Of a stretch of DNA of 64,000 nt, positions 1 through 64,000 are shown in pieces. Each line of letters starts with the position of its first letter. Position 1 is the stretch's first letter. This DNA is from Clostridium sp. 'deep sea' (GTDB lineage Bacteria; Bacillota; UBA994; PWPR01). Below the pieces are notes generated by a model. The model was given only the letters and a program-made list of their open reading frames with translations. It had not been told where the DNA came from and made no database searches. A program made the position numbers and the translations under genes. The stretch lies in contig NZ_CP063353.1 of NCBI RefSeq assembly GCF_014931565.1, positions 310,001 to 374,000 of the forward strand. Direction: 5' to 3'.

Positions 1-328
1 TAAATTGCCAGCTTACAAGATTAATATTAGTAATTTTCTTAAAGAGCCAGTTAGTAGAATTACCCCTAGAAAGGCTCATTATCTTGAGAAACAAATAGTT
101 AAAATAGAAGAAAGTGTTAATAGAATTAGTGGAGAATCAATCATGATATATCCACCTGGTATTCCATTGGTTATACCTGGAGAGATAATAACAAAAGAAA
201 TAGTAGCACATTATCAATTTTACAAAAATAATAATTGTGTACTTGTAAACGACGAAGAAAACTCTGGTTTAATAAAAGTTGTAATAGAGAAGGAGGAAGT
301 AAATGGCAATTATAAAAGAAAACTATGA
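1..328 (+). CDS. Arginine/lysine/ornithine decarboxylase, C-terminal fragment
   Basis: This is the last ~108 residues of a PLP-dependent basic amino acid decarboxylase; the gene begins before the window. The reading frame is open from base 2, and the stretch around ISGESIMIYPPGIPLVIPGE is the typical C-terminal domain signature of the Orn/Lys/Arg decarboxylase class-III fold. The following genes are spermidine synthase and agmatinase, so the likely reaction is arginine to agmatine (SpeA type). That substrate is inferred from context, because the active-site part is missing. The gene overlaps the speE start by 26 nt, which suggests translational coupling. Confidence 0.88.
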   Translation, partial: KLPAYKINISNFLKEPVSRITPRKAHYLEKQIVKIEESVNRISGESIMIYPPGIPLVIPGEIITKEIVAHYQFYKNNNCVLVNDEENSGLIKVVIEKEEVNGNYKRKL

Positions 329-1151
329 ACATGATGTTAGCTTTACAATTTCAGCTAAGTGTCACTTACATAGTGAAAGAAGTGAATTTCAAAAAATAGA
401 TTTTTACGATACAGAAACCTTTGGAGTAGTATTCACTTTAGATGATTTAATTATGGTGACTGAAAAAGATGAGTTTATTTACCATGATATGATTTGCCAT
501 CCCTCGTTTGCCATAAATCCAAAAATAAAAAAAGTTTTAATCATTGGTGGTGGAGATGGAGGTACTGCAAGGGAGGTTTTACGCTATCCTGTAGAACAAG
601 TAGATATGGTAGAAATAGATGAAAGAGTAGTATTATTATGTGAGAAGTATCTACCTCAAACGGCCTATAAATTAAAAGATAAAAGATTAACATTACACTA
701 TAAAGATGGTATTAAATTTGTGAAGCAAGCTGCTAATAATAGTTATGACTTAATTTTAGTTGATTCAACTGATCCAATTGGGCCAGGAGAGGGTCTGTTT
801 TCATATGATTTTTATCAAAATTGTTATAGATGTTTAAATAAAAATGGTATATTAATAAATCAGCATGAAAGCCCCTATTATAGTAAAGACTGTCATGAGA
901 TGTTGCGTGCGCAAAAAAAACTCAAGCAAACGTTTGAAGTATCCCAAATATATCAGTTTCATATGCCGACCTATCCGTCTGGACATTGGTTATTTGGATT
1001 TGCTTCTAAGGGCTTAAATCCTGTAAAGCCCCTTAAAGCACAAGAATGGCTTAACTTTAATCTATATACTAAGTACTATAATGTAGACTTACACAGGGCT
1101 TCCTTTATGTTACCAACATATGTTAAGGAGCTATTAAAGAATAATGATTGA
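303..1151 (+). CDS. speE: Polyamine aminopropyltransferase (spermidine synthase)
   Basis: Transfers an aminopropyl group from decarboxylated S-adenosylmethionine to putrescine, in the cytosol. The 282-residue length is normal for the family. Visible motifs are the GGGDGGT nucleotide loop (residues 82-88), the acidic VEIDE strand end (103-107) and the DSTDPIGP catalytic loop (154-161) with its Asp pair. The ATG is preceded by GGAGG at about 7 nt, inside the end of the upstream decarboxylase gene. The 3' end overlaps speB by 8 nt. Together the three genes form a complete arginine-agmatine-putrescine-spermidine route. Confidence 0.95.
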   Translation: MAIIKENYEHDVSFTISAKCHLHSERSEFQKIDFYDTETFGVVFTLDDLIMVTEKDEFIYHDMICHPSFAINPKIKKVLIIGGGDGGTAREVLRYPVEQVDMVEIDERVVLLCEKYLPQTAYKLKDKRLTLHYKDGIKFVKQAANNSYDLILVDSTDPIGPGEGLFSYDFYQNCYRCLNKNGILINQHESPYYSKDCHEMLRAQKKLKQTFEVSQIYQFHMPTYPSGHWLFGFASKGLNPVKPLKAQEWLNFNLYTKYYNVDLHRASFMLPTYVKELLKNND

Positions 1152-1998
1152 TACTATTGAAAGAAATTATATATCTTGTAATGGTAGTTTTTTAGATAGC
1201 AACTTAGTCTTACTTGGAGTACCCTTTGATGGTACAGTTTCGTTTAGATCAGGTGCAAGAATGGCTCCTAGTGTTTTAAGAAATGAGTCTATAGGTTTAG
1301 AAACCTACAGCCCATATCAAAATCTTGACTTAGAGGATTTTAACATTTATGATGCTGGAGATTTAGATTTACCTTTTGGTAATACTGAAAAAACAATGTT
1401 TGTAATAGAGCAAGCAATAACTAAACTTTGCCAAAACAATAAAAAAATTATTAGTGTTGGTGGAGAGCATTTAATAACCTATCCTATAGTTAAAGCTTTG
1501 TTAAACAAGTATCCAGACCTTTGTTTTATCCATTTTGACGCCCATGCTGATTTAAGAGACAATTATTTAGGTGAAAAACTATCTCATGCAACAACTTTAA
1601 GAAGAGTTTGGGATATGGTTGGAGATAATCGAATTTTTCAGTTTGCAATACGTTCTGGAACTAAAGAGGAATTTAAATGGGCTCAAAATGGACATACTGT
1701 GATGGAAAAATTTACGACTAAAACTCTTGATTCGATATTACCAAAACTAATCAATAAACCAACATATATTACAATAGATGTAGATGTTTTAGATCCATCT
1801 GTTGTGAGTGGAACAGGTACACCCGAAGCAGGGGGTTTACAGTTTAATGAACTATTACAAGCAATTTTAAAATTGAAGCCTTTAAATATTATTGGGGCAG
1901 ATGTAGTTGAACTATCACCTATGTTAGACACTAGTGGAGCTTCAACAGCTGTAGTAAATAAAATTATTAGAGAATTAATGTTAATATTACTTAGTTAA
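1144..1998 (+). CDS. speB: Agmatinase (ureohydrolase family)
   Basis: Hydrolyses agmatine to putrescine and urea using a binuclear Mn centre. The 284-residue protein shows all ureohydrolase metal motifs: GGEH (106-109), DAHAD (132-136) and DVDVLDP (212-218), followed by SGTGTPEAGG, which is typical of agmatinases. It starts inside the last codons of speE, so the two are translationally coupled. It supplies putrescine to SpeE. A related ureohydrolase such as arginase is less likely, given the decarboxylase-speE neighbours. Confidence 0.93.
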   Translation: MIDTIERNYISCNGSFLDSNLVLLGVPFDGTVSFRSGARMAPSVLRNESIGLETYSPYQNLDLEDFNIYDAGDLDLPFGNTEKTMFVIEQAITKLCQNNKKIISVGGEHLITYPIVKALLNKYPDLCFIHFDAHADLRDNYLGEKLSHATTLRRVWDMVGDNRIFQFAIRSGTKEEFKWAQNGHTVMEKFTTKTLDSILPKLINKPTYITIDVDVLDPSVVSGTGTPEAGGLQFNELLQAILKLKPLNIIGADVVELSPMLDTSGASTAVVNKIIRELMLILLS

Positions 1999-2020
1999 CT
2001 TATATTATTAACTTTATTAT

Positions 2021-2057
2021 AAAACCCTTAAATTATTTAACTAGTTTGGGGGTTTTT
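2021..2057 (+). terminator. Probable terminator of the polyamine operon
   Basis: AAAACCC pairs with GGGTTTTT across an AT-rich loop shortly after the speB stop. The stem is weak and the loop long, so this is only a likely terminator. Confidence 0.4.
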
Positions 2058-2100
2058 GTATGTTATAATGAAAATATAACATGTAAAAAGGAGGTTTGAT

Positions 2101-3477
2101 ATGCGTAACTATAATTTAAGTTCTTTTATTAATAAGGCTAAAAATTATGTTGAATTGAGAATACAAGATAATAGAACTCAAAGAATAGAGCTCATTAATG
2201 GTAACGTATCACAGAATTTACAGGGATCTAAAATGGGCGTTAGTGCTAGAGTTCTTAATAGTGGGTGTTGGGGTTTTACATCAGCTACAGATATTACAGT
2301 TAATTCAATAAAGAATGTAATAAAAAGTGCAAACTTTAATTCGATGTTTCTACAGTCAAAACTGATCAAAAACCTTAAGAGATTTAATGCTACTTGTCCG
2401 CAAATTAGTAAAAGCTTTGCAACAACTAAAGCTAAGCTAAATAATAAACAAAAGCTAGACTTTCTTAAGAGTATAGATTCATACCTAATAACTACATATC
2501 CCAAACTAAAAACCAGATCAGTTAATTTATACTCATTAGCTACTGAAAAACAACTAGCTACCTCAGATGGTGCGTTATTATATGCAATGCTACCTAAAAC
2601 TTCTTGTTATATTCGGATGGTAATAGAAAAAAATGGACAGCCTTATGAAACAATGGTTCCGTTTTATGGTTTAGGTGAATTTGAAGATGTTTTTGATAAT
2701 CCCGAAGATTTGCATTATGACTTAAGTGAGAGTTATAAACACTTAGTTTGTAAAAGTGAGGGGGTTTATGCTAAAGCTGGTTACAAGGAGTGTATTCTTG
2801 ACTCAAAGTTAGCTGGTATGTTGGCTCATGAAGCTATAGGTCATACTACTGAGGCAGACATAGTTAAAAGTGGATCAATAGCTAGTCAATACATTAATAA
2901 ACAAATTGCAAGTCCGCTTATTAGTATTGTGGATTTTGCTCACACAATGAATGGTAAAACTTGTCCAGTACCTATCTATATTGATGACGAAGGAACAGAA
3001 GCTAAAGATGTAACAATAATTGAGCAAGGCATTTTAAAGAATTTTATGCATAATAAAGAGAGTGCTCAATATTATGGAGTTGAGCCAATGGGAAACGCTA
3101 GGGCTTATGATTTTAGTGATGAGCCTTTAATCAGAATGAGAAATACAGTTATTATACCAGGCACAAGTAAGTTAAAAGATATGATATCAACGATAGAAGA
3201 TGGATATTACTTAATGCAAACCGGTAATGGCCAAGCTGATTCTACAAGTGAGTTTATGTTTGGTATAAACCTTGGTTATGAAATAAAAAATGGTAAAATA
3301 TCAAAGGCAATTAAAGATACTACTATTTCGGGTGTTGCCACTGATGTTTTACAAAGTGTTACTATGATATCTGATGATATGAAGTGGACTATGGGTACCT
3401 GTGGTAAAAAGCAAAGAGCCTCAGTTGGTGATGGAGGACCTGCCATAAAATGCAAATTAAATATAGGAGGGGTATAA
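2101..3477 (+). CDS. tldD: TldD-type metallopeptidase subunit (copy 1)
   Basis: Catalytic subunit of the TldD/TldE (PmbA) protease, which degrades unfolded peptides and in some bacteria trims modified peptide precursors. The 458-residue protein carries the zinc motif HEAIGH (243-248) in the context LAHEAIGHTTEAD, and the conserved C-terminal region with DTTISGVATDVLQ. An AAGGAGG sequence lies 7 nt before the ATG. pmbA follows after one base, so the heterodimer partners are co-transcribed. A TATAAT-like box at 2064-2069 may be the promoter. A second copy of the pair follows at 4896. Confidence 0.93.
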   Translation: MRNYNLSSFINKAKNYVELRIQDNRTQRIELINGNVSQNLQGSKMGVSARVLNSGCWGFTSATDITVNSIKNVIKSANFNSMFLQSKLIKNLKRFNATCPQISKSFATTKAKLNNKQKLDFLKSIDSYLITTYPKLKTRSVNLYSLATEKQLATSDGALLYAMLPKTSCYIRMVIEKNGQPYETMVPFYGLGEFEDVFDNPEDLHYDLSESYKHLVCKSEGVYAKAGYKECILDSKLAGMLAHEAIGHTTEADIVKSGSIASQYINKQIASPLISIVDFAHTMNGKTCPVPIYIDDEGTEAKDVTIIEQGILKNFMHNKESAQYYGVEPMGNARAYDFSDEPLIRMRNTVIIPGTSKLKDMISTIEDGYYLMQTGNGQADSTSEFMFGINLGYEIKNGKISKAIKDTTISGVATDVLQSVTMISDDMKWTMGTCGKKQRASVGDGGPAIKCKLNIGGV

Positions 3478-3478
3478 T

Positions 3479-4774
3479 ATGGATGATAAACAACTCCTTG
3501 AATACTGTATAAACTATCTATCTCAAAAACAGGTTGCTGAGTCTCAAGTTTTTTTAAAAACGCATACTAGATATGAACTCATCAGCGAAATGAGTGAAAT
3601 TTGCCTATTAAAAAGTAATTATTCAAATATACTTGACATTACAGTAATTAAAGACCATAAAAAGGCCAGCATTATCACCAACAAATTAACTAACGAGCTT
3701 ATTAATAAAGATCTAGATAAAGTTATTTTAATGGCTGAGTCATCTCAACAAGACTTAGATTATAGGGTCTCTCCAAAGCAAAAAAACAAAGCCTTTTCAA
3801 AAGGTGTTAAAGAACCTGACTTCGAAAATATGCTTGCAGTTTTGCAAAAGTTTATTGTAGATATTAGGAATTATTACCCTAAAATATCTTTGAAGAATGC
3901 TACTGTAACTTTTAATCAATACAACTCAAAATACCTTAACTCTAATGATACATATTTTGAGTCATATAAGGCTTACTATAGTTTTATAATTGACTTTATA
4001 GCTAAAGATGAAGATAAAATCTCTAATTTTAGCTACACATCAGCTTCATTCTTAGAGTTACCAGAGGATATTTTAAACTTTGGAAATATTAAGTTCCAAA
4101 TTGAAAATACCATAAAGCAGCTTAACCCACAAACAGTAGAAGGTAAGTTTGAGGGGGATGTTATTATTACTCCGGATTGTATAGAAGATTTTGTTTACAT
4201 GCTGGTTGATATTGGATTAAAGGGTTCTGTTATCTACTCAAAGGCTAGTATGATGTTGGAAAAATTAAACAAACCTGTTGCAAATGAAAAGTTTAGTCTT
4301 TATAGTAATCCTTTAGCTTCTGAAATTAGTGAAGGTTTTTTTATTACTGATGATGGCTATTGTGCCAAAGACTTAACAATAATTAAAAATGGTGTTCTAA
4401 AAAGTTTTTTACTGGATGATTATAGTGCAAAAAAGGCAAATATGCTTCGTTCTGGTAATAATGGATCATGTTATATAGTGGAATCAGGTAATACTCATTT
4501 AACAGACATGATAAAAAATGTTAAAAAGGGTTTATATATAACTAGTTTATCTCATGGTAGGCCTGCTTTAAATGGAGATTTTTCTGGTGTAGCTAAAAAT
4601 AGCTTTTATATCGAGAATGGTACATTAAAAAATGCTGTAAATGAAACAATGATATTTGCTAATATTTATGAAATGCTTAACAATATATCAGAGATATCAA
4701 TTGAAAATGTTAATTTTGGGAAACACATATATCCATGGATTACGTTTAAACATATTATTATATCTGGTAAGTAA
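3479..4774 (+). CDS. pmbA: TldE/PmbA-like metallopeptidase partner (copy 1)
   Basis: Non-catalytic partner of TldD. This 431-residue member of the U62/TldE family has the family C-terminal signatures (NPLASEISEGFFITDDGYCAKDL region; SFLLDDYSAKKAN) but no HExxxH motif, as expected for the TldE subunit, which completes the peptide-binding chamber. It starts one base after tldD ends. The paralogue at 6274 is the same length and clearly homologous, so the pair was duplicated as a unit. Confidence 0.9.
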   Translation: MDDKQLLEYCINYLSQKQVAESQVFLKTHTRYELISEMSEICLLKSNYSNILDITVIKDHKKASIITNKLTNELINKDLDKVILMAESSQQDLDYRVSPKQKNKAFSKGVKEPDFENMLAVLQKFIVDIRNYYPKISLKNATVTFNQYNSKYLNSNDTYFESYKAYYSFIIDFIAKDEDKISNFSYTSASFLELPEDILNFGNIKFQIENTIKQLNPQTVEGKFEGDVIITPDCIEDFVYMLVDIGLKGSVIYSKASMMLEKLNKPVANEKFSLYSNPLASEISEGFFITDDGYCAKDLTIIKNGVLKSFLLDDYSAKKANMLRSGNNGSCYIVESGNTHLTDMIKNVKKGLYITSLSHGRPALNGDFSGVAKNSFYIENGTLKNAVNETMIFANIYEMLNNISEISIENVNFGKHIYPWITFKHIIISGK

Positions 4775-4895
4775 TATGACATAATTATTAAATTTCGAAA
4801 TAAGTAAAAAAACAACATATAAAATATATATAGGTATAATTTACTAAAAATATAGTAAATGATATAATTTAAGTGTCTATAAAAGGAGGTATAAA

Positions 4896-6272
4896 ATGTT
4901 TCAGTATAATTTAGGAGCATACTTAAAAAATTGTAAGAATTATATGGAACTGAGGGTTCAAGATAATAGCATACAAGTAGTTCAGTTAGTGAATGGTAAT
5001 ATTGCACTCAATTCGCAAGAGTCAAGAAGAGGTGTTAGTGCAAGGGTATTTAATAATGGTTCATGGGGTTTCGCATCATCATCAAATATAAATTCCAATT
5101 CAATTCTAGCTGTTATAAATGATGCTGATTTTAATTCTAACTTTTTAAACTCAAAATTAAACAGAAGTGTAAAAAGATTTGCTGCAACAAATCCTCAAGT
5201 AAGCAACAGTTTTGCTACCAAAAAAAGCAGATTGACAGCAAAGCAAAAAGATTTTTAAGTAAAGAGCATAGATTCATATCTTATTAAAACATACCCAAGT
5301 CTTAAATCAAGAGTAGTTTTATATTATACGTTAAATACCGAAAAAAAACTTGTTACTTCTGATGGGGCTTTATTAAATACTATGATTCCTAAGTCTGCAA
5401 TTCATGTGGATATGGTTATTGAAAAAGATGGGCAACCTTATAGTCTGTCTATACCATTTTCTAGTTTAGGGGAGTTTGAAGATGTTTTTACTAATGTAGC
5501 CGATATGTATAAAACCCTTGATGAAAACTATATTCATTTAGTAAGAAAGAGTGAAGGTGTTTACCCTAAAGCTGGTTATAAGGAGTGTATTTTGGATTCT
5601 AAGTTAGCCGGCATATTGGCTCATGAAGCAATTGGTCATACCACTGAGGCAGACTTGGTTATGAGTGGTTCAATAGCAGGACAATATCTGAATAAACAAA
5701 TAGCCAGTCCTTTAATTAGTATAGTTGACTTTGCTCATTCTATTAATGAGAAGTATTGTCCTGTACCAATTTATGTAGATGACGAGGGTACAGAAGCAAA
5801 AGATGTCAATATAATAGAAAAAGGTATTCTTAAAAACTTTATGCATAACAAAGAGTCTGCTCAAATGTATGGAGTTAAACCTTTAGGCAATGCTAGAGCT
5901 TTTGATTTTAATGATGAGCCACTTATAAGAATGAGAAATACGGCTATTCTATCAGGCAATAGCAAATTAGCGAAAATGATTTCTTCTATTGAAGATGGTT
6001 ATTACTTGATTAAAAGCAGTAATGGCCAAGCAGATTCAACTAGTGAGTTTATGTTTGGTGTAACACTTGGATATGAAATTAAAAACGGTAAAATTACTAA
6101 TGGAATTAAAGATACAACAATTTCTGGTGTAGCAACAGATGTTTTACAGAGTGTTACCATGGTATCTGATGATATGGTTTGGGCAATGGGTAACTGTGGT
6201 AAAAAACAAGTAGCATCTGTTGGAATGGGTGGTCCGGCAATAAAGTGCAAGATAAATTTGGGAGGAAGATAG
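4896..6272 (+). pseudogene. TldD-type metallopeptidase (copy 2), interrupted by an in-frame TAA
   Basis: A second tldD that aligns over its full length with the copy at 2101, including HEAIGH in LAHEAIGHTTEAD. An in-frame TAA at 5256-5258 stops translation after 120 residues. The frame downstream is unchanged: KQKLDFLKSID in copy 1 corresponds to KQKDF*VKSID here, so the lesion is a local scramble of about four codons rather than a net frameshift. The first good internal ATG (5382) would give a 296-residue fragment retaining the zinc site but lacking the N-terminal domain. It has an AAAGGAGG site before its own ATG and is followed one base later by an intact pmbA. It may be a pseudogene, a split gene or a sequence error. 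Confidence 0.85.
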
Positions 6273-6273
6273 T

Positions 6274-7569
6274 ATGGAAAATAAACAAATTCTAAATTAC
6301 TGTATAAACTACCTATCCAAAAAGAATGTAGATGCATCAGAATGTCTTTTAACTTCTCATAAGCTTTATGAAATGGGTAGTGAAATGTCTGATATCTCAT
6401 TATTAAGAAGCAATTATAAACAAAAGCTAGAGATTACAGCTATTAACGACAATAAAAAGGGTAGTATAACAACAAGCAATTTACTTGAACAAGAATTGTG
6501 TAATACTCTTGATGAGGTTATTGATTTAACAGGGTCTTCTAAAACCGATAAAGACTATGGAATATCTCCAAAACAAGCTGAAAAAAAATTTGTTAAGGGA
6601 GATAAAAATCCTGACTTAGATAAGATGTTTAGGGCGCTTCAAAATTTAATAAACAACATATGTGTTACATACCCCAAAATTTCCTTAAGAAATGTTGTTT
6701 TAATGTTTAATCAATATGATAAAAAATATTTAAACTCAAACGGAACTTATTTTGATTCGTATGAGGCATACTATACTCTTTCGTTAACCTTTATGGCTAA
6801 AGAGGAAGATAAAATTTCTTCATTTAACTATACTGGTGCATCTTTTGTAAAATTACCAGCAGATTTACTTGCATTTGGAAATTTAAAAAATATTTTAGAG
6901 CAAACATGTAAACAACTAGAGCCTGTTCCTGTTAGTGAAAAATTTGAAGGAGATATTATAGTAACACCTCAATGTCTGGGTAATATTATTAATATGTTTA
7001 CAAGATTAGGTTTACAAGGTCAAGCAATTTATACCAAAAATAGTATGTTACTAGATAAAATGAATGAAGCAGTAGCTAGTGATATATTTACTTTACATAG
7101 TAATCCAGTAGCAGATGAAATTAGTGAAGGTTATTTTATTACTAAGGATGGTTATTGTGCTGAAAATTTAACTATTATAGAAAACGGTGTTTTAAAGAGC
7201 TTTTTATTAGATGATTATAGCGCTAAAAAAGCAAATATGAATCGCTCCAAAAACAATGGAAGAGTCTTTGTTGTAGATCCAGGAGATAGTAACTTACAAG
7301 ACATAATTAAAAACGTTAAAAAGGGTCTATTTGTGGCTAGATTATCCTCAGGCAATCCAGCAACAAATGGGGATTTCTCAGGTATTGTAAAAAATAGTTT
7401 TTATATTGAAAATGGTGTACTAAAAAATGCTGTTAACGAAACAATGATTTTTGGTAATGTATATGATATGTTCAAAAATATTAAAACAATATCATGTGAA
7501 AGAGTTAACTTAGGAGGCAGTATTTATCCTTGGATTTCATTTAAGGGTATTACAATCTCAGGAAAATAA
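6274..7569 (+). CDS. TldE/PmbA-like metallopeptidase partner (copy 2)
   Basis: A 431-residue paralogue of the protein at 3479 with the same C-terminal signatures (NPVADEISEGYFITKDGYCAENL region; SFLLDDYSAKKAN; AVNETMIF) and no HExxxH motif. GGAGG lies just before the ATG and it begins one base after the broken tldD copy. The intact frame suggests it is still under selection and may pair with the copy-1 TldD or with a truncated TldD. The sequence differs clearly from copy 1, so the duplication is not recent. Confidence 0.88.
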   Translation: MENKQILNYCINYLSKKNVDASECLLTSHKLYEMGSEMSDISLLRSNYKQKLEITAINDNKKGSITTSNLLEQELCNTLDEVIDLTGSSKTDKDYGISPKQAEKKFVKGDKNPDLDKMFRALQNLINNICVTYPKISLRNVVLMFNQYDKKYLNSNGTYFDSYEAYYTLSLTFMAKEEDKISSFNYTGASFVKLPADLLAFGNLKNILEQTCKQLEPVPVSEKFEGDIIVTPQCLGNIINMFTRLGLQGQAIYTKNSMLLDKMNEAVASDIFTLHSNPVADEISEGYFITKDGYCAENLTIIENGVLKSFLLDDYSAKKANMNRSKNNGRVFVVDPGDSNLQDIIKNVKKGLFVARLSSGNPATNGDFSGIVKNSFYIENGVLKNAVNETMIFGNVYDMFKNIKTISCERVNLGGSIYPWISFKGITISGK

Positions 7570-7589
7570 TAAATCTGTAAATGGTGTAA

Positions 7590-7625
7590 AGAGGGCAATA
7601 GTAAAAACTAGTTGCTCTCTTTTTT
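7590..7625 (+). terminator. Terminator after the second pmbA
   Basis: AGAGGGCAA pairs with TTGCTCTCT (one G-T pair) and is followed directly by a run of T. It lies 20 nt after the pmbA copy-2 stop. Confidence 0.8.
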
Positions 7626-7626
7626 A

Positions 7627-7946
7627 GTTTCTATTTTATGTAAAAATTTATTAAAAAAAATACTGTTTCATATGACTTGAGAAAAAATGTTTTTATGGTA
7701 CTTTATTAGCCACAACAAAATAATTTACTATTTATTTATTTTCATGTAATAACAAATATTTAATTTTTAAATAATAACAGTTTAGTAGTGATGTTTTTTG
7801 AACTAATACTTATTTAGAATCTAAATTTGTTCTATAATGGTAGTAATAAATTAATCAAATACCTATTATGAAACAAAAATAATATTATAAAAAGGATGTT
7901 ATGCATTTTATTAACTACAGTAAAATAACTTATTAATATCTAGGGA
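7627..7946. other. AT-rich intergenic stretch, nothing recognised
   Basis: About 320 nt of very AT-rich sequence between the pmbA terminator and the end of the convergent membrane-protein gene. I see no convincing open frame with a ribosome binding site, no RNA gene and no repeat. Confidence 0.5.
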
Positions 7947-8297
7947 TCAGTATATATTATTAACTCCATTTATAATGTATATGATACCAGCTACTACTAT
8001 TGGAATTGTAATAGTTATAAAGCAAAATATACTTATATAAGTATGTAAATAAATAGCTAAACATATGCTTATTATTATTAGCATACAGCCGGATATTTTT
8101 GAGTTTTTATTAGCTATATAAAGTGTTAATAATAAAAAAATAGTGGTGACTTGCGAAAAGGCAAAAGTCAATATTTTTTCTTTACTATTTAACTCACTGA
8201 AAAAAACAGATATTGAGGATATGAAAATTATAACAGTATATATATAACAGATTATATCAGCAGTTTTTTTTATTGAATTTTCTTTAGGATAAAACAT
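7947..8297 (-). CDS. Small integral membrane protein, unknown
   Basis: A 116-residue hydrophobic protein with about four predicted membrane segments (roughly residues 15-35, 45-62, 68-85, 90-110) and a short charged N-terminus (MFYPKENSIKK). AAGGTGAT lies a few bases before the ATG. I do not recognise a family. It stands alone, divergent from the gene at 8439. Confidence 0.6.
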   Translation of the reverse strand: MFYPKENSIKKTADIICYIYTVIIFISSISVFFSELNSKEKILTFAFSQVTTIFLLLTLYIANKNSKISGCMLIIISICLAIYLHTYISIFCFITITIPIVVAGIIYIINGVNNIY

Positions 8298-8438
8298 AAC
8301 ATCACCTTGATTATTAGTATTTTGTTTTATTTAAACATTACTAAACTATTTATACTATATTTTGGAGCTTATTTAAAGATGTTAATGATTAATTTATTGT
8401 AAAAGGGGAATTAATACAATTAAACGAGGAGGTTTATT

Positions 8439-8630
8439 ATGGGTAAAACAAAACACAAAAGATTTGAGATTGTACATCAGCAAGGTTCACTAAGTCAATT
8501 TTTAATAATTGTTGATAAAGAAACCGGGGTTAATTACTTTCAAGGTATATCAGGTTATGCAGGAGGTTTAACACCATTATTAGACAGGAATGGCAATATT
8601 GTTATAACACCTATAACTAAAGAGTATTAA
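8439..8630 (+). CDS. DUF6440-like small protein
   Basis: A 63-residue protein with the pattern IIVDKETGVNYFQG followed by GYAGGLTPLLDRNGNIV. This resembles the small Firmicutes DUF6440 family, which has no known function. A strong GAGGAGG site lies before the ATG and a terminator follows, so it is a complete single-gene unit. No signal peptide or membrane segment is visible. Confidence 0.75.
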   Translation: MGKTKHKRFEIVHQQGSLSQFLIIVDKETGVNYFQGISGYAGGLTPLLDRNGNIVITPITKEY

Positions 8631-8639
8631 ATTTAAGGT

Positions 8640-8677
8640 AAGGAGTCGCTTATAAGGCGATTCCTTTTGTTTTTTAT
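8640..8677 (+). terminator. Terminator after the DUF6440-like gene
   Basis: AAGGAGTCGC and GCGATTCCTT form a stem with a short TTATAAG-type loop, followed by TTTTGTTTTTT. Confidence 0.85.
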
Positions 8678-9051
8678 TTGAATATTTTGTATATTATAAT
8701 TAAATAAAATTAAAGCGCTAAACTATTGTAGTAATGAGTACTTAAATAGATATGTTAAATATTGAGTTGCTTGTAGTATTTTAAAATTATATTAATGATA
8801 CTGTTAGTTTTAAAATATATTATATATAATATAAATATAATGCTAATTAAATATATAATGCTTTATTTTGTATGCATTTAAATTAATATTAGTTTTTAAA
8901 GATTACATAAAATAAAAGTAGTAACGCAAAATTTTTATATAAAATAGTCTACTTTTACAACATTAAACTTATCTTAATTGTATTAAAACTATGGATAGTG
9001 ATAATATGTACAAAGTATGATATATGTTTTACATTCATCAGGGGTGTTATA
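8678..9051. other. AT-rich intergenic stretch, nothing recognised
   Basis: About 370 nt of low-complexity A/T sequence between a terminator and the AbiEi-like gene. No gene or structured element is evident, though it must hold the promoter of the downstream gene. Confidence 0.45.
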
Positions 9052-9681
9052 ATGACGGACCGATTTTATATAGATTCAAGAAAAAGAAGTTTGGGTGATA
9101 TAAAAGAAATGTTTTACGGTAATCATGGTTACTTACAAATTAAAGATTTACGTGCAAAAGGTTTAAAATTAACAGATATAAGGTTTTTGCAAGAACAGGG
9201 TGTAATCATGAGAGTTGAACAAGGACTTTATAAGTGGATAGGTGTAAATAAATATAGCTTTATAAGTGACGTAGTCAATGCTGTGCCAAATGGAGTTTTT
9301 TGTTTGGTTTCTGCATTATATTTTCATGGTTTAGTAGATAAGATACCATCTATATGTTACATAGCTATACCAAATGGGTTAAATGGAGTTAGTTTACCTG
9401 TTTATCCTAAAATACAATTAATAAGTATGAAAGAGAATCATTTTCAATATGGTATTACTACAATTAATATTAATAATCAAAAAATTAGAATATATGATAT
9501 TGAAAAAACACTGTGTGATTGTTTAAGGTATAGAAGTAAAATTGGTCTTGATGTTGTTAAGTCTGCTTTTGTTACATATAAAAATAATTTTGAAGTAAAT
9601 GAAAAAAAGATTTGGCAGTATGGCACTTCAATGCGTATGAAGCTTATACTAAATCGTTATATACCAAAGTTTTTATTATAG
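9052..9681 (+). CDS. AbiEi-like antitoxin / transcriptional regulator, without a toxin partner
   Basis: Resembles the AbiEi family: an N-terminal winged-helix segment (about residues 20-60: GNHGYLQIKDLRAKGL..DIRFLQEQGVIMRVEQGLYKW), then the antitoxin core with LVSALYFHGL, and the conserved IYDIEKTLCDCLRYRSKIGLD. In type IV abortive-infection systems AbiEi represses its own operon and neutralises the nucleotidyltransferase AbiEii. No AbiEii gene follows; a terminator and a convergent nfo do. The ATG at 9052 is chosen over the in-frame ATG at 8998 because AGGGGTG lies just before it. Confidence 0.8.
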   Translation: MTDRFYIDSRKRSLGDIKEMFYGNHGYLQIKDLRAKGLKLTDIRFLQEQGVIMRVEQGLYKWIGVNKYSFISDVVNAVPNGVFCLVSALYFHGLVDKIPSICYIAIPNGLNGVSLPVYPKIQLISMKENHFQYGITTININNQKIRIYDIEKTLCDCLRYRSKIGLDVVKSAFVTYKNNFEVNEKKIWQYGTSMRMKLILNRYIPKFLL

Positions 9682-9690
9682 TAACTTAAT

Positions 9691-9726
9691 AAGAGGAGAT
9701 GTTACTAAACGGGTAACATCTTCTTT
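9691..9726. terminator. Bidirectional terminator between abiEi-like gene and nfo
   Basis: AAGAGGAGATGTTAC pairs with GTAACATCTTCTTT across a short loop. A-rich and T-rich flanks allow it to serve both convergent genes. Confidence 0.8.
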
Positions 9727-9731
9727 ATTAG

Positions 9732-10571
9732 TTATTTTACATATGAAAGAATTTTAGCAATTTCTGCTTTATATTCGCTGACGTTGGAGACTGGAGTTTC
9801 TAAAATAAGGGGTAAGTCATTAAGTTCCTTCATATTCACATAGTTTGATATTCCTGCATCACCTATTAAACCTTCTCCTATTTTTGCATGTCTATCTTTA
9901 TTACTGCCACAGGGATTTTGAGAATCATTTATATGTGATATATAAACTTTATTCATTCCTATACGCTTTTCAATATCATCAACAAGCTTGATAACTTGAT
10001 TAGGATTAAGAAAGTCGTAACCAGCAGCAAATAAATGGCAACAATCCAAACATACTCCAAGCTGACTCACATTACCTAATGAATCAATAATGCATTGAAG
10101 TTCTTCAAAGTTCTTTCCGATTTCTGTACCTTTGCCCGACATGGTTTCTAAACAGAGGATAGTATTACCATTATAATTTGTAAAAACATACTCAAGAGCT
10201 TTAATAATTCTTTTTAATCCCTCTATTAGTGTGCTTTTTGCAAAACTTCCTGGATGCATAACTAAATAATTTACCCCTAAGCTATTCATCCTCTCTAAAT
10301 CTTTTAAGATAACATCACAAGCAAATTGCCATACTTTAGTAGTAGGGCTAGCTGCATTCACCGTATACGGCAAGTGAGCTACAACTGGGGCAATTTTGTA
10401 AGTACTCCTTAATTGGTTGTTAAGCAAGATATCTTTTTCTGTTATTTTTTTTGCACTACTGCCACGTGGATTTCTAGAAAAAAACTGGAATGTTGTAGCA
10501 TTAACACTTTTAGCTGTTTCATAGATATGTTTAAATCCCTTTGATATTGATAAATGACAACCTAAATTCAT
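9732..10571 (-). CDS. nfo: Endonuclease IV (AP endonuclease)
   Basis: Cleaves abasic sites in base-excision repair; TIM-barrel trinuclear zinc enzyme. The 279-residue length is typical. Visible family motifs are GCHLSISKG at the N-terminus, NPRGS, the HPGS segment (VMHPGSF), CLETMSGKG, GVCLDCCHLFAAGYD, HINDSQNPCGSNKDRH and the GEG loop. A longer frame begins at a TTG at 10583, but that TTG overlaps the GGAGG site placed correctly for the ATG at 10571, so the ATG is the start. Confidence 0.95.
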   Translation of the reverse strand: MNLGCHLSISKGFKHIYETAKSVNATTFQFFSRNPRGSSAKKITEKDILLNNQLRSTYKIAPVVAHLPYTVNAASPTTKVWQFACDVILKDLERMNSLGVNYLVMHPGSFAKSTLIEGLKRIIKALEYVFTNYNGNTILCLETMSGKGTEIGKNFEELQCIIDSLGNVSQLGVCLDCCHLFAAGYDFLNPNQVIKLVDDIEKRIGMNKVYISHINDSQNPCGSNKDRHAKIGEGLIGDAGISNYVNMKELNDLPLILETPVSNVSEYKAEIAKILSYVK

Positions 10572-10621
10572 TTTTTCCTCCAATTTTTAAAAAATTAATG
10601 TAACCAATCTTAGCATTTATC

Positions 10622-10630
10622 CATAGTATA
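10622..10630 (+). promoter_or_regulatory. Putative sporulation sigma (E/K type) -10 element
   Basis: CATAGTATA fits the CATAnnnTA -10 pattern of mother-cell sigma factors and lies about 50 nt upstream of the ribosome binding site of the first small Gly-rich gene. The same pattern occurs before two related genes at 12373 and 12654. Inference from motif and context only. Confidence 0.4.
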
Positions 10631-10687
10631 ATCCAGATAGCGACCAATTAAAAGTTGCTAATCACTACAATCTAAGGAGGTATTAGT

Positions 10688-10936
10688 TTGGGAGCTGGAT
10701 TATTCCGAGGCTTTAAAGGCTTTACAGAAAATAACGAATTACTTTTAATTTTATTATTCATCGCTGTATTTAGTACTGGTTTTGGTGGTGGAAGAGGCGG
10801 TGGAGACTGCTACTGTGACGGTGAAGAGCACAATAATGATGATAGCCTTATCTTCTATATCATTCTCTTATTCTTATTCACCTATTGCTTTGGTTTTGGT
10901 GGAAACAACGCAAGATGTTGCCCTCCAGAAGAATAA
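10688..10936 (+). CDS. Small hydrophobic glycine-rich protein, unknown
   Basis: An 82-residue protein with two hydrophobic segments (ELLLILLFIAVF and LIFYIILLFLFTY) separated by a Gly-rich, Cys-containing linker (GGGRGGGDCYCDG); it ends in CCPPEE. The TTG start follows AAGGAGG at a good distance. The arrangement recurs in the products at 11029 and 12690. Tiny hydrophobic Gly-rich proteins of this style are often sporulation or coat associated in Bacillota, and a CATAnnnTA box lies upstream, but I do not recognise a named family. A terminator follows. Confidence 0.7.
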   Translation: MGAGLFRGFKGFTENNELLLILLFIAVFSTGFGGGRGGGDCYCDGEEHNNDDSLIFYIILLFLFTYCFGFGGNNARCCPPEE

Positions 10937-10949
10937 TACACTACATAGG

Positions 10950-10978
10950 GGCAGGGCATTAAGACCCTGCCTTATTTT
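10950..10978 (+). terminator. Terminator
   Basis: GGCAGGG and CCCTGCC form a GC-rich 7-bp stem with an 8-nt loop, followed by TTATTTTAT. Confidence 0.85.
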
Positions 10979-11028
10979 ATATTAGTATAGCTCAAAATAT
11001 AATAATAAATATGGGCAGGTGAAAGAAC

Positions 11029-11223
11029 ATGTTATTTAATAAAGACCTGCTACAGTCTGATGAATTGTTACTTATACTGTTGTTTATTGCTATTATCACC
11101 AATGGTTTTACAACTACAGAAAAAAACAAAATTGGTAAACAACAGTCTTTAATCTTCTTTATTATTGTAATAGCCATTTATTTTTGGTTAGGCGATGAAG
11201 ATGTAGTAGAAGACTGCTACTAG
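11029..11223 (+). CDS. Small two-helix hydrophobic protein, unknown
   Basis: A 64-residue protein with the same plan as the gene at 10688: ELLLILLFIAIITNGF, a short polar linker (TTTEKNKIGKQQ), then LIFFIIVIAIYFWLG and an acidic tail ending in DCY. It is probably a paralogue without the Gly-rich linker. CAGGTGAAAG precedes the ATG. The next gene begins 17 nt after the stop, so the two are probably co-transcribed. Function unknown; possibly a spore membrane or coat component. Confidence 0.65.
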   Translation: MLFNKDLLQSDELLLILLFIAIITNGFTTTEKNKIGKQQSLIFFIIVIAIYFWLGDEDVVEDCY

Positions 11224-11239
11224 AAGGGAGTAACATTTC

Positions 11240-11539
11240 ATGCGTCGCATGCGCCGTAGACCACAGGCACCCACCAAGAGAATCACTAGACAGCAACGCA
11301 GAACAAGACCTAAACCTACAAAATTAATTTCTGATAGAATTAATGGAGAGGTGCCTAACTCTTCTAATAAAGGTAGCAGAAGTTCTCGTTCTCGTTCTCG
11401 TAAGTCTAGGCTTCCTAAGTGGTTTGATCCGAATACGGAGGCTACTGGCAGGTTTATAGTATCCATATTTCGTAGTGATATGCGACAAGCTGGGCGCGAT
11501 ATAGTTGATATAATTGGTGAGATTCTGGACAAACGCTAA
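11240..11539 (+). CDS. Small strongly basic protein, unknown
   Basis: A 99-residue protein whose first ~60 residues are Arg/Lys/Pro/Ser rich (MRRMRRRPQAPTKR start; SRSSRSRSRKSR repeat encoded by a TCTCGT hexamer repeat). A predicted amphipathic C-terminal half follows (RFIVSIFRSDMRQAGRDIVDIIGEIL). AAGGGAG lies before the ATG. It looks like a nucleic-acid or polyanion binding protein; in this setting a coat or core-packaging role is conceivable but unproven. Confidence 0.6.
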   Translation: MRRMRRRPQAPTKRITRQQRRTRPKPTKLISDRINGEVPNSSNKGSRSSRSRSRKSRLPKWFDPNTEATGRFIVSIFRSDMRQAGRDIVDIIGEILDKR

Positions 11540-11565
11540 TATATAACACTGAGGAGTGGTATACA

Positions 11566-11880
11566 TTGAATAAAAAATTTCCTTCAGGTGACGTAAGTAA
11601 AATGAAAAATCAAATATTTAAAAAATATAATGTAGGATCCGAAAAAGAACTTATGAAAAAGTTACTTGGCACCTCAGACAAAAAAGAAATCAAAAAAATA
11701 TTATTGAATAAGTTAAATAGTTTGCCAGCCAACGATCCAATTAAGAAGATGGTTAAAAGCAAAGCAAAAGCTAAAGGCATAGGTACAGCAGAAATGGCGC
11801 AAGAGCTGTTAGAAGGTTTATCTCCTCAGCAGCGAAAGCAGCTTAAAGGTTTATTAATGAAAGGTAAGCCTAATAGATAG
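11566..11880 (+). CDS. Small basic helical protein, unknown
   Basis: A 104-residue Lys-rich, probably all-helical soluble protein (KNQIFKKYNVGSEKELMKKLLG...; ELLEGLSPQQRKQLKGLLMKG). The TTG start follows GAGGAGTGG. It lies in the same direction and cluster as the Gly-rich proteins, 26 nt after the previous gene. The product at 13067 shares the theme of short helical repeats. No known domain recognised. Confidence 0.6.
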   Translation: MNKKFPSGDVSKMKNQIFKKYNVGSEKELMKKLLGTSDKKEIKKILLNKLNSLPANDPIKKMVKSKAKAKGIGTAEMAQELLEGLSPQQRKQLKGLLMKGKPNR

Positions 11881-11897
11881 CAAAAAAATTACTTTAA

Positions 11898-11928
11898 ACG
11901 GTAGTCGTACCTTTAAGTACGACACCGT
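11898..11928 (+). terminator. Strong hairpin between small genes (attenuator or terminator)
   Basis: ACGGTAGTCGTAC pairs with GTACGACACCGT around a 6-nt loop. No T run follows, so it may act as a processing or attenuation hairpin before the Gly-rich gene at 11953. Confidence 0.55.
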
Positions 11929-11952
11929 TATACCATAAGGAGGGTTGGGTAA

Positions 11953-12252
11953 TTGGGAAACTATTGTAATGATAATACATACGGTGGTGGTGGCGGCGGT
12001 TTATTTGGCGGCGGCTTCGGCGGCTGGTGGTGGATTATATTAATCTTTGTGTTCTTCTTCTGGGGTGGCTTTGGTGAAGGATTTGGTAGTGGCTTTGGAG
12101 GAGGAGCTTATAACGATCCATGTAATCCATGTGAAGATAACAATGGTATTTTTGGTGGTTCATGGTGGTGGATTATATTAATTTTTGTATTTTTCTTCTG
12201 GGGTGGCTTCGGTGCTGGTAATCAGCAAGACTGCTACAATGGTTGCGATTAA
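11953..12252 (+). CDS. Glycine/tryptophan-rich hydrophobic protein with a duplicated membrane segment
   Basis: A 99-residue protein with two nearly identical membrane segments, each WWWIILIFVFFFWGGFG, embedded in Gly-rich runs and separated by an acidic Asn/Cys loop (NDPCNPCEDNN). The N-terminus is GNYCNDN and the end is QQDCYNGCD. The duplication is also clear at DNA level (GGTGGTGGATTATATTAAT occurs twice). The TTG start follows AAGGAGGG. No family recognised; the island context suggests a spore-surface or mother-cell protein. Confidence 0.65.
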   Translation: MGNYCNDNTYGGGGGGLFGGGFGGWWWIILIFVFFFWGGFGEGFGSGFGGGAYNDPCNPCEDNNGIFGGSWWWIILIFVFFFWGGFGAGNQQDCYNGCD

Positions 12253-12276
12253 TACATATTAAGTATTTGTACTAAA

Positions 12277-12300
12277 GGGTCGCTTAACAGCGACCCTAGT
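12277..12300 (+). terminator. Terminator-like hairpin
   Basis: GGGTCGC and GCGACCC form a 7-bp stem with loop TTAACA, followed by TAGTAGCTTTT. Confidence 0.65.
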
Positions 12301-12348
12301 AGCTTTTAACATAAAATAAAAGTAGTTTTCACTTTAATATTTTTGGGC

Positions 12349-12403
12349 TTGTATCACTTTCTTTAGCTTGTTCATATTATAAATTGAGCAAGAGAAGGAG
12401 GTA
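12349..12403 (+). promoter_or_regulatory. Duplicated upstream element, copy 1 (CATAnnnTA box inside an inverted repeat)
   Basis: The segment from TTGTATCAC to the AGGAGGTA site is repeated at 12630-12682. It has CATATTATA (12373-12381), a mother-cell sigma-like -10 box, flanked by CTTGTTC (12367-12373) and GAGCAAG (12386-12392), which form an inverted repeat. This could be promoter plus operator, or the 5' end of the transcript. Confidence 0.45.
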
Positions 12404-12408
12404 ATTCC

Positions 12409-12621
12409 ATGTTCTATGGAGGATACGGGTATGGTGGCTTTGGATTTGGAGCACTATGGCTTGTACTGCTATTTATCGGATTAGGATTCAGTGGACGTAG
12501 AAGATATTCGTATAACTACAGCTACGGTGGTAATAGTTGCTGTTATAATAGATCTAACTGCTGTAGACGTAGATATACACATTGTAGAATAAAAAAAAGA
12601 CGCTGTAGATGCAGGTATTAG
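12409..12621 (+). CDS. Small Gly-rich protein with a Cys/Arg-rich tail
   Basis: A 70-residue protein: MFYGGYGYGGFGFG, one hydrophobic segment (ALWLVLLFIGLGF), then a Tyr/Ser segment and a Cys/Arg-rich tail (NSCCYNRSNCCRRR...RRCRCRY). AGAAGGAGG precedes the ATG. It shares its upstream element and its MFYG(Y)G start with the next gene, so the two are paralogues. A cross-linkable surface protein is plausible from the Cys and Tyr content, but this is inference. Confidence 0.65.
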   Translation: MFYGGYGYGGFGFGALWLVLLFIGLGFSGRRRYSYNYSYGGNSCCYNRSNCCRRRYTHCRIKKRRCRCRY

Positions 12622-12629
12622 TCTAGGGT

Positions 12630-12682
12630 TTGTATCAGAGTTCTTGGCTTGTTCATATGATAAATAGAACAAGTTAAGGAGG
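12630..12682 (+). promoter_or_regulatory. Duplicated upstream element, copy 2
   Basis: Repeat of the element at 12349. CATATGATA (12654-12662) lies within the perfect inverted repeat CTTGTTC (12648-12654) / GAACAAG (12667-12673). The repeat arms are kept while the middle differs, so the inverted repeat itself may matter. Confidence 0.45.
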
Positions 12683-12689
12683 TAAGGCT

Positions 12690-12974
12690 GTGTTCTATGG
12701 TTACGGATGTAGTAGTCCATTACTTTTAATACTATTATTTATTGGAGTAGTTGGCTGTGGACGTTATGGCTATGGCGGTGGTTATAACAGAACAGGTAAT
12801 TGTGTTAGTAGCTGTAACAGAGGCTATAGAAAATATAGTGGTGTAAGTAAGAGGAGTTGTTATAGCCAAAGTAGTTGCGGAAGTTATGGCAACAATCGCA
12901 GTAATCGCTTAATTCTATACATCATTTTACTATTCTTATATGGTGGATGTTTTGGCGGTTACGGATTGTTTTAA
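12690..12974 (+). CDS. Small Gly/Cys/Ser-rich protein with two hydrophobic segments
   Basis: A 94-residue protein: MFYGYGCSSPLLLILLFIGVV, a polar Gly/Tyr/Cys/Ser middle (CVSSCNRGYRK; CYSQSSCGSYG), then LILYIILLFLYGGCFGGYG. This matches the two-helix plan of the gene at 10688 and the start of the gene at 12409. The GTG start follows AAGGAGG. A terminator follows. Probably a member of the same sporulation-type island; function unknown. Confidence 0.65.
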   Translation: MFYGYGCSSPLLLILLFIGVVGCGRYGYGGGYNRTGNCVSSCNRGYRKYSGVSKRSCYSQSSCGSYGNNRSNRLILYIILLFLYGGCFGGYGLF

Positions 12975-13002
12975 ATAATACTAAAACTGAATATGTATCT
13001 AT

Positions 13003-13030
13003 AAAGGCCACTTACGTGGTCTTTTTGTTT
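13003..13030 (+). terminator. Terminator
   Basis: AAAGGCCAC and GTGGTCTTT form a stem with a short loop, followed by TTGTTTT. Confidence 0.85.
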
Positions 13031-13066
13031 TAGATTACGAATATAATTTTTCAAGGGGGGATATTT

Positions 13067-13594
13067 ATGGATTACAATAAAAACGAAAATAAGAAAGATG
13101 CTTCAGCAAAACTAGCTGAAGCCATTGCTGGCCAAGATATAAATGGTTTAAAAGAGATGATTCTTGATCAAATGGGAATAGATAGTCAAGATGAATTAAT
13201 TGATAAAGTGCTAGATATAATTGATGATGAAGAGGATGTAAAAACAAAAGATGATGCTCAAGTAGTTGAGTTATATAAACAGCCTGAAGAACAGGATAGT
13301 ACAATACCTTATACCAATCCTGAGCCTGAGCCACAACCCCAAAAAAGAGAGCAAAAAAAAGAAACAAGTTCATCTGGCTTTGATCCTATTGATTTATTGC
13401 TTAATAATAAAGATTTATTACTAAATTTACTTAAAAAATCATTGTTTAATGTTAAGCCCGAAGATGATGCTAGGGTTCAACTTTTACATGCCCTCAAACC
13501 ATTTTGTAATGACAAAAGGCAGGGTAGAATAGATAGAGCTGTTCAAATGATGGGTATATCAAGATACTTAGAGAAATATAAAAAAAAGGAGTAA
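13067..13594 (+). CDS. Acidic soluble protein, unknown
   Basis: A 175-residue protein with three visible parts: a helical acidic N-terminus (about 1-75, including EMILDQMGIDSQDELIDKVLDIID), a disordered Pro/Gln/Glu linker (about 85-105, PEPEPQPQKREQKKE) and a helical C-terminal part (DLLLNLLKKSLFNVKPEDDARVQLLHALKPFC). AAGGGGGG precedes the ATG. It is followed 6 nt later by the next gene. The C-terminal region looks like a small helical domain also seen in some sporulation-associated proteins, but I cannot name it. Confidence 0.6.
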   Translation: MDYNKNENKKDASAKLAEAIAGQDINGLKEMILDQMGIDSQDELIDKVLDIIDDEEDVKTKDDAQVVELYKQPEEQDSTIPYTNPEPEPQPQKREQKKETSSSGFDPIDLLLNNKDLLLNLLKKSLFNVKPEDDARVQLLHALKPFCNDKRQGRIDRAVQMMGISRYLEKYKKKE

Positions 13595-13600
13595 TGATAT

Positions 13601-13912
13601 ATGCAGCAAGCATCCGTAAATATTGACTCTAATTCAAAAACTACAATGACTACAATAGGTCAGCAGTCACATATAGTTAACAGAGTAGAAAGGGCTTTTC
13701 GGGTTATATCTGACAGAGATAAAGAGATTTTAGAGCAAGTTAATCCAAGTAAATTTGAGCAAAATAAAGAAGAAGTTATTGAAGCAATTAAAGAAAAAAA
13801 GAGCTTTGAAACAGACGACATGCTTATTTTAGGTGTTATGACTTTTTTATTGAATGAAGGATTTATGGATAAAACTTTTTTATCAACACTCTTTTGGGTG
13901 TTTATGGCTTAA
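13601..13912 (+). CDS. Small protein, unknown
   Basis: A 103-residue protein with a Ser/Thr/Gln-rich start, then helical charged segments (RVERAFRVISDRDKEILEQV) and a hydrophobic C-terminal region (MLILGVMTFLLNEGFMDKTFLSTLFWVFMA). AAAAGGAG lies before the ATG. Likely co-transcribed with the acidic protein just upstream and terminated by the hairpin at 13917. No family recognised. Confidence 0.55.
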   Translation: MQQASVNIDSNSKTTMTTIGQQSHIVNRVERAFRVISDRDKEILEQVNPSKFEQNKEEVIEAIKEKKSFETDDMLILGVMTFLLNEGFMDKTFLSTLFWVFMA

Positions 13913-13916
13913 AGCA

Positions 13917-13943
13917 GATACCATTAGAGGTATCTTTTTTTTA
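13917..13943 (+). terminator. Terminator
   Basis: AGATACC and GGTATCT stem with a short loop and a long T run. Confidence 0.9.
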
Positions 13944-14029
13944 TTACTATTTTAGTTGATATACATAACAGTAGATATGTTAAAATTAGTTAAGTACAGT
14001 ATGTTAATTAAAGTAAGGTGGAGTTTGCA

Positions 14030-14899
14030 ATGGAAAACAGAGAAAAAACAGCAAAACATGTTTTAATTATAAGTTTAGTAAGTAATATAGTTCTTAGTAT
14101 TTTTAAGCTTGTAGCAGGCTTTCTTGCTAATAGTCATGCAGTTATTGCTGATGCTATACATAGTATATCAGATGTATTAACAACCATTATTGCGCTAGTT
14201 GGAATTAAGTGGAGCAGCAAGCCAGCTGATGAAAATCATCACTATGGACATTCACGAGTTGAAGCTGTGGCTTCAAAGTTTGTGGCTATAATTTTATTAA
14301 TAACAGCTTGTGGTTTGGTTATTGACTCATATCATACATTTAAAAATCCAATACTAAACCCACCAGGTTATTTAGCCTTAATAGCAGCTATAGTATCCAT
14401 AATAGTAAAAGAAATAATGTTTCAATATGTTTATCGAGTAGGCAAAAAAATTAATAGCTTAGCACTTGTATCAGATGCTTGGCATAATAGAAGTGATGCT
14501 CTATCTTCTGTAGGAGCTTTATGTGGAGTTTTATTAGCTAAGTATGGCGGATTTAAACAAGCAGATGCACTTGCAGGTATGATTGTTTCGTTACTAATAT
14601 TTAAGGTTGGAATAGATATATACAAAAATGCTATTGTTCAACTAGTTGATACTGCTCCAACCAAAGATATTTTAAATGTTATTAAGGAGATATGTATAAA
14701 TACAAATGGAGTTGTAGATTTAAACAAGTTAAAAGCAAGAATAGTTGGACCATATTTACATTTAGACATTGAAATAGCTGTAAATCCTAATATCACAGTT
14801 AAACAAGGCCACGATATTGCTGAATTATTAGAGCATAATATAGTTGAAAAGATTGTAAATGCAAAAGAAATTATGGTTCATGTTAATCCTGCAGAATAA
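14030..14899 (+). CDS. Cation diffusion facilitator family metal exporter
   Basis: Proton-coupled divalent cation exporter of the inner membrane. About 289 residues with six predicted membrane helices. Metal-site motifs are HAVIADAIHSISD (helix 2, H and D residues) and SDAWHNRSDALSS (helix 5), matching the paired HxxxD sites of CDF proteins. HHYGHSR follows helix 2. The cytosolic C-terminal domain includes HLDIEIAVNP and a late HVNP. The ATG at 14030 is used rather than the GTG at 14018, which lies in the AAGGTGG ribosome binding site. Metal specificity (Zn, Fe or Mn) cannot be read from the sequence. Confidence 0.93.
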   Translation: MENREKTAKHVLIISLVSNIVLSIFKLVAGFLANSHAVIADAIHSISDVLTTIIALVGIKWSSKPADENHHYGHSRVEAVASKFVAIILLITACGLVIDSYHTFKNPILNPPGYLALIAAIVSIIVKEIMFQYVYRVGKKINSLALVSDAWHNRSDALSSVGALCGVLLAKYGGFKQADALAGMIVSLLIFKVGIDIYKNAIVQLVDTAPTKDILNVIKEICINTNGVVDLNKLKARIVGPYLHLDIEIAVNPNITVKQGHDIAELLEHNIVEKIVNAKEIMVHVNPAE

Positions 14900-15086
14900 G
14901 TTTCTATTAATTTAGAAAATATCTTGCGATATATATTAAAATTTAAAGCTAAATGTTGTATAATGGTCTTATGATAATATTTTAAAAGCATGTAAACGGA
15001 AAGATAAAGGAAATGCTTTATTTTATTGTACCTTAAGGTTTAAGTGAGAGATATTATAAAGAGGCTATTAATAAAAGGTGGGTATT

Positions 15087-16577
15087 ATGAAAAAAATTAT
15101 TAGACAAATAAAAAAGGGTAACTTAAGATATTACATATCTTTAATAGATAACTATATTGGCTCCATATATAAAAATTCTTTAGATACCATTGGTCAGGAT
15201 AAAGCTAAAGAAATTACAATAAGTGTTTTTGAGCAGCTGTATATGGATATATTAAATAGTTTAAGTTGGCAAAATGCTGAAAATCTAATACAAAAATCTC
15301 TTAAACATTCATGCAGAGTTAATAAGATACCTTATAATATCATGCATAACCAAAATATAGTTGTCCCTCCTCAAATTAAGAGAGAGCTATTTGTAAAACT
15401 ATCAAAGCACTCTAATAGAAGCCAGCATAAAAAAAATTTCGCTATACCAGCTGTAGTTATTATTATAGTATTATTGTTAGGGTTTTCAGGTGACTATAAT
15501 AATAGAAATATGACAAATTATACTAGATCTATTGAAAATGTTGATGGTAACCAAGAAATTATTTATCAATTGTTTTATAGTGATATTAGCCCCAGTACTA
15601 CAGTTTCTAATATCATGAATTTAGAGGATAAAGGTGTTATAGTAGACATTCGTAGTGATAATAAACATGACTGTGAAATATGGTATAAAGGTAAAAAATA
15701 TAATGAGTTCAGTTTAGAAGATAATGGGGAGTTTCAATGGGGTAATTTTGAACAAGATTCTTTAGTTTTTAGAAAGAAAAATAAGCTTTTCAAATATAGT
15801 TTAACTGGAGTATTAAAAAATACAATTGATGTTTCAGGAATGGCTCAGGTTAAATCTAGTAATAAAAGATATGTTAGTTATAAAAAGGATAGCCAATCAC
15901 TCATATTTGATATGAAAGAATTTGAGTTCATTGAAACATATCAGGATAGAGTTTTAGCTATTAGTAATACTGGTTTTGTAATAACTAGTAAAGCAAAAGT
16001 ACACAGTGAAGCTAAACAAAACGCTAAATGTCAAGTTATTGGGATTAAAGCTATATCAGATTGTAAAGCTGTAGTTGTTAACTCTTTTGGAGAAGTAGCT
16101 CTATATGAAAATGATGTACTAAAGTGGAAAAAAAACATACTAAAAGACAAAGAAATAGAAAACAGTTCAGGAAGGTATTATGTAGTAAACATTGCCTATA
16201 TTTTTGGAGACGAGCATACTGTGAATATAGTTATAGATTTTGGCAGTATGTATATGGTGCAGTCATATAATTGTTTAGATGGTACTGAAAGAATTAGCAC
16301 TTTAAAACATGGTACATTTGTAAGTCAACCTTCAGTATCAAATGATAATAATCTAATCTGTTTAGAATATATATTATACTATAATTATAGTAAGGGAGCA
16401 CTTAAGCCAAGTAGTAATGGTGTAGAGCTACTAGATTTATCATCAATTCCAGCGAAACTAGTAGGTCTTAAAGATACACATGTTTTACATTGGGCTACAG
16501 AAAAAAATGAAGATGAAAGATACGTATATATATGCAACAATAACTACCTGAAAGTTATGAAAGTAAAGATAAGTTAA
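15087..16577 (+). CDS. Membrane protein with sigma-region-2-like N-terminus and propeller-like exterior (paralogue 1)
   Basis: About 496 residues, first of three paralogues. Residues 1-85 resemble ECF sigma factor region 2: IKKGNLRYYISLIDNYIGSI, then a DKAKE..ISVFEQLY helix and a W-containing helix (SLSWQNAENLIQKSLKH). A linker with VPPQI follows, one membrane segment lies at about 115-135, and the ~360-residue remainder is beta-rich with repeats like NKRYVSYKKDSQSLIFDMKEF, as in WD40/TolB-type blades. No sigma region 4 is present. Topology suggests the helical domain is cytosolic and the propeller outside. The ATG at 15087 follows AAAGGTGG; the GTG at 15078 lies in that site. Function unknown. 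Confidence 0.75.
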   Translation: MKKIIRQIKKGNLRYYISLIDNYIGSIYKNSLDTIGQDKAKEITISVFEQLYMDILNSLSWQNAENLIQKSLKHSCRVNKIPYNIMHNQNIVVPPQIKRELFVKLSKHSNRSQHKKNFAIPAVVIIIVLLLGFSGDYNNRNMTNYTRSIENVDGNQEIIYQLFYSDISPSTTVSNIMNLEDKGVIVDIRSDNKHDCEIWYKGKKYNEFSLEDNGEFQWGNFEQDSLVFRKKNKLFKYSLTGVLKNTIDVSGMAQVKSSNKRYVSYKKDSQSLIFDMKEFEFIETYQDRVLAISNTGFVITSKAKVHSEAKQNAKCQVIGIKAISDCKAVVVNSFGEVALYENDVLKWKKNILKDKEIENSSGRYYVVNIAYIFGDEHTVNIVIDFGSMYMVQSYNCLDGTERISTLKHGTFVSQPSVSNDNNLICLEYILYYNYSKGALKPSSNGVELLDLSSIPAKLVGLKDTHVLHWATEKNEDERYVYICNNNYLKVMKVKIS

Positions 16578-16784
16578 ATTTATTTTTAAAATTGAGCTAA
16601 TATGACAACAAGGATAGGACATATAAAAAGGATAATGAACTAAAAAATTGACTTACTATGGTAATTAAAAAAGATATTTTTTGTATTACACTGATTATAA
16701 TTCATATAATGTTTTAGAATTAAATTTTGATTATAATAAATAAGGTTAACTACTAAATATAAATTAAAGATTAGGGAGACAAGC

Positions 16785-18281
16785 ATGCAGCATCAGATAA
16801 ATAAAATACGTAAAGGTGAGTTAAAATACTTTATTGATATTGTAGAGCTATATATAGACAATATTTATTCTTCTGCGTTAACAATGTATGATGAAAATGA
16901 GGCTGAGAACTGTACTTATTCTATTTTAATAGAATTATATAAAAGTATTGTTAATATGAAGTTTTGGCAGAGTGATGACAATTTTGTGTTATCTTCACTA
17001 AAAAGTATTTGTAAAAAGCACAAAATTAAATGTGATATAACCACTAAGCCTAGTTGTCAAGCACCAAGTACGATACTGAGAAAGTTATACTTGTACTTGT
17101 CAAAAAAGAATAAAATTAAAAAACCAAACTCTGTTTATAAGTATGTTTTTATTCTAGCTATTATCCTTTTAGTTATGGCAGTTTACTATAAATTTTATGA
17201 AACAAGTTTAAATAGTGGAACAATAGAAAATATATCTAACCAGTCAGTTGACGTTCATTGTTTAAGTTTTTATGATACCAATAATGCTCTCACTAAAATT
17301 ATTACAAAAATAGCAAGCTTAGTTGATGAAGGAGTAGCCGTAAAAGCAAGAGATGCTGAAGGTAATAATAGCTGCGAAATTTGGTTAGGAGAAAATAAAA
17401 AATATCAATTCCAAATATCTGAAAATTTAGAGTTTATTGCTGGTAGTTATAATAAAAATGTCTATACATTTATATCTGCTAGTAAACTGTATAGATATAA
17501 TTCAAATGGTGATTTGTTAGACTCAAAATCTCTAGATGGTTTGGCCTATATGTTATCTAACAATAATCAATATTTGGCCTATGAAAACAAGGATGAAAGC
17601 ACAACAATTATTGATGTGTTGTCCTTTAAAAATGTAGCTACAACTGAATCCAAAGTTATCAGTATAAGTGATAAGGGTTTTTTTATAACAAAAGAATTTA
17701 TGAAGCAATTGCAATTAAATAACTATGACAACAGAGTTGTGAAGTTAGTGGCTTTCGATAAAGATACGTATGTAGTATTATACAATAATAAAAGTGTTGA
17801 ATTATATAAAAATAAAAAGCTTATATGGCAAAATAAAATGACATTTAATTCGGCTTTAAAAAATAATTATGTAGCATATGCTTCAAATGATGCATATTTA
17901 ACAGTAGATAAAGATAGAGTAACTGTTTTTGCTAACATCAATGATTATGCGGTTTTTCAATCATTTAATACAAAAACAGGAGAGGTGCTAAATAGTACCT
18001 ACGACTCAAAGCAAAATGGAGATATTGAACTTTTATCTATTAGTAATGATAATTCTGTAGTAGCTCTTCGCTCTAGGCATAGGGTTTTTAGTAGGTATAA
18101 TCGTGATGAACGTAACTATGACAGTTTTATACGTGTTGACAGCAGTCCTATGCTTAGAATAGGCCCCATGAAAGCTAGTGAGGTAGAAAAATGGGTAGTA
18201 AGTAGTACAGATAATGAATATTACTTATATTATTCAAATTTTCATTCGTTTAATATTAAAAAGCTTGTTTTTAATCATTAA
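16785..18281 (+). CDS. Membrane protein with sigma-region-2-like N-terminus and propeller-like exterior (paralogue 2)
   Basis: A 498-residue paralogue of the protein at 15087. The N-terminal domain again shows the region-2-like pattern (IRKGELKYFIDIVELYIDNIYSS, DENEAENCTYSILIELYKS, MKFWQSDDNFVLSSLKSI). A membrane segment lies at about 118-137 (VFILAIILLVMAVYY). The exterior has blade-like repeats (NNQYLAYENKDESTTIIDVLSF; NNSVVALRS-type strands). GGGAG precedes the ATG. It has its own ~200-nt upstream region and no clear terminator between it and paralogue 1. Confidence 0.75.
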   Translation: MQHQINKIRKGELKYFIDIVELYIDNIYSSALTMYDENEAENCTYSILIELYKSIVNMKFWQSDDNFVLSSLKSICKKHKIKCDITTKPSCQAPSTILRKLYLYLSKKNKIKKPNSVYKYVFILAIILLVMAVYYKFYETSLNSGTIENISNQSVDVHCLSFYDTNNALTKIITKIASLVDEGVAVKARDAEGNNSCEIWLGENKKYQFQISENLEFIAGSYNKNVYTFISASKLYRYNSNGDLLDSKSLDGLAYMLSNNNQYLAYENKDESTTIIDVLSFKNVATTESKVISISDKGFFITKEFMKQLQLNNYDNRVVKLVAFDKDTYVVLYNNKSVELYKNKKLIWQNKMTFNSALKNNYVAYASNDAYLTVDKDRVTVFANINDYAVFQSFNTKTGEVLNSTYDSKQNGDIELLSISNDNSVVALRSRHRVFSRYNRDERNYDSFIRVDSSPMLRIGPMKASEVEKWVVSSTDNEYYLYYSNFHSFNIKKLVFNH

Positions 18282-18407
18282 TACAATATAATGTAGGTAG
18301 ATATAGCTGTATAATTTTGTATAATTTTATGTTTTGAAAAATAATTAAGCAGGATATCATACGGCTAATATTGAATACTGCAGTAAGATGTTGAGGAGGA
18401 TATAGCT

Positions 18408-19592
18408 ATGCAAGAATCAAGATTTGCTAATCGAATGCAGGGAATTAAAGGTAATGCTATTAGGGAACTACTAAAGGTATCACAGCAACCCGGAATGATT
18501 TCTTTAGCAGGAGGATTACCATCACCGGATACATTTGATATTGATACAATTTCTGAAATTGTAACAGATGTACTTAAAGATAATGGAAAAAATATTTTAC
18601 AGTATGGTTCTACAGAGGGATACCAGCCTTTGAGAGAAGAATTAATTAAATTTTTAAACTTAAGAGGCTTTAATATAAAAGGTGAAAATCTTTTAATATT
18701 ATCGGGTTCCCAACAAGGAATAAACTTAGCTGGTAAAGTTATGTTAAACCCAGGTGATAAAGTTGCAGTAGAGAGCCCATCTTATTTAGCTGCATTACAA
18801 ATTTTCAAAACCTATCAGGTAGAGTTCGTTGTAATTCCATCAGATAAAGATGGTATGGATATTGATGTACTAGAGCAAAAATTAGAAACTGAAAAGCCTA
18901 AAGTTGTTTATATAGTACCAACATTCCAAAATCCAAGTAGCTCAACTTTAACACTTGAAAGACGTAAAAGAGTAGTTGAATTACTTAAAAAACATGAAAC
19001 CTTGTTAATTGAAGATGATCCATATGGATACTTAAGATATAGTGGTGAGGTAGTGCCATTTATGACAAGTATGGATACTACAGGTCAAAGTATATACTTA
19101 GGTAGTTTTTCAAAAATAATTTCACCAGGTTTGCGAGTTGGTTATGTTGTTGGTCCTGCTGATGTAATTACTAAAATGCGAATTGCCAAACAAGGAACAG
19201 ATGTTCATACAAGTATGTTGTCACAGGCAATTGTTGCCGAGTTTTTCAAAAGAGGAATTATTGTTCCTCATATTGAGAAAATTAAAGAGCAATATAAAGC
19301 AAAAAGAGATTTATGTTTAGCAGAAATGGCAAAACATTTTCCAAAAGAAGCTAAGTATAATGTTCCTGATGGCGGATTGTTTATTTGGGTAACATTGCCT
19401 GAATCAGTAAACACTGAAGAGTTATTCCATATGGGAATAAAAGAAAAAGTTGCATTCGTACCGGGTGAAACATTCTTTGTAGATGGAAGAAAGAATTGTT
19501 TAAGACTTAATTTCTCTAACGCTTCACATGAGAATATTGTAATTGGTATAAAGCGATTAGGAAATGCAATGAAAAAATTTCTTGGTAAATAA
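18408..19592 (+). CDS. PLP-dependent aminotransferase, class I/II (LysN/ARO8-like)
   Basis: A 394-residue fold-type I aminotransferase. Visible: ISLAGGLPSPDTFD near the N-terminus, QYGSTEGYQPLREEL, the PLP phosphate contact SGSQQGINL, IVPTFQNPSSSTL, the Asp-Tyr motif EDDPYGYLRY, and the Schiff-base lysine in YLGSFSKIISPGLRVGYV. This set is typical of the 2-aminoadipate / multi-substrate subgroup (LysN, MocR-related domain without the DNA-binding part). The exact donor is not clear. It sits between the second and third sigma-like membrane paralogues with GAGGAGG before its ATG; the link to them is unknown. Confidence 0.9.
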   Translation: MQESRFANRMQGIKGNAIRELLKVSQQPGMISLAGGLPSPDTFDIDTISEIVTDVLKDNGKNILQYGSTEGYQPLREELIKFLNLRGFNIKGENLLILSGSQQGINLAGKVMLNPGDKVAVESPSYLAALQIFKTYQVEFVVIPSDKDGMDIDVLEQKLETEKPKVVYIVPTFQNPSSSTLTLERRKRVVELLKKHETLLIEDDPYGYLRYSGEVVPFMTSMDTTGQSIYLGSFSKIISPGLRVGYVVGPADVITKMRIAKQGTDVHTSMLSQAIVAEFFKRGIIVPHIEKIKEQYKAKRDLCLAEMAKHFPKEAKYNVPDGGLFIWVTLPESVNTEELFHMGIKEKVAFVPGETFFVDGRKNCLRLNFSNASHENIVIGIKRLGNAMKKFLGK

Positions 19593-19622
19593 CATTATAA
19601 GTAAAACTGCATAGAACTAAAA

Positions 19623-19662
19623 AATTCGGGTTTAGTGTATGCTAAATCCGAATTATTAATAT
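19623..19662 (+). terminator. Terminator after the aminotransferase
   Basis: AATTCGGGTTTAG pairs with CTAAATCCGAATT over a 6-nt loop, followed by ATTAATATT. It ends just before the next gene's ribosome binding site, so some read-through is likely. Confidence 0.65.
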
Positions 19663-19676
19663 TAGGAGTATAGGAA

Positions 19677-21173
19677 ATGAGTAATATACTTAAATCTATA
19701 AAAAATGGTAATACAGAAGAGTTTTTTAATTTAGTATCACACTATAGTAATGATATATATACTGCAGTAAGTAATAGCTATGAGGAAGAGGAAAGTATAA
19801 ACATAAGTAAACAAATAATAATAAATCTATTTAACGACATAAATAGTAAGTACTTTTGGCAAAAACCTGATAAATTTATCCATAAATCATTGATGAAATC
19901 ATATAGACATTATCATGTAAAAAATGTTAATAAAAATAATGGAGAGCAAAAAACTGTTCCCGCTCAAGTTTTACGAGCTGTTATGGTAGATTTATCAAAA
20001 AATATGAAAAGAAAGGGATTTGTTAATAATACACTAAAAATAGTAGCAGGTCTTATGGTAATTAGTTTATTATGTACCTTTACAGTTTATTATACAATGC
20101 ACATATCAAAGCCTAAGGATGGGGATACATTATATAAAGCTATAAGTACACCAAAGCTATTAATACAAGATACCTATTATAAAAGTAAAGCACCGTTTTT
20201 TGTTTCAAATTGTAGTAGCAATCTTGTTAAGCTAGGTAACACTGGTGTATGTTTAGATATTATGAGCAGTATTGATTATAAGTCAACACGTAAAGTAAGA
20301 ATTTATAGTAAGGGCATTAAATTAAAAGAAATAAATGTAGACCTTAATTGGCAGGTTATTGGCGGAAACATTGATTCTAACTATTTAATTTTTATAGACT
20401 CGGATAAAATAATTAGAACTGATTTAAAATTAAATAATAAACAAGTGATTCAGAAAAATGGAAATCCAATTATTTTTTCGCCAAACGGTAGATATGCAGT
20501 TTTCAACAAAGGTGATCTCAATGAAGTAATAGACTTTAATGATTTAAAGAAAGTTAAAGAAGTAAAGACTATTTGTTTAGAAATAGATAATAGTGGAGAA
20601 GTAAAAAGCTATAACATTAAGGAGTTTAAAACCTTATTTAGTAACAAGAAAATAATAGCAATAAAAGCACTGAATGATGGAAGTAAAGTTGTGTTAATGA
20701 GTAATGGATCAGTTGTAAATATAAAAGATAATAAAGTAATTTGGATGAATGAACTGAAAATTGATTCTGAAACATTTAATAATAACCCTAGTTTTGAACA
20801 AGGTTATATTTTAAAGACATCAGATAAAGTTCATGTAATTATACAACAGAAGAATGGTGTATTTTTTCAATCTTATACCTTACAAGGTACCCCAATACAT
20901 AAAATTAATAATACTTTAAAAGAGGGATGTTATTCACACAAAACTCCAATTACGTTAGAAGATGGAGATATAATGTTAATAAATGGCTTTGACTCAGAGT
21001 ATAGAAAGAATTACTTTACGTTTATTTTGACTGACAAAGTTCCAATGAAGGAAATGAAACTTGTAAGTTATGGTTATGATAAATATTTGTTTGAAAAAGG
21101 GGAGAATGTTGCATATTTATATGCTGATTCTAAAAGCGATATTGATATTTTTGAAATAAGCTTAACGGAATAG
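19677..21173 (+). CDS. Membrane protein with sigma-region-2-like N-terminus and propeller-like exterior (paralogue 3)
   Basis: A 498-residue third paralogue. N-terminus SIKNGNTEEFFNLVSHYSNDIYTA followed by a helix (EEESINISKQIIINLFNDINS) and the conserved W (KYFWQKPDKFIHKSLMKS), then VPAQVLRAVMVDLSKNMKRK, a membrane segment at about 125-143, and a beta-rich exterior (SPNGRYAVFNKGDLNEVIDFNDL). The three proteins have almost identical length and plan but diverged sequence, so the family is old and its architecture is conserved. GGAG lies a few bases before the ATG. Confidence 0.75.
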   Translation: MSNILKSIKNGNTEEFFNLVSHYSNDIYTAVSNSYEEEESINISKQIIINLFNDINSKYFWQKPDKFIHKSLMKSYRHYHVKNVNKNNGEQKTVPAQVLRAVMVDLSKNMKRKGFVNNTLKIVAGLMVISLLCTFTVYYTMHISKPKDGDTLYKAISTPKLLIQDTYYKSKAPFFVSNCSSNLVKLGNTGVCLDIMSSIDYKSTRKVRIYSKGIKLKEINVDLNWQVIGGNIDSNYLIFIDSDKIIRTDLKLNNKQVIQKNGNPIIFSPNGRYAVFNKGDLNEVIDFNDLKKVKEVKTICLEIDNSGEVKSYNIKEFKTLFSNKKIIAIKALNDGSKVVLMSNGSVVNIKDNKVIWMNELKIDSETFNNNPSFEQGYILKTSDKVHVIIQQKNGVFFQSYTLQGTPIHKINNTLKEGCYSHKTPITLEDGDIMLINGFDSEYRKNYFTFILTDKVPMKEMKLVSYGYDKYLFEKGENVAYLYADSKSDIDIFEISLTE

Positions 21174-21217
21174 GTTTAATTTTAATATGTTTAATTTAAC
21201 TTATACATAATTATAAT

Positions 21218-21271
21218 AAACAGGAAGCTATCCATTAACATTATTTTTATTAATGTGATAGTTTCCTGTTT
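21218..21271. terminator. Bidirectional terminator (convergent genes)
   Basis: AAACAGGAAGCTATC and GATAGTTTCCTGTTT form a 15-bp stem with further inner pairing (CATTAA/TTAATG); it separates the third paralogue from the convergent lgt. Confidence 0.85.
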
Positions 21272-21278
21272 GTATTTA

Positions 21279-22016
21279 TTATATTGATCTTTGCTTTTTC
21301 TTTTTATAAAAAATATATATTGCACTTAAAATAATACCAGCTAAACTAATAAGTTGAGCAACTCTAATAGATCCTAACATTAAGCTATCTGTTCTTAAAC
21401 CCTCTATCCAGATACGACCTAATGAATATCCTAAAAAGTAGGTTGCAAATACCTCACTATCAAAACTCTTTCGTTTGTGTAATATATAAACCAGTAATAT
21501 TGCAAGAGCAATATCCCAAATAGACTCATATAGAAAGGTAGGATGTCTGTATGCTCCATTGATGTAAAATGCCCAAGGAACATCAGTTATGTATCCATAA
21601 GCCTCTTGATTAACAAAATTACCCCAACGACCAATACCTTGAGCTAAAGCAATGCCAGGGGCAATAATATCCGCCCAGCGAGCAAAATTAATTTTTTTAT
21701 GTCTACAATAAAAATACGCCGCTAAACCACCAAATATTAATCCACCATGAATAGCTAAACCACCATGCCATGTTTTATAAATTTCGCTTGGGTTGGCGGT
21801 ATAGTAACTTAAGTTAAAAGCTACATAGTAAAGACGAGCCCCAATTATGCCCGAAGGCAAAGCCACAAACAAAATATCATAAATAGTGTCAGGGTTCAAT
21901 TTTTGTCGTTTAGCCTCTCTCCATATAAAAACTAAGGCTAAAACAATTCCTGTGTTTATTAAAATAGCGTACCATCTTATTGCTAATGGTCCTATTTCAA
22001 TAGCTACTTTATCCAT
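21279..22016 (-). CDS. lgt: Prolipoprotein diacylglyceryl transferase
   Basis: Transfers diacylglycerol from phosphatidylglycerol to the lipobox cysteine of lipoproteins; polytopic membrane enzyme. About 245 residues with seven membrane helices. Signatures: IRWYAILI at the start, GARLYYV, WHGGLAIHGGLIFG (catalytic His region), AQGIGRWGNFVNQEAYG, PTFLYESIWD, and GYSLGRIWIEGLRTDS. The ATG at 22016 (MDKVAIEIGP) is preferred because it aligns with the usual N-terminus; in-frame upstream codons extend into an intergenic repeat. At least two lipoproteins in this window (28308, 39392) would be its substrates. Confidence 0.94.
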   Translation of the reverse strand: MDKVAIEIGPLAIRWYAILINTGIVLALVFIWREAKRQKLNPDTIYDILFVALPSGIIGARLYYVAFNLSYYTANPSEIYKTWHGGLAIHGGLIFGGLAAYFYCRHKKINFARWADIIAPGIALAQGIGRWGNFVNQEAYGYITDVPWAFYINGAYRHPTFLYESIWDIALAILLVYILHKRKSFDSEVFATYFLGYSLGRIWIEGLRTDSLMLGSIRVAQLISLAGIILSAIYIFYKKKKQRSI

Positions 22017-22038
22017 ATTTATCACCATAAGCATTATA

Positions 22039-22370
22039 CCACCCTGTAATTGATATATCAATTACGGAGTGGACGCATTTGGCATCGTGGGGTGGATTTT
22101 GACATGTCAAAATGGGGTGGGCTCACTTTATTATTATGTTTTATTAAGGTAATGTTTTATTACGCTACGCTCCATAAAACATTTAGTTCGCGGTTTGGGT
22201 TTGCTATGCAAACGGTACAATACATTTCGCTTCACTTATGTGATATGCGATGCGTAAGCAAGCATATATTCCGTGAGCAAAGCGAACCCTCACCATGCAG
22301 GCGAAGCCAAATCCACCCCGTAGTTGACTTGTCAACTACCCACCCCACGATGCAAAAGGCGAGTCCACCA
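22039..22370. repeat. Hairpin-rich intergenic repeat, copy A
   Basis: A segment richer in GC than its surroundings, built from perfect palindromes separated by GGGGTGG or CCACCCC boxes. Palindromes: GTAATTGATATATCAATTAC (22046-22065), ATTTTGACATGTCAAAAT (22096-22113), GTTTGCTATGCAAAC (22199-22213), GTAGTTGACTTGTCAACTAC (22320-22339). The ends are imperfect inverted repeats: GTGGACGC...GCATCGTGGGGTGG on the left matches the reverse complement of the right end. Related copies are at 34709 and 36563. It lies between lgt and pepF. An open frame through it (22050-22415) is not gene-like. Confidence 0.75.
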
Positions 22371-22371
22371 C

Positions 22372-22405
22372 AAAAAAAACTTGCTCATTCGAGCAAGTTT
22401 TTTTT
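22372..22405 (-). terminator. Terminator of pepF
   Basis: ACTTGCTC and GAGCAAGT stem with ATTC loop, flanked by A and T runs on both sides; overlaps the pepF stop codon. Confidence 0.9.
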
Positions 22406-24188
22406 ATTTAGTTAATTCCATAAACTCATCATAACCAGCCAAAACAACATCTAAAGCCTCTTGCCAGAATTTCTCATCTTCTAGGTCAACTGCTAAATGT
22501 TTCTTGGCTAAGTCTTCAACCTTCATTCTGGCTGTATCTCTTAGTAAGTTAATATAGTTTTGCTCAAATGCTTCACCTTGTGTTTTAGACTGAGCATATA
22601 CACCAGCGCTAAATAAATATCCAAATGCATATGGAAAGTTATAAAATGGTACGCCTGTAATGTAAAAATGAAGTTTGGAAGCCCAAAATAAGGGGTGATA
22701 ACTATCTAATGAATTATTAAAGGCATCTTTTTGAGCCTGTAACATTAGTTCATTAAGTTCTTTTGTACTAACAAAACCTGTTTTTCTTCGTTCATAAAAA
22801 CGTGTTTCAAATAAGAAGCGTGCCTGTATATTCATACAAAGACTAACCGCACGTGCTAAATCTGCATGTAATAGAGCTATTTTTTCTTCTTTAGTTTCAG
22901 CTTCTTGTAATGAGGCATTTGATACAACAAACTCATTAAATGTTGAGGCTGTTTCGGCAACATTCATAGCATAACGTTGCGAAAGAGGTGGTAAGTCTGT
23001 CATTACAGAAGAGTGATAGGCATGACCTAATTCATGTGCTAATGTTGTAAGGTTTCTAGCTGCTCCAGAATAAGTCATAAACACTCTTGATTGTTTTAAG
23101 ATTGGAGATCCAGAACAAAAAGCTCCAGCTCGTTTATTGTCTCTATTTTCTGTTTCAACCCAGTTTTCATTAAAAGCTCTTTCTACAAGGTCACCCATAG
23201 ATTTATTAAAGTTTTTCATGTGTTTAGCAACAAAATTAGCGCCCTCTTCTAGGCTATAAGTTTTATTGCTTTTTCCTAGTGGTGCAGTGTAATCATGCCA
23301 TGTTAGTTTTTCTAGGCCTAATAATTCTTTTTTACGCTCTAAAAATTTAACTAAACGACCAGTGTTTTTTTGAATAGTTGACCACATAGTATCTAATGTT
23401 TTACGAGTCATTCTATTTATGGTTAATGGCTCACTTAAAAAGTCATGCCAACCACGCTCTTTATACACATTCAGTCTAAATCCTGAGATGCTATTTAAAG
23501 CTAATGCACAGGTATCTGCAATAGATTGCCAAGATTCTTCCCAGCTTTTAAATACCTTTTCTCTTAGTTCTCTATCAGCACTTGTCATGAGATTAGAGGC
23601 TTGACCTGGTGATAATTGCTTAATAACACCATCAATCTCTACCGGAATTTTTAAATTTCCAGAGGTAAGATTGTAGAGAGTATTCCAGCTATTATAGCCA
23701 TCTATAGCTAAACTATTAATGATATTTTCTTTGTCTGCTGGTAATTTTTTGCTAGCATTTTCTCTAATTTCAGTTAAGTTAAATTTAATATTAGTAAAGT
23801 AATCGTCTGTGAATAAGTTATTAAAAGCATCATCACTTAGTTCTAATAACCTTTTTTCCATCTCTGTGGTCAGCGAAGAAATAATACCTCTTAATCCATT
23901 TAATCTGCCTACAAGTTGCATAGCTTTTTTATCTTGGGTATTTTGAGCAGTTAGGCAAGAAGCAAATGAACCAGCATGATGCATTTTTCGGCTAATTTCC
24001 TGAATAAAATTTACTACATACTTAATATTCTCAATGTTACCATCATTAGTTTTTAGTGTTTGTAACTCTTCACAAAACTCTTTCATATCATTTTGCATTT
24101 CATTTAAGTAGTTTGAAAATTCAACTGATTCACTACCACCTGGAAAATAAACATCTAAATCCCAAGTAGATTTTATGTTGTTAAGCAT
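22404..24188 (-). CDS. pepF: Oligoendopeptidase F (M3 family)
   Basis: Cytosolic zinc metallopeptidase that cleaves short peptides. The 594-residue length is standard. The zinc motif HELGH lies in TTLAHELGHAYHSSVM, with the downstream Glu in NVAETASTFNEF. The C-terminal YPYAFGYLFS-like stretch (NFPYAFGYLFSAGVY) is typical of M3B enzymes. AGGAGAGG precedes the ATG. The QueG-like gene lies 15 nt upstream in the same direction, so the two are probably co-transcribed. Confidence 0.94.
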   Translation of the reverse strand: MLNNIKSTWDLDVYFPGGSESVEFSNYLNEMQNDMKEFCEELQTLKTNDGNIENIKYVVNFIQEISRKMHHAGSFASCLTAQNTQDKKAMQLVGRLNGLRGIISSLTTEMEKRLLELSDDAFNNLFTDDYFTNIKFNLTEIRENASKKLPADKENIINSLAIDGYNSWNTLYNLTSGNLKIPVEIDGVIKQLSPGQASNLMTSADRELREKVFKSWEESWQSIADTCALALNSISGFRLNVYKERGWHDFLSEPLTINRMTRKTLDTMWSTIQKNTGRLVKFLERKKELLGLEKLTWHDYTAPLGKSNKTYSLEEGANFVAKHMKNFNKSMGDLVERAFNENWVETENRDNKRAGAFCSGSPILKQSRVFMTYSGAARNLTTLAHELGHAYHSSVMTDLPPLSQRYAMNVAETASTFNEFVVSNASLQEAETKEEKIALLHADLARAVSLCMNIQARFLFETRFYERRKTGFVSTKELNELMLQAQKDAFNNSLDSYHPLFWASKLHFYITGVPFYNFPYAFGYLFSAGVYAQSKTQGEAFEQNYINLLRDTARMKVEDLAKKHLAVDLEDEKFWQEALDVVLAGYDEFMELTK

Positions 24189-24203
24189 CTTTACCTCTCC
24201 TTT

Positions 24204-24908
24204 TTATTTGTTATAAGGACATATTGTGTAACATATACCACATTTTAAGTTAAGGCTTCTTTTGTTAGGTTCAATTTTAATTGGTTTATTTACACATTTT
24301 TCACTATTACAACGATCGTTAATATCATGGTGGGGGTGAAACGGTACGCCACTTAAGGCTCCAAAACTACATTTATCAATACAGAGTGTACACTGTTTAC
24401 AGCCATTTTCCACAGTTTCAGAGGGCTCTAAATCAGCATTTGTTAAAATTGTTATACAATTTATCCGAGTACCGTATGTTGCATTAACTAGTCTGTTATT
24501 TTTACCTAACCAGCCTAAACCAGCATAGCTGGCAATTAGGTGATGAAAGTACTCTGGATGTTGTTGGTTAAAATTGGCTAGATTAACTGGAAGTGAAAAT
24601 GCTTTAAATCCAGATTTTTCTAGAAAATTAGTAATTATTAAAGCAGTGCGCTCAAGGTTAGGTACAATAACCTCATTAAAAAAATGATTGTATAATTCAA
24701 TTGCAAAGTCATAATCTTCATTAATCATATTTTCAACTAACGAGTTAGGCATAACCATGCCTATACTAATTGCTTTATCATAATTATTAAGTAATTGGTG
24801 TGGAATTTTATGATGATGGTCTTCTATATTTTCAAGCATAGTAACACCATAAAACTCTGCACCAAGCATTTTAGCTTGAGCAGATAATGTAGTTTCAAGT
24901 TGTTTCAT
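24204..24908 (-). CDS. Iron-sulfur protein related to epoxyqueuosine reductase (QueG-like)
   Basis: A 234-residue protein with a C-terminal double [4Fe-4S] ferredoxin-like module: CKQCTLCIDKC and, after a spacer with further Cys (CNSEKC), CGICYTICPYNK. Upstream is YAGLGWLGKNNRLVNATYGTRINCITILT, which resembles the QueG core GxGWxGKNxxLxxxxxGS. Genuine QueG is longer (over 300 residues), so this is probably a shorter paralogue of unknown substrate rather than QueG itself. AAGAAATG-type start, right after a weak site; transcribed away from aroC. Confidence 0.75.
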   Translation of the reverse strand: MKQLETTLSAQAKMLGAEFYGVTMLENIEDHHHKIPHQLLNNYDKAISIGMVMPNSLVENMINEDYDFAIELYNHFFNEVIVPNLERTALIITNFLEKSGFKAFSLPVNLANFNQQHPEYFHHLIASYAGLGWLGKNNRLVNATYGTRINCITILTNADLEPSETVENGCKQCTLCIDKCSFGALSGVPFHPHHDINDRCNSEKCVNKPIKIEPNKRSLNLKCGICYTICPYNK

Positions 24909-25052
24909 TTCTTGTCTCCTAATGTAATCTTGTCCTTATTTATATTATAACTTAAAAAATCAAAATTGAATAGAAGTGCTTTTAAGGCAAAAACTTTGTA
25001 TAATAATATAAACAAGTTACAATAACAGATGAGAAGGATTGGGGGATTTAGC

Positions 25053-26126
25053 ATGGCTTCTTCGTATGGAATGAAGTATAAATTAACTCTTTTTGGAGAA
25101 TCACATGGTAGTGGTGTAGGTATTGTTATAGATGGAATTCCGGCAGGTTTTAAGATAGATTTTGAAGAAATAAGATTGCAAATGGCTAGAAGACGGCCTG
25201 GTTTACACAAAAATACAACCACTAGAGTAGAACGTGATGAAGCTAAAATATTGAGTGGTTATTATAATGAGCATTGTACTGGAGCACCCTTAACAGCATT
25301 TATAGAATCAACAAATATAAGGCCAAAAGACTATAGTATATTTGCTAAAAATCCACGCCCAGGGCATGCGGATTATTCAGCATGGGTAAAGTATAATGGC
25401 TTTAATGATATACGAGGTGGAGGCATGTTTTCGGGGCGTTTAACGGCACCAATAGTTTTTGCTGGAGTTATTGCTAAACAAATACTAAGGCAAAAAGGCA
25501 TAACTATTGGTGGCCATATAATGCAGGTAGGGAATATTAAAGATACGACTTTTAATCCGTTAGGAGAGCCTGCGCAAAAACTTAATATACTGGGTACACA
25601 AGCTTTTCCCGTATGTGATAAAGATATTGGTGAAACAATGCAAAATAAAGTTGCTAAGTTAAAAGAAAGTGGAGATTCCATTGGCGGTATAGTTGAGTGT
25701 ATGGCGATAGGGTTAAATGCAGGAGTAGGGGATCCTTTTTTTAATAGTATTGAAAGTACTGTTGCCCATTTAGCCTTTTCTATACCTGGTGTTAAGGGAA
25801 TTGAATTTGGTAAGGGATTTGAATTGGCCAAAATGCAGGGAAGTAACTCAAATGATTGTTATAAATATGAAAATGGCAAAGTTATAACTACAAGCAACTT
25901 TAATGGGGGAGTTTTAGGTGGAATATCTACAGGAATGCCAATTATTTATAGAACAGTATTCAAAGCCACCTCCTCAATTGCAATTAAACAAAACACCATT
26001 AACTTAGAAAACAAGGAGAATACAGAGCTACAAGTAGAGGGTAGACATGACCCCTGTATAGTCCTTAGAGCTGTTCCAGTGATGGAGTCAGTTCTAGCAA
26101 TTGCTTTACTTGATTTAATAATTTAG
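25053..26126 (+). CDS. aroC: Chorismate synthase
   Basis: Last step of the shikimate pathway: 5-enolpyruvylshikimate-3-phosphate to chorismate, FMNH2 dependent. About 357 residues. Signatures: FGESHGSGVG, RRRPG, the GHADY segment (RPGHADYSAWVKYNGFNDIRGGGMFSGR), GGVLGGISTGMPI, and the final GRHDPCIVLRAVPVMES. The ATG at 25053 follows a GGGGG site; the ATG at 25029 has no site and adds residues not typical of the family. It stands alone rather than in an aro operon. Confidence 0.95.
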   Translation: MASSYGMKYKLTLFGESHGSGVGIVIDGIPAGFKIDFEEIRLQMARRRPGLHKNTTTRVERDEAKILSGYYNEHCTGAPLTAFIESTNIRPKDYSIFAKNPRPGHADYSAWVKYNGFNDIRGGGMFSGRLTAPIVFAGVIAKQILRQKGITIGGHIMQVGNIKDTTFNPLGEPAQKLNILGTQAFPVCDKDIGETMQNKVAKLKESGDSIGGIVECMAIGLNAGVGDPFFNSIESTVAHLAFSIPGVKGIEFGKGFELAKMQGSNSNDCYKYENGKVITTSNFNGGVLGGISTGMPIIYRTVFKATSSIAIKQNTINLENKENTELQVEGRHDPCIVLRAVPVMESVLAIALLDLII

Positions 26127-26220
26127 TTTATAACAGCAAAAAATTATTACATAAACACATTATTCTATAGTATTGCTATAGTTATGTTTAAATTTATTAT
26201 CTGTAACATATCATAATAAA

Positions 26221-26263
26221 TTATTGGAGAGCTATTTTATAAATGTAAATAGCTCTCCAATAA
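26221..26263. terminator. Long perfect hairpin after aroC
   Basis: TTATTGGAGAGCTATTT pairs perfectly with AAATAGCTCTCCAATAA (17 bp) around a 9-nt loop. The downstream T run is weak. It lies ~95 nt after aroC and is the likely terminator. Confidence 0.6.
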
Positions 26264-26402
26264 TTATTTATTATCGTTACATCAAAAAGATAAGATAATT
26301 AACTAAAATTTTAGGTTTTAATACTAAAAATCTTATAAAAACTATTAAACATATCTTATCCATGTACATATATTATTATATAAAAGGAAAAGTGGTGATA
26401 AT

Positions 26403-26711
26403 ATGTCATGTTTTAAAAGGTGTTGCTATTCTACGAAGAAGGTTTTAGATTTAAACTATTGCACTTACTCATTATGCAAGCTAATTCGTGAGAATTTTGT
26501 AATAGATGATATAATTGGCTTAACTTTTATTGAAAATGGTGTTGCTTCAATTGCTACAGGTAGATACAAAGGTATTTATGGATGTGTGATTAAAATTAGT
26601 GGTCTATTAATTGATGATACTATAAGTTATGTGCCTTTAAATGATGTGTCTAGTGTAGAAAAGGGTATAATTGAAATAAGTAGTAAGCCATTATCTATTA
26701 GTCTAAAATAA
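26403..26711 (+). CDS. Hypothetical protein with Cys-rich N-terminus
   Basis: A 102-residue protein; first 26 residues contain five Cys (MSCFKRCCYST...NYCTYSLCK). The rest is predicted beta-rich (GLTFIENGVASIATGRYKGIYGCVIKISG; ISYVPLNDVSSVEKGIIEIS), similar in feel to small beta-barrel modules. GGAAAAGTGG-type site upstream; followed by a terminator. No family recognised. Confidence 0.6.
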   Translation: MSCFKRCCYSTKKVLDLNYCTYSLCKLIRENFVIDDIIGLTFIENGVASIATGRYKGIYGCVIKISGLLIDDTISYVPLNDVSSVEKGIIEISSKPLSISLK

Positions 26712-26719
26712 TAAATTAT

Positions 26720-26752
26720 AAAAGGGATCGCTCACTAGAGCAATCCCTTTTA
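26720..26752. terminator. Bidirectional terminator
   Basis: AAAGGGATCGCTC and GAGCAATCCCTTT form a stem with one mismatch; serves the hypothetical gene and the convergent tyrS. Confidence 0.88.
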
Positions 26753-26761
26753 ATCTGTAGA

Positions 26762-28000
26762 TTAGTTATCATTATTTGTTAGTCTTACCTGATGATAAAC
26801 TTTTTTTCCTTTACGTAACATTAACGTATTGTCATTAAAATCAGCTGTATTTACTACTCTAAAGGGGTCACTTACCTTTTTATCATTTACGCTAATACCA
26901 TTTTGTTTTATTAACCTGCGGGCTTCACTCTTGGTAGCTACCAAACCTGTTTTTAATAAAAGATCTAGTAATGAGATACCTTCATTAATTTCTAAAGTGG
27001 AAATTTCAGTGTTTGGTACATCTGTCATATTTGTCCCCTTAGAGAATAAGGCCTTTGAAGCCTCACGAGCTTTATTAGCTTCATCTTCTCCATGAACAAT
27101 TTTAGTTGTTTCATAAGCTAATACTTCTTTAGCTTTATTAATCTCTGCACCCTCAAGATTACCTAATCTGTTTACCTCAGTCATAGGTAAAAATGTCATT
27201 AAAGCAAGACATTTTTTTATGCTACCATCTTCGATATTACGCCAATACTGGTAAAACTCATAGGGAGATGTTTTTTCAGCATCGAGCCAAATCGCGCCCT
27301 TTTCGGTTTTACCCATTTTTTTACCATCACTATTGGTGAGAAGTGCAAACGTTAAGGCAAATGACAGACCACGTTCTTTTCTGCGAACTAAATCAACTCC
27401 GCCTAAAATATTAGACCACTGATCGTTGCCGCCAAACTGCATAGTACAATTATAGTTTCTGTAGAGATGCAAAAAGTCGTAAGACTGCATTAACATATAG
27501 TTAAACTCCAAGAATGACAAGCCTTTTTCTAAGCGTGATTTATAACATTCTGCAGTTAACATTCTGTTAACTGAAAAATGAACACCAACTTCTCTTAAAA
27601 AATCAACATAATTAAGCTCCAATAACCAATCCGCATTATTTAATATTAAAGCCTTATTGTCACTAAAATCTACATACTTTTTAAAGTAATCACCAAACTT
27701 ATTAGCATTTGCAAAAATATCTTTTTTAGTAAGCATTTTACGCATATCGGTTTTGCCTGTTGGATCACCTACCATAGTAGTTCCACCACCAAGTAAAATA
27801 ATGGGTTGATGGCCAGCTGCCTGCATATGTTTAATTACCATTATTTGTAAAAAATGGCCAATGTGTAGACTTTCAGCTGTGGGGTCAAAACCAATATAAA
27901 ATGTTACCTTTTCTTTGGCTAGTATTTCTTTAATCTCTTCTGGGTGACTAGCTTGTTCAATATAACCCCGTTCAATTAAAACATCGTATACGTTGTTCAT
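26762..28000 (-). CDS. tyrS: Tyrosyl-tRNA synthetase
   Basis: Class I synthetase charging tRNA-Tyr. About 412 residues. HIGH-type motif HIGHF in [19 protein letters not shown]-type motif KMGKT in [12 protein letters not shown], tyrosine-binding [14 protein letters not shown] and GGNDQWSN, and a C-terminal S4 RNA-binding domain ([19 protein letters not shown]). The ATG at 28000 follows AAGGGGG; the longer frame from 28033 reads back into the T-box terminator and is not used. Controlled by the T-box leader immediately upstream. Confidence 0.96.
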
Positions 28001-28262
28001 TAAAAATTCCCCCTTAAAAATAAACAGGACCAAACTCGCATAAGGACGAGTTTGGCCCGTGGTACCACCTTATTTTACACAAAAATTTTGTGCCTTAAGC
28101 ATGTTAACGATATGCCTCCGTAGTGCTTTTAACACTAATGCTCCAGATTGTATTTCGTTATTAGCACACAGCTTAGTTTTCACCCACCACTAAGCTCTCT
28201 AAATGTTACACTACTAACTACTGTATCCTTCATAGCTGTTACTATAATATTACCAGAAGTTT
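28001..28262 (-). promoter_or_regulatory. T-box riboswitch (tyrosine) upstream of tyrS
   Basis: On the minus strand the leader contains the T-box sequence AAGGTGGTACCACGG (about 28057-28071). A terminator follows, made of CCAAACTCG / CGAGTTTGG (28030-28055) and a T-rich tail. Stem I is visible as GCTTAGTGGTGGGTGAAAACTAAGC (given here as its two arms GCTTAGT and ACTAAGC). A TAC triplet (28150-28152) is placed as the tyrosine specifier in AATACAATCTGG. Uncharged tRNA-Tyr pairing would favour the antiterminator and turn on tyrS. Confidence 0.92.
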
Positions 28263-28307
28263 AATATATCATGCTATTATTGTCAACAGTTTTACTATAT
28301 TTTTGGC

Positions 28308-30044
28308 TTATTTTATGATTGTACTACATAAATAAAGGATTTCAGCCATTAAACCTCTAGTAATCGCTTGAGTATCTTTATGGTTTGTCCAAACACTTTG
28401 ATTGTTTAAAAACTCAGTTATTTTAGCTTCATGATTAAAGCTATTAAGAATATTTTTTTTAAGTAAATACTCAGTGCTTAATTCATCATTAACGATAGCT
28501 GTAATATTCCATTTATCGTTTTTAATTAAACTCTTAAGGGTATTTTGATATTCGCCAACAGTTACTTTATCATTAAGCCTATAATTGTTATTATAACGCC
28601 CCTGAATTAAACCGTATTTTCGTAATAATTTCAAACCATTGTAGTATGGATCACTCATAATACTAGTATCTATATTAAACTCTGGTAGATAAGCACCTTG
28701 TGAAATTAATGTAGACTGTAAGCTCTTAATTAAGTTAGCATTGTTCGCGATATCCCTTACCGTAATGTCATTGTTAATTGCCATAACAGCAGCATTACCA
28801 GCCGCTTGGGCAACACACATTCCAACCGGTACCATACGTGTACTGCCATGAGCAAGTGAGCTATAACCAGCTGCTCGGCTTGCTATTAAGAGATTGTCCA
28901 CCTTTAGTGGTACTATGCAACGATAAGGTATGGAGTATTGTAAAGGATTTCCTATTATTATTACATCCTCACCGGGAGCTGTTCCTTGCAAATCAACTGG
29001 ATAACTTCCTAGCGCAATTCTATCCTCAAAGTCTTTATTTTCAAGCACATCATCTAAAGTTAGCATGTATTCTGTACTAAAATGACGAGATTCTCTAATG
29101 TATAATTCTGGTGCTACACCTAAAAGTTTAATATTTTCCATGCCGGGTACTTCTTTTTGCAAAAATGGAATAATATTTTTTAGCTCTATATTAGCTTTTT
29201 GTTTAGCAGATTCAATGCTTTTAGGGTCTAAAGGATTAATCTGAAATATCTGCAATGCATTAATCATAATACAACCATCTGTTTGTCTGGCTATGTTAAG
29301 ACCACGCAACTGCATATTTTTTTGGCTAGGCTGATAATCATTGTAAAATCTGGCAAACCCCCAAGCGCAATTCTTGCTAGCAGCACTATTGGGGTCATCG
29401 TCTGTATTTAAAAAGTCTTTTAGTCTAGTCCAATCTTCAATTTTTACTCCGCCTATTTTAAAAACTTGGGTTACAGCCATACCATAACTTGGTCCACCTA
29501 TATCTTCTTGACCTAAAGTGTGTTCAATTTCTGCCATAGCAGCTATATCTCCATTTTGAGTGCAATCAATAACCTGCTTACAATTATATATAAACTGCCC
29601 ACTACCAATTTCTGCACTAATGCCTGTAATTTTATTATTGCTTAGGGTAGGAGTTATGCTAGATGCTTTAAGTTTTAAATCCAGATTAGGTTCATTCTTA
29701 ATCATGTTGTTAAATACATCTGTGGCTGTTTTAACATTAAAAGAAATCCCCTCAATTCGATCATAAAACTCTTTAAAAATACCTTGTGTTAAAAGAACAT
29801 CACTATCTTTGTTATAGTTCATATCCAAAAAATTAAGCCAACCTAAGGTAAACAAACCCCCAACTTTTTCACGAGAGTCAATAAGTAATGTTTTAGCTCC
29901 TGCTCGGGCACTTGTAACAGCTGCCGCAATACCCTCTGGATCAGTACCGACTACAATAACATCATATTGTAAGGTCTCTTGTTTAGTTGTACAACCTGTT
30001 AACAAGAGACTCAAAATTAAGACAATCGATAAAAAATACTTCAT
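28308..30044 (-). CDS. Lipid-anchored FAD-dependent oxidoreductase
   Basis: About 578 residues. The N-terminal signal ends in a lipobox, LSLLLTGC, so the protein should be exported and lipid-anchored. The mature part begins with an FAD-binding Rossmann motif, VIVVGTDPEGIAAAVTSARAG, where the usual GxGxxG is altered to GTDPEG. The Asp/Glu strand end and VGGLFT follow, as in the FAD_oxidored (PF12831-like) family. The C-terminal ~120 residues have weak S-layer-homology-like patterns (KYGLIQGRYNNNYRLNDKVTVGEY; AITRGLMAEILYL). GGGGGAAA precedes the ATG at 30044. Substrate unknown. Confidence 0.85.
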   Translation of the reverse strand: MKYFLSIVLILSLLLTGCTTKQETLQYDVIVVGTDPEGIAAAVTSARAGAKTLLIDSREKVGGLFTLGWLNFLDMNYNKDSDVLLTQGIFKEFYDRIEGISFNVKTATDVFNNMIKNEPNLDLKLKASSITPTLSNNKITGISAEIGSGQFIYNCKQVIDCTQNGDIAAMAEIEHTLGQEDIGGPSYGMAVTQVFKIGGVKIEDWTRLKDFLNTDDDPNSAASKNCAWGFARFYNDYQPSQKNMQLRGLNIARQTDGCIMINALQIFQINPLDPKSIESAKQKANIELKNIIPFLQKEVPGMENIKLLGVAPELYIRESRHFSTEYMLTLDDVLENKDFEDRIALGSYPVDLQGTAPGEDVIIIGNPLQYSIPYRCIVPLKVDNLLIASRAAGYSSLAHGSTRMVPVGMCVAQAAGNAAVMAINNDITVRDIANNANLIKSLQSTLISQGAYLPEFNIDTSIMSDPYYNGLKLLRKYGLIQGRYNNNYRLNDKVTVGEYQNTLKSLIKNDKWNITAIVNDELSTEYLLKKNILNSFNHEAKITEFLNNQSVWTNHKDTQAITRGLMAEILYLCSTIIK

Positions 30045-30302
30045 AAATATTTCCCCCATAAGTTATCCCTATTTTTGATTATTATAACAGATTAGCAGAT
30101 GATAATTCTTACATTTTTATAATAATAAAACCATTATACGCTTATACAATACTTCTATATACAATTCTGATAGAGGTTAAGCTAGTACAGTTAAGGTAAA
30201 TAGTTGTAAAAAAAATAAAAAAATATCGCTATAGTGGTTGGTACAGAACTTGGTTTAGGTTAAAATAAGCACAGACACAAAATAATTGTGGAGGGATAAA
30301 AC

Positions 30303-31259
30303 ATGAAAAATATTTTAATAACTGGTGCTTTAGGACAGATTGGTTCTGAACTAGCACTTCGTATGCGTAGTATTTACGGTACAAATAATGTTGTTATTAG
30401 TGACATTAAAAAAGAAGGACCTGCTGAAGTAATAGATGGTGGTCCTTTTGAGATTATTAATGTAACAGATGGTAAGAGAATTCATGAAGTAGTAAAGAAG
30501 TATGATATAGATCATATTGTACATTTGGCTGCACTACTATCCGCAGTTGGTGAAAGTAAGCCTAACTTAACATGGGATGTAAATATGGGTGGTTTATATA
30601 ATTGTTTAGAGGTTTGTCGTGAAACAGGTGCAACACTGTTTACGCCAAGCTCAATAGCAGCTTTTGGACCATCAACACCTCCAGACCAAACACCACAAGA
30701 TACAATACAAAGACCTACCACAATGTATGGCGTAACTAAAGTAGCTGGAGAGTTGTTGTGTGATTATTATTTCAAGAGGTTTGGTGTGGATTCACGTGGT
30801 GTGAGATACCCGGGCCTAATATCATATAAAACACTACCTGGTGGAGGAACAACAGACTATGCTGTACATATTTACTACGATGCATTAAAACAGGGTAAAT
30901 ATGCTAGCTTTATAGCTGAAGGTACAAAAATGGATATGATGTATATGCCAGATGCTTTGGATGCGATTATTCAATTATCTGAGGCTGATGCAAGCAAGTT
31001 AATTCACCATAATGCCTTTAATATTACAGCAATGAGTTTTGAACCAGATGACATTGCCGATGAAATTAAAAAGCATATTCCTAGTTTTGAAATGACTTAT
31101 GATGTTGATCCTGTTCGTCAATCCATTGCTGATTCATGGCCTAACTCATTAGATGATAGTGCGGCACGTGCTGAGTGGGGCTGGAATCCTAAGTATGATT
31201 TAACATCAATGACTAAAGATATGTTAGAGAAATTAGCAATTAAATTGAATATTAATTAA
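30303..31259 (+). CDS. L-threonine 3-dehydrogenase, SDR/epimerase type
   Basis: Oxidises L-threonine to 2-amino-3-ketobutyrate with NAD. The 318-residue extended SDR has the NAD loop TGALGQIGSEL (residues 7-17), the VISDI strand end, VHLAALLSAVGE, the catalytic region (SSIAAFGPS) with YGVTK (Tyr-x-x-x-Lys), and VRYPGLISY. These features are characteristic of the SDR-type threonine dehydrogenase rather than of sugar epimerases. GGAGG precedes the ATG. Single gene with its own terminator. Confidence 0.9.
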   Translation: MKNILITGALGQIGSELALRMRSIYGTNNVVISDIKKEGPAEVIDGGPFEIINVTDGKRIHEVVKKYDIDHIVHLAALLSAVGESKPNLTWDVNMGGLYNCLEVCRETGATLFTPSSIAAFGPSTPPDQTPQDTIQRPTTMYGVTKVAGELLCDYYFKRFGVDSRGVRYPGLISYKTLPGGGTTDYAVHIYYDALKQGKYASFIAEGTKMDMMYMPDALDAIIQLSEADASKLIHHNAFNITAMSFEPDDIADEIKKHIPSFEMTYDVDPVRQSIADSWPNSLDDSAARAEWGWNPKYDLTSMTKDMLEKLAIKLNIN

Positions 31260-31275
31260 GATTATTTAACTTAAA

Positions 31276-31318
31276 AATTAAGGTTGGGGGGCGCACATTA
31301 ATTGCACTCCCCTTAATT
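31276..31318 (+). terminator. Terminator
   Basis: AATTAAGG and CCTTAATT enclose an inner GGGG/CCCC pairing; lies 16 nt after the dehydrogenase stop. Confidence 0.75.
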
Positions 31319-31492
31319 GTTTAAGGCTTAATTCTTAGTAGTTACATAGTAGTAACTGTTTAGTTCTATTGCAAATAGGGTATAAAAAAGTAGCCATTTA
31401 ATAGATTTGTTTAAACTATCATAAAAAAATGTACCTATAAATAGTAATTTAAAAAGGAGGATAGTTAGGCTAGTACATTTTATGAAAGAGAG

Positions 31493-32227
31493 ATGGTTAT
31501 ATTGTACAATAATTGTAAAGGTCCAAGTGAAAAAAATGTTAGCATTAGGAATAAAAATAGTGAAAAATCAGTTAACTATAGTATTTTAGAGTGGTATGTT
31601 TCAAAAATTGCTGAGATGAACTTGTATTATTATGAGGGTGAAGATAAAAATATAATTGTTCAATATCCCAAAAATCATAGTAAGTATATTTGTATTTACA
31701 ATAGTGTTAGAAATAGTAGTGAAAACAACCTCATTAATGATATTTCGAGCATTTTTAGTAGTGTAGAGTGTTTAAATATCATTAAAAATAGTGGTATAAC
31801 ATTTAATTATGGTGTGAGACTTATAATAAACCCTAACAGTGTGGCCAAACCACAAGATAAAATTGATAGCAATAATCTTTCTTATTTTTTTGAAACTAAA
31901 ATTGTTGAACACGAAGAGCTAAGTGAGTTTAATAGCATAGCTATTGTTAAAGAGTTAAGAGATGAAGAGGGTACAGTTCATACTCTTAATAAAAGTGTCA
32001 CTAAAATTTTGGAACAGGTTTTATCTAAGCTTAATTACAACTATCATCTACTAGAGTCCTATACAGTAAAGTATATTAACTATTTGCCAGCTAAAATACC
32101 TAGTGGTTATGTACTGATTCCAAAAGCTATAGAGGGCTATAATGACCAAAACAATGAAATCACTCATATAAACATTGAAAAATCGTCAAAATTATTGTTA
32201 AATATAATTGAAAAACTGAATGAATAG
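31493..32227 (+). CDS. Hypothetical protein
   Basis: A 244-residue predicted soluble protein with no signal peptide and no motif I recognise. It mixes helical and beta segments (EWYVSKIAEMNLYYYEGEDKNIIVQYP; GITFNYGVRLIINPN; LNYNYHLLESYTVKYINYLP). A GAAAGAGAG sequence serves as a weak ribosome binding site; a stronger AAGGAGG at 31453-31459 has no in-frame start at good spacing. It ends 18 nt before the LemA gene and may be co-transcribed with it. Confidence 0.6.
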   Translation: MVILYNNCKGPSEKNVSIRNKNSEKSVNYSILEWYVSKIAEMNLYYYEGEDKNIIVQYPKNHSKYICIYNSVRNSSENNLINDISSIFSSVECLNIIKNSGITFNYGVRLIINPNSVAKPQDKIDSNNLSYFFETKIVEHEELSEFNSIAIVKELRDEEGTVHTLNKSVTKILEQVLSKLNYNYHLLESYTVKYINYLPAKIPSGYVLIPKAIEGYNDQNNEITHINIEKSSKLLLNIIEKLNE

Positions 32228-32245
32228 ATACTGGAGGAGCATAAA

Positions 32246-32794
32246 TTGATAAAATATATTGTTATAGGTGTTGTAGCAGTTATAGTATTATTTGTAATGG
32301 GAAGCTATAACGGATTTGTAAGACTTCGTCAAAAAGTTAAAGAAGCCTTTTCAACTATGGATGTGTATTTAAAAAAGAGGTATGATTTAATACCTAACAT
32401 TGTAGAAACTGTTAAGGGTTATGCTAAACATGAAAGTGAGACCCTAGAGAAAGTTATTCAAGCACGTAATGCTGGTATGTCTGCAAGTACTATGGAAGAA
32501 ATTCAGGCTAGTAACAATATGATTACACAAGGTTTAAAACAACTTTTTGCTTTAAAAGAAGCATATCCAGAATTAAAAGCCAATGAAGGTTTTAATAAAT
32601 TACAAGATGAATTGGGTCATATAGAAGATGAAATAGCTCAATCAAGAAAATACTACAATGCTGTTGTTAAATCATATAACGGTAAGTGTTTAGTAATTCC
32701 TCATGTGTTTGTAGCCAAGATATTTGGTTTTGAAACAGAGGCATACTTTAGAGCAGCCGAAACTGAGAGACAAAACGTTCAAGTTAAGTTTTAA
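32246..32794 (+). CDS. LemA family protein
   Basis: A 182-residue protein: N-terminal membrane anchor (IKYIVIGVVAVIVLFVMGSYNGFV), then the LemA coiled-coil/helical domain with RQKVKEAFSTMDVYLKKRYDLIPNIVETVKGYAKHE and a C-terminal AYFRAAETERQNVQVKF. LemA proteins are membrane-associated, with unclear role in membrane stress or protein quality. The TTG start follows GGAGGAG. It is paired with a DUF2207 protein 12 nt downstream, a very common arrangement. Confidence 0.92.
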   Translation: MIKYIVIGVVAVIVLFVMGSYNGFVRLRQKVKEAFSTMDVYLKKRYDLIPNIVETVKGYAKHESETLEKVIQARNAGMSASTMEEIQASNNMITQGLKQLFALKEAYPELKANEGFNKLQDELGHIEDEIAQSRKYYNAVVKSYNGKCLVIPHVFVAKIFGFETEAYFRAAETERQNVQVKF

Positions 32795-32806
32795 GTAGGC
32801 TAGCTT

Positions 32807-34708
32807 ATGAATAGAAAAAGCATAAAAGTATTAATGTTAGCAATTGTAATATTGTTAACATTTCAGCTTGCATTTGCAACAGATGATTATGAAATTGATA
32901 CTTATCATGTAGAGATTACCGTTAATGATGATAATAGTTATGATATTGTAGAAAAAATAGAAGCAAACTTTAAATATCCTAAACATGGGATTAAAAGAGA
33001 TATCCCAACCAGTAACAAACAACGCAGAAACTTAATTAAGGATATAAAAGTAGAGGGTGCACCCTATGATGTTAATGCAAAATCTAATTATGTTTCTATT
33101 AAAATCGGTGACCCAGATGAGTTTGTTAGAGGAAAACAGAACTACAATATTAAATACCATTATATAGTAGGCAAAGACTTATTTAACGATTATGATGAGT
33201 TTTATTACAACATAATTGGAACAGAGTGGGATACTACTATTAATAATGTTACGTTTACAATAACCATGCCAAAGGATTTTGATGAGAGTAAGGTTAATAT
33301 AACCAGTGGTTATAGAGGTAGTGAGAGTACCTCTAAGATAGATTATCAAGTGAATGGTAATATTATTACTGGAAAAGTTAAGGGTTCATTAAGGGCAAAC
33401 GAGGGTGTTACCATAGCCTTAAATTTACCAGAAGGTTACTATGAAAATGTTAAAGACTTAAATAAAGTGGCTGGTATTATTAAAGTTTTTGCGTATATAG
33501 CCTCTGCTATCTTAATAGCTTTAGCTTATTTCTCATGGAGAAAACACGGAAGAGATAGAGAGCTTTTTGCTCCTGTGCAATTCTATCCTCCAAACGGAAT
33601 GACATCTGCTGAAATCGGCTATATAATTGATGGCGTAGTAGATAATAAAGACATTACATCGCTTATAATATTATGGGCTTCAAAAGGCTATTTAAAGATT
33701 ATTGAAGGTAATCCAGACAATGATAAAGTTGAGAAAAGCAAGGACTTTACATTAGTTAAACTTAAAGAAGCGGATGACAGTATGCGTATGTATGAACAAA
33801 TCATGTTTAAACGTTTATTTGATTCATATGGTGATGGTAATAAAGTTAGTAGTGAAGATTTAAAAAACAGTTTTTATGAAGTGATTAATTCAACAAAAAA
33901 TAGTGTTGCTAAACATTTTAAAGGTAATAACAGATTATATACTAGTAAAAGCAGTACTTTAAAGGGTTTGTATCACTTATTATCAATAGTACCCTGTATT
34001 TTAATGCTCTATGCCATATTGTACCCAGCTATTCAATTTAGCTACAGCAAATTTGTTTATATACTGGCCATATTTGGTGTGTCGGTTTTAATAAGCTTTT
34101 CTATTGCCTTTTTTATGAGAGTAATAAGCTTTAGAGAACAGGCTAAGCCGGGATTAGGATTCACAATAAAATCAATACTTGGTGTTGTATTTTCAGTTGT
34201 ACCTGCCTTAGCAATAGGATATATATTGTCATTAGTAGGTAAGTTTAGTTTTGTGAACATAGCCTTTATGATTTTAGCCTGTGCTACTGTAAATCTATTT
34301 GCTTTTATCATGACCCAAAGAACTGAGTATGGAATAATGTGTTCGGAGCAAATTCTAGGGTTTAAAGACTTCTTAGAACATGCAGAAAAGGATAGACTAG
34401 AAGTACTTGTAGATGAAAATCCAGAGTATTTTTATAATACTTTAGCCTACGCTATGGTATTAGGTGTTAGTGATAAATGGGCTAAAAAGTTTGAAAAAAT
34501 AGCTTTAGAGCCACCATCATGGTATCAAGGATACTATGGCAGAGCATTTACACCTTACTTGTTCCACCGTAGACTTACCCGTAGCTTTACTGGTATGCAA
34601 AATACCATGACTTCTATGCCAGCGCCAAAGTCTGGCGGAGGTAAAAGTAGTTTTGGCGGCGGTTCAGTAGGTGGCGGTAGCGGCGGTGGAGGCGGAAGTA
34701 GCTGGTAG
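32807..34708 (+). CDS. DUF2207 domain membrane protein
   Basis: A 633-residue membrane protein. It has a signal peptide (about 1-25), an extracellular beta domain with YEIDTYHVEITVNDDNSYDIVEKIEANF and HGIKRDIP typical of DUF2207, and a membrane segment at about 224-243 followed by a cytosolic winged-helix-like part. Further membrane helices lie at about 390-505, and the tail is flexible and Gly/Ser rich (GGGSVGGGSGGGGGSSW). The conserved WYQGYYGR-F segment lies near the end. Always found next to LemA; thought to form an envelope complex, with no defined activity. Confidence 0.9.
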   Translation: MNRKSIKVLMLAIVILLTFQLAFATDDYEIDTYHVEITVNDDNSYDIVEKIEANFKYPKHGIKRDIPTSNKQRRNLIKDIKVEGAPYDVNAKSNYVSIKIGDPDEFVRGKQNYNIKYHYIVGKDLFNDYDEFYYNIIGTEWDTTINNVTFTITMPKDFDESKVNITSGYRGSESTSKIDYQVNGNIITGKVKGSLRANEGVTIALNLPEGYYENVKDLNKVAGIIKVFAYIASAILIALAYFSWRKHGRDRELFAPVQFYPPNGMTSAEIGYIIDGVVDNKDITSLIILWASKGYLKIIEGNPDNDKVEKSKDFTLVKLKEADDSMRMYEQIMFKRLFDSYGDGNKVSSEDLKNSFYEVINSTKNSVAKHFKGNNRLYTSKSSTLKGLYHLLSIVPCILMLYAILYPAIQFSYSKFVYILAIFGVSVLISFSIAFFMRVISFREQAKPGLGFTIKSILGVVFSVVPALAIGYILSLVGKFSFVNIAFMILACATVNLFAFIMTQRTEYGIMCSEQILGFKDFLEHAEKDRLEVLVDENPEYFYNTLAYAMVLGVSDKWAKKFEKIALEPPSWYQGYYGRAFTPYLFHRRLTRSFTGMQNTMTSMPAPKSGGGKSSFGGGSVGGGSGGGGGSSW

Positions 34709-35094
34709 CAGGTGATTTTGCCTAAGGCAAAATCACGGTATGGATATTTTTCGTTTCACTCTAAATATGGGGTGGGTAATTCATAACTGAATTACGGATT
34801 GGGCTTACTTCGTGTCGCGGTGGGGTTCACCTTTGATTCACGGAGTTTATGCTCGCTTTGCATCGCTAATTGAAATAATGAAGAGGCTGATTGTCAGCCT
34901 CTTTTGTGTTATTAATAGTAATAATTATCAAACTGTATAATTGTAGTGAAGTTAAATTTGACATAGTTAAAGTAACTAGTATAGTTTATTTTGTTTAATC
35001 CCGTGATAGCCAAATCCTTAACCCATAGGGTTAACCACCCCTAGTTGACTTGTCAACTACCCACTCCGCGAAGACCAAAGGTCAAGCCCAAACC
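34709..35094. repeat. Hairpin-rich intergenic repeat, copy B
   Basis: Same modular pattern as copy A. Palindromes: a 25-nt perfect one with arms GTGATTTTGCCT/AGGCAAAATCAC (34712-34736), GTAATTCATAACTGAATTAC (34776-34795), TTAACCCATAGGGTTAA (35018-35034) and TAGTTGACTTGTCAACTA (35042-35059), separated by GGGGTGG or CCACCCC/CCACTCC boxes. The right end (TTGTCAACTACCCACTCCGCG) matches copies A and C. An AT-rich middle (about 34905-34990) and a terminator interrupt it. It lies between convergent genes. Confidence 0.7.
34882..34908 (+). terminator. Terminator (lemA operon side)
   Basis: AGAGGCTGA and TCAGCCTCT stem with a 3-nt loop, followed by TTTTG; inside the copy B repeat region. Confidence 0.85.
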
Positions 35095-35123
35095 AAAATG
35101 GTCGCCTGTACGCGACCATTTTC
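35095..35123 (-). terminator. Terminator of the MATE gene
   Basis: AAAATGGTCGC and GCGACCATTTT form an 11-bp stem with a 6-nt loop just past the MATE stop codon on the minus strand. Confidence 0.88.
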
Positions 35124-35129
35124 CTAACT

Positions 35130-36515
35130 CTATACCCTAATATCTCGCCACTTTCCATTCAAAAATCTGGCCAAAAATATTACTGCTCTACAGGCATTAT
35201 CTAAACACATCGCTAGCCAAGCACCATTTAGTCCCATATTTAGTTTATTAACAAATATATAAGCTAAACCTAATCTTATTGCCCATATGCTTGCACCAGT
35301 ACCCCACATTACAAATTTTGTGTCGCCTGCACCCCTTAAAGCTCCAGCAGTTACTCTTGATATTGCTATAAAAGGCATGCCAACAGATATTATTCGTAAT
35401 GCCTGGGCAGCAGCTGTAACTACCGTGTTATCATCACTAAAAATCATGGTTATGGGCTTTGCAAAAATAAAGAGAAGTAAACCTAACGCCGACATAAATC
35501 CAATTGCCATATACATAGTTATTTTTCCTGCTTTATTAGCCTCGTCTATTTGTTGTGCACCTAAATTTTGTCCTACTAAGGTTGTTGCTGCTACCGAAAA
35601 GCCAAAACCTGGCATGAAGGCTATGGAATCTGCTCGCAAAGCAACCTGGTGGGCAGCGTATAATGCTGTGCCAAGATTTGTTACAATTATTGTAAACAAA
35701 ATTTGTGCACCACGCATAAAAATTTGTTCAACACCAGCTGGTATGCCAATTCTCATTAAGCGTTTTAAAATGCTTAAGTCTAATTTAAAGCTATCATTTA
35801 TATGTAGCTTAACTCCAGCTTTTCCTTTAAAAAGAACCCAAAGCATGACAAAGGCGCCTATAAATCTGGCTATCATAGTTGCTGCACCTGCTCCTGCTGT
35901 GCCTAAGTTAGGAAAACCAAATTTGCCAAAAATTAAAAGATAATTAAATCCTATATTAATTAAATTAACGCAAACATTTACTTTCATTGCAGTAAGGGTG
36001 TCTCCACAGCCTCTTAATATACCAGTAATTACCATAATTGTACAGGCAAAAAGCGTTGCTAAATATCTATACCGCATATAACCAATGCCTACAGCTATTA
36101 CATCGGGTTTAGCGCCTAAAAGCTTGTAGCCGTATTCTGGAAAGAACACACCTATAATAGCAATAGTACTACCAAAAATGCCTGTTAAAACTAATGCCTG
36201 ACGAGCTACATTATTGGCTGCATTATAATCATTAGCTCCAACTAAACGTGCTACTAAAACGGTTACCCCTGTTCTTATAGCTGCAAAAACAGTTAATAAA
36301 AACATTATAAACTGGTTTCCTAAACCAACAGCAGCAATAGAAGCTGGGCTAAGTCTACCTACCATAGCAACATCAGCAATACCCACAGTAGATTGTAATA
36401 ACATCTCCACAATTATAGGCCATGCTAAAAGCATTATTGCCTTAGGCATATTTTTTTTCGATAAAACTACTAACTTAGACACACTTTCTTTTCTATTTGC
36501 AGCATTTGAGCTCAT
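35130..36515 (-). CDS. MATE family efflux transporter
   Basis: A 461-residue inner-membrane protein with about twelve hydrophobic helices in two related halves. Typical MATE stretches: MLAWPIIVEMLLQSTVGIADVAMVGRLSPASIAAVGLGNQ at the N-terminus (given as a region, residues about 24-63), the matching second-half motif GIPAGVEQIFMRGAQI, and ALRGAGDTKFVMW. It exports drugs or metabolites using a Na+ or H+ gradient; substrate not predictable. A GAGGAG site precedes the ATG. A long antisense open frame (35287-35943) is a shadow. Confidence 0.93.
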   Translation of the reverse strand: MSSNAANRKESVSKLVVLSKKNMPKAIMLLAWPIIVEMLLQSTVGIADVAMVGRLSPASIAAVGLGNQFIMFLLTVFAAIRTGVTVLVARLVGANDYNAANNVARQALVLTGIFGSTIAIIGVFFPEYGYKLLGAKPDVIAVGIGYMRYRYLATLFACTIMVITGILRGCGDTLTAMKVNVCVNLINIGFNYLLIFGKFGFPNLGTAGAGAATMIARFIGAFVMLWVLFKGKAGVKLHINDSFKLDLSILKRLMRIGIPAGVEQIFMRGAQILFTIIVTNLGTALYAAHQVALRADSIAFMPGFGFSVAATTLVGQNLGAQQIDEANKAGKITMYMAIGFMSALGLLLFIFAKPITMIFSDDNTVVTAAAQALRIISVGMPFIAISRVTAGALRGAGDTKFVMWGTGASIWAIRLGLAYIFVNKLNMGLNGAWLAMCLDNACRAVIFLARFLNGKWRDIRV

Positions 36516-36562
36516 TATCTATTTCTCCTCAATATTTCGACTATCGAGATATATTTTATCGT

Positions 36563-36842
36563 ATTTTATTTGCTTACGCAAATGGTGTGGGCTTTCCTGC
36601 ACGGAATTGCGGGGTGGGTATTTCTTAAGAAATACGGGGTTGACTCGCTTAAAGCTCGTGGGGTAGATTTGCTTTGCAAATGGTATGTACGCATTTTGTT
36701 TTGCTCATGTGGCGTGATGTTTACCAGCTAACTAATCCGCGAACGAAAGTGAGCCCAAACCGTGCAGAGCGTCAGCTCAAACCCACTCCGTAGTTGATTT
36801 ATCAACTACCCAAACCATAATGCCAAAGGCGAATCCTCTCCA
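36563..36842. repeat. Hairpin-rich intergenic repeat, copy C
   Basis: Third copy of the family. Palindromes: ATTTGC/GCAAAT (36568-36583), GTATTTCTTAAGAAATAC (36618-36635), ATTTGCTTTGCAAAT (36667-36681) and GTAGTTGATTTATCAACTAC (36790-36809), with GGGGTGGG and CCCACTCC boxes beside them. The right end CTACCCAAACCATAATGCC and AAAGGCGAATCC matches copy A closely. It lies between the MATE gene start and the yedF end. Confidence 0.75.
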
Positions 36843-36846
36843 ATAT

Positions 36847-36875
36847 AAAAAAGACGCCACAAAGGCGTCAATTTT
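36847..36875 (-). terminator. Terminator of yedF
   Basis: GACGCC and GGCGTC stem with a 5-nt loop, flanked by A and T runs; just past the yedF stop on the minus strand. Confidence 0.9.
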
Positions 36876-36882
36876 TATATTC

Positions 36883-37479
36883 TTATATTCTAATTATTTT
36901 TCCCGCTTCATTTAATACCTCTGTAGCGGTGTACATATTAGTTATTTCACCAACTGCTAGGTTTTCTTTTTGGTGATAAAAATCTAAGCAAGTTCCACAG
37001 CTTAGTATCTCAACACCTTTTTTATCAAGTTCTTGTAGAGATTCAATTACAGCAGATTCTTTTAAGGCTAAGTTAATACCTCTATTCATTAACACAATAG
37101 CTTTAGGAGCAGTTTCAAGCTGGGTGAGTGAATAGAAAAAAGCCTTCATTAATACTTTTCCAAGCTTGTCATCACCAACTCCAAATACATCACTCATGCA
37201 GAATACTACCGTTCCATTATCTACAGTTTTAGGATTTGCAATAACTTGCTGTAGAGGTGCAGATGCCTTACCTTTAGTTATGGAAATGTGAAACTCTCCG
37301 TTTTTATTTTCAACTTTGGCACTACATTGTAGCTTTTTAGTAAGCTTTAATACGTTATTCTTAGCAACTTCACTGTCAACAACTACTATTATAGAGCCAT
37401 TACTTAACTCATCAATTGCTTTTTTAGTTTTTATAACAGGTTGAGGACAATTTAGTCCACGACAATCTATACTATTCAT
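36883..37479 (-). CDS. yedF: Sulfurtransferase-like selenium metabolism protein YedF
   Basis: A 198-residue two-domain protein. The N-terminal TusA-like domain (1-70) contains the CPxP motif in DCRGLNCPQPVIKTKKAI. The C-terminal DsrE-like domain ends with GVEILSCGTCLDFY and the strongly conserved LAVGEITNMYT. This form occurs mainly in genomes that use selenium, so it hints at selenocysteine or selenouridine use in this organism. AGAGGTATTTT-type site before the ATG. Stands alone next to a hairpin repeat. Confidence 0.92.
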   Translation of the reverse strand: MNSIDCRGLNCPQPVIKTKKAIDELSNGSIIVVVDSEVAKNNVLKLTKKLQCSAKVENKNGEFHISITKGKASAPLQQVIANPKTVDNGTVVFCMSDVFGVGDDKLGKVLMKAFFYSLTQLETAPKAIVLMNRGINLALKESAVIESLQELDKKGVEILSCGTCLDFYHQKENLAVGEITNMYTATEVLNEAGKIIRI

Positions 37480-37722
37480 TAAAATACCTCTTTTCAGGTT
37501 ATATTATTTTGTATCACAAACTATATATTATTATAAATTAAATTTATGTGTACTACAATATATATTTATACTGTTAATGCAAATAAAATAATTCTTAGTA
37601 TTATTACTTTATTTAAATATATTATTAAACGGCTTAATTACCTTTAGCTCTTTATTGCTTAATAATTGTTCCATAATCACATTAGTGATAGAATAACATT
37701 AAAAAATTAAGGGTGCGATATT

Positions 37723-39294
37723 ATGCTTCGAGTTAGCAATATTCGGGTTTCATACGAGCATAGGGGGCAAGTAAAACAGGCTCTGTGTAAAAAGCTCAAA
37801 ATAAATCAAAATCAAATTATTCATTTATCAATCTATAAAGAGTCACTTGATGCTCGAAAAAATAAAGAGTCATTTGTATATTCAGTAGATGTAAAACTAA
37901 AAAATGAAAAGAGTATTTTAAAAAAGAAATTTGCTGATGTAGCAGAATCAAAACTTAATAATTATTCAATTAATAAAATTACTAAACCCCTAAAAAATAG
38001 ACCACTTGTTATAGGAAGTGGTCCATGTGGTTTATTTGCAACGCTCATATTGGCAAAAGCAGGATTGAAACCTATTATGCTAGAACGAGGTGCTGATGTA
38101 GAGAGTCGTAGTAAACAAGTAAAAGAGTTTTGGCAGAGTGGTAAACTTAATCCTTTAACTAATGTTCAATTTGGAGAGGGTGGAGCTGGCACTTTTTCTG
38201 ATGGAAAACTAACAACTAATATTAAAGATAATAGGTGTAGATACGTGCTTGAGACTTTTGTGCAGTTTGGGGCTCCTCAGAGCATTATGTATAGCTATAG
38301 ACCTCATATTGGTACAGATTTATTACGACAAGTTGTTAAAAATATCAGAAATCACATTATAAACTTGGGTGGAGAAGTACGCTTTAACACTTTGGTGTCG
38401 AATATTATTATTCAAGAAAAGAAAGTTTTAGCAGTTAAAGTTAATGACCAATTAATTAAAAGTGACAATATTATATTAGCAATAGGGCATAGTGCCAGAG
38501 ACACCTATGAAATGCTATATAATAATAATATTTATATGGAGCAAAAACCTTTTTCAATAGGGGTTCGTATTGAGCATAAACAAAGTGATATTAATAAATC
38601 ACAGTATGGTAAATATGAAGGTCATAAAAATTTAGAAGCCGCAGACTATAAACTAAAATACCACGATAAAAATGGCAGGTCAGCCTATAGTTTTTGTATG
38701 TGTCCTGGTGGAGTTGTTGTTGCTTCTTCATCCCAAAAAGAAGAGGTTGTCACAAATGGTATGAGTTATTATGCACGAGACAAAGAAAATGCAAATAGTG
38801 CTTTATTAGTGGGGGTAACAACAGCTGATTTTGCTAACAATCACGCCTTAGCGGGAGTAGAGTATCAAAAAAAATATGAGAAGTTGGCATTTAAAATAGG
38901 CGGTAGTAATTATTTTGCTCCTGCTCAACTAGTAGTAGACTTTTTAGCAGACAGACCCTCTACAGAATTAAAGTCCATAACTCCAAGTTATAGACCAGGT
39001 GTTAAATTAACGAGTTTAAAAGATTGTTTGCCAAGTTATGTAATCGAAACCTTAAAAAATGCAATTGTAGCTTGGAACAATAAAATAAAGGGATTTAATA
39101 ATCCCGATGCGGTTTTAACAGGGGTAGAAACCAGAAGCTCAGCACCAGTAAGAATAGTTAGAGACTCTAACTTTCAAAGCAATGTAAAAGGGCTTTACCC
39201 TGCCGGTGAAGGAGCTGGTTATGCAGGTGGAATTATCTCCGCTGCGGTAGATGGCATAAGAGTAGCTGAAGCAATCATAAATAACCTGCAATAA
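37723..39294 (+). CDS. FAD-dependent dehydrogenase (COG2509-like)
   Basis: A 523-residue flavoprotein. The N-terminal ~95 residues form a small domain typical of this family (IRVSYEHRGQVKQALCKKLKI). An FAD Rossmann motif follows (VIGSGPCGLFATLILAKAG) with the strand-end Glu in LERGADVE. Then come GTFSDGKLTT and the C-terminal FAD motif GLYPAGEGAGYAGGIISAAVDGIRVAEAI. Proteins of this type are widespread in anaerobes with no agreed substrate. A weak GGGTG site precedes the ATG. Confidence 0.88.
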   Translation: MLRVSNIRVSYEHRGQVKQALCKKLKINQNQIIHLSIYKESLDARKNKESFVYSVDVKLKNEKSILKKKFADVAESKLNNYSINKITKPLKNRPLVIGSGPCGLFATLILAKAGLKPIMLERGADVESRSKQVKEFWQSGKLNPLTNVQFGEGGAGTFSDGKLTTNIKDNRCRYVLETFVQFGAPQSIMYSYRPHIGTDLLRQVVKNIRNHIINLGGEVRFNTLVSNIIIQEKKVLAVKVNDQLIKSDNIILAIGHSARDTYEMLYNNNIYMEQKPFSIGVRIEHKQSDINKSQYGKYEGHKNLEAADYKLKYHDKNGRSAYSFCMCPGGVVVASSSQKEEVVTNGMSYYARDKENANSALLVGVTTADFANNHALAGVEYQKKYEKLAFKIGGSNYFAPAQLVVDFLADRPSTELKSITPSYRPGVKLTSLKDCLPSYVIETLKNAIVAWNNKIKGFNNPDAVLTGVETRSSAPVRIVRDSNFQSNVKGLYPAGEGAGYAGGIISAAVDGIRVAEAIINNLQ

Positions 39295-39391
39295 CAAATT
39301 TCATAAGTCAATAAAGTTATATTTAATTTCAATTAAAGGGAACAACTGGAACTATTACTGGTCTAATAATTAGTAAAAGGAGGGTTTTCTC

Positions 39392-40336
39392 TTGAAATTT
39401 TTAAAATAGAAAAAATTAATTATTTTATTGTTAATTACCATATTGTTTTTAGCTGGCTGTATGAAAAATGAAAGTACTACAGAATGTAATGATGTACCAT
39501 TTGAATTAAAACAGCCAGTGCAGTTTGATTTTTCAGTGACTGATGAATCAGGATACCCCGTAAATATTAAAGGTGGCTCTACGGTATTATCTAATGGTGC
39601 TAAAGTGAATTATACGAGCAATGATCAAAAAGAAATTGCTAAAAAGATAATTAAAACAGGTTCACTTAGCCTTGATGTATTTGACTTAGATAAAGTAACT
39701 CAAGATATTAAAGACTTAATAGTTAGTAGAGCAGGTTACATACAATCCTCTAAAAGACATGAGTATGAAAAATATAATAGATTAAATATGATAATACGTG
39801 TTCCAGTAAATAATTTTGATTCACTATACGAGCAACTTTTAGGATTAGGTGAGGTGACTTTAGATCAAACACAATCTCAGGATGTAACTGAAGATTATTA
39901 CGATCAAGAGATTAGACTTAAGAGTTTAAACGCCAAAAAAGACTCATTAACTAAGCTCTTTGAAAAAGCTAAAAATGTATCAGAAATATTACAGATAGAA
40001 AACGAGTTAAATAGGGTTATTTATGAAATTGAAAAGGTTAAGGGAAGGCTCCAGTATTTAGATAGAAATGTAGCAATGAGTTCTATTTCAATTAGTGTAT
40101 TTGAACGAAATCCTACAGCTACTATTGAAAAAAATAGTATTGAACGATTAAAGTTTGCCTTAAAAGATGGTTGGAGTGCAATGCTTAACTTTAGCATTAA
40201 AGGTATAGCTGCTTTAATCTGGATAATTCCATTTTCTCCACTAATAATTATTGCAATATTTATTTGTGTTAAACTATGGCGTATTATTAAAAAAAGATAT
40301 CGATTAAAAAAATCAAAAAATGACAAGGTAATATAA
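39392..40336 (+). pseudogene. DUF4349 lipoprotein with an in-frame TAG in its signal peptide
   Basis: Reading from the TTG at 39392, placed after AAAGGAGGG, gives LKFLK*KKLIILLLITILFLAGC: a classical lipoprotein signal with lipobox LAGC, interrupted by TAG at 39407-39409. One base change (AAG to TAG) would explain it. The remaining frame is intact and encodes a DUF4349 domain (IIKTGSLSLDVFDLDKV...IIRVPVNNFDSLYEQL), a coiled-coil region (about 160-215) and a C-terminal membrane helix followed by a Lys/Arg tail. The first usable start after the stop (TTG 39428) has no ribosome binding site and would lose the positive n-region. Confidence 0.85.
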
Positions 40337-40349
40337 ATAGTAAATCCAC

Positions 40350-40379
40350 AAAATGAGCTTTTATAAAGCTCATTTTTTG
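40350..40379 (+). terminator. Terminator
   Basis: AAAATGAGCTTT and AAAGCTCATTTT stem with a TAT loop followed by a T run. Confidence 0.9.
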
Positions 40380-40842
40380 TTATAACAAAGCAATAAATTA
40401 TTGTAAAAATAAAATTAACTTAAACTAGTAGAAAATAACAACGATAATTAATGGATATAAGCACTAAATAAATCCAAATAAAAAGTTTAAAAGAAAATAT
40501 TTACAAATAGTTTACATTCTGAAATTAGTGTGATATACTCCAAATAAGTGAAAATTAATTACATATTGCTTATATTTTATATCGTCTTTAAAAAACAAGT
40601 TTCTTTTAAACTATGCTGATTATCAATCAATAGCCTTTATTAAAATTGTGTTATTTTTGCAAAAGTTTTAATTTTTTATACCACATTTTTAGTTTTTAAA
40701 AGCTACAATGTGAACATGTTCGTGAGAATAAAAATAGTAAGTAAAACATCTAGATGGATTTCAATTTAGTTTATGAACCTACTTAAACCCTAATTGTATA
40801 AGGTCAGTCATTTTTTAATATGTTATAAATCTAAAAGAGTGT
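40380..40842. other. AT-rich region upstream of the RiPP locus
   Basis: About 460 nt without a credible gene. It contains the perfect palindrome GAACATGTTC (40712-40721), a possible operator, and a weak promoter candidate TTGTAT (40794-40799) with TAATAT (40816-40821) 16 nt away, close to the first gene of the modified-peptide locus. Confidence 0.4.
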
Positions 40843-41532
40843 ATGCTAATGAAAAATAAAAAATATATTTTCTTTGATTTAGGTGGTACATTAATAAACC
40901 TAAATAAGTCTCATTCAGAAATTTTGGATATGTATTTATCTGAGCAAAATATTTATCTATCTGAAGAGTCTATTATTAAGAGCATTAATGCAGCTAATAC
41001 AGGTGTATATGATGAAGTAAAAACTAAAAGTACATTTGCACTGTATCTTTCTCAAGCAGTTAATTTCATAAAACAAAGTCAAATAAATAGTAATAATCTC
41101 ACTAAGGTAATAGAGGTTTTGAGTAAAACGAATAGCTATATTAGAGATGATTGTAATTGGGAACTTGAACCGTACGCTATTGAGTTACTTAATTATCTAA
41201 ACGAAAAATATAACTTAGCTATTATCTCTAACTGGGATTTTTCCTTTCACAATATGATCAAACGATTTAAGTTTAATGATTACATGCAGTTTTGTATCTG
41301 CTCAGATGATATAGGCTATAGCAAACCAGACTCTCGAATTTTTGAGGTGGCTTTAGCAAGAGCTGGATTAAGCAAAAATCATGATTCAGTTTATGTTGGA
41401 GATAATTATGAATTAGATGTTCTTGCTTCAAAAGAATGTGGTTTTAAGCCCTATTTGTATAGTAAGCAAAAACACAATAAGTATGACTGTAAGGTAATAA
41501 ACAACTTAGCTGAGCTAATGCAATTGATATAG
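40843..41532 (+). CDS. HAD superfamily hydrolase
   Basis: A 229-residue phosphatase-like protein. Motif I FFDLGGTL (with Gly in place of the second Asp, as in several HAD-IA members), motif II LAIISNWDFS, motif III Lys in SKPDSRIF, and motif IV VYVGDNYELDVLASKECG. The first gene of the peptide-modification locus; the radical SAM gene starts 11 nt after it, so it is co-transcribed. It may act on a phosphorylated small molecule or peptide intermediate, or be a housekeeping phosphatase carried along; which one is unclear. Confidence 0.88.
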   Translation: MLMKNKKYIFFDLGGTLINLNKSHSEILDMYLSEQNIYLSEESIIKSINAANTGVYDEVKTKSTFALYLSQAVNFIKQSQINSNNLTKVIEVLSKTNSYIRDDCNWELEPYAIELLNYLNEKYNLAIISNWDFSFHNMIKRFKFNDYMQFCICSDDIGYSKPDSRIFEVALARAGLSKNHDSVYVGDNYELDVLASKECGFKPYLYSKQKHNKYDCKVINNLAELMQLI

Positions 41533-41542
41533 GAGGCTTGAA

Positions 41543-42718
41543 ATGAACGGTCAAGAAAAATTAATGGAGATAAAAGAGAATATTCTAAAAAACAAATTAG
41601 CCAAAAAGACTACAGCAAATCTCCTTACCTCTTTAGTATTTAAGTTAAATAAAATGTGTAATCTTAACTGCTCTTATTGTTATGTAGATTGTGAGACCGG
41701 TGGACCTCAAATAAAATTAGAAGTATTTAAAAAGATATTATCTAGTATAGATTTAAATAAGTATTCGGGAGATAGAAAGCTTGTATTAATTCTGCACGGC
41801 GGAGAACCCCTTATAAGCTATCAATTAATAAAAGACATAGTTCAATATATACAAAAAAATGGTTTAGATGATCATATATCAATAAATCTACAATCAAACG
41901 GGGTACTAATAAATGAAGAGATGATAGCTTTTTTTAAGAAACACAATATTGGCTTTGGAATAAGCATTGATGGTTATAATGATCAAACCAATGTTGGTCG
42001 GGTGTTTTATGATGGTACAAATAGTTTTACTGCAGTAGACAAAGCTATTGACTTGTGTATAAAAAATGATTTTAAGCCTGGTATAGCTACTGTAATATCA
42101 CATAGCAATGTAGATTATATGCTTGAGTTTTGCGAGTATTTAAAAAATAAAGGTATAAATTCTGTTGTCTTTAATGTACTAGTACCTCATGGAAGAGCAA
42201 GTAGTTTAGAATTCCCTGTTGAGAAATATATTGAAGCTAGTAAAAAAGTATACGATTGGATGAATGAGCAAAGCATACAAGGATTTAAAATAACTGAAAG
42301 AAACCTAGATCATTTACATAGAAAAATATTTAATGGTGGCTCTAATTATATGTGTTTAAACGCCCCGTGTGGAGCTGGTATTAATACTTTGGGCTTTGAT
42401 TTAGATGGCTCCATATATATTTGTGATCAGTTTGTTGGAGATGAAAATTTTATAATTGGACATATAGATAAAAATCTTAAACAGGTTATAAATGAGCCTC
42501 TTTCCATTAAGCTTATTAAGCAGTTTCAAAATCGAGACTTTAGTCATATAGAAAGCTGTGTGAAGTGTAGTTATCGCTACATATGTCCATTAGGTTGTCC
42601 AGCACAGGTTGTTTATAGAGATAAATCTCTTAGTGCTACTCCTCCACTATGTGAGTATTATAAAGCTATGATAACTTACATGATTAGTAAAAAAGGTGTT
42701 AAGGCCTGTAGTGATTAA
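41543..42718 (+). CDS. Radical SAM/SPASM peptide maturase
   Basis: A 391-residue radical SAM protein. The [4Fe-4S] motif is C39-x3-C43-x2-C46 in MCNLNCSYCYVDC; HGGEPL and SINLQSNGVLI are the usual barrel signatures. The C-terminal SPASM domain has CGAGINTLGFDLDGSIYICDQF and, near the end, CVKCSYRYICPLGC and a last CEYY, enough Cys for two auxiliary clusters. SPASM enzymes commonly cross-link or epimerise peptide side chains. AGGAGG precedes the ATG. The gene is followed by a 32-residue peptide, a PqqD-like protein and more peptides, making it the likely modifying enzyme of this locus. Confidence 0.93.
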   Translation: MNGQEKLMEIKENILKNKLAKKTTANLLTSLVFKLNKMCNLNCSYCYVDCETGGPQIKLEVFKKILSSIDLNKYSGDRKLVLILHGGEPLISYQLIKDIVQYIQKNGLDDHISINLQSNGVLINEEMIAFFKKHNIGFGISIDGYNDQTNVGRVFYDGTNSFTAVDKAIDLCIKNDFKPGIATVISHSNVDYMLEFCEYLKNKGINSVVFNVLVPHGRASSLEFPVEKYIEASKKVYDWMNEQSIQGFKITERNLDHLHRKIFNGGSNYMCLNAPCGAGINTLGFDLDGSIYICDQFVGDENFIIGHIDKNLKQVINEPLSIKLIKQFQNRDFSHIESCVKCSYRYICPLGCPAQVVYRDKSLSATPPLCEYYKAMITYMISKKGVKACSD

Positions 42719-42827
42719 ACAAAACACTAAAAATTTTAAATAAACTATGTAAATATATAGATTATATACAATAAATTGCTTATCTTAATTATTAGATAAA
42801 AACTTTTCTATGAGAGGGGGTGTAACA

Positions 42828-42926
42828 ATGTATACAACACCTAGTATTTTAACTACTTACTCAGCTAAGTCAGAGCATGCTGTTAAACCAATTGATGATT
42901 GGGGTTTATGGAGTAAGAGTAGCTAA
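42828..42926 (+). CDS. RiPP precursor peptide 1 (DWGLWSKSS family)
   Basis: A 32-residue peptide: MYTTPSILTTYS, a middle with AKSEHAVKP, then IDDWGLWSKSS at the C-terminus. GAGAGGGGG lies 8 nt before the ATG. It shares the N-terminal YTxPSILxTY and the DWGLWSKSS block with the three peptides at 45085-45946, which marks both parts as functional: probable leader-binding motif and core. It lies directly after the radical SAM gene and is followed by a hairpin. Unlike the others it ends right after KSS, so the proline-rich tail is dispensable. Confidence 0.82.
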   Translation: MYTTPSILTTYSAKSEHAVKPIDDWGLWSKSS

Positions 42927-42955
42927 ATCTTTTTGTAACAAAACTTTGTAATCAG

Positions 42956-42990
42956 TTGGGGCATAAGACACTATTCTTATGCCCCAAACA
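42956..42990 (+). terminator. Hairpin between precursor 1 and the PqqD-like gene
   Basis: TTGGGGCATAAG and CTTATGCCCCAA form a perfect 12-bp stem with an 8-nt loop. The T run after it is short, so it is probably a partial terminator that keeps precursor mRNA more abundant than the downstream enzymes. Confidence 0.75.
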
Positions 42991-43014
42991 AAACTTTTTA
43001 TAAGGAGTTATATT

Positions 43015-43290
43015 ATGATATTAACTAAAAATGAAAATATTTATGAAACAATGTTAGATGAAAACAAATATATTGTTTATGATGAAAATAAAGGACTTGT
43101 TCATGAAATAAATAATGTTGCATATTACGTTTTGGGTTTATGTAATGGGACTATGACCTGTGAAGATATAGTTGATGAAGTTATTAAAGAGTATGCTGGA
43201 GTAAAGCGTGAGGTTGTTGAGCCTGATATTAAACTAGTTATATCTCAGTTTAAACAGCTTGGAATACTAAATGAAGCAGCAGCTAAATAA
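43015..43290 (+). CDS. PqqD-like RiPP recognition protein
   Basis: A 91-residue PqqD-family protein (wHTH-like RiPP recognition element). Typical features are VYDENKGLVHEINNVAYYVLGLCNG (the DxxxGxxxxLN-type strand pair and helix), then TCEDIVDEVIKEY and a C-terminal helix (VEPDIKLVISQFKQLGIL). Such proteins bind the leader of a precursor peptide and present it to the modifying enzyme. The ATG at 43015 follows AAGGAG; the frame open from 42979 runs through the hairpin and is not used. It overlaps the next gene by 20 nt. Confidence 0.9.
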   Translation: MILTKNENIYETMLDENKYIVYDENKGLVHEINNVAYYVLGLCNGTMTCEDIVDEVIKEYAGVKREVVEPDIKLVISQFKQLGILNEAAAK

Positions 43291-44023
43291 TCCAATTAGC
43301 TATTCAATCATAGGCCTAGAGAGCTTATGGAAAACAAGCTTTGTTAATAAAGTAATATCGGCAACTAAACTACTAAAAAATTTTAAGATTAATAATATTG
43401 AATTAGTATTATGCTCGGGTATTAGTGAAAAACAGTTACAAGCTATAACTGCAAACTTAGCATATATAAATACTAAAATATATTCCATACATTTACCTAA
43501 AGATATGGGGCTAAATACATCTTTAATTACCGATTTTAGTTCATTTATAAAATTTGCAGAGCAAAACAGTTGTAATTTACTTGTTATACATGTTAATGAT
43601 AGCAAAATTGATTTAAACAAAGCGCATAAATTATATAAAAGCCTATTTAAAATTTGCCCAAAGCTTAAGCTGTTAATAGAAAATACTGCTAATATAACAA
43701 ATTTATTTGAGTCAGCTAAAGCCTTAAAGCAACATAACAATTTTGGCTTAACCTTAGATTTAGAACACTTATACCTTAGAAAAGAAGATATATTACTGTA
43801 CCAGACATTTTGTAATTATATTTATAATATTCACTTTAGAGATTATAGCCCTTTAAAAAGGTATGTTATGCCAGGTAAAGGTATTATTGACTTTAAGAAA
43901 ATCCACTCATTTATTAATGAGTATTACCAAGGAGTTATAACTATAGAATCAAAATTTAGTTCTATTAAAGACCTCATTATATGTAATAACTTCATGAATA
44001 ATTTTCTGGGAGGTCTTAATTAA
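43271..44023 (+). CDS. TIM-barrel protein, xylose isomerase/AP endonuclease 2 superfamily
   Basis: A 250-residue barrel with the superfamily's metal-site strands: IYSIHLP and LLVIHVN, the Glu in LLIENTAN, the Asp/His in TLDLEHLY, NIHFRDYSP, PGKGIIDF, and the final Glu in GVITIES. It could be a sugar-phosphate isomerase or epimerase, or act on the peptide. It begins inside the PqqD-like gene, so expression is coupled to peptide modification. It is not of the DUF692/MNIO sequence type that is common in RiPP loci, though the fold is shared. Confidence 0.82.
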   Translation: MKQQLNNPISYSIIGLESLWKTSFVNKVISATKLLKNFKINNIELVLCSGISEKQLQAITANLAYINTKIYSIHLPKDMGLNTSLITDFSSFIKFAEQNSCNLLVIHVNDSKIDLNKAHKLYKSLFKICPKLKLLIENTANITNLFESAKALKQHNNFGLTLDLEHLYLRKEDILLYQTFCNYIYNIHFRDYSPLKRYVMPGKGIIDFKKIHSFINEYYQGVITIESKFSSIKDLIICNNFMNNFLGGLN

Positions 44024-44038
44024 TGAAAGGTATTAGTA

Positions 44039-44854
44039 ATGAAAACACATACGTTAGTTTTTAATGAGATACAAGATAACACAGAATTTAGTTTTGGTAT
44101 TGAGTATACTTTATTTGCAAAGAGCTTTGGCTGCTTTTTAGCATTTAAAGAAGATCCATTATTTGAAAACATTTTTGCAAAATATGAAGATTTTTATTTA
44201 TTTAAAACAGGGGATATTGATATTAACAAATACAAGTCTCAAATAAAGTTTAATCACAAAAAAATAACTAAAAACACAAAAATTATATCAAAACAAGCAA
44301 ACTACAATCAACTAAATAGTAATATGGAGCTTTATAAAGAAGATTTTGTATTCTATACTGGAGCTGGTCTTTCAAAGGCGGCTGGAATTATGGATTCTTT
44401 TGAGCTAAAAGATAGTTTGTGTTTATATAATTTAAGCCAATTAAAAGAAGCCATAGTTAAAAACCCTCAAAGATTAAAAAAAGCATATGTTAGCTTTGTT
44501 AACTCTTTGTATTTTACTAATCCAACAGTAGGGCACAAAATAATTAAAACTTTACAAGATAAATACGATTTTTTGTTGTTAACGGAGAATATTGATTTGC
44601 TTCACCAAAAGACAGCAGCTAAGGTATATGCATATGATAAAATTAAGTATAAGCTACTAGAAGGAAAGAAAATAATGTTAACATTAGGGTTAGATGGAGA
44701 TCATCAAGGCGCTATAAAATATGTACAGGATAATAACTGTTTAGTTATAGCGGTAAATGTTGATAAACCTAACTATCTAAAAAGAAGAGATGTTTGGATT
44801 AAAGAAGATGCGCATACGTTTTTAAAAACATTATATGAGCATAGTGTTAGTTAA
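44039..44854 (+). CDS. Sirtuin-like NAD-binding protein lacking the zinc module
   Basis: A 271-residue protein. Residues 1-100 match nothing I know. Residues 102-271 follow the Sir2 Rossmann fold: FYTGAGLSKAAGI (108-116, sirtuin GAGxSxxSGI), NPTVGHKIIKTL, LLLTENIDLLHQK (182-191, TQNIDxLHxxAG), LTLGLDGDHQGAIKY (the GTSLxVxP region) and a final VNVDKPN. The section between TENID and GLDGD is only ~25 residues, so the Cys4 zinc ribbon and the usual catalytic HG of deacylases are missing. It may bind NAD or ADP-ribose without deacylase activity. AAAGG lies upstream; it starts 15 nt after the barrel gene. Confidence 0.8.
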   Translation: MKTHTLVFNEIQDNTEFSFGIEYTLFAKSFGCFLAFKEDPLFENIFAKYEDFYLFKTGDIDINKYKSQIKFNHKKITKNTKIISKQANYNQLNSNMELYKEDFVFYTGAGLSKAAGIMDSFELKDSLCLYNLSQLKEAIVKNPQRLKKAYVSFVNSLYFTNPTVGHKIIKTLQDKYDFLLLTENIDLLHQKTAAKVYAYDKIKYKLLEGKKIMLTLGLDGDHQGAIKYVQDNNCLVIAVNVDKPNYLKRRDVWIKEDAHTFLKTLYEHSVS

Positions 44855-44955
44855 CAGAAAGTTATATGAAAGTAAGTCTTTTTATTAATAGGTTTACTTA
44901 ATTTTTTGACCTAATATATACATAATATAGAAATACATCTAATATAATGCATAGT

Positions 44956-45084
44956 ATTGATTGTAAATAACTAACTTAACATTAGTTATTTATATAACAC
45001 AAACCTAGATTAGATTTGTGTGTTTGTGAGCAACTTTGTTCAAGAATATTGCTCATAAAAACCTTAATGAAAGGGGGCCTATCA
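44956..45084 (+). repeat. Structured leader repeat before precursor 2
   Basis: First unit of a ~350-bp tandem repeat. The leader folds as AAATAACTAA/TTAGTTATTT (perfect 10 bp), ACACAAA/TTTGTGT and GAGCAA/TTGCTC hairpins, ending in AAAGGGGGC before the ATG. The first ~130 nt are essentially identical to the copy at 45306. Confidence 0.8.
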
Positions 45085-45207
45085 ATGTATACATCACCTA
45101 GTATTTTAGCTACATATCCTGAGAGTCAGTACAACGGATCTAAGGGTGTTGGTGGTGATTGGGGACTTTGGTCTAAGTCTTCTCCATCTGAGCCAATCGA
45201 AAAATAA
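45085..45207 (+). CDS. RiPP precursor peptide 2 (DWGLWSKSS family)
   Basis: A 40-residue peptide: MYTSPSILATYPESQ, middle YNGSKGVGG, core DWGLWSKSS, tail PSEPIEK. The ATG at 45085 follows AAAGGGGG. A longer frame from 45016 exists, but its extra N-terminus runs through the structured leader and is not in frame with copy 4, so it is not coding. The GG just before DWGLW would be a natural leader cleavage point. Followed by its own terminator. Confidence 0.85.
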   Translation: MYTSPSILATYPESQYNGSKGVGGDWGLWSKSSPSEPIEK

Positions 45208-45253
45208 GCTTTAACTACCTGTTAGGATAATTAAAGTTCTTAACAAGTTTGTG

Positions 45254-45288
45254 CAAAGAGAGAATCGCAATGGGACTCTCTCTTTGTA
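45254..45288 (+). terminator. Terminator after precursor 2
   Basis: CAAAGAGAGA and TCTCTCTTTG form a 10-bp stem; the same hairpin follows each of the three tandem precursors. Confidence 0.8.
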
Positions 45289-45305
45289 TATAGGAAAATA
45301 CATTA

Positions 45306-45434
45306 ATTGATTGTAAATAACTAACTTAACATTAGTTATTTATATAACACAAACCTAGATTAGATTTGTGTGTTTGTGAGCAACTTTGTTCAAGAATATT
45401 GCTCATAAAAACCTTAATGAAAGGGGGCCTATCA
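45306..45434 (+). repeat. Structured leader repeat before precursor 3
   Basis: Second tandem unit; nearly identical to 44956-45084, including all three hairpins and the AAAGGGGGC site. This points to a recent duplication. Confidence 0.8.
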
Positions 45435-45563
45435 ATGTACACATCACCTAGTGTTTTAGCTACATATCCTGAGAATCAATACAACGGATCTAAGGATGTT
45501 GGTGGAGATTGGGGACTTTGGTCTAAATCTTCTCCTGGTGTGCCAGATAACCCAACAAAATAA
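45435..45563 (+). CDS. RiPP precursor peptide 3 (DWGLWSKSS family)
   Basis: A 42-residue peptide: MYTSPSVLATYPENQ, YNGSKDVGG, DWGLWSKSS, tail PGVPDNPTK. It differs from peptide 2 by a few residues in the middle and mostly in the tail, while the N-terminal motif and DWGLWSKSS are unchanged. Same leader, ribosome binding site and terminator as its neighbours. Confidence 0.85.
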   Translation: MYTSPSVLATYPENQYNGSKDVGGDWGLWSKSSPGVPDNPTK

Positions 45564-45609
45564 CTTTAACTTACCTATTAGGATAATTAAAGTTCTTAAC
45601 AAGTTTATG

Positions 45610-45644
45610 CAAAGAGGGAATCGCTATGAGACTCTCTCTTTGTA
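45610..45644 (+). terminator. Terminator after precursor 3
   Basis: CAAAGAGGGA and TCTCTCTTTG stem, one changed pair compared with the copy after precursor 2. Confidence 0.78.
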
Positions 45645-45665
45645 ATTAATAAAAATATATTGATA

Positions 45666-45796
45666 GATTGTAAATAACTAACTAAATCTTAAAGTTGGTT
45701 ATTTATATAACACAAACCTAGATTAGATTTGTGTATTTGTGGGCGACTCTGTTCAAGAGTAATGCTCATAAAACCTTAATGAAAGGGGGCCTATCA
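45666..45796 (+). repeat. Structured leader repeat before precursor 4
   Basis: Third, more diverged unit. The first hairpin is now AAATAACTAACT with AGTTGGTTATTT, so the sequence changed but pairing is kept and lengthened. The third hairpin has changed loop-side bases (GGGC...GCTC). The preserved pairing despite changes argues that the structure matters. Confidence 0.75.
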
Positions 45797-45946
45797 ATGT
45801 ATACATCACCTAGTATTTTAGCTACATATCCTGAGAATCAATATAACGGAATTAAAGAAATCGGTGGCGATTGGGGACTCTGGTCTAAGTCTTCTCCAGA
45901 TTATCCAATTGATCCAGTTCATCCAGTACAACCAGTACAACCTTAA
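45797..45946 (+). CDS. RiPP precursor peptide 4 (DWGLWSKSS family)
   Basis: A 49-residue peptide: MYTSPSILATYPENQ, YNGIKEIGG, DWGLWSKSS, then a longer proline-rich tail (PDYPIDPVHPVQPVQP). AAAGGGGGC precedes the ATG. The tail shows how freely sequence after KSS can vary, which favours DWGLWSKSS as the modified core and the tail as a follower or spacer. Confidence 0.85.
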   Translation: MYTSPSILATYPENQYNGIKEIGGDWGLWSKSSPDYPIDPVHPVQPVQP

Positions 45947-45986
45947 TTTATCTATTAGGATAATTAAGGGTCTTATCAACTTTATG

Positions 45987-46021
45987 CAAAGAGAGAATTT
46001 CTATGAAATTCTCTCTTTGTA
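45987..46021 (+). terminator. Terminator after precursor 4
   Basis: CAAAGAGAGAATTTC pairs with GAAATTCTCTCTTTG (15 bp) around a TAT loop; a longer stem than in the other two copies. Confidence 0.85.
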
Positions 46022-46252
46022 TTTACTAAAATAACTATTTTTATAGAATGAAGATAAAAAAAATTATTAATAGTAGTTGCTTAAAAGATAAAAAACTGGG
46101 TAAATATCTTTATGTGAGTTCTTATTAGGTTAAACTAGTATAGAAGTGAGGCAATTTGTAAAATGGGTAAATTTTATGTAAGTTAGTTGTCAAGCTATCT
46201 CTCAAACTGTATACTACAATAAGACTTACGATGTTGATAAGGAGGATACATA

Positions 46253-49000
46253 GTGGATGAGAAATTAAATTTCCATAGTATGTCCGTTCCGGATGTTATG
46301 GAGCATTTAAAAACAAGCCCTCAAGGATTAGCTAGTGAGGAAGTAAAGCAAAGACAACAAAAATTTGGTGCTAATAAATTAGAAACAAAAAAGCAAGTAT
46401 CTAAGCTAGCCATGTTTTTATCGCAGCTTAAAGATGTATTAGTTTTAGTTTTAATAGCTGCTGGACTAATGTCATTTTTTATTGGTAGTTATTCCGATGG
46501 AATTATAATGTTCATAATAGTTTTTGTGAATGCAACTATAGGATTTTATCAAGAGTTTAAAGCCGAAAAAATACTCGACAGTCTAAAAAGCCTAGTTCAA
46601 TCACCCGCAAAGGTTATACGGAATGGCGAGTTACAAGAGACACTGCAGGTGGATTTGGTTCCTGGTGATTTTGTGATTATTGAAGAGGGAGATAAAGTAC
46701 CTGCTGATATAAGAATAGTTGAAAGCTTTAATCTAAAGTCGAATGATTTTGCGTTAACAGGTGAATCAATGCCTCAAGAAAAACACAGCAATAAAGTTGA
46801 AGATTACGCCACCATTGGTGATAGAGATAATATGTTATACCTGGGCACATCAGTTGCTATTGGTAATGCTAAGGGTATTGTAGTGAGTACTGGTATGAAT
46901 ACCGAGTTAGGTAAAATTGCCGACCTTACTCAAACAAGTGACTCTTCGTTATCTCCATTACAAATGGAGTTAGGCACCTTGGGTAATACCTTAACTGCTA
47001 TTGCAGTTTTTATAAGTATAGTATTGTTTGGAGTAGCTGTATGGCAGGGTTTTTCACTTAGAGCTGCTTTAATTTATGCCTTAGGTATTGCGGCATCTTC
47101 TGTACCACAGGCTCTGCCTGCACAAGTATCAGTGGCATTATCTCAGGGTAGCGGTAGATTGGCTGCTAAGAATGCTATTGTTAAAAAACTATCTGCTGTA
47201 GAAACACTTGGCTCTACAACAGTTATTTGTACAGACAAAACAGGAACATTAACAAAGAATGAAATGACTGTACAAGCCCTTTACTTTAATGATAAAGAGT
47301 ATGGAGTTACAGGACTAGGTTATGAACCAACTGGTAACATTGTAAATGAAAACAAAGTGCCTATAACTACTCAAGAACTTTCTGAAATGGAGATTATGTT
47401 AGATGCAGCTACTATGGCTTCTAATGCAGAAATTCATCATCCTGATGAGAACCATGCTAATTGGTACCCAATAGGTGATCCCACTGAGGCAGCTTTAATA
47501 ACATTGTCAACAAAGGTTGGTACAAGGTCGCCTAAAGAAGATGAAGAGAATCCAGAACTACATGAGTTTCCATTTGACTCGTTTAGAAAGAGAATGAGTT
47601 CTGTAAGAAAATTTGGCGATAAACAAGTTTTATGTATGAAAGGTGCTACAGATAGTGTTTTAGCTATTACAAAACATATTTATAAGAATGGTAAATCTGT
47701 ACCCATAACAGAACAAGACAAAAAGAATATTTTAGATATTAACACTAAATATTCAAAACAAGCTATGCGTGTTATATCTATTGCTTATCGTGAGTTAGAC
47801 CCAAGCGGTAAAGACTATGTTGAAGATGAAATTGAGAAAGATGTTATCTTTTTAGGTATGGTAGCAATGATAGATCCTCCTAAAGAGGGTGTAAAAGAGG
47901 CTATTGAAAATGCCCATCAAGCCCATATTCGTACTTTTATAATGACTGGAGACCATGCTATTACAGCTCAAGCTGTTGGTCGTGAAGTTAACTTGTCTTC
48001 TACAGGTGAGGATGTAGATGTAGTTACTGGTGCAGAGCTCAATAAAATGTCGGATAAAATGCTTAAAGAAAAAATGGAAGGGCAAGAGGCTGTTATATTC
48101 TCAAGGGTGTCTCCTGAAGATAAACTAAGAATAGTTAAAAACCTTAAACAAGAAAATGAGATTGTTGCTGTAACTGGTGATGGTGTGAACGATGCACCAG
48201 CTTTAAAAAATGCTCATATAGGCGTTGCCATGGGCACCATAGGCACAGATGTTGCAAAAGAGGCCTCAGAACTGGTTTTACTTGATGATAGTTTTACTAC
48301 CTTAGTAGATGCTGTTAGAGAAGGTAGAACAATATTTAATAACCTCAGAAAAACAATTTTAGCATCCATGACAACAAATGCAGCAGAGCTTGCAGTTGTT
48401 ATGTTAGGTTTTGCTAGTGTTGCTTTATTTAAGATGCCAATACCAATTTTAGCTATTCAAATTTTAGCAATTGATTTATTGGCTGAGGTACTTCCCTTAA
48501 CAGCTTTAACGTTTGATCCTGGTTCACAGACTCTCATGAATGCACCTCCTAGAAATCGTGATGAGCATATTTTAAATAAGAAAAGCGGGATTGAGGTAAT
48601 ATTCTTTGGAGTATTAATAGGTGCATTAGCATTTATTAACTTTGCCTGGTTTGGAAATAGAATGGGTGTAACTTTAACAGATACACATCCTTTATATATG
48701 CGTGCTACAACAATTTGTTACGTAACTATTGCTTTATGTCAGTATGCTAATATAATGTCACGAAGATACGAGTTTACATCTGTATTCAATAAATCATTTT
48801 TTACAAATACCAAGTTGCTGATATCTATTGGTATTTCGTTTGGAATGGTGTTGCTTGCTATTTACGTACCATTTATTAGCAGGTTCTTAAAATTTGCGCC
48901 CCTTCAAATGATGGATTGGCTATACGTTGTGGCTGCTGCTTTTGTGGTATTATTAAGTCATGAAGTGTTAAAAATTATAAGACGCTCTAAAAGAGGCTAA
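46253..49000 (+). CDS. Cation-translocating P-type ATPase (SERCA-like, altered ion site)
   Basis: A 915-residue P2-type ATPase with an N-terminal cation-ATPase domain, TGES (actuator loop), the phosphorylation motif with D328 in CTDKTGTLTKNE, KGATDSVL, MTGDH and VAVTGDGVNDAPALKNA. About ten membrane helices. The helix-4 motif is VPQALP (284-289) instead of the Ca-pump IPEGLP. Helix 6 has D741, A744 and E745 where SERCA has Asn, Thr and Asp; helix 5 keeps the Asn and Glu (TTNAAEL). So Ca2+ may not be the substrate. The GTG start follows AAGGAGG. Confidence 0.92.
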   Translation: MDEKLNFHSMSVPDVMEHLKTSPQGLASEEVKQRQQKFGANKLETKKQVSKLAMFLSQLKDVLVLVLIAAGLMSFFIGSYSDGIIMFIIVFVNATIGFYQEFKAEKILDSLKSLVQSPAKVIRNGELQETLQVDLVPGDFVIIEEGDKVPADIRIVESFNLKSNDFALTGESMPQEKHSNKVEDYATIGDRDNMLYLGTSVAIGNAKGIVVSTGMNTELGKIADLTQTSDSSLSPLQMELGTLGNTLTAIAVFISIVLFGVAVWQGFSLRAALIYALGIAASSVPQALPAQVSVALSQGSGRLAAKNAIVKKLSAVETLGSTTVICTDKTGTLTKNEMTVQALYFNDKEYGVTGLGYEPTGNIVNENKVPITTQELSEMEIMLDAATMASNAEIHHPDENHANWYPIGDPTEAALITLSTKVGTRSPKEDEENPELHEFPFDSFRKRMSSVRKFGDKQVLCMKGATDSVLAITKHIYKNGKSVPITEQDKKNILDINTKYSKQAMRVISIAYRELDPSGKDYVEDEIEKDVIFLGMVAMIDPPKEGVKEAIENAHQAHIRTFIMTGDHAITAQAVGREVNLSSTGEDVDVVTGAELNKMSDKMLKEKMEGQEAVIFSRVSPEDKLRIVKNLKQENEIVAVTGDGVNDAPALKNAHIGVAMGTIGTDVAKEASELVLLDDSFTTLVDAVREGRTIFNNLRKTILASMTTNAAELAVVMLGFASVALFKMPIPILAIQILAIDLLAEVLPLTALTFDPGSQTLMNAPPRNRDEHILNKKSGIEVIFFGVLIGALAFINFAWFGNRMGVTLTDTHPLYMRATTICYVTIALCQYANIMSRRYEFTSVFNKSFFTNTKLLISIGISFGMVLLAIYVPFISRFLKFAPLQMMDWLYVVAAAFVVLLSHEVLKIIRRSKRG

Positions 49001-49018
49001 AGAGATTTATAAATAAAA

Positions 49019-49057
49019 GAATGGGGGAGTAACTGTTCCTCATTCCTTTCTTTTTTT
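49019..49057 (+). terminator. Terminator after the P-type ATPase
   Basis: GAATGGGGGA and TCCTCATTC form an imperfect stem followed by CTTTCTTTTTTT. Confidence 0.7.
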
Positions 49058-49184
49058 ACAGCTAAAAAAGACATATATTCTTTAAATACATGATCAGTTG
49101 CTCTATTTTTGCTACTAAACACCTTATAAAACATCCAACATATAAAAAAAGTATGTTTTTTTTCACTAATTCACTGTTAATGCC

Positions 49185-49213
49185 TTGACAGTTTCGATGT
49201 TGGGTGGTATTTT
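49185..49213 (+). promoter_or_regulatory. Vegetative promoter of the hrcA-dnaK operon
   Basis: TTGACA (49185-49190) and TATTTT (49208-49213) separated by 17 nt, immediately upstream of the CIRCE operator. A housekeeping sigma promoter controlled by HrcA is the standard arrangement. Confidence 0.75.
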
Positions 49214-49224
49214 TTTTATAGATT

Positions 49225-49251
49225 TTAGCACTCACTAAGCTAGAGTGCTAA
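49225..49251 (+). promoter_or_regulatory. CIRCE operator (HrcA binding site)
   Basis: TTAGCACTC, a 9-nt spacer (ACTAAGCTA), GAGTGCTAA: an exact match to the CIRCE consensus inverted repeat. It lies 12 nt downstream of the -10 box and before hrcA, so HrcA should repress the whole chaperone operon, including the archaeal-type chaperonin. Confidence 0.97.
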
Positions 49252-49270
49252 CAAATAAGAAGGTGAGAAT

Positions 49271-50293
49271 ATGTTTTTATCCCCACGACAGCTTCAGATT
49301 ATGCAAGCAGTAGTAAAATTTTATATTGAGTCAGGAGTGCCAGTGGGTTCTCGTACTATCACAAAACACTTTAACTTAGGCGTTAGCCCTGCTACTGTAC
49401 GTAATGAAATGGCTGACCTAGAAGAGATGGGGTTACTTATTCAGCCTCATGTCTCTGCAGGAAGAATTCCTAGTGACTTAGGATATAGGGTTTATGTTAA
49501 TTCATTAAATACCAAACAAAAGCCCGATATAGAATCGGTCTCCCGTTTTGAGTCGGAAATTGAACAACGTATAGTAGAGAAAGAACAGCTTTTAATAAAT
49601 ATTGCAGAAACACTATCTCAGTTAACTTCATATGCAACAATAGTAAGTGGTCCATATATTAAGGCATGCAGATTAAAAGAGTTTGCCTTAATACCAGTCA
49701 GTGAAAAAGATGTAATCGCATTAGTTGTTACTGATAATGGACTTACAACAAATAAAACGTTACACTTACCAAATGAAATTTTAGCTGAAGATATTGGTTA
49801 TATAAATAGAGTTCTTAATGCCCGCTTAAAAGGTAGATGTTTAAACGATATAAAGAGCTCTGAAATAAGGCAGTTAGTATCAATGATTAGTGAGCATATT
49901 AATAATGAGGATAAAACCTTAATGTCAATCATTAAGCAGGTAGTTGAGGTTCATAAAACACCCATTGTTGCTGATGGAATTATTAATGTACTTAATCAAC
50001 CTGAGTTTAAAACAGAGAATAAATACTTACAATTGGTTGAGGCCTTAAATGCCCAAGATATCTTAGCTGAGTTACTATCATCAGAAAACATGAGTACCCT
50101 AAATATATCTATAGGCAAAGAAATTACCAATGTAAAAATGCAAGAATGTAGTATTATTAAAGTTCCATATTTAATTAATGACCATATTGCAGGTGTTATT
50201 GGAGTTTTGGGTCCAAAACGTATGACGTATGCTCGGGTGATATCTTTGCTAGAATATGTTAGTAGAAGAATAGAAGATATATTGCAGGATTAG
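49271..50293 (+). CDS. hrcA: Heat-inducible transcription repressor HrcA
   Basis: Binds CIRCE to repress chaperone genes. The 340-residue length is typical. N-terminal winged helix ([63 protein letters not shown]) and a C-terminal sensing domain ending in [34 protein letters not shown] precedes the ATG. First gene of the operon, directly after CIRCE, so it is autoregulated. Confidence 0.96.
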
Positions 50294-50304
50294 GAGGGAT
50301 TATT

Positions 50305-51873
50305 TTGTCAGTTAAACAAACAGCAAGAACATCTGAAATTGATGAAAAATTAGCGGCTTTAATGACTAATGCTAGAGCAATAAAAGCAGTGGCCGCTGCC
50401 GTAGAAGGCACTATAGGTCCCAAGGGTTTAGATACTATGTTAGTGGATGGCTTCAATGATGTTGTCATTACTAATGCTGGTGTTACTATCTTAGAGAAAA
50501 TGGATGTAACACATCCTGCTGCTAGAATGTTAATTAATATAGCTAAAGCTCAGCAAGCAGAGATAGGTGATGGAACAACTACGGCAACAGTTATGGCGGG
50601 TGCTCTTGTTAGTGAGGGAGTAGACCAGGTTGTTAAAGGTGTTCCGGTTGCAAGGGTAATTGAGGGTATTAAGCTTGGAATAAAAGAGGCTCTTAAAGCA
50701 ATTAAGGAAAAGGCTTTTAATATAAAAGGGTTAGAAGATCCTGTATTAACTAGGATTGCCTATATTGCTGGAAGAGAACATAAAGATATAGCTGAACTAA
50801 TTGTTAAAGCAGCAAAAATGATTGGTGAAGATAAATTTCAAGATGAAGTATTTAAATTAGCTGATACTGTAATCGCCGAAGAGGGTGCTGAAAATGAGGT
50901 TTTTAGTGGTGTTATTATTGATAAAAAAAGACTAAATAGACAAATGCCACTTAATATAGAAGACGCAAAAATACTGATTATAGATGATGCTTTAAAGCCA
51001 GAAGAATTAGAAGAAGAGGCGTTAGCTACCGAGATGGGCTTTAAGCGTTATATGGAGCTAAAAAATAAATTTACTACTAATCTACATAAATTAGTTGAGT
51101 TGGGAGTAAACGTTGTTTTAGTAGATAGAGCTGTAGATAACTACGCCGAAGAGTTTTTAACAGATGCTGGGGTATTGGTATGCACTAGAGTAGGTAGTAA
51201 AGATTTACGAATCGTGTCAGAGCATACTGGTGCCAGACTAATTAAAAGAACTGGATTAAACAAAGATATAACAGAGCTTAAAGAGGTAATAGGTAAAGCT
51301 AAAAAAGTGTATGAAGATGTAAGGCTTAAAAAGGTTCGAATTATTGAAGGATATGACAAACCTATGGCAACAGTTTTGGTTGGAGCTGCAACCTCAGAGG
51401 TTGTTGATGAACGTGAAAGAATAGCTAAAGATGCTGCTTCATCTGTTCAGGCCGCTATTAAAGGTGGTTACGTTGCTGGTGGAGGTTCAGTAGAGCTTGC
51501 TGTTTCTCGTTCCGTAGAGACCCTACGTGAGACTGTTAAAGGAATGGCAGCATATGGAGTTGATTGTGTCAGTAGGGCTTTGCGTAAACCTGTTTTTCAA
51601 ATAATATTAAATGCAGGTTTTAATCCCTTAGAGAAGCTCGAAGATATAACTGCAGCACAAATTGATCAAGGTAACGAATGTTTAGCTATTGATTGTGATA
51701 GTGGAGACATTGTTGATATGAAGGAAATGGGAGTATTTGATCCACTACTTGTAAAATATCATGCAATTAAAGCGGCTGGTGAAATTGCAGAAGCCATTTT
51801 AAGGATTGATACCATTATTAAAATGAAAAGCAAAAAAGATAGTGGAGAAATGAATCCTAATTTTAATTTTTAG
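50305..51873 (+). CDS. Archaeal-type (group II/III) chaperonin
   Basis: A 522-residue thermosome-like chaperonin, not GroEL. ATP-binding motifs are [14 protein letters not shown] (residues 35-48), [19 protein letters not shown] and GDGTTTATV (88-96). The apical and lid region has [27 protein letters not shown], and the C-terminal half has [16 protein letters not shown]. Group III bacterial chaperonins are known from Carboxydothermus and other Firmicutes, where they sit in the hsp70 operon and close with a built-in lid, so no GroES is needed. The TTG start follows AGGAGGG; it lies between hrcA and grpE under CIRCE control. Confidence 0.94.
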
Positions 51874-51885
51874 GTAGGTAGAGTG

Positions 51886-52443
51886 ATGAAAGAGCGAAAT
51901 AATGAAGAAAAAGAACTAAACCTTGAGAACTCTAAATCAAAGAGTGCTGATGGTGAAGAGGTAGTAGAAACAGTTTCAGTGGAAGAAGAGTGTGTTGATA
52001 TTAATAGTGAGTTAAATAAGCTTACAACAGAAAACGAAAGATTACAGAATCAATATCTTAGAGCGGTAGCAGATTATACAAATCTAAAAAAGCGTACTGA
52101 AAAAGAGAGGCGTGAATTACTGACATCTGCAAATGCTAATTTAATAGGTAAGATTTTGCCTGTAATAGATAATTTTGAACGTGCTCTTCAAACTATAAGC
52201 GACCCAGAAGTAACTAAGGGAGTAAACATGATTTACAAACAGCTTATAGATATATTAAGCGTTGAAGGATTAGAGAAAATTGAAGCCGAGGGAGAACAGT
52301 TTGATCCCCATATTCATGAGGCTTTAATGCAAGAACAAAATTCAGAGGTAGCAGATAATACAGTTTTACAAGTGTTTGAGCCGGGCTACCGGTTTAATAA
52401 TAAGTTATTACGAGCAGCAAAAGTTAAAGTATCTAGTAATTAG
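51886..52443 (+). CDS. grpE: Nucleotide exchange factor GrpE
   Basis: Exchange factor for DnaK. About 185 residues: a long acidic coiled-coil N-terminus (about 1-80), then RAVADYTNLKKRTEKER and the GrpE core (LPVIDNFERAL; FDPHIHEALMQ; FEPGYRFNNKLLRAAKVKVS). The ATG at 51886 is chosen over the GTG immediately before it; GGTAGG lies upstream. It lies directly before dnaK. Confidence 0.95.
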   Translation: MKERNNEEKELNLENSKSKSADGEEVVETVSVEEECVDINSELNKLTTENERLQNQYLRAVADYTNLKKRTEKERRELLTSANANLIGKILPVIDNFERALQTISDPEVTKGVNMIYKQLIDILSVEGLEKIEAEGEQFDPHIHEALMQEQNSEVADNTVLQVFEPGYRFNNKLLRAAKVKVSSN

Positions 52444-52455
52444 GAGGTAATATAG

Positions 52456-54300
<1,845 letters not shown>

Positions 54301-54346
54301 GCATAATTGTGATAACTAAACAATAGGCTGTTTATGGAGTGATATT

Positions 54347-55453
54347 ATGGCAGATAAAAGAGATTATTATGATATATTAGGTGTAAACCGAGAAGCATCT
54401 AGTGATGAACTTAAACGGGCTTATCGTAAGCTAGCCCGTTCTCATCATCCAGATGTAAGTGATGACCCTAACTCTGAGGAGAAATTTAAAGAAATTAATG
54501 AAGCCTATCAGGTACTTAGTGATCCTCAAAAACGTCAACAATACGATCAATTTGGTCATGCTGGTATGGGCAATCAAGGTGGTTTTGAAGGCGGATTTGG
54601 TGGCTTTGAAGATATCTTTGATATGATGTTTAATGGTGGATTTGGTGGTCGTGCAAGTAGAACAGGCCCACAAGCTGGTGCTGATTTACGGTATGACATT
54701 ACACTAAGCCTTGAGGAAGCCGTATTTGGTGTTGAGAAGGAAATTACCATAAGACGCAATGAAGTATGTGATACCTGTAACGGAAGCGGTGCAGAGCCTG
54801 GAAGTAAGGTTCATACCTGTTCTCAGTGTAAAGGTGCTGGTAAGATCAAGAGAGCTCAGCAAACACCATTTGGACAATTTGTTAATGTTGTAACTTGTCC
54901 TAAATGTAATGGAAAAGGAAAAACGATTGAAAAACACTGTGAAACTTGCCATGGTCAAGGCAAGGTTATTAAAAAACGCAGAATAAATATAACAATTCCA
55001 CCTGGAGTTGATAATGGATCACGCCTAAGAGTTGCTGGTAAGGGTGAAGCAGGTGAACATGGTGGGCCATACGGAGACTTATATGTATTTATTAGAGTAA
55101 AAACTCACCCTCATATAGAGCGTAGAAAAGAGAGCTTACACACTAAAAAGAAAATCTCTTTTGTTCAAGCCGCTTTGGGTTCAGAGATATCTGTAGAAAC
55201 ATTGGATGGTAAAATGAAGTTGAAGATACCTGCTGGAACTCAAACTGGAAGTGCCTTTAGAATAGAAAATAAAGGTGTACCTTATAATCGCAGAGGTGCA
55301 CGTGGTAATTTTTATGTTACTGTACAGGTACATGTTCCCAAAAAGCTAAACAACGAGCAAATAAAGGCGTTATCTGAATTTGCCAAGGCCAGTGGTGAAC
55401 AGGTTAATCCTCCAGATAAAACTATATGGGATAAAATAAAAGATATGTTTTAA
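54347..55453 (+). CDS. dnaJ: Chaperone protein DnaJ
   Basis: Hsp40 co-chaperone, 368 residues. J domain (1-70) with the HPD motif in ARSHHPDVSD. Gly/Phe-rich linker (GGFEGGFGGFED; about 75-110). Four zinc-finger repeats CxxCxGxG (CDTCNGSG, CSQCKGAG, CPKCNGKG, CETCHGQG; about 135-205). C-terminal substrate domain. Last gene of the CIRCE operon, followed by a terminator. A GAGTGATATT-type weak site precedes the ATG. Confidence 0.96.
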   Translation: MADKRDYYDILGVNREASSDELKRAYRKLARSHHPDVSDDPNSEEKFKEINEAYQVLSDPQKRQQYDQFGHAGMGNQGGFEGGFGGFEDIFDMMFNGGFGGRASRTGPQAGADLRYDITLSLEEAVFGVEKEITIRRNEVCDTCNGSGAEPGSKVHTCSQCKGAGKIKRAQQTPFGQFVNVVTCPKCNGKGKTIEKHCETCHGQGKVIKKRRINITIPPGVDNGSRLRVAGKGEAGEHGGPYGDLYVFIRVKTHPHIERRKESLHTKKKISFVQAALGSEISVETLDGKMKLKIPAGTQTGSAFRIENKGVPYNRRGARGNFYVTVQVHVPKKLNNEQIKALSEFAKASGEQVNPPDKTIWDKIKDMF

Positions 55454-55467
55454 TAACTGTAATACTA

Positions 55468-55505
55468 AATGTAGGTTACACATTGATGTGTGACCTACAT
55501 TTTTA
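55468..55505 (+). terminator. Terminator of the hrcA-dnaJ operon
   Basis: AAATGTAGGTTACACA and TGTGTGACCTACATTT form a long stem with a 4-nt loop, followed by TTTAAT. Confidence 0.92.
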
Positions 55506-55530
55506 ATAAAATTTGCTTTAAAACTACAAT

Positions 55531-55558
55531 AAAAAAAGCAGGATTGCCTGCTTTTTTG
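55531..55558. terminator. Terminator (mainly for the minus-strand RCC1 gene)
   Basis: GCAGG and CCTGC stem flanked by A7 and T6 runs, so usable in either direction. Confidence 0.82.
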
Positions 55559-55572
55559 TTTACTGTTTTTAA

Positions 55573-58500
55573 CTAATGTTTCACCGGTACCCATGTACCT
55601 TTATATACTTTGGTTTCAATACTAGTGCCAGCCCAACTCATATGAACAATAGAGTCACCCGTACCAAAAGCAACGTGTTTAACCGATTTTTTTCCACTAC
55701 CAGTTGTCCAGGAGTAGGCAAGAGAGTAGTTGCCATTAATATCTTTAAAGTAATCACCAATTGCATACTCTGGTATTAAAAGATTCTCATTTTTCTTTTT
55801 CCATTTTGAGTCTTTTAATTTAGCTGCTTCATTTTTAATATTACGATATTGATTAGCAATAGTAACTGGAAGCTTATTAAGACCTTCAACGCCAATGCCT
55901 ATACAGCTATCAGTAATAGCAGATATGTATTGACTAGCACCTGATTTAAAACTAGAAGCGGAGGTTATTCTATAGGTGCCCAATATCCCATTATTGTAGA
56001 ATAAATTTTCACCAACCATATTGGGTCGTACCTGTAAAATAAGCTCTGATGCAAGCTTTTTAGCATAACCTTTTTCCAGTTTTTCACCATCAAATAGTTT
56101 AAACTTTGTAGATATTTTTAGCTCTCCACATTCTAAATCATCTGCGTAAATAATACGGGCTTCATCTTGGTCTTCACCTTCACTAACATTAGATATAATA
56201 TTTCCACTACTGGTGGAGTATTTTGTATACTCTGGTGGTAGCTCTACTTCAACGCCATTTTTAAATACATAAATAGCTGTAATTCGTAGTGCTTTTGCTG
56301 GCATAGCTGGTGCCTTATATTCCCGTTTTACGTACGTATTTTTAGGGGGAACATAGATTGGCTCATAGCTTAAATAACACCTATCAATTAGAGTATGATA
56401 ATAATGAGAAACACCATTCTCATCAACATTACTATCCTCTTTTTCTTCCTCTTTTGATCCACTAAAAAAACTGCCAATAGCCTCAAAAATTGATTTTGAC
56501 TTTTTACCATCAATTCTTAGAGTATCGTTGGTTGCCTTAATAATTTTGTTATTGCCATTTTCGGAAGATTGACTTAAGGTACGATATGGAGCAAAAATCA
56601 CTGCATCACTATTAAGTAGCTTTGTTATTTTACCTTCATCAGTAAAGGTTATTTCTGTTCCCTCGTCGGTAACAAAGGTTACAGTTATTTGAGCCTCTTC
56701 GTTTTTAAAGAGTGCAATAACACCTTTATTTGTAACAGTTGCAATGCTTTTATCTTCTGAATTATAATACATATTTTTAGCATGGGTTACATCATATACA
56801 CTGCCATCTTGCATATGTGCTTCTACTTTGGCTTGCATTACACCAGCTAGGTCTGTTTCTTCGTAAGTCATATCTACTCTGCAGATTTCATTGTAGTTTA
56901 TTTCTACAGGTTGAAATGGTAGATTTATTTTTTTGGGATTTAAGTTCTTTAAACTCCAAGTGTATACATCTCCATTATTGCTTAATGCTATTAAATTATG
57001 ACCATAACTTTTAATTGCAATTATATTATTTAAGGACTTTAATTGAATTAGCTTATCATTATTTATATAGTCATGAAACCAAACAGTACCATCGTCTTTT
57101 ATAAAACACATATACATATTCTCTAGAATAATATCTTTAATATTACTTATCTCAAATTTAATGGGTTTGTGTTTATCGTTACATCGATATTTTCCGTATT
57201 TATAAAAAGAGCCATCACCCATAAGGTAACCACAGCAAAAAGAACCTGGTCTTATTTCCTTTTCATCATTTAAGGATTCTAAATTTGTTATTTTTTGGGG
57301 TGTATCATACGATATAAATAATTCATAATCTTCTCCACCCTGGCCATTATTATATCCTAAAAACCAAACGCTCTTATCATTCTTTTTAACTACTGTAATA
57401 TGATACCCAGTTTTAATATCAATAACATTGTTTAACCCTACAATTGGGTAAGCCTTGTTGGTTGTTGATTCCATTGTTCCTAATTCACCACAATCGTTTC
57501 TTCCTAGACCCCAAACTGTGTTGTCTTTTTTTAAAGCAACAAGATGATTGTATTGTGAAAGTGAGATTACATCTGTTAAACCCTCAACTGCAGATATCTC
57601 ATAGCCCTTATCAACATTGTCATTGTAGGCATATACAATGTCATATTCTTTCCATAACGTAACAGTGCCATTTTCTTTTAAAACATAGTTTTTAAGGCCC
57701 GAAACAATGTTACTTACATTGTTTAAACCCTTTACCATTCTTGGCTTTACTATGTCTTCATCGGCTTTCCAGCACCAAACTGTTCCATCGTTTCTTAAAA
57801 CTGAGTAGCTGTTATAATTAGCTGAAATATCTAAAATTTGTGAGTCAGCTTTAATAATATTCTTTTTAGCAGCATTGAATGGAAAACTAACTTTTTGGGG
57901 TGTTTCACCTAGCTTCCATACAAATACTTCACCATTTTTGCTTAGAGCAGATAGATACTTATAATTATGTTCAATGGAGGTAATATTACTTAGCTCAGTA
58001 ATTTTATAGGGTATTTTTTTAGAGTAATCTTGCATCCACACTGAACCATCATCTTTCAGAAAACATACAAAGTCACCCTCATGTTCTATTTCTACAACAC
58101 TATCAATGGATATTTTAGTAGGGCTATCATAACTAGCCATAAAATAATCTCCACAAACGTCAACTGTGCCATCTGTTTTTAAAAAAACAGAGTTCCACTG
58201 ACTAAGCGAGATATCTTTAATTTCACTTGCCATATACTGAATATCAACCTTAATTGGTGTTGAAGCCAGTTTTGTATTTAAACAAGTGCCCAATTGACCT
58301 CTGTTTTCACCTAAAAACCATAACGTACCATCCTTTTGTAAAGCTAAGGTTATACCAAAATCAACAGCAGTTTTATGAATATTATTTAAACCTTCAACTT
58401 GAAATACTTCTTTAGCAAATATTCCTAGATTATTTGGACCCAATTCACCATAATAGTTAGAATAATAACCCCATACAGAGCCATCTTTTTTTAATGAAAG

Positions 58501-58926
58501 TACATGATCTCCTTGCATAAGAGTTGCTGTGTTTTCAAAATTTTTAACTTCATCTGCTACGTAATACTTATAGGGTTGTTTTGTTTCAGGGTCTTCCATG
58601 TCATATGCATACCAGCTGCTGACAGAGTCATCTTCTTTAATGGCATAATTGTTTGAAGTTGAAACAATATTTTTTACATTAGTTAACTCTTCTACTAAAT
58701 GAGGTTTAGGACTTTTACTGTCTCTATTCCAATACCAAACGGTGCCATCGCTCCTCAAAACAGAGTAATATTCATGACTTACTGCTATATCAGTTATTTC
58801 ATATTCTGCATCTGCATTTTTTATATTTTCACTAGCAAAAGCAATGTTATGATTGTTAAATGCCACCATTGCTATAAGTAAAAATAATGCTAAAAAAGAC
58901 TTTAGCAATTTATTGTTATTAACCAT
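55573..58926 (-). CDS. Large secreted RCC1-repeat protein
   Basis: A 1117-residue exported protein. Signal peptide about 1-31 (SFLALFLLIAMVAFNNHNIAFA). Residues ~45-700 hold RCC1-type repeats (SVLRSDGTVWYW, LSLKKDGSVWGY, LALQKDGTLWFLGENRGQLG). They fall into two matching ~330-residue halves, each ending in a similar strand (VWKLGETPQKVSFPF; TWSLKNLNPKKINLPF), so probably two seven-bladed propellers. A Big2-like Ig domain follows (YYNSEDKSIATVTNKGVIALF), then a long unassigned C-terminal region. Likely cell-surface binding. AAGGAG precedes the ATG. It sits opposite to, and splits, the usual dnaJ-prmA order. Confidence 0.82.
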   Translation of the reverse strand: MVNNNKLLKSFLALFLLIAMVAFNNHNIAFASENIKNADAEYEITDIAVSHEYYSVLRSDGTVWYWNRDSKSPKPHLVEELTNVKNIVSTSNNYAIKEDDSVSSWYAYDMEDPETKQPYKYYVADEVKNFENTATLMQGDHVLSLKKDGSVWGYYSNYYGELGPNNLGIFAKEVFQVEGLNNIHKTAVDFGITLALQKDGTLWFLGENRGQLGTCLNTKLASTPIKVDIQYMASEIKDISLSQWNSVFLKTDGTVDVCGDYFMASYDSPTKISIDSVVEIEHEGDFVCFLKDDGSVWMQDYSKKIPYKITELSNITSIEHNYKYLSALSKNGEVFVWKLGETPQKVSFPFNAAKKNIIKADSQILDISANYNSYSVLRNDGTVWCWKADEDIVKPRMVKGLNNVSNIVSGLKNYVLKENGTVTLWKEYDIVYAYNDNVDKGYEISAVEGLTDVISLSQYNHLVALKKDNTVWGLGRNDCGELGTMESTTNKAYPIVGLNNVIDIKTGYHITVVKKNDKSVWFLGYNNGQGGEDYELFISYDTPQKITNLESLNDEKEIRPGSFCCGYLMGDGSFYKYGKYRCNDKHKPIKFEISNIKDIILENMYMCFIKDDGTVWFHDYINNDKLIQLKSLNNIIAIKSYGHNLIALSNNGDVYTWSLKNLNPKKINLPFQPVEINYNEICRVDMTYEETDLAGVMQAKVEAHMQDGSVYDVTHAKNMYYNSEDKSIATVTNKGVIALFKNEEAQITVTFVTDEGTEITFTDEGKITKLLNSDAVIFAPYRTLSQSSENGNNKIIKATNDTLRIDGKKSKSIFEAIGSFFSGSKEEEKEDSNVDENGVSHYYHTLIDRCYLSYEPIYVPPKNTYVKREYKAPAMPAKALRITAIYVFKNGVEVELPPEYTKYSTSSGNIISNVSEGEDQDEARIIYADDLECGELKISTKFKLFDGEKLEKGYAKKLASELILQVRPNMVGENLFYNNGILGTYRITSASSFKSGASQYISAITDSCIGIGVEGLNKLPVTIANQYRNIKNEAAKLKDSKWKKKNENLLIPEYAIGDYFKDINGNYSLAYSWTTGSGKKSVKHVAFGTGDSIVHMSWAGTSIETKVYKGTWVPVKH

Positions 58927-59350
58927 AGTGTTTCTCCTTTTATGTATTAGGTTGAATAAGAGTGTAAACTTTACTTATGATCTTTTAATAAAGATATAAA
59001 GCCTGCTTTAGTATTTCATAAGGAATTATGTAAACATGTATTTACGTTAGCTAGCTCCTTTCTCTTTACGATAATCTTTATTATACAATACTTTTTTGGT
59101 ATAATAAGCTATTTCACATAAAATATATTAGATAAATTTTTGTTAATTAATAATGAACATAATTTAATATTTTAAGTAAACATAAATTCTAAGTAGGTAG
59201 TTTAACTATCTAAAATTTGCCCTCTATAGAGGGTTGTTAAACAACCATAATTAAAAAAATTATTATAGTTAATACAAAGAGTTTAATATTAGTTTTTAAT
59301 TTAAATTTTTTCTTGTATAATGGTACTGGTAATTAGGAAGGTGATTAATA
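58927..59350. other. Divergent intergenic region with three adjacent palindromes
   Basis: Separates the secreted RCC1 gene from prmA. It contains TAGTTTAACTA (59198-59208), CCCTCTATAGAGGG (59220-59233) and GGTTGTTAAACAACC (59232-59246) in close succession; they could be operators or small hairpins. TTTTTTCTTGTATAATGG just before prmA includes a TATAAT-type -10 box. Confidence 0.5.
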
Positions 59351-60292
59351 ATGACTCAATGGATGGAAATTAAAATTCTAACAAAATACAGTGCTTCCGA
59401 TGCTGTTGGTGAGGTTTTATATAGAAATGGAGTAAATGGTTTAGTATATGAAGATTTAACTCCAGTGGTTGATTTGCAATCAACCATAGACTGGGATTAC
59501 AGTAGTTTGCCTGTAGTAGATAAACCCTTAGAAGAGGTATACATTGTGGCTTATTTGCCTTTAATAAAGAATATTTTAGAGGCTATTGAAGATATTAAAG
59601 CTGAAATTGAGTTATTAAGAGACTTTAATATAGATATTGGTAAAGGGGTTTTATCATATAGGATAGTTGATGAGGCAGATTGGCAAGATAATTGGAAAAA
59701 GTACTTTGTACCTATAAATGTCGGCAAAAACCTAATAGTGCGACCAATATGGGAAGACATAGAGGTAGCGCCAGGCAAAGTTGTTATAAATATTGATCCT
59801 GGTTTAGCTTTTGGTACTGGTTCACATGCCACCACCCAGCAGGTTTTAATAATGCTTGAAAAATACCTTGAAGATAATAGTAAAGTAATTGATGTAGGAT
59901 GTGGCTCAGGGATTCTTTCAATTACAGCCCATAAACTAGGAGCTAAAACAGTAACAGCTTTAGATTATGACAATCAAGCTGTTAGCATGACTAAAAGTAA
60001 CATGAAAATTAACAATCTTAACGACAATGAGATTGAGGTTTATCAAAATGATTTACTAAATGGAATCAGTAAAAAAGCAAATATTATATTAGCTAATATA
60101 ACTGCCCCAATTCTAACAAAATTAATACCTCAAACAGTGAGTATCCTAAATAAAGAGGGTTTATTTATTTGTGCTGGTATTATAGATGAATATGAATATG
60201 AAGTGCAAAAGTGTTTATTAGAGCATGGCTACATTGTTATTGACAGGTTAATAAAAAACGATTGGGTTTCCTTAACAGCTAAAAGGGTGTAA
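59351..60292 (+). CDS. prmA: Ribosomal protein L11 methyltransferase
   Basis: Methylates ribosomal protein L11 with SAM. 313 residues. N-terminal substrate-recognition domain; WQDNWKKYFVPINVGKNLIVRPIWE and PGLAFGTGSHATTQ (typical PrmA), the SAM motif VIDVGCGSGILSI, ALDYDNQAV, and NIILANITAPIL (the NxxAN motif). GGAAGGTGA precedes the ATG. First of a conserved run prmA-rsmE-mtaB that in many Bacillota follows dnaJ directly. Confidence 0.95.
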   Translation: MTQWMEIKILTKYSASDAVGEVLYRNGVNGLVYEDLTPVVDLQSTIDWDYSSLPVVDKPLEEVYIVAYLPLIKNILEAIEDIKAEIELLRDFNIDIGKGVLSYRIVDEADWQDNWKKYFVPINVGKNLIVRPIWEDIEVAPGKVVINIDPGLAFGTGSHATTQQVLIMLEKYLEDNSKVIDVGCGSGILSITAHKLGAKTVTALDYDNQAVSMTKSNMKINNLNDNEIEVYQNDLLNGISKKANIILANITAPILTKLIPQTVSILNKEGLFICAGIIDEYEYEVQKCLLEHGYIVIDRLIKNDWVSLTAKRV

Positions 60293-60295
60293 GAA

Positions 60296-61036
60296 ATGAC
60301 AAGAATTTTTGCAGGGGTTAGTTTAAAACCCAATATTAAGTATAAACTAAGCGCCGAAGAGAGCCATCATTTAAAAAATGTATTGAGAGTTAAAAATGGC
60401 TCTTTATTAGATATTGTGGATAATAATGCTCATGAATATATGGCAAAAATAGTTAATACCGAAGGTAAATATGTTGAAATAGAAGTATTGCAACAGATTT
60501 TTATTAATAGAGAACCAAGCCTTAAAATAACAGTATTTCAAGGACTACCAAAGGGCGATAAAATGGAGCAAGTTGTTATGAGAGCAACCGAAATTGGGGC
60601 AAGTGAGTTTGTTCCAGTAGCCATGAAAAGGTCTGTTGTAGTGTTAAAAGATAATAAAGCAAAAAAGAAACAAGAGCGTTGGCAGAAAGTTGTCAATTCA
60701 GCCTCGTCTCAAGCTAAAAGACAATTAATCCCTCGGGTTTTACCAGTCCATAATTTTAGCGAAATGTTAGGCTGTTTAAAGGATTTTGATAGGGTGTTCG
60801 TGCTGTATGAAAATCAAGAGGATAAATCTATATATGATTATAATATAACCAATATTCAAGGAAGAATAGCAGTAATAGTGGGGCCAGAAGGTGGCTTTGA
60901 GGAGAGTGAAATTAGTTTTTTAAATCGAATAAAGGCTGAAGTGATTACCCTAGGTCCACGAATAATGAGAACAGAAACTGCTGCCCTTAATTTTATTTCT
61001 GTTTTACTTTATTGTTCAGGAGATATGAGGAGGTAA
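60296..61036 (+). CDS. rsmE: 16S rRNA (uracil1498-N3)-methyltransferase
   Basis: SPOUT-class methyltransferase acting on 16S rRNA U1498. 246 residues: N-terminal PUA-like part (SAEESHHLKNVLRVKNGSLLDIVD), then LPKGDKMEQVVMRATEIGASEFVPV, and the C-terminal knot with VIVGPEGGFEESEISFL and LGPRIMRTETAAL. It starts 3 nt after prmA and is followed closely by mtaB, so the three are one operon. Confidence 0.96.
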   Translation: MTRIFAGVSLKPNIKYKLSAEESHHLKNVLRVKNGSLLDIVDNNAHEYMAKIVNTEGKYVEIEVLQQIFINREPSLKITVFQGLPKGDKMEQVVMRATEIGASEFVPVAMKRSVVVLKDNKAKKKQERWQKVVNSASSQAKRQLIPRVLPVHNFSEMLGCLKDFDRVFVLYENQEDKSIYDYNITNIQGRIAVIVGPEGGFEESEISFLNRIKAEVITLGPRIMRTETAALNFISVLLYCSGDMRR

Positions 61037-61040
61037 TACT

Positions 61041-62351
61041 TTGAGTAACAATAAAATATGTATAATAACGTTAGGTTGCAAGGTAAATCAGTACGAGAGT
61101 CATACCTTTGAAAACTACTTTAAAGATAAAGGGTTCTTGTTGGTTTCTATAGATGAAAAAGCAGATGTTATTATTGTAAATACCTGTGCAGTTACTATGC
61201 AAGCAACTCGTAAATCGCGTCAGTTAATACGAAAGGCGCGTAGATTAAATGAAAACGCTTTTATAATCATTATAGGTTGTTTAGCGCAACTTGAAACAAC
61301 AAAGGAGCAGCTAAAAGATGAAGTGAATGTTTTTATAGGAAGTGAAGATAAAAGCAAAGTTGTCGATATAGTAATGAGATGGTCTAAAAATAATAACGCT
61401 AAGTTTAATCAAAACTCAGTTACTAATATAAGTGAAGCAACAGAGTTCGATGAAATGCCCAGCTACGCGGAGGGTAGTAGGGTTAGGGCTGAGGTAAAGG
61501 TGCAGGATGGCTGCGAGCAGTTTTGCTCATACTGTTTAATTCCTTATATGCGTGGTCCAGAGCGTAGCAGACCAGTTAATAATGTAATTAAGGAAATTAA
61601 CTACTTAGTTGAACACGGCTATAAAGAAGTAGTTTTAACTGGCATACATCTAGGGTCTTATGGCAAAAAATTACCCACTAAAACTGATTTAACTCAGTTA
61701 GTAAAGTCAATACTCGAAAAAACTACTATAAAGCGTTTACGGCTATCCTCTGTTGAACCAAACGATGTCACAGATGAACTAATAAATATAATTGCAAACA
61801 ATAAAAGGGTGGCTTCACATTTACATTTGCCTTTACAGGGAGGTAGCGATAAGCTACTAAAAGACATGAATAGGCGCTATACAACTGGTGAATATTTGGG
61901 TCTGGTAAAAAAAATAAGAGATAAAGTTCCTAATATTGCTTTAACAACAGATCTTATTGTAGGCTTTCCTAGTGAAACGGAGCAAGACTTTGAGGACACA
62001 ATGAGATTTATTAAAAAGGTCAAATTTTCAGCTATGCATATCTTTAGATTTTCAACACGGCCAGGTACTAAAGCTGCAAAAATGAAGAATAAAGTTCATG
62101 GTGATATTGTAAAATCACGTAGTGATTTACTGCATAAAGTAGCAATAGAGCTTAAACAAAAGTATGAAAAAGCTATGTTAAACAAAGTTTATGAGGTATT
62201 AGTTGAAAAATGTAATGAGCATTATTGTGAGGGACATGCAGAAAACTATGTTAATGTTCATATAGATAATACTAATATTGAAAAAAATAGTTTAATTAAA
62301 GTACAAATTATCCAAACTAGTACTTACTGTGTAAAAGGTATTATGTTATAA
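61041..62351 (+). CDS. mtaB: tRNA t6A37 methylthiotransferase MtaB
   Basis: Radical SAM methylthiotransferase that converts t6A37 to ms2t6A37 in tRNA. 436 residues: N-terminal UPF0004 domain (ITLGCKVNQYES; NTCAVTMQATRKSRQ), radical SAM motif CEQFCSYCLIPYMRGPERSR, LPLQGGSDKLLKDMNR, and a C-terminal TRAM-like domain. The TTG start follows GAGGAGG 4 nt after rsmE. Neighbours and the VNQYE motif favour MtaB over MiaB or RimO. Confidence 0.94.
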   Translation: MSNNKICIITLGCKVNQYESHTFENYFKDKGFLLVSIDEKADVIIVNTCAVTMQATRKSRQLIRKARRLNENAFIIIIGCLAQLETTKEQLKDEVNVFIGSEDKSKVVDIVMRWSKNNNAKFNQNSVTNISEATEFDEMPSYAEGSRVRAEVKVQDGCEQFCSYCLIPYMRGPERSRPVNNVIKEINYLVEHGYKEVVLTGIHLGSYGKKLPTKTDLTQLVKSILEKTTIKRLRLSSVEPNDVTDELINIIANNKRVASHLHLPLQGGSDKLLKDMNRRYTTGEYLGLVKKIRDKVPNIALTTDLIVGFPSETEQDFEDTMRFIKKVKFSAMHIFRFSTRPGTKAAKMKNKVHGDIVKSRSDLLHKVAIELKQKYEKAMLNKVYEVLVEKCNEHYCEGHAENYVNVHIDNTNIEKNSLIKVQIIQTSTYCVKGIML

Positions 62352-62386
62352 TACTAAAGATATTGTTATGAGAGGAGGGGTAGGTC

Positions 62387-62716
62387 GTGTCTGAATGTTT
62401 ATTCTGTCGTATAGTAGCAGGAGAAATACCTGCAGATATCATATATTCAGATGATGAAATTCTTGCGTTTAAGGATATTAATCCTGTCGCTCCTATACAT
62501 ATATTAATTATTCCAAAGATTCACATAACTTCTCTTGCAGATGTAAAGGAAAATGATGTATCATTAATAGGACGAATTATGGGCAGGATTTCTTTAATTG
62601 CTAAAGAGCATTGCCCAGACGATAATTACAGGGTTGTAACAAATGTAGGTGAGAATGCAGGTCAAACAGTACCTCATTTACATTTTCATTTGTTAGGAGG
62701 ACGAAAATTTGATTAA
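62387..62716 (+). CDS. HIT family hydrolase (HinT-like)
   Basis: A 109-residue purine nucleoside phosphoramidase-type protein. CLFCRIVAGEIPADIIYSDD at the N-terminus, AFKDINPVAPIHILIIPK, and the catalytic HxHxH in TVPHLHFHLLGG. The GTG start follows GAGGAGGGG. Lies between mtaB and rpsU as in many clostridia. Confidence 0.94.
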   Translation: MSECLFCRIVAGEIPADIIYSDDEILAFKDINPVAPIHILIIPKIHITSLADVKENDVSLIGRIMGRISLIAKEHCPDDNYRVVTNVGENAGQTVPHLHFHLLGGRKFD

Positions 62717-62741
62717 CCAGCAGGTTAGTAAAAATTTTTGT

Positions 62742-62770
62742 TTGACAGTATTAGAGTATATATATATAAT
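62742..62770 (+). promoter_or_regulatory. Consensus housekeeping promoter of rpsU
   Basis: TTGACA (62742-62747) and TATAAT (62765-62770) with exactly 17 nt between them: perfect consensus, as expected for a ribosomal protein gene. Confidence 0.92.
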
Positions 62771-62817
62771 AGATTGGGGTTATCCCATGGCTATTTCCGG
62801 GAGGGGGGTTAAGGCAG

Positions 62818-63003
62818 ATGGCAGAAGTAAAGGTCGGTAAGAACGAAAGTTTAGACCAGGCTCTGCGCCGATTTAACCGGGAATGCCGTAAGGCTGGTAT
62901 TCTTAAAGAAGTGCGCAGAAGAGAGCATTATGAAAAGCCTAGTGTTAAGCGCAAAAAGAAGGCTGAAGCGGCACGTCGCAAAAACACTCGTAAATCTTTT
63001 TAA
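62818..63003 (+). CDS. rpsU: 30S ribosomal protein S21
   Basis: A 61-residue basic ribosomal protein: [20 protein letters not shown], then [31 protein letters not shown]. Normal length for S21. GGGAGGGGGG precedes the ATG. Driven by the consensus promoter at 62742 and followed by its own terminator. Confidence 0.97.
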
Positions 63004-63062
63004 TTAAACAATAAATTTAGCAAATGTTATTTTTATTGAAAAACAAATTAAATTAGTATTAT

Positions 63063-63092
63063 AGCCCGGTTAATACCGGGCTTTAATATTTT
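63063..63092 (+). terminator. Terminator of rpsU
   Basis: AGCCCGGT and ACCGGGCT stem with TAAT loop followed by TTAATATTTTT. Confidence 0.9.
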
Positions 63093-63184
63093 TATAATAA
63101 ACTAAGTTTACTAGGATTACACTTGTACATTCGTAATATAGTATGCCTTGTTATCATATTTATATTTTATAACGAGGTGATATT

Positions 63185-63484
63185 TTGAAAAATAGTAAAA
63201 GAATAGACCGCTTAAAAGCTAATATCGCAGGTACCTTTGATATTCCAATTGATGTAGTTCTGGATATGCCTCGAGTAACAGTAATTGGTAGTATGCAAAT
63301 CTATATAGAAAATCATCAAGGAATTATATTTTATAATGATGACATTATTAAATTAGCTTTTTCAGAAGGGGTAATAGTAATAACTGGTGATGGCTTAACA
63401 ATTAGAGTAATAAATATTGATGAAATGATTATTGATGGAGATATAACTAAAATACATTTTGAGGCATGTGCTAAACATGAGTAA
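63185..63484 (+). CDS. yqfC: Sporulation protein YqfC (YabP family)
   Basis: A 99-residue YabP/YqfC family protein: DIPIDVVLDMPRVTVIGSMQIYIENHQGI and GVIVITGDGLTIRVINIDEMIIDG. Expressed in the mother cell during spore formation in Bacillus. The TTG start follows an AACGAGGTG site. Its 3' end overlaps yqfD by 8 nt; the pair is conserved in spore formers. Confidence 0.94.
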   Translation: MKNSKRIDRLKANIAGTFDIPIDVVLDMPRVTVIGSMQIYIENHQGIIFYNDDIIKLAFSEGVIVITGDGLTIRVINIDEMIIDGDITKIHFEACAKHE

Positions 63485-64000
63485 AATTCTAAAATACAAT
63501 AATGGTTATGTTAAAATAAAAGTTGCAGGAAAGTTTCCAGAGCGTTTCATTAATTTATGTATAGTAAAAGGTATTGAAATATGGGGTTTAAACTACCAAA
63601 ATAACTTTATTGAACTATATACCTCTATAGATGGCTTTAAAAGAATGAGACCAATTTTAAAAAATGCTAATTGTAGTGTTAAAATATTAAAGAAAAAAGG
63701 CTTGCCATTTATTATTGACAATATGTTAAGATACAAGTGGTTAGTAGGTTGTTTAGTTATACTAATTTTGGCTGGTATTTTTAGTAGCTTTTATGTATGG
63801 ATTATAAACATAAATGTTCCCCAAAACTATGATTCAAGTAAGATTCAGCGTATTGTAGCTAGTGCTGGCTTAAAGAGAGGCACATTACGATCAAACATAA
63901 ACATTAGGGACATTAATAATGCTCTTAAAAGTGAGTTCCCAAATATACGATGGGTAGATATAAAATTAAAGGGTGTTAAGGCTCAGGTTAATATTGAGAT
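63477..64000 (+). CDS. yqfD: Sporulation protein YqfD, N-terminal part (runs off the window)
   Basis: The frame is open from the ATG at 63477 to the window end (174 residues). The N-terminal soluble domain (KYNNGYVKIKVAGKFPERFINLCIVKGIEIW) precedes a membrane segment at about 92-112 (LVGCLVILILAGIFSSFYVWI) and then an extracytoplasmic part starting INVPQNYDSSKIQRIVASAGLKRG. Matches the YqfD/SpoIV-associated membrane protein family. Overlaps yqfC by 8 nt. Confidence 0.9.
   Translation, partial: MSKILKYNNGYVKIKVAGKFPERFINLCIVKGIEIWGLNYQNNFIELYTSIDGFKRMRPILKNANCSVKILKKKGLPFIIDNMLRYKWLVGCLVILILAGIFSSFYVWIININVPQNYDSSKIQRIVASAGLKRGTLRSNINIRDINNALKSEFPNIRWVDIKLKGVKAQVNIE

Follow-up and report, generated by a model that had tools for sequence, protein, structure and literature searches.

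The window, the 64,000-nucleotide stretch of DNA from the anaerobic bacterium Clostridium sp. 'deep sea' analysed here, contains a self-contained gene block of about 5 kb that, according to a check of the window's genes, extends from a HAD gene to the fourth of four precursor peptide genes (Table 1). All domain assignments of the HAD protein, maturase, RiPP recognition element (RRE), barrel and SIR2-like protein exceeded the Pfam cut-offs. The genes are tightly packed, either overlapping or almost abutting: the start of the TIM-barrel gene overlaps the end of the RRE gene by 20 nt, and pepA sits in the interval between the maturase and RRE genes. The locus had been predicted earlier as a SPASM enzyme, a PqqD-like protein and four peptides together with HAD, barrel and sirtuin-like genes, and it was found where expected, with refined coordinates; as also predicted, the block has neither a dedicated peptidase nor an exporter. 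No Rfam family matched within the block, and PADLOC gave no indication of anti-phage defence except a generic radical SAM likeness to viperin.

Table 1. Features of the gene block and its surroundings (positions in the window).
Feature	Position	Strand	Remarks
Promoter-like site ahead of the block	40511..40539	+	TTTACA-17-TATACT, TG before second hexamer
HAD-superfamily hydrolase, first gene of the block	40849..41532	+	PF13419 (HAD_2), 75 bits
Radical SAM/SPASM peptide maturase, 391 aa	41543..42718	+	PF04055 and PF13186
Precursor peptide A (pepA), 32 aa	42828..42926	+	MYTTPSILTTYSAKSEHAVKPIDDWGLWSKSS, without tail
Strong hairpin between pepA and RRE gene	42945..43000	+	Fold z-score -7.0
Stand-alone PqqD-type RRE, 91 aa	43015..43290	+	PF05402
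Xylose-isomerase-like (AP_endonuc_2) TIM barrel	43271..44023	+	PF01261, 44.6 bits
SIR2-like Rossmann protein	44039..44854	+	PF02146, first half of profile only
Structured leader of pepB, three hairpins	44956..45084	+	z-score -3.96
Precursor peptide B (pepB), 40 aa	45085..45207	+	MYTSPSILATYPESQYNGSKGVGGDWGLWSKSSPSEPIEK
Hairpin after pepB, like that after pepD	45225..45300	+	Fold z-score -5.1
Structured leader of pepC	45306..45434	+	Identical to pepB leader
Precursor peptide C (pepC), 42 aa	45435..45563	+	
Hairpin after pepC, like that after pepD	45585..45660	+	Fold z-score -3.9
Structured leader of pepD	45668..45796	+	Diverged copy with the same fold, z-score -5.33
Precursor peptide D (pepD), 49 aa	45797..45946	+	Longest tail (PDYPIDPVHPVQPVQP)
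3' hairpin after pepD	45960..46030	+	Fold z-score -6.0

All four precursors (32–49 aa) share an MYTxPS(I/V)LxTY N-terminus and an invariant DWGLWSKSS segment, as the original prediction had it, while the linker varies, as does the tail that follows DWGLWSKSS in three of them. Exactly four sites in the window (0.01 expected) match a degenerate DNA pattern encoding D-W-G-L-W, and a peptide profile search of the whole 3.83 Mb genome returned exactly these four precursors. Between pepA and the other three genes, 10–11 of the 27 bases encoding DWGLWSKSS differ with no residue changed; the 10 differences between pepA and pepB include serine switches from AGT/AGC to TCT, and none of 400,000 random simulations reproduced this silent divergence. 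Because the base differences between copies change no residue, the DWGLWSKSS core is under purifying selection. The ribosome-binding sites of the peptide genes match one another. None of the precursors contains Cys, so that thioether bonds are impossible. In peptides B–D the core is preceded by GG; export of the double-glycine kind was considered and rejected, as the genome's only C39 domain belongs to a frame of 208 aa, which is not long enough for an ABC exporter.

The maturase has the full set of Cys residues expected of a radical SAM/SPASM enzyme, with CxxxCxxC in the motif CNLNCSYC (Cys39/43/46) and seven SPASM Cys residues (276, 294, 339, 342, 348, 352 and 370) in the pattern CX2CX5CX3C...C. 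No curated NCBIfam model listed recognised it above cut-off, and the scores were far too low for HxsB (157 bits), sulfatase maturase (146), PapB (145), CbpB (140), DynA (139) and DarE (85). Judged by these scores, it is no closer to cyclophane-forming enzymes than to other SPASM enzymes. Its closest matches in whole genomes have about 30% identity and about 460 aa, a length typical of SCIFF maturases, and the closest in its own genome is a curated SCIFF maturase. SCIFF systems (ScfB ranthipeptides) differ in having a fused RRE and a Cys-rich precursor, whereas the maturase here carries no fused RRE. RREs occur in many, although not all, RiPP classes, and the stand-alone protein of the block is recognised by PF05402 with 42.8 bits against a cut-off of 23.4.

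For the HAD protein, the REG-2-like and YjjG-like NCBIfam models scored below cut-off. The barrel holds candidate metal ligands in the motifs IHVND, IEN, DLEH, IHFRD and IES; its structure predicted without an alignment had low confidence (pLDDT 48) and gave weak fold matches to 3tva and 1yx1 that only repeat the Pfam assignment, and the matches of the protein elsewhere are remote (24–31%). The prediction of a sirtuin-like gene held in so far as the protein matches positions 1–95 of the 180 of PF02146 and keeps GAGLS and TENID, but it lacks the catalytic His-Gly and the CxxC zinc motif, and since these are absent it appears unlikely to be a working deacylase. Its N-terminal ~100 aa have no assigned domain, its model predicted without an alignment was unusable (pLDDT 33), and in 398 genomes of the phylum it had no specific relative, only generic sirtuin halves.

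The promoter-like site ahead of the block is a consensus match only, and such sites are overall fewer than in shuffled sequences. The strong hairpin behind pepA is probably a partial terminator that lifts the precursor over the enzymes. The structured leader of pepB, pepC and pepD occurs just three times in the genome.

The original prediction also assigned the HAD, barrel and SIR2-like genes to the pathway, and a congener whose site is empty supports this assignment. There, the DUF4349 and Ca-ATPase genes lie 278 bp apart, compared with 5.9 kb in the window, homology between the two resumes 49 nt before the ATPase start, and the HAD, maturase, RRE, barrel and SIR2-like genes and the peptides are all missing together. 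As the flanking genes are shared and the site between them is empty in the congener, this comparison identifies the stretch from the HAD gene to pepD as one accessory block. The block lies between copies of a direct repeat (40414 and 46124), which were rejected as an integration footprint, as an equally long shared word arose in 21 of 200 shuffles. Peptide relatives were detected neither by profile search of 398 phylum genomes nor with exact 8-residue patterns in about 85,000 species genomes, nor in viral contigs, plasmids and phages; two weak phylum matches of the profile proved to be a frame arising by chance within a larger gene (L027) and a match interrupted by a stop codon (L028). Maturase relatives were likewise absent from 84,980 species genomes and viral contigs (8-residue patterns). 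The proposed pairing of the SPASM enzyme with peptides of the form YTxPS[IV]L...DWGLWSKSS therefore has no relatives in the genomes searched; the searches turned up no close homologue of the enzyme, either with or without such peptides. Cross-species conservation consequently cannot confirm the core, the leader or the gene linkage.

Short precursors with conserved recognition and core segments adjoin a peptide-modifying enzyme, and the reading of the locus as a RiPP pathway is supported by the SPASM maturase with its full Cys set, the stand-alone RRE and the conserved ends of the precursors. We propose, with a probability of roughly 0.55, that the block is an accessory locus whose product is a cross-linked RiPP, so far uncharacterised, of the cyclophane (triceptide/darobactin-like) type. 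MYTxPS[IV]LxTY would be the leader, followed by a short linker, DWGLWSKSS as the core and, in three precursors, the variable tail. The PqqD-type RRE, whose gene and domain are present, would bind the leader and present the precursor to the maturase. Judging from the motif, the maturase may cross-link the side chains of Trp29 and Lys31 in W-S-K (pepB numbering), with a probable second link at Trp26, either within the neighbouring W-G-L triad or joining it to Trp29; the two links would yield a tandem or fused cyclophane. By analogy with darobactin, housekeeping proteases would trim leader and tail. The TIM-barrel, HAD and SIR2-like proteins, in view of their co-acquisition, may tailor the peptide or serve immunity or control, and the multiple precursor cassettes, equipped with structured leaders and hairpins of their own, may raise the precursor dose.

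Clusters of the antibiotic darobactin carry their own exporter, whereas the block has none and contains the additional TIM-barrel, HAD and SIR2-like genes. The Trp-Trp spacing is i,i+3 in the block (WGLW) and i,i+2 in darobactin (WNW), the cores end in SS and SF, respectively, the block's host belongs to a clostridia-like lineage, and the maturase scored 85.4 bits against a cut-off of 650 for the DarE family (NF038005). The core WGLWSKSS matches neither of the daropeptide patterns WNWx(K/R)xF and, for cluster IV, WT(F/Y)RF, having only WSKS in common. This WSKS is identical to residues 3–6 of the darobactin core WNWSKSF, for which a Trp-Lys C-C link has been published (PMC9055067). Both systems (DarA and DarE in darobactin) have a short leader-core-follower precursor and a single radical SAM/SPASM maturase without a dedicated protease; the darobactin follower, QEI, is removed by unknown host proteases (PMC9055067). 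The original view that the locus is not a described class thus stands in that no curated NCBIfam class matched, but its core is not wholly unlike known ones.

The defining feature of triceptides (XncB, OscB/GrrM, YhhB, FxsB) is a cross-link at an aromatic residue that spans i to i+2; the block resembles them in its SPASM enzyme and in the tandem aromatic-X-X triads WGL (Trp26) and WSK (Trp29) (PMC11002830). They differ in that the block has a stand-alone RRE, that no enzyme product listed in the review (PMC11002830) has Lys or Leu at position 3, and that the maturase fell far below the cut-offs for GrrM/OscB (102 of 310 bits), YhhB (105 of 445) and FxsB (73 of 370), as it did for AmcB.

An unlikely alternative is a tryglysin-like product inhibiting close relatives, in which Lys31 is fused to the Trp29 indole as in WGK peptides, with no beta-carbon cyclophane. 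The W-x-K motif and the stand-alone PqqD-type partner recall the WGK family of RaS-RiPPs, which has a WgkC model in NCBIfam; in tryglysins W-G-K is the linked motif, and these Lys-Trp linked peptides are bacteriostatic (PMC13361665). Against this, the RRE reached 17.4 bits with a WgkC cut-off of 110, none of the 25 top-scoring models of the maturase (at least 72.8 bits each) was WgkB (cut-off 650), and no Rgg/SHP regulator adjoins the block. It is rather unlikely that the radical SAM enzyme makes no cross-link but modifies the peptide in another way, for instance by epimerising or otherwise changing a single residue: SPASM enzymes are chemically diverse and HxsB is the best single maturase model, but the lack of Cys excludes thioethers and an epimerase would not obviously need the invariant W..W-S-K core.

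Quite unlikely, too, is a PQQ-like pathway that turns the peptide into a small redox cofactor or signal, whereby the core would be excised and processed into a non-peptide compound by the barrel, HAD and SIR2-like proteins. The block resembles PQQ loci (PqqA, PqqD, PqqE) in combining a peptide, a PqqD-type protein and a SPASM enzyme, and its three extra enzymes are of kinds whose substrates are phosphorylated or nucleotide-like small molecules. However, the four precursors have differing tails and no Glu-Tyr core, the RRE remained under the PqqD cut-off (21.5 against 46 bits), the distribution is accessory and species-restricted, and the block includes no associated client enzyme. That the peptides are chance tandem ORFs beside an unrelated radical SAM operon is very improbable, for although no relatives elsewhere show linkage, the core is under purifying selection, pepA is embedded between the maturase and RRE genes, the ribosome-binding sites match, and peptides and enzymes are absent together in the congener.

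Beyond the cross-linked peptide that we favour, it is an unlikely but conceivable extension that the block represents a new RiPP class in a lineage without a known darobactin-like peptide. Its product would be a fused or tandem Trp-Trp-Lys bicycle. A metal-dependent TIM barrel, a HAD enzyme and a SIR2-like protein that binds NAD or ADP-ribose and is altered in its catalysis would derivatise this bicycle further, e.g. with a sugar-phosphate or nucleotide-derived group.

Darobactin and tryglysin are examples of rigid antibacterial peptides whose Trp and Lys are joined by radical SAM enzymes. In the block described here, a distant SPASM enzyme is packaged with an RRE of its own, three helper proteins of unfamiliar type and four substrates ready for use. 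Its interest lies in a possible origin of the WSK link within a different enzyme lineage, and in a possible share of the barrel, HAD and SIR2-like proteins in the peptide chemistry.

The original prediction of a RiPP locus, comprising a radical SAM/SPASM enzyme, a PqqD-like protein and four peptides with a shared motif, was confirmed in its gene inventory. The block encodes, in order, a HAD hydrolase, a radical SAM/SPASM protein (the maturase, 391 aa), the peptide pepA, a PqqD-type protein (91 aa; the stand-alone RiPP recognition element, RRE), a xylose-isomerase-like TIM barrel, a SIR2-like protein, and pepB, pepC and pepD. The peptides (pepA 32 aa, the others 40, 42 and 49 aa) share an initial MYTxPS(I/V)LxTY and the core DWGLWSKSS, and vary in the linker and in the tail, which pepA lacks. 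The pattern D-W-G-L-W occurs four times in the window against 0.01 expected, and a peptide profile search of the host genome matched these four peptides only. We conclude that the core is under selection at the protein level, because 10 of the 27 bases in its nine codons differ between pepA and pepB, among them serine codons switched at two positions, with no residue altered, an outcome never reached in 400,000 trials of random change of equal size. Among pepB, pepC and pepD, the core shows 1–2 differences, all silent, and the linker 4–11 base and 2–4 residue differences.

Features of the window, and further loci of the host genome (G000:C1; second ranges are local to each locus)
Feature	Coordinates	Strand
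Block, HAD gene through pepD	40849-45946	+
Promoter-like site	40511-40539	
Structured leader, pepB	44956-45084	
Structured leader, pepC	45306-45434	
Structured leader, pepD	45668-45796	
T-box leader	28039-28242	-
TusA/DsrE-type fusion	36883-37479	-
L049	G000:C1:2258000-2276000, 7004-13961	
L051	G000:C1:3053000-3068000, 7785-12451	
L052	G000:C1:1332000-1345000, 2154-7426	
Three radical SAM frames	G000:C1:547835-554600	

An empty site sets the boundaries of the unit. The DUF4349 and calcium-ATPase genes flank the block in the window with 5,917 bp between them; in the genus's other genome they are separated by 278 bp, and nucleotide similarity resumes 49 nt ahead of the ATPase start; in a sister-genus genome, the DUF4349 gene adjoins hrcA. 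The HAD, maturase, RRE, barrel and SIR2-like genes and the four peptides were thus gained or lost together, which supports the earlier assignment of the HAD, barrel and sirtuin-like genes to the pathway. The G+C content of the block (29.4%, flanks 33–36%) is consistent with acquisition, but no proof of it.

The maturase carries the radical SAM CxxxCxxC motif and a seven-Cys SPASM pattern; it has no fused recognition domain, which the adjoining PqqD-type protein provides. Compared with NCBIfam, as proposed with the original prediction, it scored below the cut-off of every model listed (bits, score/cut-off: HxsB 157/370, sulfatase maturase 146/349, PapB 145/340, CbpB 140/375, DynA 139/450, DarE 85/650). 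Its best relatives in 398 phylum genomes share ~30% identity and have the length of SCIFF maturases (roughly 460 aa); the host's own ~460-aa relative is a curated SCIFF maturase. Exact 8-residue patterns, which can overlook relatives with diverged motifs, retrieved no relative of maturase or peptides from ~85,000 species genomes or viral contigs, and the peptides had no match in plasmids or phages.

The SIR2-like and barrel proteins are likewise orphans within the phylum genomes, and their pathway roles are putative. The barrel retains candidate metal ligands of the xylose-isomerase-like superfamily (IHVND, IEN, DLEH, IHFRD, IES) and does not match DUF692/MNIO. The SIR2-like protein retains the NAD-binding motifs GAGxS and TxNID; as its sequence contains neither His-Gly nor CxxC, deacylation is unlikely. 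Binding of NAD or ADP-ribose is possible.

Evidence for the promoter-like site is weak. Downstream of pepA lies a stable hairpin (z −7.0). The genes pepB, pepC and pepD are each followed by a hairpin (z −3.9 to −6.0) and preceded by a 129-nt leader that forms three hairpins (z −4.0 to −5.3). The leader occurs in the host genome at these three sites only, has no match in Rfam, and may serve in regulation or in mRNA stabilisation. Hairpins and leaders likely dose the precursors above the enzymes. Elsewhere, the window contains an ordinary T-box leader (RF00230, 121 bits) and a 198-aa protein fusing TusA-type and DsrE-type domains.

Other radical SAM genes were observed in the host genome. L049 holds four radical SAM genes, three of them radical SAM/SPASM, together with a mycosin/QhpE-like protease of the subtilisin type, within a phage-tail-like run (amidase-like, holin-like and baseplate-like, flanks judged by reading alone), an odd setting for peptide maturases. 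L051 is an apparent further RiPP locus, in which a radical SAM/SPASM gene is accompanied by an ABC transporter, the peptide MKYNVPRIKSLEEVSRGCGAGDCCNGKPTEPEQKFN and two proteins, one PqqD-sized (87 aa) and the other a SPASM half. In L052, a PapB/SCIFF-like maturase (474 aa) has as neighbours ABC transporters and a peptide of 31 aa rich in Cys, MINLTDKVRGLALQEISKPGDGSCNEGCCNK. A DynA-model search of the host genome showed three neighbouring radical SAM frames of ~440 aa each.

Most likely, the leader would be bound by the RRE and the core cross-linked by the SPASM enzyme. Sacti- and ranthipeptide chemistry is excluded, since the peptides contain no Cys. DWGLWSKSS may be viewed either as two triads side by side, WGL and WSK, or as a W-x-x-W pair of wider spacing. 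Triceptide links join residue i to i+2 (PMC11002830), tryglysins carry a Lys-Trp linkage within WGK (PMC13361665), and in darobactin (core WNWSKSF, follower QEI) Trp and Lys are joined by a C-C bond and two Trp by an ether (PMC9055067). A Trp29-Lys31 join (pepB numbering) is predicted from motif resemblance, not homology. Darobactin loses its leader and follower to unnamed proteases of its host (PMC9055067), a precedent for peptides without a dedicated peptidase, as at the block; the sole C39 peptidase domain found in the host genome sits in a short frame and was rejected as an ABC exporter. By their defining tests, daropeptides, known triceptide families and tryglysins do not include this locus, although it may work like them. 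This is a real radical SAM RiPP locus, previously unclassified as far as the collections searched show.
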